This document shows, piece after piece, positions 1-45,977 of a stretch of DNA of 45,977 nt. Below the pieces are notes generated by a model. That model searched no databases, was not told the origin of the DNA, and saw only the letters and a list, made by a program, of their open reading frames with translations. Positions within the stretch are counted from its first letter, which is position 1; the number at the start of each line of letters is the position of its first letter. The translations under genes and the position numbers were made by a program. The stretch is from an uncultured Oscillatoriales cyanobacterium (GTDB taxonomy: Bacteria > Cyanobacteriota > Cyanobacteriia > Cyanobacteriales > Microcoleaceae): assembly GCA_903893625.1 (NCBI GenBank), contig CAITND010000156.1:1-45977 (forward strand), read 5' to 3'.

Positions 1-25
1 CCTAAATAGGTTGTAATATTTTATC

Positions 26-82
26 GTAGGGGTTGGGTCTCCCAACCCTCTTTGCGCCTGGGTTGGGAGACCCAACCCCTAC
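26..82. repeat. Long inverted repeat (nested hairpin)
   Basis: Positions 26-48 and 60-82 are perfect 23-nt reverse complements around an 11-nt loop. Each arm is itself a small palindrome (GGTTGGG TCT CCCAACC). The sequence resembles dispersed intergenic palindromes of filamentous cyanobacteria. It may act as a terminator or as a REP/MITE-like repeat. No protein is associated with it. Confidence 0.75.
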
Positions 83-145
83 AGATTTTTATCATAATTC
101 ATTTAGGATTGCTATATAGTAAAGCTCATGTATAAAGGGAAAACG

Positions 146-454
146 ATGAAAAAATCGATGGCTAGTGTTCTAGCTAGTGGGATAATGGGCATTTTTACTG
201 TTGTCTATCCCGCCCTAGCTGAGAATTGGGTTTATATGGGGAAAGCAGATACCGGAGAAGACATTTATGTTGATGCGGATAGTATTTATGCTGGAAAAGA
301 AGGAAAGCGATTTATTTATACCATTGGAAATGAAAGCCTTCATGCAGCTGCAAACTGTAGTAACAATACCTGGTACGTCCTAGAATATGATACCACTTAT
401 TCGCCCCAAAGTAAAGCAACTCAACAGATGTTAGTCTATGTTTGTCAAAGCTGA
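146..454 (+). CDS. Small exported protein, possible surface-adhesin-E-like domain
   Basis: Small secreted protein of about 102 residues. The N-terminus (MKKSMASVLASG, a hydrophobic stretch, then YPALAEN) is a classical Sec signal peptide with an A-L-A cleavage site. The mature part has a WVYMGKADTGEDIYVDADSI stretch and two cysteines (one near the middle, one three residues from the end) that could form a disulfide. Its pattern of strands recalls the surface-adhesin E family, but this is a weak resemblance. An upstream in-frame ATG at 128 exists; the ATG at 146 is preferred because an AAAGGG Shine-Dalgarno lies just before it and the signal peptide begins there. It stands alone, downstream of the nested hairpin. 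Function unknown. Confidence 0.7.
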   Translation: MKKSMASVLASGIMGIFTVVYPALAENWVYMGKADTGEDIYVDADSIYAGKEGKRFIYTIGNESLHAAANCSNNTWYVLEYDTTYSPQSKATQQMLVYVCQS

Positions 455-635
455 AGTTAAATCTAAACTAACATTTTGATTCATGATTAATTATTAATTA
501 GGTTGAGGGTGCATTTCCTTTAAAAAGGGTCAAAAATCCTTTATAGATCTTGCCATCGTATTAGTAATACAACGGCAAAATCAGGCGTTTAAATCATAAA
601 AAAATACTCCCCTTTCCCGAAGAAGAAAAGGGACA

Positions 636-851
636 GCCGCTTTTTTATCCAATGGCGGATATGATCGACATTTACGCCAGTTACGGCATAAAATTAGTAT
701 TGCACCGGGTTCTATGTTTTCTGCTTCCGGTGGCTATCAAAATTGTTTTCGGTTGAACTGTGGTTTACCTTGGTCAGAGGAATTGGAACAAGCGATGAAA
801 ACTCTGGTAAATTTAATTAATTCTATCAATAAAGAGAGCAAAAAAATTTAA
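636..851 (+). pseudogene. Remnant of MocR/GntR-family regulator (C-terminal aminotransferase fold)
   Basis: This otherwise gene-free interval is open in one frame ending at TAA 849-851. It reads GGYDRHLRQLRHKISIAPG, then FSASGGYQNCFRLNCGLPWS, EELEQAMKTLVNL. These match the C-terminal region of PLP-dependent MocR/PdxR-type regulators, whose domains carry a GGYDRHLRRLR segment and, about 80 residues later, an ISIAPG..FSA.G.Y..C.RLNCG.PWS segment. Here the two are fused directly, so the sequence between them has been deleted. The DNA-binding HTH half and most of the aminotransferase domain are absent, and there is no convincing start codon. Family assignment comes from motif recall, without a database search. 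Confidence 0.7.
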
Positions 852-884
852 TATTTTTAACATTTTTATCCTAACTTATACTCC

Positions 885-1907
885 TTAAAGTATTTTTTTT
901 GCCACTCTAACCTGATCACGTCCTTGAGACTTTGCCTGATACATGGCTTGATCCGCCGCACTAATCAACTCTTGTAAATAGGATTGTTTTCCAGGAATAG
1001 AACAGGAAACTCCTAAACTACTGGTAATATGAGAACGGAGAGGAGATGAACGATGGGGAATCTTTAAAGACCGAATTTGCAATTGAATTTCTTCGGCGAC
1101 TTTACGAGCATTTTCTAAATCTAAGTGTGGTAAAATAACAGCAAATTCCTCCCCTCCATAACGAGCTACTAAATAGGGTTCGGGTTCTCTAACTCTTTGG
1201 ACAGCAGTTTCGATGGCATTGGCAATTTGTTGTAAACAATAGTCCCCGGCTAAATGGCCGTAAGTATCATTATAAAGTTTGAAGAAATCGACATCACATA
1301 AGATCATAGAAAGATAGTCTTCTTGACAGGATAGCCAGTGTTCTTGTAAATAATTATAAAATTCACGACGATTAGCAAGTTGAGTTAAATCATCCAAAGA
1401 AGCTAGACGCTTAAGTTGTTGATTTTCGGCTTGTAATTTGATCAGTAATTCTTGCTGAACTTGAACTTGCTTTTGGAGAGTTTTAATGATCATGTCAGTG
1501 GGTAAAGTATTGACAGAAGGATTCGGGTTAACAAAGGGATTTAAAGCCTCAAGAGTTGTAGCAAAAGCCTGGGACGTTTGGGTTTTGAGTTCAGAATAAT
1601 TATTCATCCATAGCACCGGAACATTTTGGGTAATTTTTGCCTGTTTCAGCTTTTGATTAGTTTCTTGGGGATTTCCTTGATGGGGATCAAAGGGAATCAG
1701 AATAATGTCGGGATTCGTATATTCAGCGTGAAAAATAGCACTTTCTGGATGAGGTGCAATCACAAAACTTAGGTTAAGTTGGTTCAATAAGTTCACAAAT
1801 GATCTAAAATTAAAGGGATGGGTTTCTTCAATGATAATAATGATATAGGGCTTCAATTGACTTGGGTTCATGACGGGTATGCAACCTGAGAAATTTAAGT
1901 TCAGCAT
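885..1907 (-). CDS. Diguanylate cyclase with degenerate receiver-like N-terminus
   Basis: Cytoplasmic signalling protein of 340 aa. Residues ~19-105 have a receiver-like alternation of strands (IIIIIEETH, PDIILIPFDP), but the acidic pair and the phospho-acceptor Asp of a true receiver are not evident, so it is probably a pseudo-receiver. A predicted coiled coil (~138-168, QKQVQVQQELLIKLQAENQQ) leads into a GGDEF domain (~170-335) with DLTQLANRREF, the GGEEF active site at 251-255 and the C-terminal ADQAMYQAKSQGRDQ. The position of the inhibitory RxxD site holds PEPY, so product inhibition there is unlikely. It should make c-di-GMP. An internal ATG 12 codons in (position 1871) fits the start of the receiver fold equally well. 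Confidence 0.88.
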   Translation of the reverse strand: MLNLNFSGCIPVMNPSQLKPYIIIIIEETHPFNFRSFVNLLNQLNLSFVIAPHPESAIFHAEYTNPDIILIPFDPHQGNPQETNQKLKQAKITQNVPVLWMNNYSELKTQTSQAFATTLEALNPFVNPNPSVNTLPTDMIIKTLQKQVQVQQELLIKLQAENQQLKRLASLDDLTQLANRREFYNYLQEHWLSCQEDYLSMILCDVDFFKLYNDTYGHLAGDYCLQQIANAIETAVQRVREPEPYLVARYGGEEFAVILPHLDLENARKVAEEIQLQIRSLKIPHRSSPLRSHITSSLGVSCSIPGKQSYLQELISAADQAMYQAKSQGRDQVRVAKKIL

Positions 1908-2142
1908 TTTGACCTAATCCATGACATCGGACTGAGTTCACTATCTAATGTTTGGTTGAGATTGACAGTGATAGCGCTCTTGATAAACCTGTGATAGTTC
2001 AAAAGCCTTGGAGTGACAGCAACGGAAGATTCAATGTGACAGATTGGCAAGTTTAAAAGTGATTGAGATCACAAGTTGGCGGTTGGCGGTTGACTGTAGG
2101 ATAGGAAGGGATTGATGTAATGGATGTAGGGAATTTGTATTG

Positions 2143-2547
2143 ATGTCAATTTGGCCTAGTTTAGTTACTGCTTGTGCGTTGCTGCTGTATTTAGCGGTGA
2201 CGATTAATGTCGGACGTGCCAGAACGAAATACAAAATTCTGCCCCCTCAAATGACCGGAGACGAGAATTTTGAGCGAGTCGTGCGAGTCCAACAGAACAC
2301 CCTGGAACAACTGGTTCTGTTTCTCCCGACCCTGTGGCTGTTTTCTGAATGGATTAGTCCGGTTTGGGCGGGAGGTTTAGGTATCGTTTGGGTGATGGGA
2401 CGGATTTTATATGCTTGGGGATATTACCAAGCCGCAGAAAAACGGATGTTGGGGTTTGGAATGAGTTCCCTGGTAACGTTTACTCTTTTGGGAGGTGCTA
2501 TAGTTGGGATAATTCGCTCTCTATTTTCAGGATTAAATATTTTGTAA
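2143..2547 (+). CDS. MAPEG-family membrane protein
   Basis: Small integral membrane protein (135 aa) with about four hydrophobic helices. It has the family signature ERVVRVQQNTLEQLVLFLPT in the second helix region, characteristic of MAPEG proteins (membrane-associated eicosanoid/glutathione metabolism). Bacterial members include glutathione-dependent transferases, but many cyanobacterial members have no known substrate. ATG at 2143 is preferred over the adjacent TTG at 2140. A GTAGGG sequence lies about a dozen bases upstream. It is followed 21 bp later by a short unknown gene in the same direction, with which it may be co-transcribed. Confidence 0.85.
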   Translation: MSIWPSLVTACALLLYLAVTINVGRARTKYKILPPQMTGDENFERVVRVQQNTLEQLVLFLPTLWLFSEWISPVWAGGLGIVWVMGRILYAWGYYQAAEKRMLGFGMSSLVTFTLLGGAIVGIIRSLFSGLNIL

Positions 2548-2568
2548 AGCTCTGCTTTTTTGAACAGG

Positions 2569-2784
2569 ATGGTGACAGAACTTTTATCTTCAGAACAAAC
2601 CCTTAACCTCAACTTCATCGAGGATGAAATGTTGCAATCGGCTTTATTACAAGCTGAAACGGTGGGTGAACTGGCGGCTTTGATTGTTGATCATACCCAT
2701 TCTGAGATTATGCAAGCCTTTGAACGGCTTTCCTATCCTCAACAACAGCAATTACAGGAACTTTGGGAACTCAATATTCCTTAA
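2569..2784 (+). CDS. Small hypothetical protein
   Basis: A 71-residue acidic, soluble-looking protein (MVTELLSSEQTLNLNFIEDE...) rich in Leu, Glu and Gln, predicted mostly helical, with no signal peptide or membrane segment. I do not recognise a family. It lies between the MAPEG gene (21 bp upstream) and the O-antigen-ligase-like gene (22 bp downstream), all in the same direction, so the three could form one transcript. ATG 2569 is chosen; a TTG at 2560 is an alternative start. The tight spacing, rather than any motif, supports it as a gene. Confidence 0.55.
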   Translation: MVTELLSSEQTLNLNFIEDEMLQSALLQAETVGELAALIVDHTHSEIMQAFERLSYPQQQQLQELWELNIP

Positions 2785-2806
2785 TGTTGGAAATAATTAT
2801 AATCTG

Positions 2807-3226
2807 ATGTCCCACTTCCCCAACCAACCCCAACAATCACAAGATCAGAGTCATCCTGACTCAGAAGTCAACTTTACTCAACAGCCTGTTATTGATCTCG
2901 AACAGATTCCCCCAGAGAGGTCAAATTTCTGGCAGTTTTTGGGTATCGTCAGCGCTGTAGCTTTATTGGTGGGACTGTTGCTGTTTGCAAATGGGGTTTC
3001 TACAAGTACCGTAATCTTGAGCAGTATTGCTCTTGTGATTATGGTGTTGTGTTATCGATATCCCCGTCAAGGATTATGGGCATTTCTAATTTATTTACCG
3101 TTTGCGGGTACAATTTCTTACTGGATTGGGAACGATCATTTTACCTTCCATTTAGCGAAAGATGGGTTGTATATTCCGGCTTTAATCGGTTTGATTATTG
3201 AATTAAGGAAAAAAAATTACCCCTAA
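2807..3226 (+). CDS. O-antigen ligase-like protein, N-terminal part (frameshifted)
   Basis: First part of a polytopic membrane protein broken by a frameshift. A polar N-terminus (MSHFPNQPQQSQDQSHPDSE) of ~50 residues is followed by several membrane helices (WQFLGIVSAVALLVGLLLF and beyond). The frame stops at TAA 3224-3226 just after an A8 run at 3209-3216 (AGG AAA AAA AAT). Adding one A, or a -1 shift, joins it to the frame that continues through 4395 without a stop, restoring a single protein of about 530 aa. The ATG at 2807 is chosen because the upstream extension to 2684 overlaps the preceding gene and looks non-coding. Confidence 0.7.
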   Translation: MSHFPNQPQQSQDQSHPDSEVNFTQQPVIDLEQIPPERSNFWQFLGIVSAVALLVGLLLFANGVSTSTVILSSIALVIMVLCYRYPRQGLWAFLIYLPFAGTISYWIGNDHFTFHLAKDGLYIPALIGLIIELRKKNYP

Positions 3227-3294
3227 TTCATCCGCATCAACTTAAGATTCCACTTTTAATTTTATTCACGATTGCAGTTGTTACACTTCTGGCT

Positions 3295-4395
3295 GTGAAT
3301 GGCGTTCAACAGCGACACGCCACCGTAGATAATCAACCTTTTTTAGTCGGATTATTTGGCTTAAAAGTTTTACTGGGATATATTCCCCTGATCACTTGTG
3401 CCTATTATCTGATTCGGAATCGACAAGAACTGCAATTTCTAACCCGGTTACAAGTTATTTTGATCCTGATTTGCTGCATCTTAGGACTGATCCAATTTGG
3501 ATTAATCGTAACCGGATATTGCCCGGATAATACGGGCTTACCCGAAAATTTGTTATTGCGGGCAAATGTGCAGCGAAAATGTTTGGTCGGAGGCGCGTTA
3601 GGATATTTACCCCTCCAAAATTTCATTCGTTTACCGGGAACCTTTATAGCACCTTGGCATTGGGCGTGGTTTTTAGTTTCCAGTACATTTTTTTGTTTTG
3701 CAACGGCATTTAGTGACCCGAAATTTCATTGGCGTTTAATCGGTTTAGGAACGTTATCTTTAGTCATTCTGAATGCAATTGTTTGTGGCCAAAGAACAGC
3801 CCTTTTAGCCGTTCCGTCCATTATTATTTTGCTTATAATTGCCACGAGTCACATTTCACGGGTTAAGCGAATTTTAGTGATTGTCGTGGGTATATTTCTC
3901 TTGATTCTGTCAACATGGGTTTTGGCTCCCAATATGATTAATGAACGAGTCGATAACTTTATTGGACGTTGGAATGCTGATCCTCCTGTTGTCTTTTTAA
4001 CCAAGCAAACCAATCGAAGTTGGCAAGCCCATCGAGGCTTTTTAGGCAATGGTTTAGGACAAGCAACCACCGCAGCACGAGGATTAGGAAAAACCCAATT
4101 AATTGAAGCCTATTATCCTAAATTATTGTATGAACTTGGGCCCTTTGGAGTGGCTGCTTTTTTATTCTTAGTGACTAATATCACAATTTTAGGTTTTAAA
4201 TCCTATCATCAATTAAGAGATCATAGTTTGTGGGGTTATGGAATTGTTTTTTGGGTTTTTATTGTTTTAATTAGTTATAATCCTTATTGGTATCCCCTTG
4301 ATACTGATCCGGTAGCGGTTTATTATTGGTTCTTAGTAGGCGTACTGTTCAAATTACCTAAAATTCAACAGCAAGAACAGGATAAAGCTCAGTGA
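3295..4395 (+). CDS. O-antigen ligase/polymerase-like membrane protein, C-terminal part (frameshifted)
   Basis: Continuation of the membrane protein begun at 2807. The frame is open from the A8 run at ~3216, so the GTG at 3295 is only the first usable start codon and probably not the real N-terminus. It has about eight further hydrophobic helices, a large loop containing RLPGTFIAPWHWAW and NGLGQATTAARGLG, and the C-terminal hydrophobic pair typical of Wzy_C/O-antigen-ligase-like proteins. Such proteins polymerise or transfer glycans at the membrane; in cyanobacteria relatives serve exopolysaccharide production. The substrate is unknown. Either the gene is a recent pseudogene, the A8 run hides an indel error, or slippage makes the full protein. 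Confidence 0.72.
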   Translation: MNGVQQRHATVDNQPFLVGLFGLKVLLGYIPLITCAYYLIRNRQELQFLTRLQVILILICCILGLIQFGLIVTGYCPDNTGLPENLLLRANVQRKCLVGGALGYLPLQNFIRLPGTFIAPWHWAWFLVSSTFFCFATAFSDPKFHWRLIGLGTLSLVILNAIVCGQRTALLAVPSIIILLIIATSHISRVKRILVIVVGIFLLILSTWVLAPNMINERVDNFIGRWNADPPVVFLTKQTNRSWQAHRGFLGNGLGQATTAARGLGKTQLIEAYYPKLLYELGPFGVAAFLFLVTNITILGFKSYHQLRDHSLWGYGIVFWVFIVLISYNPYWYPLDTDPVAVYYWFLVGVLFKLPKIQQQEQDKAQ

Positions 4396-4578
4396 GATCT
4401 GTATCAGGATCGTTCCGATAATTATTATCACCAGGGCAGGATGTGGGAATGATGTATATCACTGTTTTTATGCCAAAAATTTGTTAAAAAAGATCAGTGA
4501 GCTTTGGGATGGGGATGATCTTTGAGATCAAACTTCCCAGCCTCAGTCTATACCCTATCTTATTTGTTGCCTATCAAA

Positions 4579-6375
4579 ATGAACCATTACAACCTTGATC
4601 TAACTAAAACTGAGGATATTCTCATTGTTGATGATACACCGGACAACTTGCATTTATTGTCCCGAATGCTGACCCGTCAGGGATACAATGTTCGCAAAGC
4701 CTTAAATGGGCAAATGGCATTAACGGCGGCTCAAACCGTTGCTCCTGATTTGATTTTGCTGGATATTATGATGCCAGAAATGGATGGTTATGAAGTCTGC
4801 CAGCATCTAAAAACTAATCCCAAAACCGCAGAAATTCCGATTATTTTTCTCAGTGCTTTGGATGATGTTCTCGATAAAGTTAAAGGCTTTCAAGTGGGAG
4901 GGGTGGACTATATTACAAAACCGTTCCAATTTGAAGAAGTATTAGCACGAGTTCAAAATCAATTGGCTTTACGATCAGCAGAATTAGAAGTTCGGGTCTT
5001 AAATTCAGAACTAGAAGCACGGGTAAAAGAACGCACTTATCAACTTGAAGACGCTAACGCTAAACTGCTGAAAATGGCGCTTCATGATGCCCTCACGGGT
5101 CTACCCAACCGGGCTTTATTGATGACGGACTTATATCAATCTATTCAGCGAGCCAAAGCTGATTCAAACTATCAGTTTGCGGTGTTATTTTTAGATTGCG
5201 ATCGCTTTAAAGTCGTGAATGATTCTTTGGGTCATTTAGTCGGAGATGAACTCTTAATTTTAATTGCTCGCCGTCTTAACCTGTATATTAAACCCCACAA
5301 TACATTAGCCCGTCTGGGGGGTGATGAATTTGCGATTTTATTAACGGAAATTCCCGACTTCCCTCATGTAATCGCCTTAGCAGATAAGGTTTTAGGATCT
5401 TTTTCTGAACCCTTTCACTTAGAACGGCACGAGGTTTTTATTAATGCCAGTATTGGGATTGTCATCGGTCACGATGAATATAATGAACCAGAACATTTAC
5501 TGCGAGATGCGGATACAGCAATGTATCGAGCTAAGGCATTAGGCAAAGGACAATATCATATTTTTGCTCCGGTGATGCACGTGGCAGCTTTAGAACGATT
5601 AGAGTTAGAAACGGATTTACGTCGCGGCATTGAACAACAAGAATTAGTCGTTCACTATCAACCGATTGTGGCTTTAAATACCGGAAAAATTGCCGGGTTT
5701 GAAGCTTTAGTTCGCTGGCGTCATCCCCAACGGGGATTAGTCCCACCGGGTCTATTTATTCCCATTGCTGAAGAAACGGGTTTAATTACTCCCATTGGTT
5801 ATTGGGTCTTATCAGAAGCTTGTAATCAATTGCGGACTTGGCAAAAACAAGGTTTAATTGATCCGAGTTTGTTTATCAGTGTTAATTTATCCGTTAGACA
5901 GTTTGCTCAACCGAATTTATTAGAACAAATAGATTATGTTTTAGCTCAAAGTCAACTGCATCCTGACTGTTTAAAACTGGAAATTACTGAAAGTGCAATT
6001 ATGGACAATGAAAAGGATGTTGCCGTGATTCTTAAGGAATTAAGAAAACGTCATATTTTAATTAGTATTGATGATTTTGGAACCGGCTATTCTTCTCTGA
6101 GTTATCTCCATTCTTTTCCCGTTGATACTCTAAAAGTTGATAAATCTTTCGTTCAACGTCTCAACCTAGAATCGGAAAATGTGGGCTTAATTCCTGTCAT
6201 TATTAGCTTGGCTAAAACGATGAATATGAGTGTCGTTGCTGAAGGCATTGAATTACCTGAACAGTTAGAAATACTCAGGGAATTAAATTGTGGATTTGGG
6301 CAGGGGTATTTCTTTGCTAAACCTTTACCCGGAGAAGAATTGATTAAATTTCTATCATTAACTCCTCAGTGGTGA
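4579..6375 (+). CDS. Response regulator with GGDEF and EAL domains
   Basis: Hybrid c-di-GMP protein of ~598 aa. Receiver domain 13-130: ILIVDDTPDN, phospho-acceptor Asp62 in LLDIMMPEMDG, and the conserved Lys in YITKPFQF. A helical linker (~131-165) precedes a GGDEF domain (~167-330; active site GGDEF at 247-251) and an EAL domain (~345-590; EAL at 375-377, NLSVRQF, EITES, DDFGTGYSSLSYLHSFPVDT). Both catalytic signatures look intact. Family members of this layout often act mainly as phosphodiesterases, with GGDEF modulating. A partner histidine kinase is not in the window. ATG 4579 is chosen because the receiver starts there; a TTG at 4522 would add 19 residues of no obvious fold. Confidence 0.9.
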   Translation: MNHYNLDLTKTEDILIVDDTPDNLHLLSRMLTRQGYNVRKALNGQMALTAAQTVAPDLILLDIMMPEMDGYEVCQHLKTNPKTAEIPIIFLSALDDVLDKVKGFQVGGVDYITKPFQFEEVLARVQNQLALRSAELEVRVLNSELEARVKERTYQLEDANAKLLKMALHDALTGLPNRALLMTDLYQSIQRAKADSNYQFAVLFLDCDRFKVVNDSLGHLVGDELLILIARRLNLYIKPHNTLARLGGDEFAILLTEIPDFPHVIALADKVLGSFSEPFHLERHEVFINASIGIVIGHDEYNEPEHLLRDADTAMYRAKALGKGQYHIFAPVMHVAALERLELETDLRRGIEQQELVVHYQPIVALNTGKIAGFEALVRWRHPQRGLVPPGLFIPIAEETGLITPIGYWVLSEACNQLRTWQKQGLIDPSLFISVNLSVRQFAQPNLLEQIDYVLAQSQLHPDCLKLEITESAIMDNEKDVAVILKELRKRHILISIDDFGTGYSSLSYLHSFPVDTLKVDKSFVQRLNLESENVGLIPVIISLAKTMNMSVVAEGIELPEQLEILRELNCGFGQGYFFAKPLPGEELIKFLSLTPQW

Positions 6376-6410
6376 ACAATGGATTTATCTGGGGTACTTC
6401 AAATTGCTAA

Positions 6411-6479
6411 AACGATTCATCTCAAGCACTTTATGAAGCCCAACAGAAAGGTCGCAATCAATATTGTGTTAAAGTTTAA
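6411..6479 (+). pseudogene. Possible remnant of a GGDEF-domain C-terminus
   Basis: Just after the hybrid regulator, a frame ending at TAA 6477-6479 reads SSQALYEAQQKGRNQYCVKV. This matches the pattern at the end of GGDEF domains (AD.AMY.AK..GRN.Y). It is preceded in frame by a stop at 6408, so no more than ~22 codons remain. It may be the scar of a deleted diguanylate cyclase or a partial duplication. Short, hence tentative. Confidence 0.4.
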
Positions 6480-7775
6480 TTAAAAAATAAATATTAGCTT
6501 TAACTCCCAATTATCCCCATCTCGAATAATCTCAATATTACGAATAAATTCTCTAAAATAAAACCGCCGTTCAGTTTCCGATAAATCTAACCAAAACTGC
6601 GGAATACAAACCGCTTGTGCCGTTTCTTTTAAATTAACTGGGGGCAGTTGTGCTAACTTTCCTTGTAATTGAGCAATTTCTGTCCGCAGTTTATAGGTTC
6701 TTAACTCTGCGGTTTCTGTGTCTAATATTCCCGAAGTTAATAAATTAGGAATTTGTAATAAAATCTCTTGTTTTTGGTTAATCTCCTGAATAATACCCTG
6801 TTTAACGATTGGTAAATCAGGTAAATTTAAACTAGAAACTGCTTCGGGTAAATCTTGACAAATTCGTTCAATAGTTAACTCTAATCCTGTTTGATAAGAT
6901 AAGGCTTTACATTTAGGATTTCGAGGACAATTTGTAGGACGCAAATATAAATATTCTCGTTCTTTGCGATAAGTTGTAACCCGCGCAACAGTGATTAAAG
7001 ATTGACATTCTCCACACATTACCAACCCCGCTAAGGAACGCGGCGCACTCGCTGTCCGAGGAGGAAGCCGTTGATTTCGTCGTAATAATCGATCCACCTG
7101 GGCGGCTTCATCCCGTGAAATAATCGGAATATGGGTATTAGAAATAATCTCCCCATTTTTATATTCTAAATCTCCTCGATAAACGGGATTTGTTAACCAT
7201 CTGCGTCCCGTTGTCACCGATATTTTTTTCCCATAACGTTTTTCTAAATAGCGCACCGCACCGCGTAAAGATCCATAAATTAAAAACCGATCAAAAAATT
7301 CTTTAACAATAGGTGAAACACTGCGATCTAAAATATAACGGTCTTTTCCTCGTCGATATCCATAGGGTGCTTTCCCCGGTGGAGGGAGGGCTTTAATTCT
7401 GTTTTTAGCGTGTCCCTGACGAATACGACGACTGCGTTGGCGATTTTGAATTTCTATAAATAATTGAATTAAATCAGAACGATTAATCTGACTGTCAGAG
7501 GTGTTAAAATCCGATTCAATGGCAATAATATTAATTTGGAAAGATTCTAATTGTTGTAAGCGATCACTCACCTCTAAAACCGAATTTCCTAACTCCTCTA
7601 ACCGTCGAATCAATAAATAATCTGGGGCTTCTAAATCACAATCTTTTAACAATTGTTCAAGCTCCTGTCTTTCCCCTAAATCTTGATAAATCCGATCCAC
7701 TTCCCAACCCCAAATCATCCGATCTGGAGGCTGTTCAAACAGAGGATCAGTATAACAATAAGCAATAATTTTCAT
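6480..7775 (-). CDS. Serine-recombinase-like protein with degenerate catalytic domain
   Basis: 431 aa, with the layout of large serine recombinases, the group that includes XisF of the heterocyst fdxN element. An N-terminal resolvase-like fold (~1-100, including YLLIRRLEELGNSVLEVSDR, which corresponds to the DRLGR helix) leads to a Recombinase domain (~115-240: PYGYRRGKDRYILD, GSLRGAVRYLEKRYG, WLTNPVYRGDLEYKNG). A zinc ribbon follows (MCGECQSL ... CPRNPKC, ~270-310), then a long helical tail. The usual Y.R.S...Q active-site motif reads AYCYTDPLFEQ and the DRLxR arginine is also changed, so strand cleavage may be lost. Its start overlaps the VOC gene's stop by 4 nt (ATGA), implying coupled translation. 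Confidence 0.8.
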   Translation of the reverse strand: MKIIAYCYTDPLFEQPPDRMIWGWEVDRIYQDLGERQELEQLLKDCDLEAPDYLLIRRLEELGNSVLEVSDRLQQLESFQINIIAIESDFNTSDSQINRSDLIQLFIEIQNRQRSRRIRQGHAKNRIKALPPPGKAPYGYRRGKDRYILDRSVSPIVKEFFDRFLIYGSLRGAVRYLEKRYGKKISVTTGRRWLTNPVYRGDLEYKNGEIISNTHIPIISRDEAAQVDRLLRRNQRLPPRTASAPRSLAGLVMCGECQSLITVARVTTYRKEREYLYLRPTNCPRNPKCKALSYQTGLELTIERICQDLPEAVSSLNLPDLPIVKQGIIQEINQKQEILLQIPNLLTSGILDTETAELRTYKLRTEIAQLQGKLAQLPPVNLKETAQAVCIPQFWLDLSETERRFYFREFIRNIEIIRDGDNWELKLIFIF

Positions 7776-8134
7776 GCTTCATTTAATTCAATAATATTGC
7801 CATCAGGATCTTTTGTAAACAATGCAGACCGACCAGAAGCACTCATTTGAAATGAACAATTATCAGCAATTAGCTGTTGTTTTGTGGCTTCTAAATTATC
7901 AACCAAAAAGGCTAAATGTCGATTTCGTCCCCATTTCTCCTGATTCACTTGATCATTAATCAAGGTTTCAGCTTGAATTAAATGAATTTGAAACTCACCA
8001 ATTTGATACCAAATCTCCGAAAAATTTAACGGACGTTCAACTTTTTCTAATCCTAAAACTTGACTATAAAATTGTTCTGACTGTTCTAAATTAGAGACCA
8101 AAATTGCAGCATGAATAGATTTATTGATTTGCAT
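7772..8134 (-). CDS. VOC-family (glyoxalase/bleomycin-resistance fold) protein
   Basis: Small cytoplasmic protein (120 aa) with the paired beta-alpha-beta-beta-beta modules of the vicinal-oxygen-chelate superfamily. HAAILVSNLEQSEQFYSQVLGLEKV starts module one, and the C-terminal GRSALFTKDPDGNIIELNEA carries the conserved metal-site Glu. Substrate unknown: the superfamily covers glyoxalase, dioxygenases and antibiotic-binding proteins. It is the first gene of a two-gene unit with the recombinase-like gene, overlapping by 4 nt. ATG 8134 is chosen; a GTG five codons upstream (8149) is possible. Confidence 0.85.
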   Translation of the reverse strand: MQINKSIHAAILVSNLEQSEQFYSQVLGLEKVERPLNFSEIWYQIGEFQIHLIQAETLINDQVNQEKWGRNRHLAFLVDNLEATKQQLIADNCSFQMSASGRSALFTKDPDGNIIELNEA

Positions 8135-8189
8135 AATATCCAAAAACACAACAATATATTAATTATATAACAGTCCTAACCCCTCCCAA

Positions 8190-8212
8190 CCCTCCCCTGG
8201 TTAAAGGGAGGG
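8190..8212. repeat. CCCTCCC/GGGAGGG hairpin
   Basis: CCCTCCC (8190-8196) and GGGAGGG (8206-8212) form a 7-bp stem over a 9-nt loop. It is G/C-rich in an A/T-rich spacer and resembles a common dispersed spacer sequence of cyanobacteria. No T-run follows on the plus strand, so it is more likely a repeat than a terminator. Confidence 0.5.
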
Positions 8213-8217
8213 CTATA

Positions 8218-8246
8218 GTGTAAGCGCAGCGCACACACCAAAACAA
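8218..8246. repeat. Dispersed GTGTAAGC...GCACCAAAACAA repeat, copy 1
   Basis: GTGTAAGCGCAGCGCACAC followed by ACCAAAACAA. An imperfectly palindromic element with a near-identical same-orientation copy at 9246-9275. The two copies lie on either side of the DUF1778/GNAT toxin-antitoxin pair. Confidence 0.55.
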
Positions 8247-8330
8247 TAATAATTTTACTATTTTATTTTACCTCAATTCCATCAGAATATGTTACAATAA
8301 TTAGAGATACCAAAATCACTAAGTTAGAGT

Positions 8331-8849
8331 CTAAATCCCAAAATTTTTACAAAGTTCTTCAATAGATTTCATGGGTAAATAGAGTTTCATGGGATTTTGT
8401 TGGAATTGTTGAAAGCCATATTTGATATAAAAATTCAAGGCTTCTTCATCCAAAGCCTCTGCTATTACAGCAATAGAAGCAACTTGTATAGAAACATTCA
8501 GCGACTTTTTCAGCGCATCTACTAGCATTAATTCACCTAATCGCTTACCCTTTTGTTTAGTGTCAACCGCAAGACGACCTAATAGCGTTGCGGGTAATAA
8601 TGGATAACGAGGTAAATGTTTTGCAAAAGTCTGATCCAAAACTGTAATATCAACAGTATAGGAACAAAGGGTGTAATAAGCTAAAACATTAAGTTCAGGA
8701 TTGTCAATTAAAACAAACACAGTTGAGACCCTCCTTTTGAGATCCTGAGATGCTTGTTTACGAATATAGTTATCTAAACTATCTTTCCCACAACAGAAAC
8801 CGGAGCGAATATGCTGACGAGTGTTGAGGGGTTCAATTTTGAGAACCAT
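8331..8849 (-). CDS. GNAT acetyltransferase toxin (TacT-type)
   Basis: 172-aa GNAT-fold protein of the kind paired with DUF1778 antitoxins; such toxins acetylate aminoacyl-tRNA and stop translation. Visible features: N-terminal FCCGKDSLDNYIRKQASQD, LLGRLAVDTKQKGKRLGELM (the acetyl-CoA pyrophosphate-binding loop, Q/R-x-x-G-x-G/A-like), and EALNFYIKYGFQQF with the tyrosine expected near the active site. Its start overlaps the antitoxin stop by one base (TAATG), typical of TA operons. The antitoxin is translated first. Function follows from family knowledge; toxicity has not been shown here. Confidence 0.88.
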   Translation of the reverse strand: MVLKIEPLNTRQHIRSGFCCGKDSLDNYIRKQASQDLKRRVSTVFVLIDNPELNVLAYYTLCSYTVDITVLDQTFAKHLPRYPLLPATLLGRLAVDTKQKGKRLGELMLVDALKKSLNVSIQVASIAVIAEALDEEALNFYIKYGFQQFQQNPMKLYLPMKSIEELCKNFGI

Positions 8850-9136
8850 TAGATATCAATTTCCTGTTTATATCGTAGCGCTGCGGCTTGAAGTGCATGA
8901 TTAGGTTGAGGAGAATGGAGAACTGCATCGACAAACGCTTCACTATCCTCAATACTCAATTTCAGGGTTTGGTGTTTCTCGATGACTCGGTAAGCTTCCG
9001 CTTGAAGACTTGCGACAACAAAATCAGTCAGAGTGCGTCCCTCTAAATCGGCGGCTTTCTGCAACAGAGCTTTAATTTCTGGACTCAGACGAGCTTCTAA
9101 CCTCGCCATTGATTTTTGATCAGTGTTAGTCGCCAT
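8849..9136 (-). CDS. DUF1778 antitoxin (TacA-type)
   Basis: 95-aa antitoxin. The N-terminal half (MARLEARLSPEIKALLQKAADLEGRTLTDFVVASL) is a ribbon-helix-helix DNA-binding region. The C-terminal half (LKLSIEDSEAFVDAVLHSP and NHALQAAALRYKQ) is the toxin-neutralising tail typical of DUF1778 proteins. It is expected to bind the GNAT toxin encoded next to it and repress their shared promoter. ATG 9136 is preferred over the TTG at 9142. Confidence 0.88.
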   Translation of the reverse strand: MATNTDQKSMARLEARLSPEIKALLQKAADLEGRTLTDFVVASLQAEAYRVIEKHQTLKLSIEDSEAFVDAVLHSPQPNHALQAAALRYKQEIDI

Positions 9137-9245
9137 AATCAATTAAACCCGCATTTCCTAAGTATGATTTATTCTCATTATATCCGGCAACTTGCCGTAT
9201 TTCAAGAATAAAATCTCTACCTGATTCCCATTTAACCCGTAGGGT

Positions 9246-9275
9246 GTGTAAGCAACGCGCACGCACCAAAACAAA
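9246..9275. repeat. Dispersed GTGTAAGC...GCACCAAAACAA repeat, copy 2
   Basis: GTGTAAGCAACGCGCACGC followed by ACCAAAACAA. It is a variant of the element at 8218-8246, in the same orientation about 1 kb away, so the toxin-antitoxin pair is bracketed by direct repeats. Confidence 0.55.
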
Positions 9276-9278
9276 TTA

Positions 9279-9309
9279 AAAACCCGGTTTCTTAAAGAAA
9301 CCGGGTTTT
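9279..9309. repeat. AAACCCGGTTTCTT palindrome (terminator-like)
   Basis: AAAACCCGGTTTCTT (9279-9293) and its exact reverse complement (9295-9309) flank a single A. This near-continuous palindrome occurs widely in cyanobacterial spacers. It lies between divergent promoters, ahead of the HigB-NACHT pair, and could end leftward or rightward read-through. Confidence 0.6.
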
Positions 9310-9335
9310 GGGGAGTCCATGAGTCAAAAAAGTGC

Positions 9336-9341
9336 TATAAT
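9336..9341 (+). promoter_or_regulatory. Extended -10 promoter for the HigB-NACHT pair
   Basis: TGCTATAAT, a consensus extended -10 (TGnTATAAT), ends 69 bp before the HigB-like start. No good -35 is visible. An AAGGAG Shine-Dalgarno lies at 9392-9397. Confidence 0.5.
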
Positions 9342-9410
9342 TTCTTACAGGTAACTAGACAGCCTGAACTTTAAGCTGATAAGATGCTCTCAAGGAGTTA
9401 TACCCTATGA

Positions 9411-9764
9411 ATGCGAAAAATTGACTATTACATAACCGCCTCCGGTAATGATCCAGTTAAAAAGTTTATTAATTCTCTCTCGACAACACAAAAAAAGAAA
9501 ATTTCTGATGTGTTTAAGCTAATTCTGGAAACAGAGGTAGTTTCAATTAAATTGTTAAAAAAATTAAAGAGTACAGATAATATATGGGAAATTAGAGTCA
9601 GTTTAGATGGAAATATATTTAGATTTCTAGGGTTTCGAGAACAGAATAATTTAATTATTTTAACAAATGGGTTTGCTAAAAAAACACAAGAAACGCCCTT
9701 ACAGGAAATTAAATTAGCTGAAAAGCGTAAACAAGATTACTTAAACAGCAAGGAGTTAAAATGA
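9411..9764 (+). CDS. HigB/RelE-superfamily (phage Gp49-like) protein
   Basis: 117-aa basic protein. MRKIDYYITASGNDPVKKFINSL, LLKKLKSTDNIWEIRVSLDGNIFRFLGFRE and ILTNGFAKKTQETPLQEIKLAEKRKQDYL follow the Gp49-like/HigB toxin pattern (strand-helix-helix-strands ending in a lysine-rich helix). Family members are ribosome-dependent mRNA interferases usually paired with an Xre-type antitoxin. No such antitoxin follows: the next gene is the NACHT protein, whose ATG overlaps this TGA by 4 nt (ATGA). It may therefore be an effector or regulator of that protein, or a toxin whose antitoxin was replaced. A five-codon mini-ORF (ATG 9406) overlaps the start. Confidence 0.82.
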   Translation: MRKIDYYITASGNDPVKKFINSLSTTQKKKISDVFKLILETEVVSIKLLKKLKSTDNIWEIRVSLDGNIFRFLGFREQNNLIILTNGFAKKTQETPLQEIKLAEKRKQDYLNSKELK

Positions 9765-12700
9765 CGACGAGTGACTTTCGCCAACACCTGGAAGAATTAA
9801 AAGCTAACGATCCTGAATTTGCTGAAAATTTTGATTTTGGCTATGCTTTGTTTAAAAAAGCATGGTCTACTGTTACAGATTATGAACAATATAACCCGAT
9901 GACCTCTAATATTGTAACCGGGGGAGACGGTTTAGAATTTGAACGAGAAGACATTTATGTTCCTTTAGGATTAATAGAACGTCAACAACGACCTAAACGG
10001 GATAAAAATCAAGGTTCACCCGAACAGGGAAGCGAAATTTATCAAGAAAAGATTACTCCCATTAGTTCAGATACGTTCTTTGAAGATATTTTAGGACAAG
10101 GCAAAAGTAAAAGTCAAGGAAAACGAATTGCAATTATTGGAGAACCGGGTGCGGGAAAAACAACTTTATTACAAAAAATTGCCGAATGGATATTAGTAGA
10201 AACCGATGAAATTCCCGTTTGGGTTTCTTTAGCTGACTTAGGAACAAGATCCCTGCGAGAGTATATTTTAGAAGATTGGTTAAGGGATGCAACCCAAGAA
10301 TTAGAAAATCCCCCTCAAAAAATAAAAGATGCTTTTAATAAAAGTTTAAAAGACGGTAAAATTTGGCTATTATTAGATGGGGTAGATGAAATGGGGGTTG
10401 ATTATCCCTTACAAACCCTGGCAACCCAATTAAAAGAAGGTTGGATTAAAAATGTACGGATTGTATTAACTTGTCGGTTAAACCTGTGGGAAGCTAACCG
10501 CAATGAACTTTATAATTTCCAGTTTGATATTTATCGAAACTTGAATTTTAATCGAGAACAAATTCATAATTTTATTGAAAATTGGTTTCAAGGGATTAAC
10601 CCTGAACGTGGACAAAAATTAGACACCGCTTTAAATCAAGCAGGGAAAGAACGGATTTGTGATTTAGTTAAAAATCCCCTGCGGTTAGCGTTATTATGTT
10701 GGACTTGGCAAAGAGATCAAGGAAATTTACCCGAAACCAAAGCCGAACTTTATCGTCAATTTGTCGAAGTACATTATGAGTGGAATAAAACCCGCACAAC
10801 TGATCAGCAAAGACAAAAATTGAATTCTGCTTTAGGAAAATTAGCCTTAACAGCGATAGATCAATTTCAATCTCGGTTTCGGTTACGGGAAAGTTTCGTG
10901 CGACAAATCTTTAATCAGATTGACCCAGAGTTGTTTGATTTAGCCCTAACTTTAGGATGGTTAAATCGGGTGGGTGTAGCCGCAGAAAATCCAGGGGAAA
11001 AAGTCTATGCGTTCTATCATCCCACCTTTGAGGAATATTTTGCAGCTTTAGCAATTAAAGATTGGGATTATTTCTTACCCCGTGAACATAATAATCAAAA
11101 CCCTCAACCAATTTCAGGTAAAAAATATCGAATTTTTGAGAAGCAATGGAAAGAAGTATTTTTATTGTGGTTAGGTCGTGAAGATATTGCTACCACTCAG
11201 AAAGAAGAATTTCTACAAAAATTAATAGTATTTCAAGATAATTGTGACAATTATTATCGGTTTCAAGCTCACTTTATTGCAGCTTTGGGAGTAGCAGAAT
11301 TTAAGAATTTTAGTCAAGCAGAAAACCTATTTGATCAACTTGTTAACTATGGGTTTGGTTATTGGGACTCTAACAATAATAAATGGCAATCTTATCCCCA
11401 TTGGCTGAGAAATTCAGCCCGTTCATTATTGCAAGAAACCGATTCTATTTATACAGCCCATGCTTTAACTGAAAAAGGTTTAGAAAATTTTCAGATTCAA
11501 CAAAACAATCCCAAAACTGCCGAACAATTATCAAGTATTCTTGCTGATATAATTTATAGTTTAGGAAAGGTTAATTCTGAGAATGATGTTTTCATAATAT
11601 GGTTAAGAAAAGATTTAGAAAAAAATTATAAAAAGAATACAGATTTTTTTAAATATACTTTACTTCCTTACTTGAAAACTCTCAGAAAATTAGCCCCTAG
11701 TTCTATTAAAGATTTATTGAATTTTCTGAAGAGAATTTATAGAGGACTTTATGAACAAACAATGGAAAAAATTGAGACACAAGTACAACAAATAGAAGAT
11801 GATATATCAACAGAGTTTCAGGAAGGTTTTTCTCGTCTTGCTTCATTAGAGGAGTTTAAGAAAGGTTTTGGAAAGTCACTTGAAAATGCACAACGAGAGC
11901 GTGAAGAAGAAGTATTTAACGAACTGCTGTCAGTTTTAGAACAGTTTGGTTATCGAAACTCTATTATGATTGATTTTATCCAAAATCTTTTGACTCTGGA
12001 AAATATCAAAGAATCTGGACGTTTTCGGTTAATTAAACTCTTAGAAAAAATTGATCCTGATTATGCAGCCAGAAGTTCTGATGAACAGAATGATGACCCA
12101 ATCAGTGATGAAGACCTAATTAATTTTATTAACTCTAATCCTTCAGAATTCAAGCAAGTTCAAGTTGCTTTAAAACGATTAGACTTTAACTCGGATGATT
12201 CCCTGGCTATTGAAATTCTCAGTAATTTAATGGAAAATAGCCAAAATGAAGAACTTCGTTATGATATAGCTGAAAAGTTAATTGAATTTGATATTAAACG
12301 CGCTGAGGCTATAGCAACCCTAACAGGATTGATGAATCAAAGTCAAGACTCATCGAGTCAAGAGGAAGCTGCAAAATTAAGTATTAAGATTAATCATCAA
12401 ACTTTCATGGCTGTTAAAGTTTTAGTTGATAAATATTGTCCTAAAGAACTACCAAAAGAAACCGATGATTTCTGGATTGAAGATATGGAAGAGTGCGATT
12501 CTTCTAACTATGAAGTCTTGAAAGATTATTTAATCCAATATCCACAAGTCATTGAACCCCTCAGCCAAATTCTTCGCAATAGTCAAGATGATCAGGAGAA
12601 AGAATTTGTGGTCAATCTATTAGGAGAAGCGGGTAGAAATAGCAGTAACCCGATAGCCGTTGAAGTTTTGACTGAAGAAATCATTTATACAAATGATAGT

Positions 12701-13621
12701 AAAAATCGTTTTAATACGGCAATAAAATTAGGAAAAATTGATCCAGGTAATTCCGAAGCTGTGGAAGTTTTGATGGCTGTTTCACAAGATCAGAATGAAG
12801 ATGAATTCACTCGTATTCGCGCTGTAGAAATGCTAACTCAAATGGGTTATATTAGCAAAGAAATTATGAATAATCTACTGTCTATGATTCCTTTAGATAA
12901 AAGATTGGGTTATAATTTAAAATTGGCATTAATTAATATTTTTAAAGCCCAAGTTTATCCTGAAGCAGTTTCTATCTTTAAAAATTATTTGTCTGATCAA
13001 CAATTGTCTGAATTTAGTCGTGAGAATGAGCGTCAAATTCGTGATTTGCTTTGGAATTGCGCTCAAAATATGAGCTATGCTGAATTCTATCAAGCTTGGT
13101 ATCGTCAACCCACAACTACCCATCCAGAGATTTTAGAAATAACGGGAATTAAGGTTAATCTGGAAATGCAAAAATTAATTTTGCAAAATCTAGCTCAAAG
13201 TTTGACGAATCAAATACAAACTGAACCGAACCTGAACGCCAGTATACTGCCAATTTTGATTGATAGCAATACATTTATTGATCCTGATAATCCCAGCAGT
13301 AAAATTTATACAGAAATGGTAAAAGGTGGGTGTCTGACCTATGCAGAGGGAACGCCAAAAACGATGATAGAATTACAAGCGTATTGGGATTTATTAAAAA
13401 GCGATCGCATAGTTATTTTAGTGTTTTATGATAGTCAAGCTTTATCAGAAAATCCCAAAGAGTTTAGTCCAATTTTTATCAATCAACTCAAGACGTTTAC
13501 AGGTGCGATCGCTTTGATCACGGATCAACCCATTGGTCAATTTCAACAATTTTCACCCCAAGAACCGCAATTGATTGAAAATGTTATTAAATGGTTACGA
13601 TCGCTGGTTGCAGAGTTTTAA
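9761..13621 (+). CDS. NACHT-domain NTPase (bacterial NLR-like STAND protein) with helical repeats
   Basis: 1286-aa STAND protein. A ~120-residue N-terminal region precedes a NACHT ATPase: Walker A GEPGAGKTTLL at 127-137 and Walker B IWLLLDGVDEM at 201-211, followed by sensor-1-like IVLTCRLNLWEA and a winged-helix region (FYHPTFEEYFAALAIKDWD). Residues ~480-1130 are helical HEAT-like repeats (for example NSEAVEVLMAVSQDQNEDE). The last ~130 residues form an alpha/beta domain (ILPILIDSNTFIDPDNPSSK ... RIVILVFYDSQAL ... GAIALITDQP). Bacterial NACHT proteins are known anti-phage sensors that oligomerise on ligand binding. AAGGAG five bases before ATG 9761 fixes the start. It overlaps the HigB-like gene by 4 nt. 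What it senses is unknown. Confidence 0.9.
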   Translation: MTTSDFRQHLEELKANDPEFAENFDFGYALFKKAWSTVTDYEQYNPMTSNIVTGGDGLEFEREDIYVPLGLIERQQRPKRDKNQGSPEQGSEIYQEKITPISSDTFFEDILGQGKSKSQGKRIAIIGEPGAGKTTLLQKIAEWILVETDEIPVWVSLADLGTRSLREYILEDWLRDATQELENPPQKIKDAFNKSLKDGKIWLLLDGVDEMGVDYPLQTLATQLKEGWIKNVRIVLTCRLNLWEANRNELYNFQFDIYRNLNFNREQIHNFIENWFQGINPERGQKLDTALNQAGKERICDLVKNPLRLALLCWTWQRDQGNLPETKAELYRQFVEVHYEWNKTRTTDQQRQKLNSALGKLALTAIDQFQSRFRLRESFVRQIFNQIDPELFDLALTLGWLNRVGVAAENPGEKVYAFYHPTFEEYFAALAIKDWDYFLPREHNNQNPQPISGKKYRIFEKQWKEVFLLWLGREDIATTQKEEFLQKLIVFQDNCDNYYRFQAHFIAALGVAEFKNFSQAENLFDQLVNYGFGYWDSNNNKWQSYPHWLRNSARSLLQETDSIYTAHALTEKGLENFQIQQNNPKTAEQLSSILADIIYSLGKVNSENDVFIIWLRKDLEKNYKKNTDFFKYTLLPYLKTLRKLAPSSIKDLLNFLKRIYRGLYEQTMEKIETQVQQIEDDISTEFQEGFSRLASLEEFKKGFGKSLENAQREREEEVFNELLSVLEQFGYRNSIMIDFIQNLLTLENIKESGRFRLIKLLEKIDPDYAARSSDEQNDDPISDEDLINFINSNPSEFKQVQVALKRLDFNSDDSLAIEILSNLMENSQNEELRYDIAEKLIEFDIKRAEAIATLTGLMNQSQDSSSQEEAAKLSIKINHQTFMAVKVLVDKYCPKELPKETDDFWIEDMEECDSSNYEVLKDYLIQYPQVIEPLSQILRNSQDDQEKEFVVNLLGEAGRNSSNPIAVEVLTEEIIYTNDSKNRFNTAIKLGKIDPGNSEAVEVLMAVSQDQNEDEFTRIRAVEMLTQMGYISKEIMNNLLSMIPLDKRLGYNLKLALINIFKAQVYPEAVSIFKNYLSDQQLSEFSRENERQIRDLLWNCAQNMSYAEFYQAWYRQPTTTHPEILEITGIKVNLEMQKLILQNLAQSLTNQIQTEPNLNASILPILIDSNTFIDPDNPSSKIYTEMVKGGCLTYAEGTPKTMIELQAYWDLLKSDRIVILVFYDSQALSENPKEFSPIFINQLKTFTGAIALITDQPIGQFQQFSPQEPQLIENVIKWLRSLVAEF

Positions 13622-13653
13622 TAGCAGTTTTAATAGCTTCAATTAGAGTCAAA

Positions 13654-13670
13654 GGTGGGCAAAGCCCACC
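13654..13670. terminator. Hairpin between convergent genes
   Basis: GGTGGGC AAA GCCCACC, a perfect 7-bp stem followed by CTACTTTT. It lies between the convergent NACHT and linker genes and may terminate both. The same GTAGGGTGGGC-type motif is a frequent dispersed repeat in cyanobacteria. Confidence 0.6.
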
Positions 13671-13676
13671 CTACTT

Positions 13677-14474
13677 TTAATCTTTAAACAGTAAACTGGC
13701 GTTAGTAGCACTGACATACTCCAACACTTTTTGCTGAAGGTCAGTTTCAATCTCTTGTTGACCGACAGGTTGGGGATAGAGGGAGAGAATTTCAGCAATT
13801 TCCTTAACACAAACGGATAGCCGTTGAATATGTCTAGGCGTAATCTTTGTATCCGAGGAGAAGTCTAAGGGTTTTTGGGAGGATTGTACAGGTTTAACTG
13901 TTAATTTATCCTCCTCTTGAACACAGGTTCCTCCATCACAGTCGATGTGTAATTCATGTTGATAATGGGTAGGAATTGCCCATCCTCTCTGTCCCGCGTG
14001 TTCATGACCTAGCTGTTCATTTTCGATATATTCACTAGCAGATTCAAAACGGTGTTCATGCCAATAGGGAATGGTAAAATAACCAAAGGATTTGCGATAT
14101 TCCTCAGAGTCTACTAACTCTGAAACCATTGCACCGACACCATGACGAAGTAAAATGTCATCCCATAGATGAATTTCTTCATTGTTTTTAGGTGCTCGTC
14201 CTAAAAAATGTTTACAAGCATTTTCTATGAATTTAACATTGGAACTTTTTTCATAAAAAAGCTCTAAATAAATCGGACGAACTGCCAGACTTTTTAAGAA
14301 ATGTCTAATTCCAATTTTACCCTTCATAAAATCTTTTTCTAAATCAGCTAATTGCTTGCGCTCAGACTCATAAAGCTGGCGTTCTAAAACTTGCTGATAA
14401 ATTTGTTTTAAAACAAATTCCCTTTCCTCTGGTGAAGCGTCATGACGAGTCGTTACAGGTTGAGTTAAAGACAT
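13677..14474 (-). CDS. Phycobilisome linker-domain protein
   Basis: 265 aa. Residues ~15-145 form a PBS linker domain (pfam00427 pattern: EEREFVLKQIYQQVLERQLYES, FMKGKIGIRHFLKSLAVRPIYLELFYE, NVKFIENACKHFLGRAP). This fold joins phycobiliprotein discs in rods and rod-core junctions. The remaining ~120 residues match no linker extension I know: they are rich in His and acidic residues and contain HIDCDGGTCVQEED. This is not a standard CpcG, CpcC or ApcE. It is the second gene of a unit with a phycobiliprotein-like gene 133 bp upstream, suggesting the two bind each other. Confidence 0.82.
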   Translation of the reverse strand: MSLTQPVTTRHDASPEEREFVLKQIYQQVLERQLYESERKQLADLEKDFMKGKIGIRHFLKSLAVRPIYLELFYEKSSNVKFIENACKHFLGRAPKNNEEIHLWDDILLRHGVGAMVSELVDSEEYRKSFGYFTIPYWHEHRFESASEYIENEQLGHEHAGQRGWAIPTHYQHELHIDCDGGTCVQEEDKLTVKPVQSSQKPLDFSSDTKITPRHIQRLSVCVKEIAEILSLYPQPVGQQEIETDLQQKVLEYVSATNASLLFKD

Positions 14475-14607
14475 AAATTAAACTCCTGTGTGCATCAATA
14501 CTCCAAATTAGCCTAGATTTACCCACTTTGGGATAATGATTCAAATTGTAGTTCGTTTTGATTTAAACGGGGTAATACCTTGATGGAAGATGAAAAATAA
14601 ATCTGCC

Positions 14608-15114
14608 TTAAACTCCACTTCGTTGAACATTTGCCATCAGTTTAGGTGGAGTATTTAACACATCTAAAACAATGTCCATATAGGGTTTTAATAACTGATT
14701 ACAAACACTGGGTAATTGTTCTTGTAGGGTTTCTTGAAGATAAGTATAGGCTTGAAGGCACTGGGTATTTTTCTCGTGGGCTGCTAAAATATTAGCCAGC
14801 CACAACATTAAAGATTCCTTAAAAAAGTGAGGATCATCGCGTAACAAGGCAACGGACATCAAACACATCGTCATTGACATATCATAAACACAGCGTTTAG
14901 AATGCTTCTGCATGATTTCAGGATGAGACAGCATAAATTTCTTGAGCGTTTGCTTGATTAAACCTGCTGATTTTGCTCGAAGCACTTCATAGGTTTTGGT
15001 TCGAGCATTTAAAGTCTGAACATACTGATGCAGAGGCTTGAGTTCTGCATTGGTCAAATATCGGCCGTCGCACTGGATGATTAAGTCATCCCAAGTTAAA
15101 TTCAGGGTTGGCAT
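14608..15114 (-). CDS. Divergent phycobiliprotein-like (allophycocyanin-like) protein
   Basis: 168 aa, all helical and close to the usual length of phycobiliprotein subunits (~160-170). The stretch around residue 75 (KRCVYDMSMTMCLMSVALLR, then DD) parallels the chromophore helix of allophycocyanin subunits (C-L-R-D-x-x-Y-x-L-R...AGD). Cys75 aligns with the bilin-attaching cysteine, but the usual Arg and Tyr neighbours are replaced. Bilin binding is therefore possible but unproven. It is expressed with a linker-domain protein, so it may form a specialised phycobilisome or energy-transfer component. An AGGAG sequence precedes the ATG. Confidence 0.7.
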   Translation of the reverse strand: MPTLNLTWDDLIIQCDGRYLTNAELKPLHQYVQTLNARTKTYEVLRAKSAGLIKQTLKKFMLSHPEIMQKHSKRCVYDMSMTMCLMSVALLRDDPHFFKESLMLWLANILAAHEKNTQCLQAYTYLQETLQEQLPSVCNQLLKPYMDIVLDVLNTPPKLMANVQRSGV

Positions 15115-15497
15115 TTCAATCTCCTCTGTCTAGCCAGAATACTATCTTCTAATGTGATACAAAATTCAATATAAGTCAAGAAATTGATGTAATTTTTAAT
15201 AAAAACTCAACTATTATTTTACTTTTACAACAATAATTCTACAGACAATCGTGCCGGAGTGATGATCCTGTGTTGATTCTTGTCAAGTGTCAAAAAACGA
15301 TCCTTTGATGAGTTTGCCCTCACCCCACCGATAAGGGAAATCACGCTATGGTGAAAATTATAGATGAAAGGGGAGAGATCCCTACAACATGAGGTCATGG
15401 GATTATGGCAATATGGAAGCAGACCAAAGTTTTTCTAGGTCAGGATCGGAATCCTTATTATCTATCCCTGTTAACAGTCAACTTTTAATCAAACACC
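15115..15497. other. Divergent promoter region, no gene
   Basis: 383 bp between the phycobiliprotein-like gene (minus) and ftsH (plus). AT-rich, with no convincing ORF: an open frame from 15389 overlaps ftsH and has no coding character. It should hold promoters for both directions. No clear palindrome or riboswitch seen. Confidence 0.5.
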
Positions 15498-17396
15498 ATG
15501 AGTATAAAAGACAAACCCAAATTTCCCCGAAATCTTCCCATCGGAAGTATTTTATTTTGGTTGGGTGTCATCTTCTTAATTGCCAATCTCACCTTACCCG
15601 GATTATTCGGGCCACAAATTTCCCGTGTTCCCTATAGTTTATTCATTAAACAAGTCGAAGATGGGCAGGTCTCCCAAGTTTATCTGAGCCAAGATCAAAT
15701 CCGCTATTTAGTTAAAGGGGAACAAGAAGAACCCGGACAAATCCTATCAACAACTCCGATTTTTGATATGGATTTACCCAAACGTTTAGAAGCCAAAGGG
15801 GTTGAATTTGCCGCAGCCCCTCCTCCTCAAAATACTTGGTTTTCTAGCTTAATAGGTTGGGTTATTCCCCCGTTAATTTTTGTGGGAATTTGGGTGGCTG
15901 TCGGACAATTTATGCAAAGTCGAGGTGGAGGAATGGGAGGGCCACAAGGGGCACTTTCCATTAGTAAAAGTAAAGCCAAGGTTTATGTCGAAAATGATGC
16001 TACTAAAGTCACCTTTCAAGATGTAGCCGGGGTAGAAGAAGCCAAAACTGAATTAGAAGAAGTGGTGGAATTCTTAAAGACTCCTGAACGATTTTTAAAA
16101 ATCGGAGCGCGAATTCCTAAAGGAGTCTTATTAGTCGGCCCACCTGGAACCGGAAAAACCTTATTAGCTAAAGCCGTAGCTGGAGAAGCAGGTGTTCCAT
16201 TCTTTAGCATTTCTGGTTCAGAATTCGTGGAATTGTTTGTCGGTGCAGGGGCGGCGCGAGTTCGAGATTTATTTGAACAAGCCCAAAAGAAAGCCCCCTG
16301 TATCATCTTTATTGATGAATTAGATGCCATTGGCAAATCCCGTTCTAGTGGCGGAATGTATGGAGGAAATGATGAACGAGAACAAACCCTCAACCAGTTA
16401 TTAACGGAGATGGATGGGTTTGCAGCCGGACAAGCGACGGTGATCGTTTTAGCAGCTACCAACCGCCCGGAAACCTTAGACCCGGCTTTATTGCGTCCCG
16501 GTCGATTTGATCGCCAAGTTTTAGTTGATCGTCCTGATTTATCCGGTCGTTTACAAATCCTAGAAATCTATGCTAAAAAAGTTAAAATCGGGCCGGATGT
16601 GGAGTTAAAAGCGATCGCCACTCGCACCCCTGGTTTTGCTGGTGCAGATTTAGCTAATATAGTTAATGAAGCTGCCTTATTAGCTGCTAGAAATAAACGG
16701 GAAACCGTCAGTCAAGCGGACTTTGCGGAAGCCATCGAACGGGTTATTGCCGGGTTAGAAAAAAAATCCCGTGTTCTCAACGAAAAAGAGAAGAAAATTG
16801 TTGCCTATCATGAAGTCGGTCATGCTATTGTTGGGTCAGTAGTTTCTGGTCAAAATAAAGTGGCTAAAATCTCCATTGTGCCACGAGGAATGGCTGCTTT
16901 AGGATATACCTTACAACTGCCCACTGAAGACCGTTTCTTACTCAGTGAAGAAGAAATGAAAGCCGAAATTGCCACCTTATTAGGGGGACGTTCTGCCGAA
17001 GAAGTGGTGTTTGGAAGTATTACCACAGGTGCAACAAATGACTTACAACGGGCGACAGATTTAGCTGAACGCATGGTCACCAGTTATGGGATGAGTAAAG
17101 TATTAGGGCCGTTGGCTTATGAAAAGGGTCAACAAAACAATTTTCTCGGCGATAATATGATGATGAATCCTCGCCGTTATGTTAGTGATGAAACGGCAAA
17201 AGCTATTGATGATGAGGTTAAACAATTGGTTGAACAAGCCCATGAAGTTGCCCTAGATATCCTCAATCAAAATAAAGAGTTAATGGAACAAATTGCCCAA
17301 CAAATCTTACAAACAGAAGTCATTGAAGGGGACAATTTGCAACATTTGTTAAATCAAGTTAAGTATGAGGGTAAAATTCCCGCCGCGATCGCATAA
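15498..17396 (+). CDS. ftsH: ATP-dependent zinc metalloprotease FtsH (copy 1)
   Basis: 632 aa, normal length for FtsH. Two N-terminal membrane helices (~13-33 and ~118-138) flank a lumenal/periplasmic domain. The AAA module has Walker [14 protein letters not shown], Walker [13 protein letters not shown] and the second region of homology [20 protein letters not shown]. The zinc site is HEVGH ([10 protein letters not shown]). It forms hexamers that pull out and degrade membrane proteins; in cyanobacteria FtsH complexes turn over damaged photosystem II proteins. A paralogue follows 82 bp downstream in the same direction. Which of the standard four cyanobacterial FtsH types this is cannot be settled by eye. 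Confidence 0.96.
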
Positions 17397-17410
17397 TTGA
17401 TCTATCCCCC

Positions 17411-17448
17411 CTCGTTTCTAGGTTTTACCGGGAGAACCTAGAAACGAG
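17411..17448. terminator. Hairpin between the ftsH copies
   Basis: CTCGTTTCTAGGTT (17411-17424) and AACCTAGAAACGAG (17435-17448), a perfect 14-bp stem with a 10-nt loop. A partial third copy (GAAACGAGAG) follows. There is no T-run, so it could attenuate rather than end ftsH transcription, or be a dispersed repeat. Confidence 0.55.
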
Positions 17449-17478
17449 AGAAACGAGAGCAAACCAGAGCAAAATTTT

Positions 17479-19329
17479 ATGAGTATTAAAAAAAGACCTA
17501 AATTACCCAGTTCACAAAAAATTACCCAAATCTTATTAATTTCAGCCGGAGTAATTTTAATTGGAAATTGGTTGTTTCCTCAACTGACTCGTCCTCGTTT
17601 TCAGAAAGTCCCCTATAGTTTTTTTATCCAACAAATTGAAGATGGTAAAGTCTTAAAAGTTTTAGTTGGAGAAAACGAAATTCTTTATCAAATTAAAGGG
17701 AAAGATAATCAACCTCAAGAGATTTTATCCACAACCCCAATTTTTGACTTAGAACTCCCTAAACGCTTAGAAGCGAAAGGAGTTGAATTTGCAGCCTCTC
17801 CTCCTCCCAAACAAAGTTGGTTAAGTGTTATTTTAAATTGGGTAATTCCGCCTTTAATTTTAGTCGTTGCGTTTCAATATTTCATGAAACGAGATCCCCA
17901 AGGAGCATTATCAATAAATAAAAGTAAAGCCAAAGTTTTTGTTAAAGGTCAAACCGATAATATTACCTTTGCAGATGTCGCTGGAGTAGACGAAGCCAAA
18001 ACCGAATTAGCAGAAATAGTAGATTTCCTGAAAAGTCCCCAACGGTTTACCGAAATTGGGGCTAAAATTCCCAAAGGTGTGTTATTAGTCGGCCCCCCTG
18101 GAACCGGAAAAACTCTATTAGGAAAAGCCGTAGCTGGAGAAGCCGGAGTTCCCTTTTTTAGTATATCCGGTTCAGAATTTATTGAGTTATTTGTAGGAAC
18201 CGGAGCCGCGCGAGTTCGAGATTTATTTGAACAGGCGAAAAAGAAAGCCCCCTGTATTATTTTCATTGATGAATTAGATGCTATTGGTAAATCCAGAAGT
18301 AGTGGAAGTTTCCAGAGTGGTAGTAACGATGAACGAGAACAAACCCTGAATCAATTATTAACAGAAATGGATGGGTTTGGGGTAGGAGATGCGACGGTAA
18401 TTGTATTAGCAGCAACCAACCGCCCCGAAGCTTTAGACGCGGCATTATTACGCCCAGGACGCTTTGATAGACAGGTATTAGTCGATAGACCCGACTTAGC
18501 GGGACGCAAAGCGGTTTTAGAAATTTATGCTAAAAAAGTTAAATTAGAAGATAATGTAGATTTACACACCATTGCCACAAGAACTCCGGGTTTTGGCGGG
18601 GCAGAATTAGCGAATTTAGTTAATGAAGCAGCCCTATTAGCCGCTAGAAATCAACGAAAATCGGTCAAACAAGAAGACTTTTATGAAGCCATTGAACGGG
18701 TGGTTGCTGGGTTAGAAAAACGCAGTCGAGTGTTAAATGAAAAAGAGAAGAAAATTGTCGCTTATCATGAAGTTGGTCATGCCATTGTGGGGGCATTAAT
18801 GCCGGGAGGGGGAAAAGTGACTAAAATTTCCATTGTGCCGCGTGGAATGTCAGCGTTAGGTTATACTTTAAGAATGCCAACGGAAGACCGTTTTTTAATG
18901 GATGAAATCGAATTTCGGGAACAAATTGCCATGCTATTAGGAGGACGGTCTGCCGAAGAATTAGTCTTTGGAAATGTTACCAATGGTGCCTCCGATGACC
19001 TACAACGGGCAACGCAATTAGCAGAAAAAATGGTGCTGAATTATGGCATGAGTAAAGCTTTGGGGCCCTTAGCTTATGAAAAAGCCAAAGTGAATAATTT
19101 TTTAGGCAATTCAGACGCTAATCTTCGCCGTCCCATGAGTGAAAAAACCGCAGAAGCGATTGATGATGAGGTGAAGGATATTGTTAATAATGCTCATCAA
19201 AAAGCTTTAGCGATTTTGAATTATAATCGAGAGTTATTAACGAAAATTTCTCAAAAAGTATTAGAAACAGAAGTGATCGAAGGGGATGAATTACAACAGT
19301 TATTAGATCAGGTGCAACCTGTATCTTGA
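17479..19329 (+). CDS. ftsH: ATP-dependent zinc metalloprotease FtsH (copy 2)
   Basis: 616 aa, co-linear with the preceding FtsH over its whole length. Membrane helices lie at ~14-32 and ~115-135, with Walker [14 protein letters not shown], Walker [33 protein letters not shown] and the zinc site [10 protein letters not shown]. Shared signature blocks ([21 protein letters not shown]) in the exported domain show the pair arose by duplication. Copy 2 lacks the glycine-rich stretch after the second helix (RGGGMGG in copy 1). FtsH subunits in cyanobacteria form hetero-hexamers, so the two products may co-assemble. All catalytic residues are intact. Confidence 0.95.
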
Positions 19330-19371
19330 TAATTGGTATTTTCCATCCCCGCTTAAGCAAAGATGAGGACA

Positions 19372-19818
19372 TTAACTTTCTTCAGGAGGCAAACTCGCTT
19401 TCCATACTTTACAAATTTCTTGCGAACTCGATGTGGCAATTTTTTTAACGACTAACGTAGCAATTAAAGTAGCGATCGCAGGGGCTAGTCCTAATCCAGA
19501 TACAAGCAGAGGAGCCAACATTCCCGCCGCTTTTACATAATTTTGGTTAATGACTTCATCTAATACGTTTTGCGCTTCTGAATCTGAACCCAAAGGATTA
19601 CACATCAGATCATAAAGTCCTGCACTGAGTCGTTTTAGTAATTGTTGACCAGCGGCTAATACTTCAGGACTGATGGCTGCTCTAGCGGTGGCATTAATAT
19701 CAATTGAATCAAGGGTTAGTCCTTTGGCTGTATCTTGAACTTGAAGACCCAACTGTGCTTCTAGGGATTCTTCATCAAGTTCTAATAACTGTGGGATTAA
19801 TTCATTGTAATCTTGCAT
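19372..19818 (-). CDS. Small protein with C-terminal hydrophobic segment, last gene of the caspase cluster
   Basis: 148 aa; I do not recognise a named family. Residues 1-95 are soluble and helical (for example ELIPQLLELDEESLEAQLGL). Residues ~97-125 are strongly hydrophobic (AAGMLAPLLVSGLGLAPAIA then TLIATLVV), long enough for one or two tight membrane helices, followed by a basic segment KKIATSSS. There is no N-terminal signal peptide. A GGAGG Shine-Dalgarno precedes the ATG by 7 bp. It lies 134 bp downstream of the caspase-STAND-WD40 gene in the same direction, with a strong hairpin in between. A membrane-acting effector or an inhibitor of the proteases are both conceivable; this is inference only. 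Confidence 0.7.
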   Translation of the reverse strand: MQDYNELIPQLLELDEESLEAQLGLQVQDTAKGLTLDSIDINATARAAISPEVLAAGQQLLKRLSAGLYDLMCNPLGSDSEAQNVLDEVINQNYVKAAGMLAPLLVSGLGLAPAIATLIATLVVKKIATSSSQEICKVWKASLPPEES

Positions 19819-19854
19819 TGGAAACCTCCAGTTAAAGTCAGTATATTGTTTTTT

Positions 19855-19902
19855 ATATCAACAGATTAAAAATAGTAAAATCCACCTTTAATCTGTTGAT
19901 AT
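19855..19902 (-). repeat. 16-bp hairpin inside the caspase cluster
   Basis: ATATCAACAGATTAAA (19855-19870) and its exact reverse complement (19887-19902) around a 16-nt loop. On the minus strand no T-run follows, so it is not a standard terminator. It may be an attenuator, an RNA-processing site or a stabilising 5' structure for the last gene. Confidence 0.6.
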
Positions 19903-19952
19903 ATTTTACCAGAAGACTAGCTTAAAGTCAAATCAATTAATTAAGATTTTAA

Positions 19953-22900
19953 TTATTTTTCTGTCTCTAAGCAAATTTTTGGCTGGCTTTTATCCACAAA
20001 GTTACTATTTTGTAGATAAGGTTTTGCCCACGCACAACTTTTTTCTAGCAACTGATCTAAATTTAAGGAATCCAAATTCCAGAGAATTAATTTTTTATCC
20101 CAGCCAACGGAAGCTAGAGTTTTACCATCGGGACTAAAATCCACTCCAAAAACCCGGTCTGTATGTTCTGATAAAGTAAGAGGTTGGCTACTCTCTAAGT
20201 CCCAAAGTTTTACCGTATTGTCTTGACCCGCAGAAGCGATCATTTTGCTATTAGGGTGAAATGCTAAACCATAAACAACTCCATTATGTCCTGTAAAAGT
20301 TTTCGTAGATTGATATTTACCTTGAGAATTTCGTTCCCAAACTCGAATTGTACCATCTGCACTCGCTGAAGCCAGAATAGAACTGTCAGAGCCAAAAGCA
20401 ACTTGATTAATGCTTGCACTATGACCGCTAAGAATATCAAAAGCTTTCTGCTCAAACTGACCATTAATCTCTTTTTTCCAAAGTTTTACTGTCCCATCTT
20501 CATGCGATACTGCTAATATTTGATCGTCGGGACTGAAGGTTATTTTTCTACCATAAGCTAATGAATTTTCAGCATCAGCAGTTGAAAGAGTTTGAACAAT
20601 TTCATAAGAGCCATTATCTGGCTTTTTCCAAATTCTGACCTTTTTGTCCGAACTGGTTGATGCCATTTCTGAACCATCAGAATTAAATGCAATTCCACGA
20701 ATCTGATACCCTATATTCTTGGGTTGAGGAACTTTAGCTTTACTGAAATGACCTGTTTGATCGAGTTGCCACAGGATGATTTTACCATCTTCATCGGCCG
20801 ATGCAATGGTAGAGTTATCAGGGCTAAAAGCTAGAGTATAAATTCTTTTTTTATGTCCTGTCAATAGAGGAGAGTTTTGTTCATAAACTCCTTGATTATT
20901 TCGTCGCCAAACCTTGATTGTTTTATCTGCACTCGCTGTAGCCAACCATAAACCATCATCACTGAAATCAACAGCATACACAACATCTGTGTGTTCTGAA
21001 AAAACTTGATTTTTTAAAATAGGTTCTGGTTTCCACAGTTGAATGGTATTGTCTGCACCTGCTGAAGCAATGATCGAACTATCGGAGTTGAAACTAACAG
21101 AACGAACATCACCTCCATGACCTTCAAAAGTTGTGATCAAAGCCTCTTTTTCCACATCCCAGAGTTTAACCGTCCGATCTTGTCCAGCCGAAACAATTTT
21201 AGAACTATCAGGACTAAAACTAACCCCACGAACTCCATCAATATGCCCGGTCAACTCTTTAATCAAAGTACCGTCTGATTTCCATAGCTTAATTTTTCCA
21301 TCTCCATGACCGGAAGCAATATAAGAACCATTAGGACTATAAGCAATTCCATAAACTATAGTTTTTTCCTGGTCAAAATATTTCACATATTTTATGGAAG
21401 TACCGTCTATCTTCCAAAGTTTAATTCCATCTCTACCTGCTGTTACCAGTTCAGATTTATTTGGACTAAAGCTAACGGAATAAATAGCATCTTGGTGCTG
21501 ATTCTGTTGGGTGCCTAAATATCCTAACCAGGTTCCATCTTTCTTCCACAGACTTACTTTTTCATCAACTCCGGCTGAAGCAATTAAAGTTCCAGTAGGA
21601 TTAAAAGCAACCGCTAAAATATTACCTGTATGTTTTTTAGGATCAAATGTTCGATCAGGTTTAGTTTTAAATTGACCTGTACTGTCTTTGCTCCAAAGTC
21701 GGATTTTTCCACCTAGGCTTCCTGAAATTAGGGTATAACCATCAGGGCTAAGGCTCAAACTCGAAACTTGCCTATCCGGTACTTTAAGAGTTTGTTTTAG
21801 GGGCTGACTTCCATCTTGATTCCAAATTTTAATTTTTCCATCTTCACTGGCAGAGATAATTTGATGATCATTTTTGGGATCAAAGATAACGGTGGTTATG
21901 GGTGCGGCGTGAGCTTGCCAACGATTCAATTGTCTAATCTTATAACCTATTCTTTGCAAACTATTAATCGCCTGCATCTCTAATTCACGACCAGGCATGA
22001 ATACGGAATTTGGGTTGAATATTGTCATCAAATTCTTGCCATTTTTTACACTTTCCCCAGCTTGAATCGCATTCTCAAGTGCTTTTAACGGCTGTTGAGA
22101 ACTTAAAAATGCTTCAGAAGATTGAATTAATGCCTGGAATCGTTGTTTTTTGGCTTGATTTTGATTAAATAAAGCTAAAGCTGCAAATCCTAAAATGATC
22201 AAATTAACGGAAAACAAAATAATCATCAAACGAATTAATTTGTTTTGCTTCCGCTTCAGGCTATCATTAACAAAAGTTGTTTCTTCCTGATTTAACCAAT
22301 GCGGATCTAATTTCAGTTGGGCTTTAACTTGGGGAAGTCGAGGATCATCATCCCAAAGTAAACGTACTACTTCTGAATTCTTAAACCCCTGTTTGGCAGT
22401 TTCAGCAGCTTTGTCCCAATCACTAACATTTGAAATCAAACTTTTTTGCAATACTAGATTTGATTGTTCTTGCTTGAGCCACTTCTGTAACAGATCCCAA
22501 CCTCGAACTAAATAATCATGGGCAGGTTCAATACAGGATTCTCCGCTTTCTTGACTTTTAACAATTAAACGAGCATTAACGAGGCGTTCAGTTACTTCTT
22601 TAACTCGCTGATTTTCCTGGGGATCTGCATAAATCAACTCCGATTCTGGTATCCGACGCCGTGCGATTTCTCCACCCTCAATCATCACCATTCGTAGCAT
22701 CACCCGTCGCAGGGTCATTTGGTGGGCTTCACCTGATACTTGACCAAAATCTTTGATTAGATTGTCATACTCCTCAGTCGCCTGACGGGTGAGTGCCCCG
22801 TTTACACCACCGAGTTCCTCATAGTCTTGCATTCGCAAAGCCCGATCGCAACAATTCGGGTCTTCTCTCCATCGCTGGGCAAGTTTGATATACAGTTCAC

Positions 22901-24809
22901 TCAAGGTAAAAGAAAGTAGGGGTAATGCTCCTGGAGTCTGCGCCAGTTCATCAATTAACCGACCCACTAACTCAGAGGGTTCAAAATGTAACGCTTGTTT
23001 GCAGGCGGGCTTTTCAATGGCATCTCGTAACTCATCGGAAGTCATGATCCGAATGGGAAAACGCCCGTTTTGCCAATAGGGTGTTAAGGGAGAATTGTGA
23101 AAACGAGGTTCAAAATCTGAACGCAGGGTCACAACCAGATGGAAATAGTTAGCATGGCATTCTAAAGCCGTTTTAAACAGGGATAGGAACTGTTGCCACT
23201 GTTGTTGCTCAGTCGCCCCAATTTGAGGACTCATGGTAATCAGTTCTTCAAATTGGTCAATCACCAATAAGAGTTGAGTCGATGGATTAACTTGACTCCA
23301 TTTTTTAATAATTGATGTCAAGGACTGAGGATTTTGTTGAAGTTCTTGGATCAGGGGTTTAAGGGTTTCTTGAATGGCACGATAGAGATGCTCCAGTTGT
23401 TTTTGCTCTTGGGGTTGAGCACACAAGGTTTGTAACTGATGCCAATAGTCTACAACTAGGCATAATTTGGTTTCTGGCAGGGAAAGATGCCAAGATTGGG
23501 CTAACTTTTTAATTTCATCTGATGTTGGGTTTGAGGACTGAACCCTCTGGGATTCCACAATATCAGCCAACCGTTGATCTAAAAAGCTAACTTGCGCTAG
23601 TTGAGTCAGAAGATTGGGATTTTTTACAGGAAGCAGGATTTTTGCTAACTCGATAAATGGATATTTACCCGGTCGCATGGTATCGAGAATATACCAACGT
23701 TTCTGTTGCGGGTCTTGGTTCTGGCGCAGAATAGGTAGTAATCCCGCTTTAACTAAACTAGACTTACCTGAACCCGACGCACCGACAACAACGGTTAGGG
23801 GATGGGCGGATTTAACCAGGCGATCGCTCAATTCTTTTACAAGAGTTTCACGACCAAAAAAGAAGAGAGAATGCCTTTCTTCAAAAGATTTTAAGCCTCG
23901 ATAGGGATTATTAATTTCATTGAGTATGGGTGCAGGTTGTAGCTGTTTCTTGGCATCAAAATCGGGTTGGGTAAAGATAAATTCGCCCTTATCGTATTCT
24001 ACGCGCATAGAATAAAGTCCTGGTTTTTGATGTTCACGGGACAATTCAATGACTCGCTGTTCCAGATATAAATACAACTCATGGGCTGTAATCACTTGAT
24101 CGTGAATAAAATCCGCTTTATTTTCTAATAGTCCTTCTAGCAACCCCAAGGCAAAGGGAGAATGCAATTCCTGATTTTGATCGGCAATGCTACCCCGTTT
24201 GTCTTGGGCTAAGGTAGCAACATCTAATGCTTCTTGATCCTGGGCTGAGGAGGTAATTACTTGCCATGCAGGATAACGAATAAACCGATCATAGTGTTCC
24301 TTATAAACTGTTTTTAGGATGGGTATCATTTTGCGATGACCCGCCCAATTAAACATTCCTGCAAAGCAGCAGTCGAGGATAACCAACAAATGATGACACT
24401 CCAATTTTTCCAGGGCTTGGCGCACATCTGCCATTGACAAAAACGAATCTTGGTTCTGTCCATCTGCATCTTGAGGGACAAGATACCCCGCAGGGCCATC
24501 GTTACTGTTCCGGGGAATACCATGACCTGCAAAGTAAAAAATCAAGCGGTCGGCATCTGTGGGTTTGAGTTGCTTTAATAGGGTGTCATTCAATAAAGTT
24601 TGCAGTCCACTTAATGTGGCATCTTCGTCCAACACAGAAATAATATTTTCGGGTTGATATTTATATTGTGTTTGCAGTAAATGGGCGATCGCTTTGGCAT
24701 CACTCACAGGTGTTTTCAAGTCATGAATACTATCATTTTTGTAATGATCAATGGCAATCACTACTGCTAGATTACGATCAAAATTTGTTCTTTCATAGTT
24801 CCAAGGCAT
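19953..24809 (-). CDS. Caspase-nSTAND1-WD40 protein
   Basis: 1618-aa multidomain protein. Residues ~12-285: caspase-like peptidase C14 fold with His96 in FYFAGHGI and Cys148 in LDCCFAGMF. Residues ~302-780: novel STAND NTPase starting NPYRGLKSFEERHSLFFFGR, with Walker A GASGSGKSS at 343-351 and Walker B QLLLVIDQFEEL at 512-523. A single membrane helix spans ~859-881 (LMIILFSVNLIILGFAALAL). From ~965 to ~1590 there are about a dozen WD40 repeats with many GH...WD/W.. signatures (for example KIVSAGQDRTVKLWDVE). Expected mode: the WD40 propeller senses a ligand, the STAND module oligomerises with ATP, and the caspase is activated by proximity. GGAGG precedes the ATG. It lies downstream of a second caspase gene. 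Confidence 0.93.
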   Translation of the reverse strand: MPWNYERTNFDRNLAVVIAIDHYKNDSIHDLKTPVSDAKAIAHLLQTQYKYQPENIISVLDEDATLSGLQTLLNDTLLKQLKPTDADRLIFYFAGHGIPRNSNDGPAGYLVPQDADGQNQDSFLSMADVRQALEKLECHHLLVILDCCFAGMFNWAGHRKMIPILKTVYKEHYDRFIRYPAWQVITSSAQDQEALDVATLAQDKRGSIADQNQELHSPFALGLLEGLLENKADFIHDQVITAHELYLYLEQRVIELSREHQKPGLYSMRVEYDKGEFIFTQPDFDAKKQLQPAPILNEINNPYRGLKSFEERHSLFFFGRETLVKELSDRLVKSAHPLTVVVGASGSGKSSLVKAGLLPILRQNQDPQQKRWYILDTMRPGKYPFIELAKILLPVKNPNLLTQLAQVSFLDQRLADIVESQRVQSSNPTSDEIKKLAQSWHLSLPETKLCLVVDYWHQLQTLCAQPQEQKQLEHLYRAIQETLKPLIQELQQNPQSLTSIIKKWSQVNPSTQLLLVIDQFEELITMSPQIGATEQQQWQQFLSLFKTALECHANYFHLVVTLRSDFEPRFHNSPLTPYWQNGRFPIRIMTSDELRDAIEKPACKQALHFEPSELVGRLIDELAQTPGALPLLSFTLSELYIKLAQRWREDPNCCDRALRMQDYEELGGVNGALTRQATEEYDNLIKDFGQVSGEAHQMTLRRVMLRMVMIEGGEIARRRIPESELIYADPQENQRVKEVTERLVNARLIVKSQESGESCIEPAHDYLVRGWDLLQKWLKQEQSNLVLQKSLISNVSDWDKAAETAKQGFKNSEVVRLLWDDDPRLPQVKAQLKLDPHWLNQEETTFVNDSLKRKQNKLIRLMIILFSVNLIILGFAALALFNQNQAKKQRFQALIQSSEAFLSSQQPLKALENAIQAGESVKNGKNLMTIFNPNSVFMPGRELEMQAINSLQRIGYKIRQLNRWQAHAAPITTVIFDPKNDHQIISASEDGKIKIWNQDGSQPLKQTLKVPDRQVSSLSLSPDGYTLISGSLGGKIRLWSKDSTGQFKTKPDRTFDPKKHTGNILAVAFNPTGTLIASAGVDEKVSLWKKDGTWLGYLGTQQNQHQDAIYSVSFSPNKSELVTAGRDGIKLWKIDGTSIKYVKYFDQEKTIVYGIAYSPNGSYIASGHGDGKIKLWKSDGTLIKELTGHIDGVRGVSFSPDSSKIVSAGQDRTVKLWDVEKEALITTFEGHGGDVRSVSFNSDSSIIASAGADNTIQLWKPEPILKNQVFSEHTDVVYAVDFSDDGLWLATASADKTIKVWRRNNQGVYEQNSPLLTGHKKRIYTLAFSPDNSTIASADEDGKIILWQLDQTGHFSKAKVPQPKNIGYQIRGIAFNSDGSEMASTSSDKKVRIWKKPDNGSYEIVQTLSTADAENSLAYGRKITFSPDDQILAVSHEDGTVKLWKKEINGQFEQKAFDILSGHSASINQVAFGSDSSILASASADGTIRVWERNSQGKYQSTKTFTGHNGVVYGLAFHPNSKMIASAGQDNTVKLWDLESSQPLTLSEHTDRVFGVDFSPDGKTLASVGWDKKLILWNLDSLNLDQLLEKSCAWAKPYLQNSNFVDKSQPKICLETEK

Positions 24810-24849
24810 GGCTAAAAGTCCTCCGGGCTAGTCGAGGCTTGAATTCAGT

Positions 24850-24905
24850 CCTAAAACCCAGGAAATAAAAATAGTATTTTTGCGATTATTTTCTGGGATT
24901 TTAGG
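24850..24905. repeat. Imperfect ~19-bp hairpin between the two caspase genes
   Basis: CCTAAAACCCAGGAAATAA (24850-24868) pairs, with a few mismatches, with TTATTTTCTGGGATTTTAGG (24886-24905). It may regulate the ratio of the upstream caspase to the downstream caspase-STAND gene. Confidence 0.5.
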
Positions 24906-24924
24906 AGGTTTAAATTATCTAAAA

Positions 24925-27081
24925 TTACAACTCTTGTGTGATTGTAAAGCGCACTTCTTTGGTTAACCACTCCGCATTTGGATTGGGTTTGACACGCATA
25001 GAACGAGATATTGTCGGTGGATTATCAACGTCAGCACCAATGGTTGAAAATAGTTGATTCATCAGGTTAATATTCCCTTCTCCTTTTGTTCCTGCTTTTT
25101 CATCTAGGACAGCATTCAAATCTCCTTTACGTCCTAAATCTTCATCAAGGGCAGGCAAGGTTAGCCATTGAAAATTAGCTAATCCACGAGTTGCAAAGAG
25201 TTTTAGAGTTTCGTCGGCTTGCTTATAATTCATGCTGTCTGGTAATCCTGGTTCCAAATCAATCTCAATTTCTTGCTTATTTTCTAAAAGAGAAAAGATA
25301 TCTTGACTTCCATTAATCGGAATCTGAGAAATTGCCCAGGTTGGCTCCAAATCCAAAATAGCAATATTGAGAATTTGTCCAGAATTATTTTTGACTCGTA
25401 AATAAACCGATTCTCCTTCCTTCAAGATAATCTGGTTTTGGTTAGCAAAAGGTTTTTTATTGCTATCTAATAATTCCATATCAATTTGTTGCTCTAATTT
25501 TGAGTTGGAATTATCCAGACTTTGTATGGCTTGATACTTTGTTAAATGAACTAAACGCTTAACTACAGTTGCACCCACTTTTGGATCATTAATTTTCAGG
25601 GGTAAACCTAAGTTTTTCAAAGGTGTTGCGCTACAAATTTCATACTCCCCATTTCTGCCAACTGCAACTTGATAATCAGCTTCTTGATTATTCTCCGGTT
25701 GAACTTCTAAAACCCAGCCATTCCCGATTAATGCTTGCCGAACAATGTCTAACGCTTCTGTTTGTTGATTAACAAACTCCGGTGGCAGTTCATTCTCCTG
25801 ATTCCCAGCCTGTTTTTTATCAAATAAACGAACACGACGCACCAGTTCAACGGGTGCAGAAACCAAAACCGCAGGGGAACCGGGTTCTATATTTCCTCGG
25901 ACTTCAAAACCTCCAGTTTCCGGTAGTAAAACTTTAGCGATGGATTTAGAAGCCTGAACATCCTCTAATTCCACAATGGCTAGTTGCTGTTGCGGGTTAG
26001 AAAAATCCGTTGTATTCAGGGGATAAATGCCAAAGCGTGTACATGAGCTTAGTCCTTGGGCTAACCCAGCATCGAGAGTAACCTGGTTTCCATTAACGCT
26101 CGTAACATAAACGCTATAGGGAGTTAAAATGCGATCGCTACCGAATACTGAACGATTGCCGTCACCCAGTAACATCGGTAATTGTTGAGGAAACTTACTT
26201 TGAATTTGAGCGCAAATGCGATGATACAAAGCGCTAAAACTAATTCCCTTATTCCGAGTAGCCAGGGTATCCATCAACCAATAGGTTAACGCTCCATGTC
26301 GTTCTGTACCATTCACCGCATATTCATAGGCAAATTCATTGGGGCGACAGGCGGCTAAAAGAACGTAATTCTTGGTTTGAGGAACCCAAGAAACGCCACT
26401 ATAGTTTTCAGTGGCTAATGCTTTCCAGTTATTAATAAGTTCGTCACGATCAAAACCTAAACTGTCTGCACTTCGGGATGCTGTATCAATACGGTCAAAA
26501 CCTAAACTGTCTGTACTTCGGGATGCCGTATCAATTCCTTCTCCACCTCGAATGGCAGCATCCCCTCGCGTTGTCCCCCCGGAGTGACAACTATCCAGAA
26601 TTACCGTCACCACTAACCCTTTATCGGTCATGCGTTTGAGCAGGGTTGCTAATTCCACATCTCGCAGATAACGATCTTCTTGATCCCCTATATCCATCGG
26701 GACAAGGGCTTCATCGGGTTGGTCAGTTTCCTTGAGTTCTGGATAGATAGTTGTCGCCCGTCCTCCATGTCCAGAGTAATAAATACAAACTTGTTCTCCG
26801 GGTTGAGCAAGTTCTGTAATGGCGTGAAACTTCCCGACAATATTTTCATAAGTCGGTAGCAGGTCTGAAGTAACACTCGAATCATAAATTTCAGGATTTT
26901 GAGAAATTAACTTAACAATTTGTTCCGATGGAATTTTTAGAGTGCTTAAGAAATAATTTCCCACTAAGTTAATATCGCGTACACATCCCTTGAGATTTTT
27001 ATACATCTGATTGGTATTATAACCATCAATGCCGATTAAAAGGGCATAAAATTTGGTTTTTTGTTCAGATAAGTTGGACAT
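24925..27081 (-). CDS. Caspase-like protease (peptidase C14) with C-terminal DUF4384-like region
   Basis: 718 aa. The N-terminal ~330 residues are a caspase-like fold: YALLIGIDGYN, catalytic His105 in YYSGHGG, catalytic Cys165 in ILDSCHSGG, and AACRPNEFAYEY. Bacterial relatives (orthocaspases) cleave after Arg or Lys. Between the Cys motif and the next core strand is an Asp/Ser-rich loop made of two near-identical 15-residue units (IDTASRSTDSLGFDR). Residues ~345-718 contain beta-rich modules, including GESVYLRVKNNSGQILNIAI, a DUF4384-like pattern often found attached to such proteases. No signal peptide. A GGAGG sits just before the ATG. It is third in the minus-strand cluster, 57 bp after the M15 peptidase gene. 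Confidence 0.9.
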   Translation of the reverse strand: MSNLSEQKTKFYALLIGIDGYNTNQMYKNLKGCVRDINLVGNYFLSTLKIPSEQIVKLISQNPEIYDSSVTSDLLPTYENIVGKFHAITELAQPGEQVCIYYSGHGGRATTIYPELKETDQPDEALVPMDIGDQEDRYLRDVELATLLKRMTDKGLVVTVILDSCHSGGTTRGDAAIRGGEGIDTASRSTDSLGFDRIDTASRSADSLGFDRDELINNWKALATENYSGVSWVPQTKNYVLLAACRPNEFAYEYAVNGTERHGALTYWLMDTLATRNKGISFSALYHRICAQIQSKFPQQLPMLLGDGNRSVFGSDRILTPYSVYVTSVNGNQVTLDAGLAQGLSSCTRFGIYPLNTTDFSNPQQQLAIVELEDVQASKSIAKVLLPETGGFEVRGNIEPGSPAVLVSAPVELVRRVRLFDKKQAGNQENELPPEFVNQQTEALDIVRQALIGNGWVLEVQPENNQEADYQVAVGRNGEYEICSATPLKNLGLPLKINDPKVGATVVKRLVHLTKYQAIQSLDNSNSKLEQQIDMELLDSNKKPFANQNQIILKEGESVYLRVKNNSGQILNIAILDLEPTWAISQIPINGSQDIFSLLENKQEIEIDLEPGLPDSMNYKQADETLKLFATRGLANFQWLTLPALDEDLGRKGDLNAVLDEKAGTKGEGNINLMNQLFSTIGADVDNPPTISRSMRVKPNPNAEWLTKEVRFTITQEL
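26447..26536. repeat. Two tandem 45-bp units inside the caspase gene
   Basis: Units 26447-26491 and 26492-26536 differ at only a few bases and both keep the reading frame. They encode the IDTASRS(T/A)DSLGFDR duplication, in the loop following the catalytic cysteine. Recent slippage or unequal crossing-over is likely. Confidence 0.9.
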
Positions 27082-27138
27082 TTTTCCTCCGGGTTAAAAT
27101 TTGGATAAAAGAGTTCTGAATTAGAAAGTCACCCTGAT

Positions 27139-28053
27139 TTAAGCTAAGTGTTGACGAGTTTCTGTCCCAACAATACCATCTGCTTTCAAATTCTTTTTCT
27201 GTTGAAATTCTTTAACAGCTTTGTCTGTTCCTGATCCAAAAACTCCATCAGTTGACACAGTAATTGCTGCATTTTTTAAGCAGGTTTGCAACCATTTCAC
27301 ATCCGATCCTTCCATCATCGGTCTGCACAACCGTAGGACTCTGGGTTGTTCATCCCAAGGTGCTTTAGAAAACCCCATTGCGGGAGAACGGTTTAATGCT
27401 GACTCGGTTTCGCCACCAAGTCCATAAATTCCATCCTCTGTAATTCGTTCATTGGGATGATTTTTATTCCACAGTTTTTGAAAGGCTAAAATAGCTGTGG
27501 AACGAATATCTTTAGTCCCGCCTCCTACATAATCAAAATGGGGAGGATCTCCAGCTAAAGGATACCAATTTTGAGCCATTAAATAGGGTTCCCAACCTCT
27601 GGGATCTTCAATATCAAGGGCTAACCCACTTTGATGATTACTTGACCCTGGGAAGGCAACAGCACTAATCCCGTTGTACCAATTATAGAGCAACATTTGT
27701 TGGGCAATGGTGCGATAGGAGGAGTTAACAACCATCGGAATTTCTCGGGCTGCGATCGCTCGTTTTAGAGCTTCTTTTGCCGGAGGTTGCACTAGAGGAA
27801 ATGCCGCATCACCTAAATCAACCTTCAGATCATCACAACTAACTAAAGCGTTAGGAAGAACCAGGTTAATTTGATGAATGAGTTGTTGAGAAAGGGCATT
27901 AACAATCGCCGTAGACCCACCGGGGACATCTCGGACTAAACCATTAAAACTAGCTCGAATAGCTGAACGTGATTCTTGTTCATAAAATTCAAAACAAGCT
28001 TCGATTTCAGGGTTTTCCAAGAGATTTGGATGCTGATGTTCTGGATTGGACAT
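27139..28053 (-). CDS. M15-family D,D-peptidase with peptidoglycan-binding domain
   Basis: 304 aa. The central domain (~90-180) has the zinc ligands of VanY/D-Ala-D-Ala carboxypeptidases: His140 and Asp147 in SSNHQSGLALDIED, and His172 in DPPHFDYV, plus the conserved SSYRT. It should hydrolyse D-Ala-D-Ala bonds of peptidoglycan stems. The C-terminus (~235-304) is a PG_binding_1 three-helix module (DVKWLQTCLKNA ... DGVFGSGTDKAVKEFQQ ... DGIVGTETRQHLA), introduced by RVLRLCRPMMEG. There is no N-terminal signal peptide or membrane helix, odd for a cell-wall enzyme. It lies 60 bp after the lysozyme gene and is followed by the caspase gene; GAGG precedes its ATG. Confidence 0.88.
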   Translation of the reverse strand: MSNPEHQHPNLLENPEIEACFEFYEQESRSAIRASFNGLVRDVPGGSTAIVNALSQQLIHQINLVLPNALVSCDDLKVDLGDAAFPLVQPPAKEALKRAIAAREIPMVVNSSYRTIAQQMLLYNWYNGISAVAFPGSSNHQSGLALDIEDPRGWEPYLMAQNWYPLAGDPPHFDYVGGGTKDIRSTAILAFQKLWNKNHPNERITEDGIYGLGGETESALNRSPAMGFSKAPWDEQPRVLRLCRPMMEGSDVKWLQTCLKNAAITVSTDGVFGSGTDKAVKEFQQKKNLKADGIVGTETRQHLA

Positions 28054-28113
28054 AATAACTTTTCCTCGATTTCAAGGCGTTTTTTTAGAGTTTAACTTCG
28101 GATTTTATCTCGT

Positions 28114-28998
28114 TTATAAACCCAATTTTTTTAACGTTTCAGCACCAGCAATACCATCTACCGTTAAATTATTTTGCTGTTGAAACTGTTTAATTGCCTG
28201 TTGGGTTTGTCCTCCAAAAATGCCATCGGGTTGTAGATTAAATCCCGCGTTGACCAGGGCTTTTTGTAGTTGCTCAACATCCTGACCTTGCATTAACGGT
28301 TGACCCGGTTCAGATAAGCGTAAAACTCGTTTAATTTCCCAAGATTCACTTAAAAATAAAGAACGTTCGGCTCTCCGACGACGAGATAAACCCGCTAATA
28401 CTTGTCCTCCGGCTTTATCCCATCTCAAAAATTGATCCGCAGCCTCTTTATATTTTCCTTGGTTTAAAAGTTTTAACAAAGTTGACTCAAATAAAGCTCT
28501 GGCTCCGACGTTATAACAAAAAGAAACTAAAGCCGAAAATTGATTATCATTAATATCAACTTTCACCCCATCAAGAACGGAAATTTCATATTTTTTCATT
28601 TCTTTTTTGAGGCGTGCTTCTGCTTCTGGAATGGTCATGGTCATGCCTTCATAAACCCCTTCTGTAAATCCCCAGCCAATTGTCCAGATATCAACGGGGT
28701 CAAGATAAGCTTCTACATAAGCACCATTAGAACCTTGCTTTAATTCATGCAATCCTTCAAAGGATTTAATCAGTTTAATTCCTTCTGCATTAATTTTTCT
28801 AGTGGCGGATCTGGGTTCAACAGCACCCCGTGATCCTATATCCTCATCTGGAATCACTTCAAAGGTTTCTGCTGAAGTGAATTGTAGGGTTTCAATTAGC
28901 AGTTGAATGTGTCCCTGAGTTTCCGTAACTTGTATAATTTGTTCTTCTTGAAACTCATAAATACTGCCATCTTTTGCGATTTTAAGGGTTCTGTTCAT
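28114..28998 (-). CDS. GH24 lysozyme-like muramidase with peptidoglycan-binding domain
   Basis: 294 aa and first gene of the cluster. An N-terminal ~60-residue module (MNRTLKIAKDGSIYEF...) of unknown role precedes a phage-type lysozyme fold (~68-215): catalytic Glu81 in IKSFEG, then AYLDPVDIWTIGWG, LVSFCYNVGARALFESTLLK and GLSRRRRAERSLFL. This enzyme cuts the MurNAc-GlcNAc backbone. The C-terminal PG_binding_1 module (~225-294) is introduced by RVLRLSEPGQPLMQG, closely matching the linker of the M15 peptidase. No signal peptide. The Shine-Dalgarno is weak. A phage origin is possible for the lysozyme domain, but no other phage genes are nearby. Confidence 0.9.
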   Translation of the reverse strand: MNRTLKIAKDGSIYEFQEEQIIQVTETQGHIQLLIETLQFTSAETFEVIPDEDIGSRGAVEPRSATRKINAEGIKLIKSFEGLHELKQGSNGAYVEAYLDPVDIWTIGWGFTEGVYEGMTMTIPEAEARLKKEMKKYEISVLDGVKVDINDNQFSALVSFCYNVGARALFESTLLKLLNQGKYKEAADQFLRWDKAGGQVLAGLSRRRRAERSLFLSESWEIKRVLRLSEPGQPLMQGQDVEQLQKALVNAGFNLQPDGIFGGQTQQAIKQFQQQNNLTVDGIAGAETLKKLGL

Positions 28999-29023
28999 AA
29001 TAAAAAAATGGGAAGTTTGGAAA

Positions 29024-29044
29024 CCGCGTCTCTTCAGAGCGCGG
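29024..29044 (+). repeat. IS200/IS605-type end hairpin (remnant)
   Basis: CCGCG-T-CTC-TTCA-GAG-CGCGG: a 5-bp stem, one unpaired T on the 5' arm, a 3-bp stem and a tetraloop. This matches the architecture of the hairpin ending the tnpB element at 32249-32269. IS608-type transposases are known to recognise such hairpins through an unpaired T. Confidence 0.5.
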
Positions 29045-29698
29045 AGGAAAAACGACTCAAGAGAATTTATTCTCCTTGAATACTAGATTGAGAATCGACA
29101 AAAATTGTTGTATTTGCCGATTCCTGGTTTTTTGGTATTTCTACCACACTGATTTCTCAGGTTAAGTTAGCTTCGCCAATGTTATCGGTCGGTAACTATC
29201 TCAAAAGCACTGTCTTACCCCTCGTAAAACTGTTTAACTTTCGAGTTTTAGAGCTTGGAACTAGCTTCGCATCCCAAGGTAAGAACTTTAACGCTTACCG
29301 ATAACGGAGTCAGTTAAGACTTAGGCTGGTCAACTAACTAAAGTTAGAGGCATGAAGCCCCGTCACTTTAGTGCGGGGTGCTGACTCTTGGACTCCTTGA
29401 TTTGGTTTAGTTTAACAATTGAAATTTATAAATCCAGGGTAAATTTACAAAACTTAGTAATTTATACTTGATTAATTCTTGAAGGTTGTCTCAAAGGTTA
29501 TAGCGGTGGCGATCACCTTATTATTGGTTTGTTCAATGCAATAGCGCGAATTTTAAATTAATAGACTCAAAGACAACACTCTGCTAATACCCAACGGACT
29601 TTTACAACAATATTATTGTTTAAATTCCTAAATGAAAAATATAGCAATCCTCTACTCAAATCTGGGAACAATGCGGTAAAGTAAGGGATTTAGCACCA
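29045..29698. other. Gene-free spacer with IS605-like remnant
   Basis: No coding sequence supported. It contains a short palindrome (GAGAATTTATTCTC near 29071), an IS605-type hairpin at 29359-29379, and then ~320 bp of AT-rich DNA up to the dehydrogenase gene. The ~190 bp upstream of the second hairpin could be a decayed transposon end or guide-RNA scaffold (omega-RNA-like). The rest shows nothing I can name. Confidence 0.45.
29359..29379 (+). repeat. IS200/IS605-type end hairpin (remnant)
   Basis: CCCCG-T-CAC-TTTA-GTG-CGGGG: 5-bp stem, unpaired T, 3-bp stem, TTTA loop, in the context GCATGAAG...TGCTGAC. This matches the hairpin after tnpB (CCCAT-C-GCC-TTTA-GGC-ATGGG) in every structural detail. 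There is no tnpA or tnpB next to it. Confidence 0.6.
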
Positions 29699-29713
29699 TT
29701 GACTAAACTTGCT

Positions 29714-30868
29714 ATGCCTGAAACCTCCTCAACCCAGAATCTAATGTCCACTTCGGTTGTGAGTTTAAATATTGCCCCAGCCCAAGTTTTACGCGGCAAT
29801 AACGCCTTAACACAAGCAGGAGAGGCGATCGCCAGCTTTGGTCAACGTCCCTTAATTATTGGTGGCGATCGCACCTTACCCCTCACCGTCCAAGCTCTAC
29901 AACCAATTTTAGAGGGTCATCAACTCCAATTCGCTCAAGCATCCTACGGCGCTGACTGTAGCGAAACTAGCTTAACCGCCCTACGTCAAGCCGTCACCAG
30001 CCATAATGCAGATTTTATCATCGGGACGGGAGGCGGAAAAGCCCTGGATGCAGCCAAACTCATCGCCCATCAATGTCAACTCCCCATCGTCACTATTCCC
30101 ACCTCTGGGGCGACCTGCGCCGCTTGGACAGCCCTTTCTAACGTCTATTCCGAGGACGGAGCCTTTTTATATGATGTCAGTTTAGCCCGTTGTCCCGATT
30201 TATTGATTTTGGACTATAATTTAATTCAAACCGCTCCCCAACGGCTGTTAGTGGCGGGTATTGGGGATGCGATCGCTAAATGGTATGAAGCCTCCGTCAG
30301 CAGTGGACATTCCGATCAAACCTTCATTATCGCTGCGGTACAACAGGCGCGAGTCCTGCGAGATATATTATTACAAAAATCCTTAACCGCTTTAGAAGAA
30401 CCCAATGGCGAAACTTGGCGGGAAGTCGTGGATGCTACGGTGTTACTCGCTGGCGTTATTGGCGGTATTGGAGGTGCCCAATGTCGTACCGTTGCTGCCC
30501 ATGCAGTTCATAATGGTTTAACCCATGTTGCGGCTAGTCATGGGACTTTGCATGGGGAAAAAGTCGCCTTTGGGATTTTAGCGCAATTGCGTTTAGAGGA
30601 AATGGTACAAGGCAACCAACTCGCAGCCAGCGCTAGACAACAATTATTAAAGTTTTACACTGATTTAGGTTTACCCCAAACCCTGAATGATTTGGGAATG
30701 GGTGAAATTACCTTAGCCGAACTGCGACAAGCCGCCGAAGTTGCTTGTAATGACCGTTCTGATATTCATCGTTTACCCTTTAAAGTGGTTCCAGAACAGT
30801 TAATGGCGGCAATGGTATCAACAACTTCCCCCATTATTGAAATCAAACTGAAGAATTCAACCCCTTAA
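29714..30868 (+). CDS. Iron-containing alcohol dehydrogenase / glycerol dehydrogenase-like protein
   Basis: ~384 aa oxidoreductase of the glycerol-dehydrogenase-like branch of iron-dependent alcohol dehydrogenases. An N-terminal NAD(P)-binding part (PLIIGGDRTLPLT; IIGTGGGKALDAAKLIA with the GGGxxxDxAK motif) is followed by a helical metal domain: Asp in GIGDAIAKW, His in AHAVHNGL and His in ASHGTLHGEKVAFG. These ligands bind Zn or Fe. The substrate is unknown; relatives use glycerol, glycerol-1-phosphate or small aldehydes. The gene is more GC-rich and HIP1-rich than its neighbours. It sits alone between IS605-type hairpins. ATG 29714 is preferred over TTG 29699. Confidence 0.85.
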   Translation: MPETSSTQNLMSTSVVSLNIAPAQVLRGNNALTQAGEAIASFGQRPLIIGGDRTLPLTVQALQPILEGHQLQFAQASYGADCSETSLTALRQAVTSHNADFIIGTGGGKALDAAKLIAHQCQLPIVTIPTSGATCAAWTALSNVYSEDGAFLYDVSLARCPDLLILDYNLIQTAPQRLLVAGIGDAIAKWYEASVSSGHSDQTFIIAAVQQARVLRDILLQKSLTALEEPNGETWREVVDATVLLAGVIGGIGGAQCRTVAAHAVHNGLTHVAASHGTLHGEKVAFGILAQLRLEEMVQGNQLAASARQQLLKFYTDLGLPQTLNDLGMGEITLAELRQAAEVACNDRSDIHRLPFKVVPEQLMAAMVSTTSPIIEIKLKNSTP

Positions 30869-30962
30869 CTCTATATAGCAGCGAATGGGGAATGGGGAAC
30901 ACCAAAGACCCTTACAGGTAACGACCGAGAAAGCCCAGGAATTCAGGCGTTGGGATGAATCG

Positions 30963-30984
30963 GACTGTCTCTTTAGGGGCAGTC
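30963..30984 (+). repeat. IS200/IS605-type end hairpin upstream of tnpB
   Basis: GACTGTCTC (30963-30971), TTTA loop, GGGGCAGTC (30976-30984), with TCAA overlapping its 3' edge (30983-30986). The loop and flank (GAATC...GTCAAG) match the hairpin ending the tnpB element. It is either the left end of this tnpB element or the right end of a lost one. Confidence 0.5.
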
Positions 30985-30988
30985 AAGA

Positions 30989-31012
30989 TTAATTAATTAA
31001 TTAATTAATTAA
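30989..31012. repeat. (TTAA)6 simple repeat
   Basis: Six perfect tandem TTAA units. They lie 42 bp before tnpB, just upstream of a TATACT -10-like sequence (~31024-31029). Confidence 0.8.
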
Positions 31013-31054
31013 CTAATTGTATGTTATACTATTAATACTAACACAAAGAAATAA

Positions 31055-32239
31055 ATGCTGGTACTAGAAGTAAAGTTGAGCGGAAAAAATTGGCAGTATG
31101 AGGCACTGGATGAAGCTATTCGTACTACTAATTTTGTTCGTAATAAGGCTTTAAGGTACTGGATGGACAATCGCGGTGTTAGCAAAAACGATCTGCAAAA
31201 ACTTTGTGCCACTTTAGCTAAGGAATTTGAGTGGGCTAAAAAACTTAATTCTCAAGCTAGACAAGCTGCTGCTGATCGAGCTTGGATGGGAATTTCTCGG
31301 TTTTATCAAAACTGTCAAAAACAGAAACCCAAGAAAGGCTACCCAAAATTTAAAAAAAGAGGCCGATCAGTTGAGTATAAACAAACGGGTTGGTCTCTTT
31401 CAGCCGAGCGAAAAAAAATCACATTTACTGATGGCTTTCAAGCCGGAACTTTCAAGTTAATCGGTACTCGTGATCTAAATTTCTATCAGCTTGAGCAAAT
31501 CAAACGGATTAGGGTTGTTAAAAGAGCCGATGGGTATTACTGTCAATTCTTAATTAAGGTAGATCGTTCCGAGCCACAAGCACCTACGGGTAAAGCAGTT
31601 GGAATTGATTTAGGAATTGAAAGTTTCTACACTGATTCAGAAGGAAATCAAATCGAAAATCCCAGATTCTTGAGAAAGTCAGAGCAGTCCTTAAAAAGAC
31701 TACAACGACAAGTTTCTCGAAAAAAGAAAGGCTCTAACAACCGCAAGAAAGCCATTAATAAGATGGCGAGAAAACACCTTCATGTCAGTAGGCAACGTCG
31801 AGAATTTGCAGTAAAAATTGCACGGCGTTTAGTAACATCTAGCGATGTGATTGTCTATGAAGATTTAAAAGTGTGTAATTTAGTTAAGAATCATAGACTG
31901 GCTAAATCAATCTCAGATGCAGCGTGGTCAATGTTCACAGATTGGGTAGATTATTTTGCTAAAATACATGGAGTTCATGTATTTGCAGTAGCACCCCATT
32001 TCACATCTCAGGATTGTCATCAATGTGGTAAGAGAGTAGAAAAATCTTTATCAACTCGTACCCATAAATGTCCTAATTGTGAATTAGTTGAACATCGAGA
32101 TTTAAACGCGGCAAAAAACATTTTAGCAAGAGGATTAGGATTAAAAAATACGGTGGGGCACACCGGAATTTATACGCTTGAGGAGACTGAACCTCTGGTT
32201 AGTTCTGAGCAATCAGAATTGGTTAAGTGCGGTCATTGA
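31055..32239 (+). CDS. tnpB: TnpB, RNA-guided nuclease of IS200/IS605-type element
   Basis: 394 aa, full length for TnpB. An N-terminal helical/HTH region (MLVLEVKLSGKNWQYEALDE ...) and basic KKGYPKFKKRG segment precede the RuvC-like core: Asp in VGIDLGIES, Glu in IVYEDLKV and Asp in EHRDLNAAKNI. The four-cysteine zinc finger is CHQCGKR...HKCPNCE. All catalytic residues are present, so it should be an active DNA nuclease guided by an omega-RNA from its own 3' end. No TnpA transposase gene lies nearby, so this is a solo tnpB that depends on a helper in trans. Confidence 0.95.
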   Translation: MLVLEVKLSGKNWQYEALDEAIRTTNFVRNKALRYWMDNRGVSKNDLQKLCATLAKEFEWAKKLNSQARQAAADRAWMGISRFYQNCQKQKPKKGYPKFKKRGRSVEYKQTGWSLSAERKKITFTDGFQAGTFKLIGTRDLNFYQLEQIKRIRVVKRADGYYCQFLIKVDRSEPQAPTGKAVGIDLGIESFYTDSEGNQIENPRFLRKSEQSLKRLQRQVSRKKKGSNNRKKAINKMARKHLHVSRQRREFAVKIARRLVTSSDVIVYEDLKVCNLVKNHRLAKSISDAAWSMFTDWVDYFAKIHGVHVFAVAPHFTSQDCHQCGKRVEKSLSTRTHKCPNCELVEHRDLNAAKNILARGLGLKNTVGHTGIYTLEETEPLVSSEQSELVKCGH

Positions 32240-32277
32240 TTCAAGAATCCCATCGCCTTTAGGCATGGGAGTGTCAA
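32150..32277 (+). ncRNA. Predicted omega-RNA overlapping the tnpB 3' end
   Basis: In this family the guide RNA scaffold is transcribed from the last part of tnpB through the right-end hairpin, and the guide lies beyond the element boundary. Here the hairpin CCCAT-C-GCC-TTTA-GGC-ATGGG lies 10 bp after the stop. The 5' limit is a guess; the RNA is inferred from family knowledge. Confidence 0.45.
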
Positions 32278-32415
32278 CCAGAGTCCTAGACAAATTGCGA
32301 TATCAGAATTAAGAATTGAGAAGGGAAGGAAAAAAGCAGACCCGATCGGGGGAAAATAAAGAATCACTTTTTTCTTCTACTGAACACATTAGTTTTAACC
32401 TAACATAATCGACCA

Positions 32416-33618
32416 ATGACACTAAATTGGATTAGCCCTGCCGACCGGATACAAGCCCTACCTCCTTATGTTTTTGCCCGTTTAGATGAATTGAAAGCCA
32501 ACGCCCGTAAACAAGGCTTAGATTTAATTGATTTAGGCATGGGAAATCCCGATGGTGCCACCCCTCAACCTATAGTTGAAGCCGCAATTCAAGCATTAAG
32601 AAATCCGGCAAATCATGGCTATCCACCCTTTGAAGGAACTGCTAATTTTAGACTAGCAATTACTAATTGGTATCACCGTCGTTATGGCGTTTCCCTCGAT
32701 CCAAATGGCGAAGCCTTACCCCTATTAGGATCGAAAGAAGGATTAGGTCATTTAGCTTTAGCTTATATTAATCCGGGGGATTTAGTCTTAGTTCCTAGTC
32801 CTTCCTATCCGGTTCATTTTCGCGGGCCGATTATTGCGGGGGGAAAGGTTCATTCTATTATTTTGAAACCGGAAAATGATTGGATCATTGATTTAGGATC
32901 GATTCCTGATGCTATTGCCGAACAAGCTAAAATTCTCTATTTTAATTATCCCAGTAACCCAACAGGTGCAACCGCCCCGCGTGAATTTTTTGAAGAGATT
33001 GTGGCCTTTGCTCATAAACATCAAATTCTGCTGGTTCATGATTTATGTTATGCCGAATTAGCTTTTGATGGTTATCAACCCACCAGTTTATTAGAAATTC
33101 CTGGGGGTAAAGAAATTGGGGTGGAATTCCACACTATGTCTAAAACCTATAATATGGCAGGTTGGCGAGTTGGTTTTGCGGTAGGAAATTCTAAAGTTTT
33201 ACAAGGGTTAAGAACCTTAAAAACAAATTTGGATTATGGGGTATTTTCAGCGTTACAAACGGCGGCAGAAACCGCTTTAAGTTTACCCGATTCTTATATC
33301 AAAGAAGTTCAAGAACGCTATCGCACCCGCAGAGATTTTCTAATTAAGGGATTAGCCGAATTAGGTTGGACTGTTCCTAAAACCTTAGCTACAATGTATT
33401 TATGGGTTCCCTGTCCAGAGGGGATGAATTCAACGGATTTTGCCCTAACAGTTTTACAACAAACGGGTGTGGTTTTAACCCCTGGAAATGCCTTTGGTAT
33501 TGGGGGAGAAGGTTATGTCAGAATTAGTTTAATTGCAGATTGCGATCGCTTAGGAGAAGCCTTAAAACGCTTAAAAGATGCCAATATTCGGTATCAACCC
33601 TCAGCCGTTTCTGTTTAA
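32416..33618 (+). CDS. Class I/II PLP aminotransferase (aspartate / LL-DAP aminotransferase-like)
   Basis: 400 aa, standard length. Fold-type I aminotransferase: substrate-side GMGNPDGATP and YPPFEGTANFR, PLP-binding FNYPSNPTGA (~176-185), Asp209 in LLVHDLCYAELAF, Schiff-base Lys243 in MSKTYNMAGWRVGF, and C-terminal Arg in GYVRISLIAD. It transfers amino groups from glutamate or aspartate to a keto acid. Relatives in cyanobacteria are annotated as aspartate or LL-diaminopimelate aminotransferases; sequence alone does not decide. Monocistronic in appearance. Confidence 0.9.
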   Translation: MTLNWISPADRIQALPPYVFARLDELKANARKQGLDLIDLGMGNPDGATPQPIVEAAIQALRNPANHGYPPFEGTANFRLAITNWYHRRYGVSLDPNGEALPLLGSKEGLGHLALAYINPGDLVLVPSPSYPVHFRGPIIAGGKVHSIILKPENDWIIDLGSIPDAIAEQAKILYFNYPSNPTGATAPREFFEEIVAFAHKHQILLVHDLCYAELAFDGYQPTSLLEIPGGKEIGVEFHTMSKTYNMAGWRVGFAVGNSKVLQGLRTLKTNLDYGVFSALQTAAETALSLPDSYIKEVQERYRTRRDFLIKGLAELGWTVPKTLATMYLWVPCPEGMNSTDFALTVLQQTGVVLTPGNAFGIGGEGYVRISLIADCDRLGEALKRLKDANIRYQPSAVSV

Positions 33619-33781
33619 ATCCGATTCGTTGTTGGGCTTTCCCAATGGGTGCTAAAGCACAACAACGAGGAAATAATTATAGCAGTTGGCGCTGGTATCT
33701 TTACTTTTGTCAAGCCTAATTTAACCACAAAGACACAAAGAAGTTGTAAACACGCTTCCTACTCATTGCTATAATTTGATT

Positions 33782-34978
33782 ATGGATTATAAAAACAATC
33801 TGAATTTATGCCATTTTATTGCTCAAAAAATTAAAGAAAATCCTCAAAATAAAATTACATTTGCTGATTATATGAACTGGGTTTTATATCACCTAGAATA
33901 CGGATATTATACCGTTAATCATCCCCAATTTGGTACACAAGGAGATTTCGTTACCTCTCCCTATTTGGGTTCAGATTTTGGGGAAATGCTGGCAGAACAA
34001 TTTTTTCAAATGTGGGAAATTTTGGATCGTCCTAACCCCTTTACTTTAGTAGAAATGGGTGCTGGTCAAGGAATTTTAGCCCGTGATATTTTGTTGTATT
34101 TACAAAAAAAATATCCTGAATTTTACCTAAAATTAAACTATATTATTATTGAAAAATCTCCTATCCTTCAACAACAACAGCAAAAACAATTTAAGAATGA
34201 ACTTGATTTTAACCCATCTATTCAATGGTGTGATTTAGATAATTTTCCCAATGAAGCAATTAGAGGCTGTTTTTTCTCTAACGAATTAGTTGATGCCTTT
34301 CCCGTTCATCAAGTCATCGTTCAAAATCGTCAACTTCAAGAAATTTATGTTATCTTAGATTCCCAGACCTCCACAGAAGTTAAATTTAAAGAAACCCTCG
34401 GTGAACTTTCCACCTCAAAAATTACAGACTATTTTAAATTAATCGAAATTGATTTATGTTCTCCCGCTTATCCAGAAGGGTATCGAACCGAAGTTAATTT
34501 AGCTGCGTTAGACTGGATTAAAACCCTATCATCTAAACTCAATCAAGGCTTTATTTTAACCATTGATTATGGTTATCCTGCTCAACGATATTACCTTCCT
34601 AGTCGTCGGGAAGGAACCTTACAATGTTATTATCAACATCGCCATCATAACGATCCTTATCTGAATATTGGTCGCCAAGATATTACCGCCCATGTTAACT
34701 TTACCGCCTTACAACTTTATGGGGAAAACTGGGGAATTAATTCCGTCGGGTTTACACAACAGGCTTTATTTTTAATGGCGTTAGGGTTAGGCGATCGCAT
34801 CGCCGCCTTATCCCAACCATCAAGATATTCTATTTCAGAAGTTTTACAACGAAGAGAATGCTTACATTCTCTCATTGATCCTATGGGGTTAGGTAACTTT
34901 GGTATCCTTTTACAGTCTAAAGGCTTAAGTCCATCTCAACAACAAATTCCCCTCAAAGGGTTTTGTTTCCCCAGTTGA
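33782..34978 (+). CDS. SAM-dependent methyltransferase, MidA/NDUFAF7-like
   Basis: ~398 aa. Carries the family hallmarks QGDFVTSPYLGSDFGEMLAE, the SAM-binding LVEMGAGQGILARDIL, the SNELVDAFPVHQV motif, and ILTIDYGYPAQRYY with a following GTLQCYYQHRHHNDPY. In mitochondria NDUFAF7 methylates an arginine of complex I subunit NDUFS2. In cyanobacteria a role on the NDH-1 complex is plausible but unproven. ATG 33782 is used rather than TTG 33776. No operon partner evident. Confidence 0.9.
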   Translation: MDYKNNLNLCHFIAQKIKENPQNKITFADYMNWVLYHLEYGYYTVNHPQFGTQGDFVTSPYLGSDFGEMLAEQFFQMWEILDRPNPFTLVEMGAGQGILARDILLYLQKKYPEFYLKLNYIIIEKSPILQQQQQKQFKNELDFNPSIQWCDLDNFPNEAIRGCFFSNELVDAFPVHQVIVQNRQLQEIYVILDSQTSTEVKFKETLGELSTSKITDYFKLIEIDLCSPAYPEGYRTEVNLAALDWIKTLSSKLNQGFILTIDYGYPAQRYYLPSRREGTLQCYYQHRHHNDPYLNIGRQDITAHVNFTALQLYGENWGINSVGFTQQALFLMALGLGDRIAALSQPSRYSISEVLQRRECLHSLIDPMGLGNFGILLQSKGLSPSQQQIPLKGFCFPS

Positions 34979-35367
34979 CCCCCTAACTCCAGGGTTTCTA
35001 AAGGATTTTAGTCAAAAAATATCATGCAGAAGTGTTTTTTATCACATCTATACGGACGTATTTGTACGGAATCCTATTAGCAAAATCACAACTTCTGTCC
35101 CTGACAAATTTATTGTATTTATCTATAGATAGAAAGCCTACACATCCTATATCAAGGTTTTTCTGGCTAATTTAATCGTATCTTTATATTTGTACCGACC
35201 GACTGTAAACCTTCTGTAAAAATAACCCATATTTCCTAAAACCTATAGACAACCCCAAACCGATTGCGTAATATTGGTAACAGGGTAGGACAAGAAAATA
35301 AAAAACTCCCAAGTTTTAACACCTTGTTTCTACCCCAGGTTATAAAATATATAAAGATGAGGCTGAG
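34979..35367. other. Upstream region of the PEP-CTERM gene, no gene
   Basis: 389 bp, AT-rich, no supported ORF. Near the 3' end TTATAAAATATATAAAG offers a -10-like sequence and GATGAGG a weak Shine-Dalgarno. The length suggests regulation of the downstream exported protein; no clear operator is visible. Confidence 0.45.
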
Positions 35368-36087
35368 ATGAAAACCACACTATCTAAAATTATCGGTTCT
35401 ACTATATTAGCTACTGGAGTTGCCCTTTCCTTAGTTGCAGCACCTGCACAAGCTGTAGAGTTTGGATTTAGGAATATCTACCCTGGCGACAACTATGGAG
35501 ATAACATTGTTGGCCAGTTCAATTTTGATGTCAGCAAAACCTCGGACAATAAAGTTCTGTTCAAGTTTAACAATACAGGTTTTAATCAATCTCAAGGATC
35601 AAATTCGGTTATTACCCAGATAGCATTTTCTGGTGTTAGTCAGTTAGCGGGATTCAACATTTTCCAAGTTGATTACAATAATGTTGCAAATACACATCTA
35701 ACTGATGGTGCAAGTGGTGTTGATTTTAACAAAGACAGTGGAAACCCAATGTTAGCTCAATCTGAAAATATTGAAGGTTGGGATAAAAATGACATATTTA
35801 GTTTTTCAGCAGTTAATCCAAGCCCTAAAAAAGGAATTAATCAAGGAGAAACATTAGGCTTGCTGTTCAATGGCAACTTTGACAAAGTGATCGCCAGTTT
35901 GAATTCTAATCAGTTAAAAATCGGAATGCACGTTCAAGGACTTGCTAATGGCAAAAGTGATACGTTTGCCAGCTATGTAGCACCCCCCGCCCCCAAACCT
36001 GTTGAAGTTCCCGAACCCGCCACATTAGTTGGTTTAGGTTTAGCCTTCGGTGGAATGCTGGCTTCTCGTCGTCGTCAATCTAACTAA
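35368..36087 (+). CDS. PEP-CTERM sorted exported protein
   Basis: 239 aa. An N-terminal signal peptide (MKTTLSKIIGSTILATGVAL then APAQA|VEF) precedes a beta-rich mature part that likely forms a jelly-roll. The C-terminus is a complete PEP-CTERM tag: VPEPATLVGLGLAFGG, a short hydrophobic helix, then SRRRQ. Such tags direct proteins to exosortase-type sorting, linked with exopolysaccharide production. The mature domain is not recognised. A hairpin terminator follows ~100 bp downstream, so it is monocistronic. Confidence 0.9.
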   Translation: MKTTLSKIIGSTILATGVALSLVAAPAQAVEFGFRNIYPGDNYGDNIVGQFNFDVSKTSDNKVLFKFNNTGFNQSQGSNSVITQIAFSGVSQLAGFNIFQVDYNNVANTHLTDGASGVDFNKDSGNPMLAQSENIEGWDKNDIFSFSAVNPSPKKGINQGETLGLLFNGNFDKVIASLNSNQLKIGMHVQGLANGKSDTFASYVAPPAPKPVEVPEPATLVGLGLAFGGMLASRRRQSN

Positions 36088-36184
36088 AAAATGATGATTA
36101 AATTAGTCATCCCAAACAACTCAATGTTTACGTTAATATCTGTCTCACATTGTTGAGACCCTCAGCCTTCATCTCATCTTTAAT

Positions 36185-36215
36185 AGTAGCGGTTCTCATC
36201 ACACCGCTACTTTGT
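36185..36215 (+). terminator. Rho-independent terminator of the PEP-CTERM gene
   Basis: AGTAGCGGT (36185-36193) pairs with ACCGCTACT (36203-36211) over a 9-nt loop, followed by TTGTTCT. Confidence 0.7.
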
Positions 36216-36390
36216 TCTCAAAAATATACAGATTCAAGTCTGGGTAAAACCAAAACTCTTAACTGCTATTAAAATACTAATTTAGGGTGCATTTGCTAAT
36301 TAAAAACTATAAAAATATTAAGCTACCCTAACTCATCTAAATCAGAGTTTATATAATAAGAGTGAACCTTTGGGTAGATTAAAACTTGAA

Positions 36391-36463
36391 AGCTGCTTAT
36401 CGGACTTGAACCGACGACCTGTTCATTACGAGTGAACCGCTCTACCAACTGAGCTAAAGCAGC
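36391..36463 (-). tRNA. tRNA-Thr (anticodon CGU)
   Basis: Reads on the minus strand as a full cloverleaf of 73 nt. The acceptor arms GCTGCTT/AAGCAGC are perfectly paired; the D arm is GCTC AGTTGGTA GAGC; the anticodon stem-loop GTTCA CTCGTAA TGAAC gives anticodon CGU (codon ACG). The T arm contains GGTTCAAGTCC. The discriminator base is U and no CCA is encoded. Convergent with the PEP-CTERM gene. Confidence 0.95.
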
Positions 36464-36575
36464 AGGGAATTAATATCAGCACAACGTTATATTGTATCAA
36501 AACTTGATCTCCATTGTCAACTGATTTCTGGCGAACTGGAGAAACAATTTTAGCAACGGTCTCTCCACCCCAAAA

Positions 36576-38357
36576 CTATAGGTTATCTGGCATAGAACCA
36601 CTGTTAGCACCCGAATAAACGATGCCTCGCTCCATATCTAAGGTGAGAATCACACCATCTCGAATCAAGCGAGTGGCATTCTTCACACCGACAATCACAG
36701 GCACCCCTAAACGTAAACCAATCACCGCCGCGTGACTGGTCAAACTATCGGCTTCTGTCACCACACCCCCCGCCTTTCGCATCACATCCACAAAATCGGC
36801 ACTGGTTTGGGGTGTGACTAAAATTTCCCCCACATTAAAATCAGCCAACTCTCCGGCACTGCGAGCAACCCGCGCCCGTCCGGTCACACAGCCTTGACCA
36901 ACGGCTGTTCCTTTACCCAAGGCTGCCGTTACCACTTCCACCTTAATTAAATCCGTAGATCCCGCCACCCCTTGTAAGGTTCCGGCCGTGGTTACGACTA
37001 AATCCCCATCGGCTAGGAGATTTTTTTCTCTGGCTACAGTCACCGCCGCTTGGAAAGTCTGGTCAGCCGAAGGTAAATCTAACACCAATAGCGGTTTCAC
37101 CCCCCAAACTAAACTTAACTGTCGCGCTACTTCAACGTGAGGCGTAATCGCTAAAATCGGGGTTTGGGGTCGGAATTTAGACACATTTCGGGCCGTAGAC
37201 CCGGTTTTAGTTAAGGTCATAATTGCCGCTGCGTTCAACTGGTGAGAAATTTGGGCTACCGCCTGACTAATGGCATTAGGAATCGAACGACCCGTATCTT
37301 CAACCTTAGAAACATTGCGCGTCGCCCCCTCCTGTTCAATCCTAACTGCAATCCGAGCCATTGTCGCCACCGCTTCTACAGGATAGTTACCCACGGCTGT
37401 TTCGTTGGAAAGCATCACCGCATCAGTCCCATCCAAAATCGCATTCGCCACATCGGAAATTTCGGCGCGGGTCGGTCGGGGATTATTCACCATGCTATCC
37501 AACATTTGAGTAGCGGTAATTACTGGAATCCCCATGCGGTTTGCAGTGATAATTAACCGTTTTTGTAAAATCGGTACATCTTCAGCCGGGAGTTCTACCC
37601 CTAAATCTCCTCGCGCCACCATCACTCCATTACACAAAGCTAGAATTTCTTCCATTTGTTCAATGGCTTCGTGTTTTTCAATTTTGGCAATCACGGGAAC
37701 ATCCTTACCCGCACTGGCAATTAATTCTTTAATTTCTAATACATCCTGGGGATTTCTAACGAAACTTAAAGCGACCCAATCAACCCCTTGATCTAAACCA
37801 AACATTAAGTCTTTACGGTCTTTTTCAGTTAAGGCTTTAATCGATAGATAAACCCCCGGAAAATTCACCCCTTTACTATTAGAAAGAGTCCCTCCGACCA
37901 CCACACGACAATATAAGCGTCCTTTTGTCGGTTCAACTTTCTCGACGAACATTTCAACTTTCCCGTCATCGAGGAGAATAACCGCCCCATCTGGGACTTC
38001 ATCGGCTAAAGGTTTGTAGGTGACGGAGGACATTTCTTGAGTTCCGACGATATCCTCACTGGTGAGAATAAACAGATCATCTCGGTTCAGAACAATCGAA
38101 CCATTCTCAAATTTGCCTAATCGAATTTTTGGGCCTTGCAGGTCTTGTAAGATTCCAACGGGTTGATTCAGTTCAAAGGCCGTTTGCCGAATCATCCGAA
38201 TACTCCGTTGGTGATCCTCGTGAGTATTATGGGAAAAATTCAAGCGCAGAGTCGTTGCACCCGCTTCAATCAAGGCGCGGAGAACTTCAGGCTTCTGGGT
38301 AGCAGGGCCGATTGTAGCGACTATTTTAGTTCGGTGCAGTAGATTTTGCGGTTGCAT
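36576..38357 (-). CDS. pyk: Pyruvate kinase with C-terminal PEP-utiliser domain
   Basis: 593 aa, the long form found in cyanobacteria and bacilli. Catalytic barrel: TKIVATIGPAT, LRLNFSHNTHEDH, GILQDLQGPKIRLGKF, VIAKIEKHEAIE (catalytic Lys), GVMVARGDLGVELP and ITATQMLDSMVNNPRPTRAE. The allosteric domain follows to ~470. The last ~110 residues are a PEP-utilising mobile-domain-like extension with TSHAAVIG. It converts PEP and ADP to pyruvate and ATP in glycolysis. ATG 38357 directly precedes MQPQNLLHRTKIVATIG. Monocistronic in appearance. Confidence 0.97.
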   Translation of the reverse strand: MQPQNLLHRTKIVATIGPATQKPEVLRALIEAGATTLRLNFSHNTHEDHQRSIRMIRQTAFELNQPVGILQDLQGPKIRLGKFENGSIVLNRDDLFILTSEDIVGTQEMSSVTYKPLADEVPDGAVILLDDGKVEMFVEKVEPTKGRLYCRVVVGGTLSNSKGVNFPGVYLSIKALTEKDRKDLMFGLDQGVDWVALSFVRNPQDVLEIKELIASAGKDVPVIAKIEKHEAIEQMEEILALCNGVMVARGDLGVELPAEDVPILQKRLIITANRMGIPVITATQMLDSMVNNPRPTRAEISDVANAILDGTDAVMLSNETAVGNYPVEAVATMARIAVRIEQEGATRNVSKVEDTGRSIPNAISQAVAQISHQLNAAAIMTLTKTGSTARNVSKFRPQTPILAITPHVEVARQLSLVWGVKPLLVLDLPSADQTFQAAVTVAREKNLLADGDLVVTTAGTLQGVAGSTDLIKVEVVTAALGKGTAVGQGCVTGRARVARSAGELADFNVGEILVTPQTSADFVDVMRKAGGVVTEADSLTSHAAVIGLRLGVPVIVGVKNATRLIRDGVILTLDMERGIVYSGANSGSMPDNL

Positions 38358-38381
38358 GACTCAATAAAAATCTAGGGATTT

Positions 38382-38419
38382 ATCTGTAGAGACGAGCCAT
38401 GGCGCGTCTCTCTACAGAT
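38382..38419. repeat. ATCTGTAGAGACG palindrome
   Basis: An imperfect inverted repeat centred on GCCATGGC: ATCTGTAGAGACGAGCCATG and GCGCGTCTCTCTACAGAT. It is a variant of a dispersed palindrome (TGTAGAGACGCGCCATGG...) frequent in cyanobacterial spacers. It lies in the pyk promoter region. Confidence 0.65.
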
Positions 38420-38488
38420 CATAAAGAGAATTTAACCATGTCAAGGACACACAAGGATAAAGAATTCAGAATTGGGTGTTTGGGAGGT

Positions 38489-38540
38489 AATTACGAATTA
38501 CGAATTACGAATTACGAATTACGAATTACGAATTACGAAT
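38489..38540. repeat. Heptanucleotide tandem repeat (AATTACG)7
   Basis: Seven perfect 7-bp AATTACG units plus AAT. Short tandem heptamers (STRR) are characteristic of filamentous cyanobacteria. An ORF running through it (from 38399) is a by-product of the repeat. Confidence 0.92.
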
Positions 38541-38593
38541 GGGTAATGGGTTTTGGGTTTTGGGTAATGGGTTTTGGGTAATGGGTTTTGGGT
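38541..38593. repeat. Second heptamer array GGGTAAT/GGGTTTT
   Basis: Directly abuts the AATTACG array: seven heptamers alternating GGGTAAT and GGGTTTT, plus GGGT. Same period, different unit. Confidence 0.9.
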
Positions 38594-38650
38594 GATATTC
38601 AGCGAGCGAGGACGCTCGCACTGCTTCTGCTCCCCCTGCTCCCCTATTCC

Positions 38651-39442
38651 CTATTTAGGAAAATAACGGGGGTTTAAGCGTGATCCGGTGCCACCGTCAT
38701 TAGGATCGAGGAATTGACGCAGGGGAATACCAGTAGAACGAGTTCTCGGCCGTCCTAAAGCCCCTCGAATGATGTCTCCGGTACTTTTTTCATCGACGAG
38801 GGTATAGACACCTTGGGTGCTTTGGCCACTGTCGGCAATCACTAGGTTTTGGAAAATGCGATCGCGGACTAATAAGGGATCTTCCCCAGGAGGAACGGTT
38901 AATACAATCCGACATTGAGGAATATCTTCAGTTGTAGCGCAGAGGGTGTTATAACCGTTCTCAATCGCCGTAGTCATTTCTAATAAGCCATCGGGACGAT
39001 AGGACTCTAAACGGCGGCTAATTTCTGCACAGCGTCGTTCGGGTGTCCATCCTCCCCCCATATTACTAGGAACCGCCCAAGCATAGCCTTGATTCGGTTG
39101 ACTTACGGGATAATACATAACAGTATATTGACCGCCAATGACTTCACATCGAAACCGAGCAATATCAGTTTCCCCGGTTTTCACTTCGACTTGAGGAATG
39201 GGCGTTTCCTGGGTCGGAGGCTGGGGTTGAGGGGTGGGAATTGGTGTCGTATTGCTGGGAGGATTAGCGGTGGGTTGTTGGGGTTGACCATTGTTCCGTC
39301 GCAGTTCGAGCAAATCGTTCAAACTGGGTAAAGAAGGCCACCTGGGTTGAGCATTAGCTCTGGTCGCAGAACCCAGCAGTGATAGGGTAATTGATAAACT
39401 AACCAGTCCGAGTAAGGATGTGCGAAGCAGTGAACTAGACAT
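38651..39442 (-). CDS. COP23-domain exported protein
   Basis: ~263 aa. A signal peptide (MSSSLLRTSLLGLVSLSITL ... ATRANA|QPRW) is followed by a Pro/Gln/Thr-rich linker (~40-85). The COP23 domain covers ~95-210: FRCEVIGGQYTVMYYPVSQP, YAWAVPSNMGGGWTPERRCA, EISRRLESYRPDGL, with four cysteines (FRCE, RRCA, TLCA, PQCR). COP23 was named after a circadian oscillating membrane protein of unicellular cyanobacteria; its role is unknown. ATG 39442 is chosen because AGGAG precedes it and the signal peptide starts there, not the upstream frame start at 39484. Divergently transcribed from crtR. Confidence 0.85.
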   Translation of the reverse strand: MSSSLLRTSLLGLVSLSITLSLLGSATRANAQPRWPSLPSLNDLLELRRNNGQPQQPTANPPSNTTPIPTPQPQPPTQETPIPQVEVKTGETDIARFRCEVIGGQYTVMYYPVSQPNQGYAWAVPSNMGGGWTPERRCAEISRRLESYRPDGLLEMTTAIENGYNTLCATTEDIPQCRIVLTVPPGEDPLLVRDRIFQNLVIADSGQSTQGVYTLVDEKSTGDIIRGALGRPRTRSTGIPLRQFLDPNDGGTGSRLNPRYFPK

Positions 39443-39578
39443 AAAAATTTTCTCCTGGGGATAAAATTGTGGTATTTTAGGCAATTACGTTCGGGTTTAG
39501 TGATTTTATAAATCTTTACACTTTGTTACTTTTCTCATAAAATACTCAGGTGTGAAACTTCAAGGAGTGCAAACTGTA

Positions 39579-40472
39579 ATGTCGGAGGCAAGCAAGCCAC
39601 TGACAGTCCCCAAAGAATACCTCACCGCAGAGGGTGGCTTTAACACCACGCTACTGATGTTTTTAGGCGCGGTAGTCATGGTGATCTGTTCCACATTGGG
39701 ATACTGGCGTTGGGGTTGGCCAGACTGGTGTTGTTTTTTGATTAATGTTTTGGCACTGCACCTTTCGGGTACAGTGATCCATGACGCATCCCACAATTCA
39801 GCCCATAAAAACCGCATTCTCAACGCGGTCTTAGGGCATGGTAGTGCTTTAATGTTAGGGTTCGCTTTTCCCGTATTTACACGGGTGCATATTCAACATC
39901 ACTGCCATGTTAATGATCCAGACAACGATCCCGATCATTTTGTTTCCACAGGTGGCCCCTTATGGTTAATTGCGGCGCGATTCTTTTACCATGAAGTGTT
40001 TTTCTTCAAGCGCCGACTCTGGAAAAAATATGAACTTCTGGAGTGGTTTTTGAGTCGCTTATTTGTGGCGACTATTGTGGCAATTTCTATTCATTATGAT
40101 TTCCTCGGCTATATTCTAAACTTCTGGTTTTGTCCGGCGTTAGTGGTGGGAATAGCCTTGGGTTTATTCTTTGATTATTTACCCCATCGTCCTTTTCAAG
40201 AACGCGGTCGCTGGAAAAATGCTAGGGTATATCCGGGTTCGGTTTTAAACCTGTTAATTTTGGGGCAAAATTACCATCTGATTCATCATTTGTGGCCCTC
40301 TATTCCTTGGTATTATTACAAGCCAACTTATGAATTTATGAAACCCCTGTTAGATGAAAAAGGTTCTCCCCAAACTTTGGGAATCCTAGAGGGAAAAAAA
40401 GACTTTTGGAGCTTTCTCTATGATGTCTTTTTGGGAATCCGTTTTCATCACAAATCCTCCCATGATAATTAA
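39579..40472 (+). CDS. crtR: Beta-carotene hydroxylase CrtR
   Basis: ~297 aa membrane di-iron hydroxylase of the fatty-acid-desaturase superfamily. Histidine boxes: HDASHNSAH, then HIQHHCHVNDPDNDPDH, and late NYHLIHHLWPSIPWY. Hydrophobic helices surround them (FLGAVVMVICSTLGYW; IVAISIHYDFLGYIL). CrtR adds the 3-hydroxyl groups of zeaxanthin and related carotenoids in cyanobacteria. ATG 39579 (MSEASKPLTVPKEYL) is chosen; a GTG at 39552 would add nine residues and leaves no good ribosome site. Confidence 0.95.
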   Translation: MSEASKPLTVPKEYLTAEGGFNTTLLMFLGAVVMVICSTLGYWRWGWPDWCCFLINVLALHLSGTVIHDASHNSAHKNRILNAVLGHGSALMLGFAFPVFTRVHIQHHCHVNDPDNDPDHFVSTGGPLWLIAARFFYHEVFFFKRRLWKKYELLEWFLSRLFVATIVAISIHYDFLGYILNFWFCPALVVGIALGLFFDYLPHRPFQERGRWKNARVYPGSVLNLLILGQNYHLIHHLWPSIPWYYYKPTYEFMKPLLDEKGSPQTLGILEGKKDFWSFLYDVFLGIRFHHKSSHDN

Positions 40473-40507
40473 CAATTTATCTCTGAAATTCCAGGGGTTA
40501 ATTATTG

Positions 40508-40553
40508 AGAATTAAGAGTCGCAATTCAGCTATGATTCTTAATTCTTAATTTG
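40508..40553 (+). terminator. Terminator-like hairpin after crtR
   Basis: AGAATTAAGAGTC (40508-40520) pairs with GATTCTTAATTCT (40534-40546) with one mismatch, followed by TAATTTGTTTTT. An A/T-rich stem, so only moderately strong. Confidence 0.5.
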
Positions 40554-40583
40554 TTTTTATAGATTATATTAGGTAAGAAAACC

Positions 40584-41168
40584 ATGAAATCCGAAGAAAA
40601 ACAAGCCACTCAAAAGCCACAACCTGCAATTACTGAAAAAAGTATTTTGGATCAAATTCGAGAGAATATTGTAATTTTAGCGATCGCATTAGGATTATCA
40701 TTATTAATTAGAACTTTTATTGCTGAACCTCGATTTATTCCTTCCGATTCGATGTTTCCGACTTTAGAAATAGGCGATCGCTTAGTAATTGAAAAGGTAT
40801 CCTATTATTTAGACTCTCCTCAATTTGGCGATATTATTGTGTTTAATCCTCCCTCCCAATTACAAGAGATTGGATATGGAGCAGATCAAGCCTTTATTAA
40901 ACGAATTATTGGTAAACCAGGACAAACTATTGAAGTTAAAAATGGTCGAGTTTATATTGATAATCAGCCCCAATTTGAACGGTATATTGCTGAAGAACCC
41001 CATTATCAATTACCTGCGGTAAAAGTTCCTGAGAATTCCTATTTTGTCATGGGAGATAATCGCAATGATAGTAATGATTCCCATGTTTGGGGTTTTCTTC
41101 CCAAGGAAAATATTATTGGTCGGGCTGTCTTTCGGTTTTGGCCGATTGATCGATTTGGTGGGGTTTAG
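40584..41168 (+). CDS. lepB: Signal peptidase I
   Basis: 194 aa. A single N-terminal membrane anchor (~29-46, IVILAIALGLSLLIRTFI) is followed by the catalytic domain: nucleophile Ser56 in IPSDSMFPTL, general base Lys106 in FIKRIIGKPGQ, and the conserved GDNRNDSNDSHVWGFLP box. It cleaves Sec and Tat signal peptides at the outer face of the plasma or thylakoid membrane. It would process the signal peptides of the three exported proteins in this window, among others. Confidence 0.95.
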   Translation: MKSEEKQATQKPQPAITEKSILDQIRENIVILAIALGLSLLIRTFIAEPRFIPSDSMFPTLEIGDRLVIEKVSYYLDSPQFGDIIVFNPPSQLQEIGYGADQAFIKRIIGKPGQTIEVKNGRVYIDNQPQFERYIAEEPHYQLPAVKVPENSYFVMGDNRNDSNDSHVWGFLPKENIIGRAVFRFWPIDRFGGV

Positions 41169-41216
41169 ACTGTTTTAAAATCTCCATTAAATCTAAATAG
41201 ACGTAGCCAGATTGAT

Positions 41217-41495
41217 TCAATTTGATGCTAATATCTGAGTTGCTTCTTTTAACACTTGAGTGATTTCAGGCTTTTCAGAGAGTCTTTGGGCGAGTTCCTG
41301 ATGTAAAGCAAGGTAGTGACGGTAATCATTAGCCCATTCTATAAATAGAATATCATCGGATAAAAGCCCGCGATTATACTGGTTAAAGAATTCCTCTGAG
41401 TCAATTTTTTGATGGTTTTCGTATAAGCTGAGTCGTTTAGCAACAGCAACTAAGGCATCTAACGGTGATGTATATTGAATGGTTTGTTTACGCAT
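41217..41495 (-). CDS. Conserved-looking small hypothetical protein
   Basis: 92 aa, soluble, mostly helical (SPLDALVAVAKRLSLYENHQ; EWANDYRHYLALHQELAQRL). No signal peptide, membrane segment or catalytic motif. I do not recognise a family. Proteins of this size next to RelE-type pairs are sometimes antitoxins, but here the toxin pair (62 bp upstream, same strand) already has its own. Possibly co-transcribed with that pair. Confidence 0.6.
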   Translation of the reverse strand: MRKQTIQYTSPLDALVAVAKRLSLYENHQKIDSEEFFNQYNRGLLSDDILFIEWANDYRHYLALHQELAQRLSEKPEITQVLKEATQILASN

Positions 41496-41557
41496 AGATT
41501 TTTTATTGTTATAAGGATCTCTAACGAGGGAAACAGATGCAAGAAATACAAGCCAGC

Positions 41558-41809
41558 TTATTTGTAAACATCACCACGAGGACGAATCTGCGTGATAATA
41601 TAAACTTGATTAGCCGAATCTTCTACAAATAAAATACGATACTTCCCTACTCGTAAGCGAAACTCAGAACGACCTTTAAGCGGTTTAATATCAAGATCTG
41701 TAGAATCTATCACCAAAGCATCCAAGGCTTTGATAATCCGCTTCTGATCGTTAACCTGCATCCGTTCTAAATAGCGTTCAGCCGATTTTAAAAGAATGTA
41801 ATCAGTCAA
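41558..41809 (-). CDS. RelE/ParE-family toxin
   Basis: ~83-aa basic protein with a RelE fold pattern: TDYILLKSAERYLERMQVND, ALDALVIDSTDLDIKPLKG, FRLRVGKYRILFVEDSANQV and YIITQIRPRGDVY (C-terminal Arg and Tyr typical of catalytic positions). Such toxins cleave mRNA on the ribosome or poison gyrase. TTG 41809 is proposed as start because GGAG lies 6 bp before it; a TTG at 41821 is the alternative. It overlaps the antitoxin gene by 8 nt, implying coupled translation. Confidence 0.85.
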   Translation of the reverse strand: MTDYILLKSAERYLERMQVNDQKRIIKALDALVIDSTDLDIKPLKGRSEFRLRVGKYRILFVEDSANQVYIITQIRPRGDVYK

Positions 41810-42047
41810 GTCTTTCTCCAAACAGTTTCAATTTCAGTTGTTGGGAAGATATACCGCGATCTTTTCCGCTAAAATAATCTTGTAAAGCGGCTTCACTTTC
41901 TTCAATTTCGTCCGCAGGAATAATCTCATCATCTCCTTCAACTTCGACTCCGACTTTAACGATGTGATTGAGGTCTTTTAATAATTGGATTTGCTCAATG
42001 ATCGTCAGCTTTTGAATTTGACTAAGTACCTCTTGATATGTAGGCAT
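41802..42047 (-). CDS. Antitoxin partner of the RelE/ParE toxin
   Basis: 81 aa, acidic. The N-terminal YQEVLSQIQKLTIIEQIQLL helix pair and the acidic stretch VEVEGDDEIIPADEIEESEA precede a C-terminal segment (YFSGKDRGISSQQLKLKLFG) that likely wraps the toxin. First gene of the pair. Assigned by position and size more than by family motif. Confidence 0.75.
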   Translation of the reverse strand: MPTYQEVLSQIQKLTIIEQIQLLKDLNHIVKVGVEVEGDDEIIPADEIEESEAALQDYFSGKDRGISSQQLKLKLFGERLD

Positions 42048-42130
42048 AAATTCTCTACTGAGTGATTGTATGGCTAATTTGATTATACAGTAAAAACAGC
42101 AAAGCGATTAATCTGAATTGATGTCACAAC

Positions 42131-45100
42131 CTACAACGCTTCCCCCATTAATGTAAATGCTGACCAATAATAGGGATTCGGATTAGTCTTTTTAATTGTT
42201 AACATTGCCTGTCTTAACGCTTGGGCTTTGTCTTTTGTGGTTTGTAGATTTTGATAAAACTCCGTCATTAATTCCCCCGTTGCTTGATCATCAACTGACC
42301 ACAACGACACGACTAAACTGGGAACTCCGGCATTTAAAAACGAACGGGATAAACCAATCACGCCATCTCCAGTAATTTCTCCTAACCCCGTATCACAGGC
42401 ACTTAATACTACTAATTCCGCATTTAATTTTAACCCAAATATTTGATCCGCCGTTAATAATCCATCTTCCGAACCGGAAGGCGTTAATGCTATTCCACTA
42501 TTTAACGGTTGAATATTATCAAATATTCCGTGGGTGGCAAAATGAACAATTCGAGCATTTACCATGCGATTTAATACCGTTGATTCCGTTGCTTCTGCCC
42601 CAATTAACGGTTGTATTTTCAATAATTCTCCAATAGAAATCGCTTCTTCTTCGGCAAAGGGTAAGGGTTGTAAAGCCATAGGTTTTTCCCCTGGACTGGG
42701 TGCAATTTTAGGCATTTGTGGATTGCCAATAATTAGAATATCTGAAGCTGAATTTGATAAATTTTGCCGTTGTTGATGGGTGGAATCTAAAACCGCAATA
42801 GAAGGCGAGACAACAATAGTATGTTTTTCAATTAAATATTTTCCAGTTTCATCTTGTAGGGCAGCAAAGGGCAAATTAAATAACGAATCTGTGGGAATAA
42901 AAATAACTCGTTCATCGGGATTTGTGGGTAATAAATCCGCAATAGGTTGAATTAAAAGTTGATAGAGTTGTTGAAATTCTGGGTTTTTAGAAGAAGATGG
43001 AATCGGTATATTTTGAGTAGCTTGTAACCGAGTATTGGCATTAAATAGACTCCGGTTTTGGGTTTGGTTTAGAGTCAAGGTTCCTCTAGTAGAAGCCACA
43101 GTATAATCACTACGACAGGCATCATTATTAAAACAACGGGCTGCAAAAATTAAACGGCTCAGGTCTGTATTTTGTTGTTGCCAAAGAGGTTTAATATCTG
43201 AGCGTCTAAATTCTATTTCTCCTGTGGGTTTAATCACCCAAATATACAGTTCTGATTCCAGATACTCCTGTTTTTCTCCTGTAGAAAAGATATCCTTAAT
43301 TCTGGAATATTCAACAATTGTTGCCTGTTGTTGTTGAGCAATTTGTTGGAGTTGGGCTAAAGAAACTACCGGAGAAAACTGGCTGGAATCAGGAGTAATT
43401 CGTTTAGCCAATAACTCCGCTAATGCTCTGCCTCGTCCACGTTCCGATATTTCTAAGGCTTGATTAATTTTATTTTGAGCGATTAAAACTTTTTGAAGTC
43501 TACTGTAGGCCATTCGTTGAGTTTCAAATAGAGAAACTTTATTAAGATCATCTTTAATATCTTGTCGCAGAGATTCTTTAACTTCGAGACTAGAGAATAA
43601 ATGTTTTTCCGCTTCCAGAAAATTGCCCAATTTAAACAAAGCAAATCCCAAATTGCCCAGAGAAACCCCTTCTCCCTTGCGATCGCCAATTTCACGGGTA
43701 ATAGTTAAAGACTGTTGATAGAATTCAATCGCTTTTTGATACTGTCCTAAGTCATCGTAAGCATTGCCCAAATTGTTGAGAGCACCCCCTTCTCCGTTGC
43801 GATTGCCAATTTCACGTTGAATAGTTAAAGATTGTTGAAAGAACTCAATAGCTTTTTGAGACTGTCCTAAGTTATAGTAAGCACCGCCCAAATTGAGTAG
43901 AGAAGAACCTTCTCCGTTGCGATCGCCAATTTCACGTTGAATAGTTAAAGATTGTTGAAAGAACTCAATCGCTTTTTCATACTGTCCTAAGTCATTGTAA
44001 ACCGCGCCCAAATTGTTGAGAGAACTCTCTTCTCCCTTGCGATCACCAAGTTCACGAAAAATAGTCAAAGACTGTTGATAGAATTCAATCGCTTTTTGAT
44101 ATTGCCCCAAGGAATTGTAAGCCAAGCCTAAATTGTTGAGAGAAGTCCCTTCTCCCTTGCGATCGCCAATTTCACGTTGAATAGTTAAAGACTGTTGATA
44201 GAATTCAATCGCTTTTTGATACTGTCCTAAGTAATTGTAAACCGCGCCCAAATTGAGTAGAGAATTCCCTTCTCCATTGCGATCGCCAATTTCACGTTGA
44301 ATAGTTAAAGACTGTTGAAAGAACTCAATTGCTTTTTGATACTGTCCTAAGTTCCAGTAAACCGCGCCCAAATTGAGTAGAGAACCCCCTTCTCCCTTGC
44401 GATCGCCAAGTTCACGGGTAATAGTTAAAGACTGTTGAGAGAATTCAATGGATTTTTCATACTGTCCTAAGTAATTGTAAACCGCGCCCAAATTGAGTAG
44501 AGAATTACCTTCTCCGTTGCGATCGCCAAGTTCACGGGTAATAGTTAAAGACTGTTGATAGAATTCAATCGCTTTTTCATACTGTCCTAAGTAATTGTAA
44601 GCATTGCCCAAATTGTTGAGAGAAGCCCCTTCTCCATTGTGATCGCCAATTTCACGTTTAATAGTTAAAGACTGTTGATAGAACTCAATCGCTTTTTGAT
44701 ACTGTCCTAAACTATTGTAAGCATTGCCCAAACCGTTGAGAGCATTCCCTTCTCCATTGCGATCGCTAATTTCACGTTGAATAGTTAAAGACTGTTGATA
44801 GAATTCAATCGCTTTTTGATACTGTCCTAAGTAAAGGTAAACATTGCCCAAATTGTTGAGAGCATTCCCTTCTCCCTGGCGATCACCAATTTCACGTTGA
44901 ATAGTTAAAGACTGTTGATAGAATTCAATCGCTTTTTGATACTGTCCTAAACTATTGTAAGCATTGCCCAAACCGTTGAGAGGATTCCCTTCTCCGTTGC
45001 GATCGCTAATTTCACGATAAATCGTTAAAGATTGTTGATAGAACTCAATCGCTTTTTGAGACTGTCCTAAGTTATCGTAAGCATTGCCCAAACCGTTGAG

Positions 45101-45977
45101 AGAACTCCCTTCTCCGTTGCGATCGCTAATTTCACGATAAATCGTTAAAGATTGTTGATAGTATTCTATGGCTCGTTGATATTGTCCCAAGGAATTGTAA
45201 GCATTGCCCAAATTGTTGAGAGCATTCCCTTCTCCCTGGCGATCGCTAATTTCACGGGCAATAATTAAAGACTGTTGCAAGAATTCAATCGCTTTTTGAT
45301 ATTGTCCTAAGTCATCGTAAGCAACGCCCAAATGGTTGAGAGCATTCCCTTCTCCGTTGCGATCACCAAGTTCACGTTTAATAGTTAAAGACTGTTGAAA
45401 GAACTCAATCACTTTTTGATATTGTCCTAAGTTATTGTAAGCAATACCCAAATTGTGGAGAGAATTTCCTTCTCCGGTGCGATCGCCAAGTTCACGTTTA
45501 ATAGTTAAAGACTGTTGAAAGAATTCAATCGCTTTTTCATACTTTTCTAAGTCATTGTAAGCATTGCCCAAATTGTTGAGAGAATTTCCTTCTCCGGTGC
45601 GATCGCTAATTTCACGGGCAATAATTAAAGACTGTTGCAAGAATTCAATCGCTTTTTGAGACTGTCCTAATGAATTGTAAACCGCGCCCAAATTGCCCAG
45701 AGAATTCCCTTCTCCTTTGCGATCGCCAAGTTCACGATAAATAGTTAAAGACTGTTGATAGAATTCAATCGCTTTTTCATACTTTTCTAAGAAATTGTAA
45801 GCATTGCCCAAATTGAGTAGAGAATTTCCTTCTCCCTTGCGATCGCCAAGTTCACGATAAATAGTTAAAGACTGTTGCAAGAATTCAATCGCTTTTTGAG
45901 ACTGCCCTAAGTCATTGTAAGCATTGCCCAAATTGAGTAGAGAATTTCCTTCTCCCTTGCGATCGCTAATTTCACGA
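42131..45977 (-). CDS. TPR-CHAT protease (5' end beyond window)
   Basis: At least 1280 aa; the frame is open to the window edge, so the N-terminus is missing. Nineteen near-identical 40-residue tetratricopeptide units are visible (GNAYNSLGQYQKAIEFYQQS then LTIxREIGDRxGEGxxLNNL), plus a divergent last one (GFALFKLGNFLEAEKHLFSS). A helical linker follows (~790-870, with RGRGRALAELLAKR), then a C-terminal CHAT domain, a caspase-fold peptidase: FATHGIF (His) and VVLSACDTGLG (Cys), with LWSVDDQAT near the end. TPR-CHAT proteins act as ligand- or RNA-regulated proteases, as in type III-E CRISPR (Craspase). No CRISPR genes are in view, so the trigger is unknown. Confidence 0.93.
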   Translation of the reverse strand, partial: REISDRKGEGNSLLNLGNAYNDLGQSQKAIEFLQQSLTIYRELGDRKGEGNSLLNLGNAYNFLEKYEKAIEFYQQSLTIYRELGDRKGEGNSLGNLGAVYNSLGQSQKAIEFLQQSLIIAREISDRTGEGNSLNNLGNAYNDLEKYEKAIEFFQQSLTIKRELGDRTGEGNSLHNLGIAYNNLGQYQKVIEFFQQSLTIKRELGDRNGEGNALNHLGVAYDDLGQYQKAIEFLQQSLIIAREISDRQGEGNALNNLGNAYNSLGQYQRAIEYYQQSLTIYREISDRNGEGSSLNGLGNAYDNLGQSQKAIEFYQQSLTIYREISDRNGEGNPLNGLGNAYNSLGQYQKAIEFYQQSLTIQREIGDRQGEGNALNNLGNVYLYLGQYQKAIEFYQQSLTIQREISDRNGEGNALNGLGNAYNSLGQYQKAIEFYQQSLTIKREIGDHNGEGASLNNLGNAYNYLGQYEKAIEFYQQSLTITRELGDRNGEGNSLLNLGAVYNYLGQYEKSIEFSQQSLTITRELGDRKGEGGSLLNLGAVYWNLGQYQKAIEFFQQSLTIQREIGDRNGEGNSLLNLGAVYNYLGQYQKAIEFYQQSLTIQREIGDRKGEGTSLNNLGLAYNSLGQYQKAIEFYQQSLTIFRELGDRKGEESSLNNLGAVYNDLGQYEKAIEFFQQSLTIQREIGDRNGEGSSLLNLGGAYYNLGQSQKAIEFFQQSLTIQREIGNRNGEGGALNNLGNAYDDLGQYQKAIEFYQQSLTITREIGDRKGEGVSLGNLGFALFKLGNFLEAEKHLFSSLEVKESLRQDIKDDLNKVSLFETQRMAYSRLQKVLIAQNKINQALEISERGRGRALAELLAKRITPDSSQFSPVVSLAQLQQIAQQQQATIVEYSRIKDIFSTGEKQEYLESELYIWVIKPTGEIEFRRSDIKPLWQQQNTDLSRLIFAARCFNNDACRSDYTVASTRGTLTLNQTQNRSLFNANTRLQATQNIPIPSSSKNPEFQQLYQLLIQPIADLLPTNPDERVIFIPTDSLFNLPFAALQDETGKYLIEKHTIVVSPSIAVLDSTHQQRQNLSNSASDILIIGNPQMPKIAPSPGEKPMALQPLPFAEEEAISIGELLKIQPLIGAEATESTVLNRMVNARIVHFATHGIFDNIQPLNSGIALTPSGSEDGLLTADQIFGLKLNAELVVLSACDTGLGEITGDGVIGLSRSFLNAGVPSLVVSLWSVDDQATGELMTEFYQNLQTTKDKAQALRQAMLTIKKTNPNPYYWSAFTLMGEAL

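Follow-up and report, generated by a model that had tools for sequence, protein, structure and literature searches.

The five-gene minus-strand block described here, from an uncultured filamentous Oscillatoriales cyanobacterium that probably belongs to Planktothrix, is best explained, judging by its sequence, as a caspase-gated self-lysis cassette, an assignment on which we are evenly divided. What is new is that the small protein SML, the M15 peptidase and the GH24 lysozyme each have a variable linker ahead of the functional domain, in which a basic-small dipeptide, [RK]|[GAS], is conserved. Protease-gated suicide systems are a kind already known, and a self-lysis cassette would be a variant of it.

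The window is the whole stretch of 45,977 nucleotides that was analysed (contig CAITND010000156.1). ORF calling places five ORFs in the block 19372..28998, and their coordinates and gaps of 60, 57, 115 and 134 bp agree exactly with those given by an earlier sequence-only reading of this DNA. The GH24, M15, caspase, caspase-nSTAND1-WD40 and SML ORFs are 294, 304, 718, 1618 and 148 aa long (Table 1). Most of the ribosome sites had been described as strong and GGAGG-type, which by eye holds for three of the five genes: a clear GGAGG precedes the caspase, caspase-STAND and SML genes, whereas the M15 gene has a weaker GAGG and the GH24 gene no evident site. A scan for promoters and terminators returned 24 promoter-like sites where 24.7 were expected and 6 terminator-like sites where 9.6 were expected; being near or below expectation, these counts say nothing about an operon. 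That the arrangement goes beyond chance follows from the occurrence of the same order in other genomes.

Table 1. Features of the block and its surroundings (window coordinates)
Feature	Position	Strand	Basis
SML, 148 aa: conserved N-terminal motif, variable linker, conserved hydrophobic C-terminal region	19372..19818	-	alignment
Predicted caspase cut site R46|A47, SML linker	19678..19683	-	alignment, position checked
Caspase-nSTAND1-WD40 protein, 14 WD40 stretches	19953..24809	-	ORF calling, Pfam
Caspase-like protease (C14), H105/C165 dyad	24925..27081	-	Pfam, alignment, structure-matched profiles
Predicted self-processing site R178|G179, loop after catalytic cysteine of caspase	26545..26550	-	alignment
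M15 (VanY-like) peptidoglycan peptidase, C-terminal PG-binding domain	27139..28053	-	Pfam, alignment
Predicted caspase cut site R33|A34, immediately N-terminal to M15 domain	27952..27957	-	linker motif
GH24 lysozyme, C-terminal PG-binding domain	28114..28998	-	Pfam, PHROGs, alignment
Predicted caspase cut site R63|S64, N-domain/lysozyme-domain boundary of GH24	28807..28812	-	alignment, position checked
Second candidate cut site R57|G58, GH24	28825-28830	-	sequence motif
Accessory insert in variable hotspot, ftsH / dehydrogenase-like gene flanks	19342..29597 (approximate ends)	.	interval comparison

Both wall hydrolases have the residues expected of active enzymes in place. The GH24 protein matches Phage_lysozyme (2.7e-42) and PG_binding_1 (2.8e-19) in Pfam behind an N-terminal domain of 55-60 aa without assigned identity, and E81, D100 and T106, whose spacing we take to match that of T4 lysozyme, are invariant across 14 aligned rows. 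The M15 protein matches VanY (1.1e-7) and PG_binding_1 (1.4e-16), with H140, D147, D169 and H172 invariant in 13 aligned sequences. By eye, a signal peptide is evident in neither protein, so both probably start in the cytoplasm. Since both hydrolases match endolysins in PHROGs and the GH24 part shares 42-48% identity with phage lysozymes and endolysins (best 8 of 2611 phage records), prophage-derived lysis genes left beside caspases have to be considered as their source. We regard this as most improbable: the ten other window ORFs that were scanned include no phage structural gene and one Gp49-like gene, and the same gene order is found in unrelated places. In pattern-limited scans of IMG/VR viral contigs, no relatives of SML and three weak relatives of the M15 protein were found, so that the phage-record comparison and the viral contigs together lend a prophage origin little support.

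The 718-aa protein is a caspase (Peptidase_C14, 1.5e-18; 67.8 bits against a family cut-off of 21.4) for which metacaspases are the top-scoring solved structures; its C-terminal region is conserved and has no assigned fold. H105 and C165 are invariant across 15 sequences, and a strict His-Cys motif was matched in 46 of 52 homologues, the remaining six being four that retain H and C in variant motifs and two pieces without the N-terminus. R178, which lies in the loop that follows the catalytic cysteine, is invariant (15/15), with G, A or S next to it in 14 of the 15 sequences; of the 52 homologues, 42 had a loop that could be placed, and every one of these loops contains the basic-small motif. 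The 1618-aa protein joins an N-terminal C14 domain (62.6 bits against the cut-off of 21.4 in a genome profile search) to nSTAND1 (8.8e-100) and WD40 (2.6e-125; best 25 of 70 Pfam families), a composition that makes it the likely sensor, switch and initiator protease. For its loop the strict pattern failed on 22 of the 24 homologous rows; a looser pattern placed 15, and 14 of these have the motif. Orthocaspases cleave after positively charged residues (PMC6426788, in the available part of that text). The linker and loop motifs match this preference and are therefore marked as predicted cut sites, and the sequence-only reading, in which proteolysis unleashes wall degradation, gains with the linker motif a sequence signature that would link the caspase to the hydrolases.

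In each of GH24, M15 and SML, the linker that holds the predicted cut site lies below the median identity of the protein. The dipeptide occupies the cut-site position in 20 of 21 SML homologues, a count reached in 0 of 20000 shuffles. In GH24, R63 is invariant (14/14) and [RK][GAS] is present in 13 of 14 linkers, but 262 of 20000 shuffles equal this count, a modest enrichment that we count against the self-lysis reading. The same applies to the retention of the SML motif in both scorable loci without caspase or STAND, and to other stretches in which at least 90% of the rows retain [RK][GAS]: two below-median-identity stretches in M15 and one further window in SML.

SML itself was found in 28 of 388 genomes. 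Its peak hydrophobicity is a 19-residue stretch averaging 2.07 on the Kyte-Doolittle scale. The window's SML matched no Pfam family at E 0.1 and nothing in PHROGs, and across 21 members the Pfam search gave no holin or pore family and only four stray single-member matches. SML could also be an adaptor that, like effector-associated domains, joins caspase and effectors; the dipeptides would then be structural or coincidental and the hydrolases activated by recruitment. It is fused once to M15 (L105) and once to the caspase (L108), which is the pattern expected of adaptors according to the portion of PMC7159879 available to us, and it occurs with two different caspase-STAND sets at one hotspot. 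The fusions are as compatible with an adaptor as with a pore. However, at the loci seen SML otherwise stands alone as a gene and is not repeated on several partners, and the motif is retained in the variable linkers of three unrelated proteins and is rarer in M15 proteins without caspases, so that we consider an adaptor unlikely.

The M15 family allowed linkers to be compared with and without caspases. Of 64 domain-matching rows, 15 were left out of the count: 13 have fewer than 12 residues N-terminal to the domain (the fragments L116 and L118 among them), and the caspase-linked L235 and L106 start within the domain. Identical linkers were entered once and the window's own M15 was excluded. 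Where the locus has a recognised caspase, 19 of 19 linkers contain the motif, against 7 of 26 elsewhere, with a Fisher value of 2.9e-7 that is overstated because related sequences are not independent. A looser definition of caspase linkage, which also accepted loci where the second caspase type is represented by no more than its hydrolase-like C-terminal part and which affects L230 alone, gives 20/20 against 6/25; 0 of 20000 shuffles of these 20 caspase-linked linkers reach 20. The nearest caspase lies within 400 bp of M15 in 16 of the 19 loci, and at 678, 1818 and 7353 bp in L229, L227 and L156. Among the seven motif-positive genes without a recognised caspase, L117, L094 and L230 lie at the edge of a contig or close to it; L092 has SML and STAND nearby, the contig of L232 holds a caspase about 14 kb away, and in L258 and L104 the motif looks incidental. 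These data also bear on the view that GH24 and M15 serve ordinary wall remodelling, or attack on other cells, and are no more than neighbours of caspases, as might be argued from the many M15 relatives without a recognised caspase and from the abundance of PG-binding proteins in these genomes. We find this highly doubtful, given that the order is found in different families and at a separate site, with the N-terminal extension present, whereas 11 complete-looking M15 genes without a caspase begin nearly at the M15 domain.

GH24, M15 and caspase genes are adjacent in the window and in 12 other loci, spread over four GTDB families, and all five genes stand in the same order in the window and five loci, with two variants besides. 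The sequence-only reading had left it to other cyanobacterial genomes to show whether the order is conserved; it recurs there, and an artefact unique to this genome is thus ruled out. The five-gene cluster of that reading stands as a conserved moving unit, found also at a different site in genome G045 (L085), but not always as five genes on one strand: SML lies on the opposite strand in five of the seven five-place relatives (L087, L089, L096, L099 and L153; not in L085 and L158) and is thus a conserved neighbour rather than always an operon member. Two loci have a different putative wall enzyme in place of the peptidase, C39-like with PG-binding in L099 and M74-PG-binding-GH19 in L088. Between L089 and L090, M15, GH24 and SML are 95, 94 and 93% identical and the caspases 47%. 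On a tree of 50 caspases, hydrolase linkage switches at least 11 times. We count the shared gene order, the two SML fusions, the replaced peptidase, the exchanged caspase and these switches in favour of the self-lysis reading. Against it we count that in 29 of these 50 loci, some clipped by contig ends, no wall hydrolase is recognised within 6 kb. Two further candidates were set aside: the C39 gene near the caspase of L280 has a different N-terminus, lies on the opposite strand and has no motif preceding its domain, and the caspase-STAND-M74-GH19 fusion of L166 has a shortened STAND and may be a deletion product.

The interval between ftsH and the dehydrogenase-like gene measures 10.3 kb here. 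In two relatives it is about 8 kb long and holds a different caspase module, four relatives have about 2.1-2.3 kb and one has 6.9 kb without cassette genes; in two the flanks are non-adjacent. Such a hotspot is relevant to whether the cassette would lyse cells in a programmed way to break filaments (necridia, hormogonia), or kill them under stress, rather than defend against phage, with the same biochemistry and a different trigger. The named carriers are mostly Planktothrix, Microcoleus, Microseira, Argonema, Lyngbya, Okeania and Anabaena, which we take to be filamentous genera. Still, a patchy distribution, interchangeable hotspot cargo and swapped proteases look more like conflict systems, and one carrier is a MAG of Gloeocapsa, presumably a usually unicellular genus; a role in filament breakage or stress death therefore seems quite unlikely to us.

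For the caspase-gated self-lysis cassette we infer the following course. The WD40 array of the caspase-nSTAND1-WD40 protein would sense a trigger and the STAND ATPase would assemble; the assembled protein would first activate the caspase domain that it carries itself and next the separate caspase, through cuts in the basic-small loops. Active caspase would cut the same type of site in the GH24, M15 and SML linkers and remove the N-terminal prodomains. Freed SML, with its hydrophobic C-terminal part, might insert in or open the cytoplasmic membrane. Lysozyme and peptidase, once released, would gain access to the wall and cleave glycan and peptide bonds in it, and the cell would lyse, most likely stopping an intracellular invader within the filament. 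With less than even confidence, we suggest that a metacaspase-type protease frees an endolysin pair and a small membrane-active protein from inhibitory prodomains by cutting at one shared basic-small motif, that evolution exchanges the protease/STAND half and leaves the lytic half constant, cut sites included, and that this would be a bacterial counterpart of caspase-triggered lytic death.

Canu offers a precedent in which a caspase activates a gated pro-effector: as here, this anti-phage system has a caspase-family protease and an adjacent pro-effector with predicted cut sites, those of canu being needed for defence (PMC12799240, available portion). Its effector is described there as an MBL nuclease, whereas the present locus, known from sequence alone, has a wall-hydrolase pair, SML and a STAND-WD40 caspase; no MBL-fold nuclease domain is listed for the five proteins in Pfam (best 25 of 70 families for the 1618-aa protein). 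The CARD-NLR systems and LypABC of Caulobacter likewise combine an NLR-like ATPase with peptidases, there needed for host lysis, but have trypsin-like proteases and CARDs, with no wall hydrolase in LypABC, in place of caspases and GH24/M15 (PMC13236601). Among the five proteins no trypsin domain is listed in Pfam, again with the best 25 of 70 families for the 1618-aa protein. Membership in the EACC1-caspase systems was rejected, as the EACC1-associated caspase model NF047832 scored 75.1 and 21.3 bits, below its cut-off of 140, and no EACC1 partner was matched among 21 SML members at E 0.1 in Pfam, which we take to include an EACC1 model. As far as the accessible text of PMC7159879 goes, EACC1-caspase and NucA-trypsin-EAD1 systems likewise have a caspase, variable partners and a small constant component, and an EAD1-linked lysozyme and papain-like peptidoglycan peptidase were already proposed there as wall attackers. 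Those systems are built on a trypsin/NucA core with EAD1 adaptors and come mostly from alphaproteobacteria; here, no EAD/EACC1 model is matched, and a glycan cutter and a peptide cutter both adjoin the caspase. In four Amidase_2 fusions and one amidase operon, a metacaspase is likewise joined with a peptidoglycan hydrolase, a link that the authors relate to cell death (PMC3501461, as excerpted); the GH24-M15 pair, the STAND partner and the cut-site signature are, as far as compared, found here alone. Finally, the PADLOC candidate PDC-M35 has a small hydrophobic protein, PDC-M35B, beside a protease, as SML is here, but that protease looks trypsin-like by eye and not like a caspase. PDC-M35B matches 18 of 21 SML members weakly (best 3e-7, window 0.0057), which may point to a relation, and a comparison of profiles with two true PDC-M35B members, at a probability of 0.4%, showed none. 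The protease PDC-M35A is present in L301 and matched none of the five window proteins in PADLOC.

To our knowledge, few bacterial caspase substrates are known. Those named are an antitoxin (PMC7935541) and the canu nuclease (PMC12799240), each as given in the parts of these papers available to us. The locus provides three specific candidate substrates down to the residue. If the self-lysis reading is true, the locus directly connects protease-gated immunity with destruction of the wall, and does so in cyanobacteria that form blooms and mats, where regulated lysis is of ecological importance.

The five genes that the sequence-only reading had described were recovered by ORF calling at exactly its coordinates, and domain searches of the five proteins bore out its domain naming (see table). 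The caspase CAS is labelled 'caspase' by PADLOC (5.5e-43), and metacaspases are its top-scoring solved structures. The conserved positions E81/D100/T106 in GH24 (14-row alignment), H140/D147/D169/H172 in M15 (13 rows) and H105/C165 in CAS (15 rows) are likely catalytic, roles that we assign from family knowledge. Both GH24 and M15 carry short N-terminal extensions that, judged by eye, are not signal-peptide-like.

Coordinates of the cassette genes and of other features (positions in the window unless a fetched locus, L, is named)
Feature	Position	Strand	Description
GH24	28114-28998	minus	lysozyme, C-terminal peptidoglycan-binding domain
M15	27139-28053	minus	peptidase, C-terminal peptidoglycan-binding domain
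CAS	24925-27081	minus	caspase
CSW	19953-24809	minus	caspase-nSTAND1-WD40
SML	19372-19818	minus	small protein
HEARO RNA	29161-29385	minus	RF02033, 151.6 bits
TnpB/OrfB-like ORF	31055-32239	plus	
Gp49-like ORF, then NACHT-HEAT-NCAB1 protein	9411-13621	plus	
Serine recombinase-like gene	6480-7775	minus	
SML-caspase fusion	L108:3693-6485	minus	linker is a threefold Arg/Lys-rich repeat
Caspase-hydrolase frame	L166:2110-4788	plus	892 aa
PDC-M35A/PDC-M35B unit	L301:842-2079		
LCAT-like protein	L282:3383-4879		beside CAS-type caspase, other family
LCAT-like protein	L227:7990-9489		beside CAS-type caspase, other family

SML is present in 18 of the 61 genomes of the family and in 28 of 388 genomes sampled from the order, and the surroundings were fetched for part of these matches. 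Carriers known by name, from 18 loci, include Planktothrix rubescens, Microcoleus vaginatus, Microcoleus sp. FACHB-DQ6, Microseira wollei, Argonema antarcticum, Lyngbya aestuarii, Okeania hirsuta and Anabaena catenula, along with several MAGs. GH24, M15 and CAS are same-strand neighbours in the window and also in 12 fetched loci (L085, L086, L087, L089, L090, L091, where the contig end cuts GH24, L095, L096, L153, L223, L224 and L225) that span the GTDB families f1, f4, f22 and f32. The whole order, extended by CSW and an adjoining SML, is found in the window, L085, L087 (interrupted by two extra genes), L089, L096 and L153; SML lies on the opposite strand in L087, L089, L096, L099 and L153. 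L158 holds the five genes in a different order with two CAS genes, and L086 is without SML and has a CSW frame that stops before the WD40 part. By our own sorting of 32 fetched SML regions, several of them cut by contig ends, 20 also contain a recognised caspase, six have STAND or WD40 but no recognised caspase, and six have none of these; in one of these last (L157) a CHAT-domain gene adjoins. A further copy (L106, contig C3 of genome G013) is reduced to part of M15 and a short remnant of a caspase. Its M15 lies at the same position as in the Oscillatoria nigro-viridis PCC 7112 plasmid NC_019731.1, which means that plasmids, too, can acquire the cassette.

Among ten genomes of the genus, the interval between ftsH and a dehydrogenase-like gene varies in length and content. 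It measures 10.3 kb in the window, with the cassette, and about 8 kb in G045 and G046, where it holds SML, a different CAS and a STAND-WD40 gene (L101, L102) and no recognised hydrolase. Elsewhere on its chromosome G045 also has all five cassette genes, arranged as in the window (L085). The 6.9-kb interval of G047 gave no match to the cassette proteins, nor did three of the short intervals of about 2.1-2.3 kb (G048, G049 and G052, which share this length with G050), and the two flanking genes do not lie next to each other in G051 and G053. The cassette is therefore accessory and the site accepts interchangeable cargo, a property that appears to resemble defence hotspots. Just upstream of the GH24 gene lies a HEARO RNA, which looks like an orphan guide-RNA-like element because the next same-strand gene is GH24 and not an IscB-type ORF. 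A TnpB/OrfB-like ORF, recognised by eye from its translation, lies just past the dehydrogenase-like gene. About 6 kb from the cassette, the Gp49-like ORF and the 1286-aa NACHT-HEAT-NCAB1 protein form a possible second defence pair, and the window also contains a serine recombinase-like gene.

Two pairs of loci retain the lytic half but diverge in the protease and sensor half: L089 and L090 share 95% identity in M15, 94% in GH24 and 93% in SML versus 47% in CAS, and L085 and L086 share 90% in M15 and 91% in GH24 versus 57% in CAS and 49% in CSW. A tree was built from 50 CAS proteins, without the window's own; for 21 of them a recognised match to M15, GH24, M74 or GH19 lies no more than 6 kb away. 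This label changes 12 times on the tree (at least 11 by well-supported branches), compared with a mean of 16.4 for shuffled labels, which were as low as observed in 9 of 500 shuffles; hydrolase linkage is therefore clustered but was repeatedly gained or lost.

The effectors themselves are exchanged. In L099 a C39-like peptidase with a peptidoglycan-binding domain holds the M15 place between GH24 and CAS. In L088 the neighbour of CAS is an M74-PG-binding-GH19 protein, and a 66-aa vestige of the GH24 N-domain precedes it; L167 has an enzyme of similar M74-GH19 type on the opposite side of its CSW gene. These replacements suggest that every version would offer a glycan-cutter and a peptide-cutter, the least certain assignment being that of C39 as a wall peptidase. 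In other lineages the neighbours of CAS of the same type are LCAT-like proteins (L282 and L227 by Pfam scan, the rest by similarity), a possible alternative effector attacking membranes; Kaur et al. describe alpha/beta-hydrolase neighbours of caspases in VMAP systems (PMC7159879). Gene fusions occur as well: SML is joined to M15 in a single 373-aa frame (L105) and to CAS in a 930-aa protein (L108), whose repeat linker would put several candidate cut sites on offer. The L166 frame combines a caspase, the start of nSTAND1 and an M74-PG-binding-GH19 hydrolase, and may have arisen when a deletion joined adjacent cassette genes. In the same family, a two-gene unit (L301) consisting of a PADLOC PDC-M35A protease (2.9e-86), trypsin-like by eye, and a hydrophobic PDC-M35B perhaps parallels the SML partnership.

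Orthocaspase cleavage is described as following positively charged residues (PMC6426788). SML, M15 and GH24 have no sequence relation to one another, and all carry [RK]|[GAS], a candidate cut site, in a variable linker before the functional domain. Since homologues are not independent, the p-values rank rather than prove: the motif occurs in 20 of 21 SML homologues within a segment that covers 17 residues of the window's protein (within-segment shuffling predicts 8.3; 0 of 20000 shuffles as high), in M15 shuffling of 20 linkers gives 10.5 expected and again 0 of 20000 as high, and GH24, with 13 of 14 (9.0 expected; 262 of 20000 as high), is weaker than both. Unique M15 linkers contain it in 19/19 cases from recognised-caspase loci versus 7/26 of the rest (Fisher 2.9e-7), and in 20/20 versus 6/25 under a looser definition of caspase linkage (7.5e-8), a difference due to L230. 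GH24 R63 is invariant in all 14 rows. In CAS, R178 behind the catalytic cysteine is likewise invariant, and the residue after it is G, A or S in 14 of 15 rows. The loop motif is present in 42 of 42 locatable loops among 52 CAS homologues and in 14 of 15 among 24 CSW homologues. By eye, the M74-GH19 enzymes of L088 and L167 have 'GSR|G' and the C39-like enzyme of L099 has 'AR|G'; the motif is absent from the C39 protein of L280. All 15-residue windows were scanned for below-median identity combined with a motif that at least 90% of rows carry. The linker is the sole stretch that passes in GH24; one further window passes in SML and two further stretches in M15 (12 rows, L104 left out), and the signature is therefore not exclusive. 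The motif is also present in SML from the two scored loci that lack both caspase and STAND.

Precedents exist in metacaspase-amidase fusions, reported in 2012 (PMC3501461), and in the EAD1-linked lysozyme and papain-like peptidoglycan peptidases of trypsin-NucA systems, described in 2020 (PMC7159879). Term searches found neither 'lysozyme' nor 'peptidoglycan' in the main text of a cyanobacterial orthocaspase survey (PMC8283722) or of a paper on bacterial death domains (PMC8195603). Searches of the open-access literature for caspase with peptidoglycan hydrolase, endolysin, holin, lysozyme or STAND found no description of this cassette in the titles or abstract starts of the top matches listed. 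From the gene set through to the candidate cut sites, the proposed mechanism consists of results read from sequence. For the later steps, canu is reported as a gated nuclease that is activated by a caspase and loses defence when its predicted cut sites are mutated (PMC12799240), and LypABC as a system whose lysis requires an NLR-like ATPase and peptidases (PMC13236601). By analogy with both, the caspases would cleave the linkers and activate the effectors, and membrane opening would be followed by lysis of the cell.
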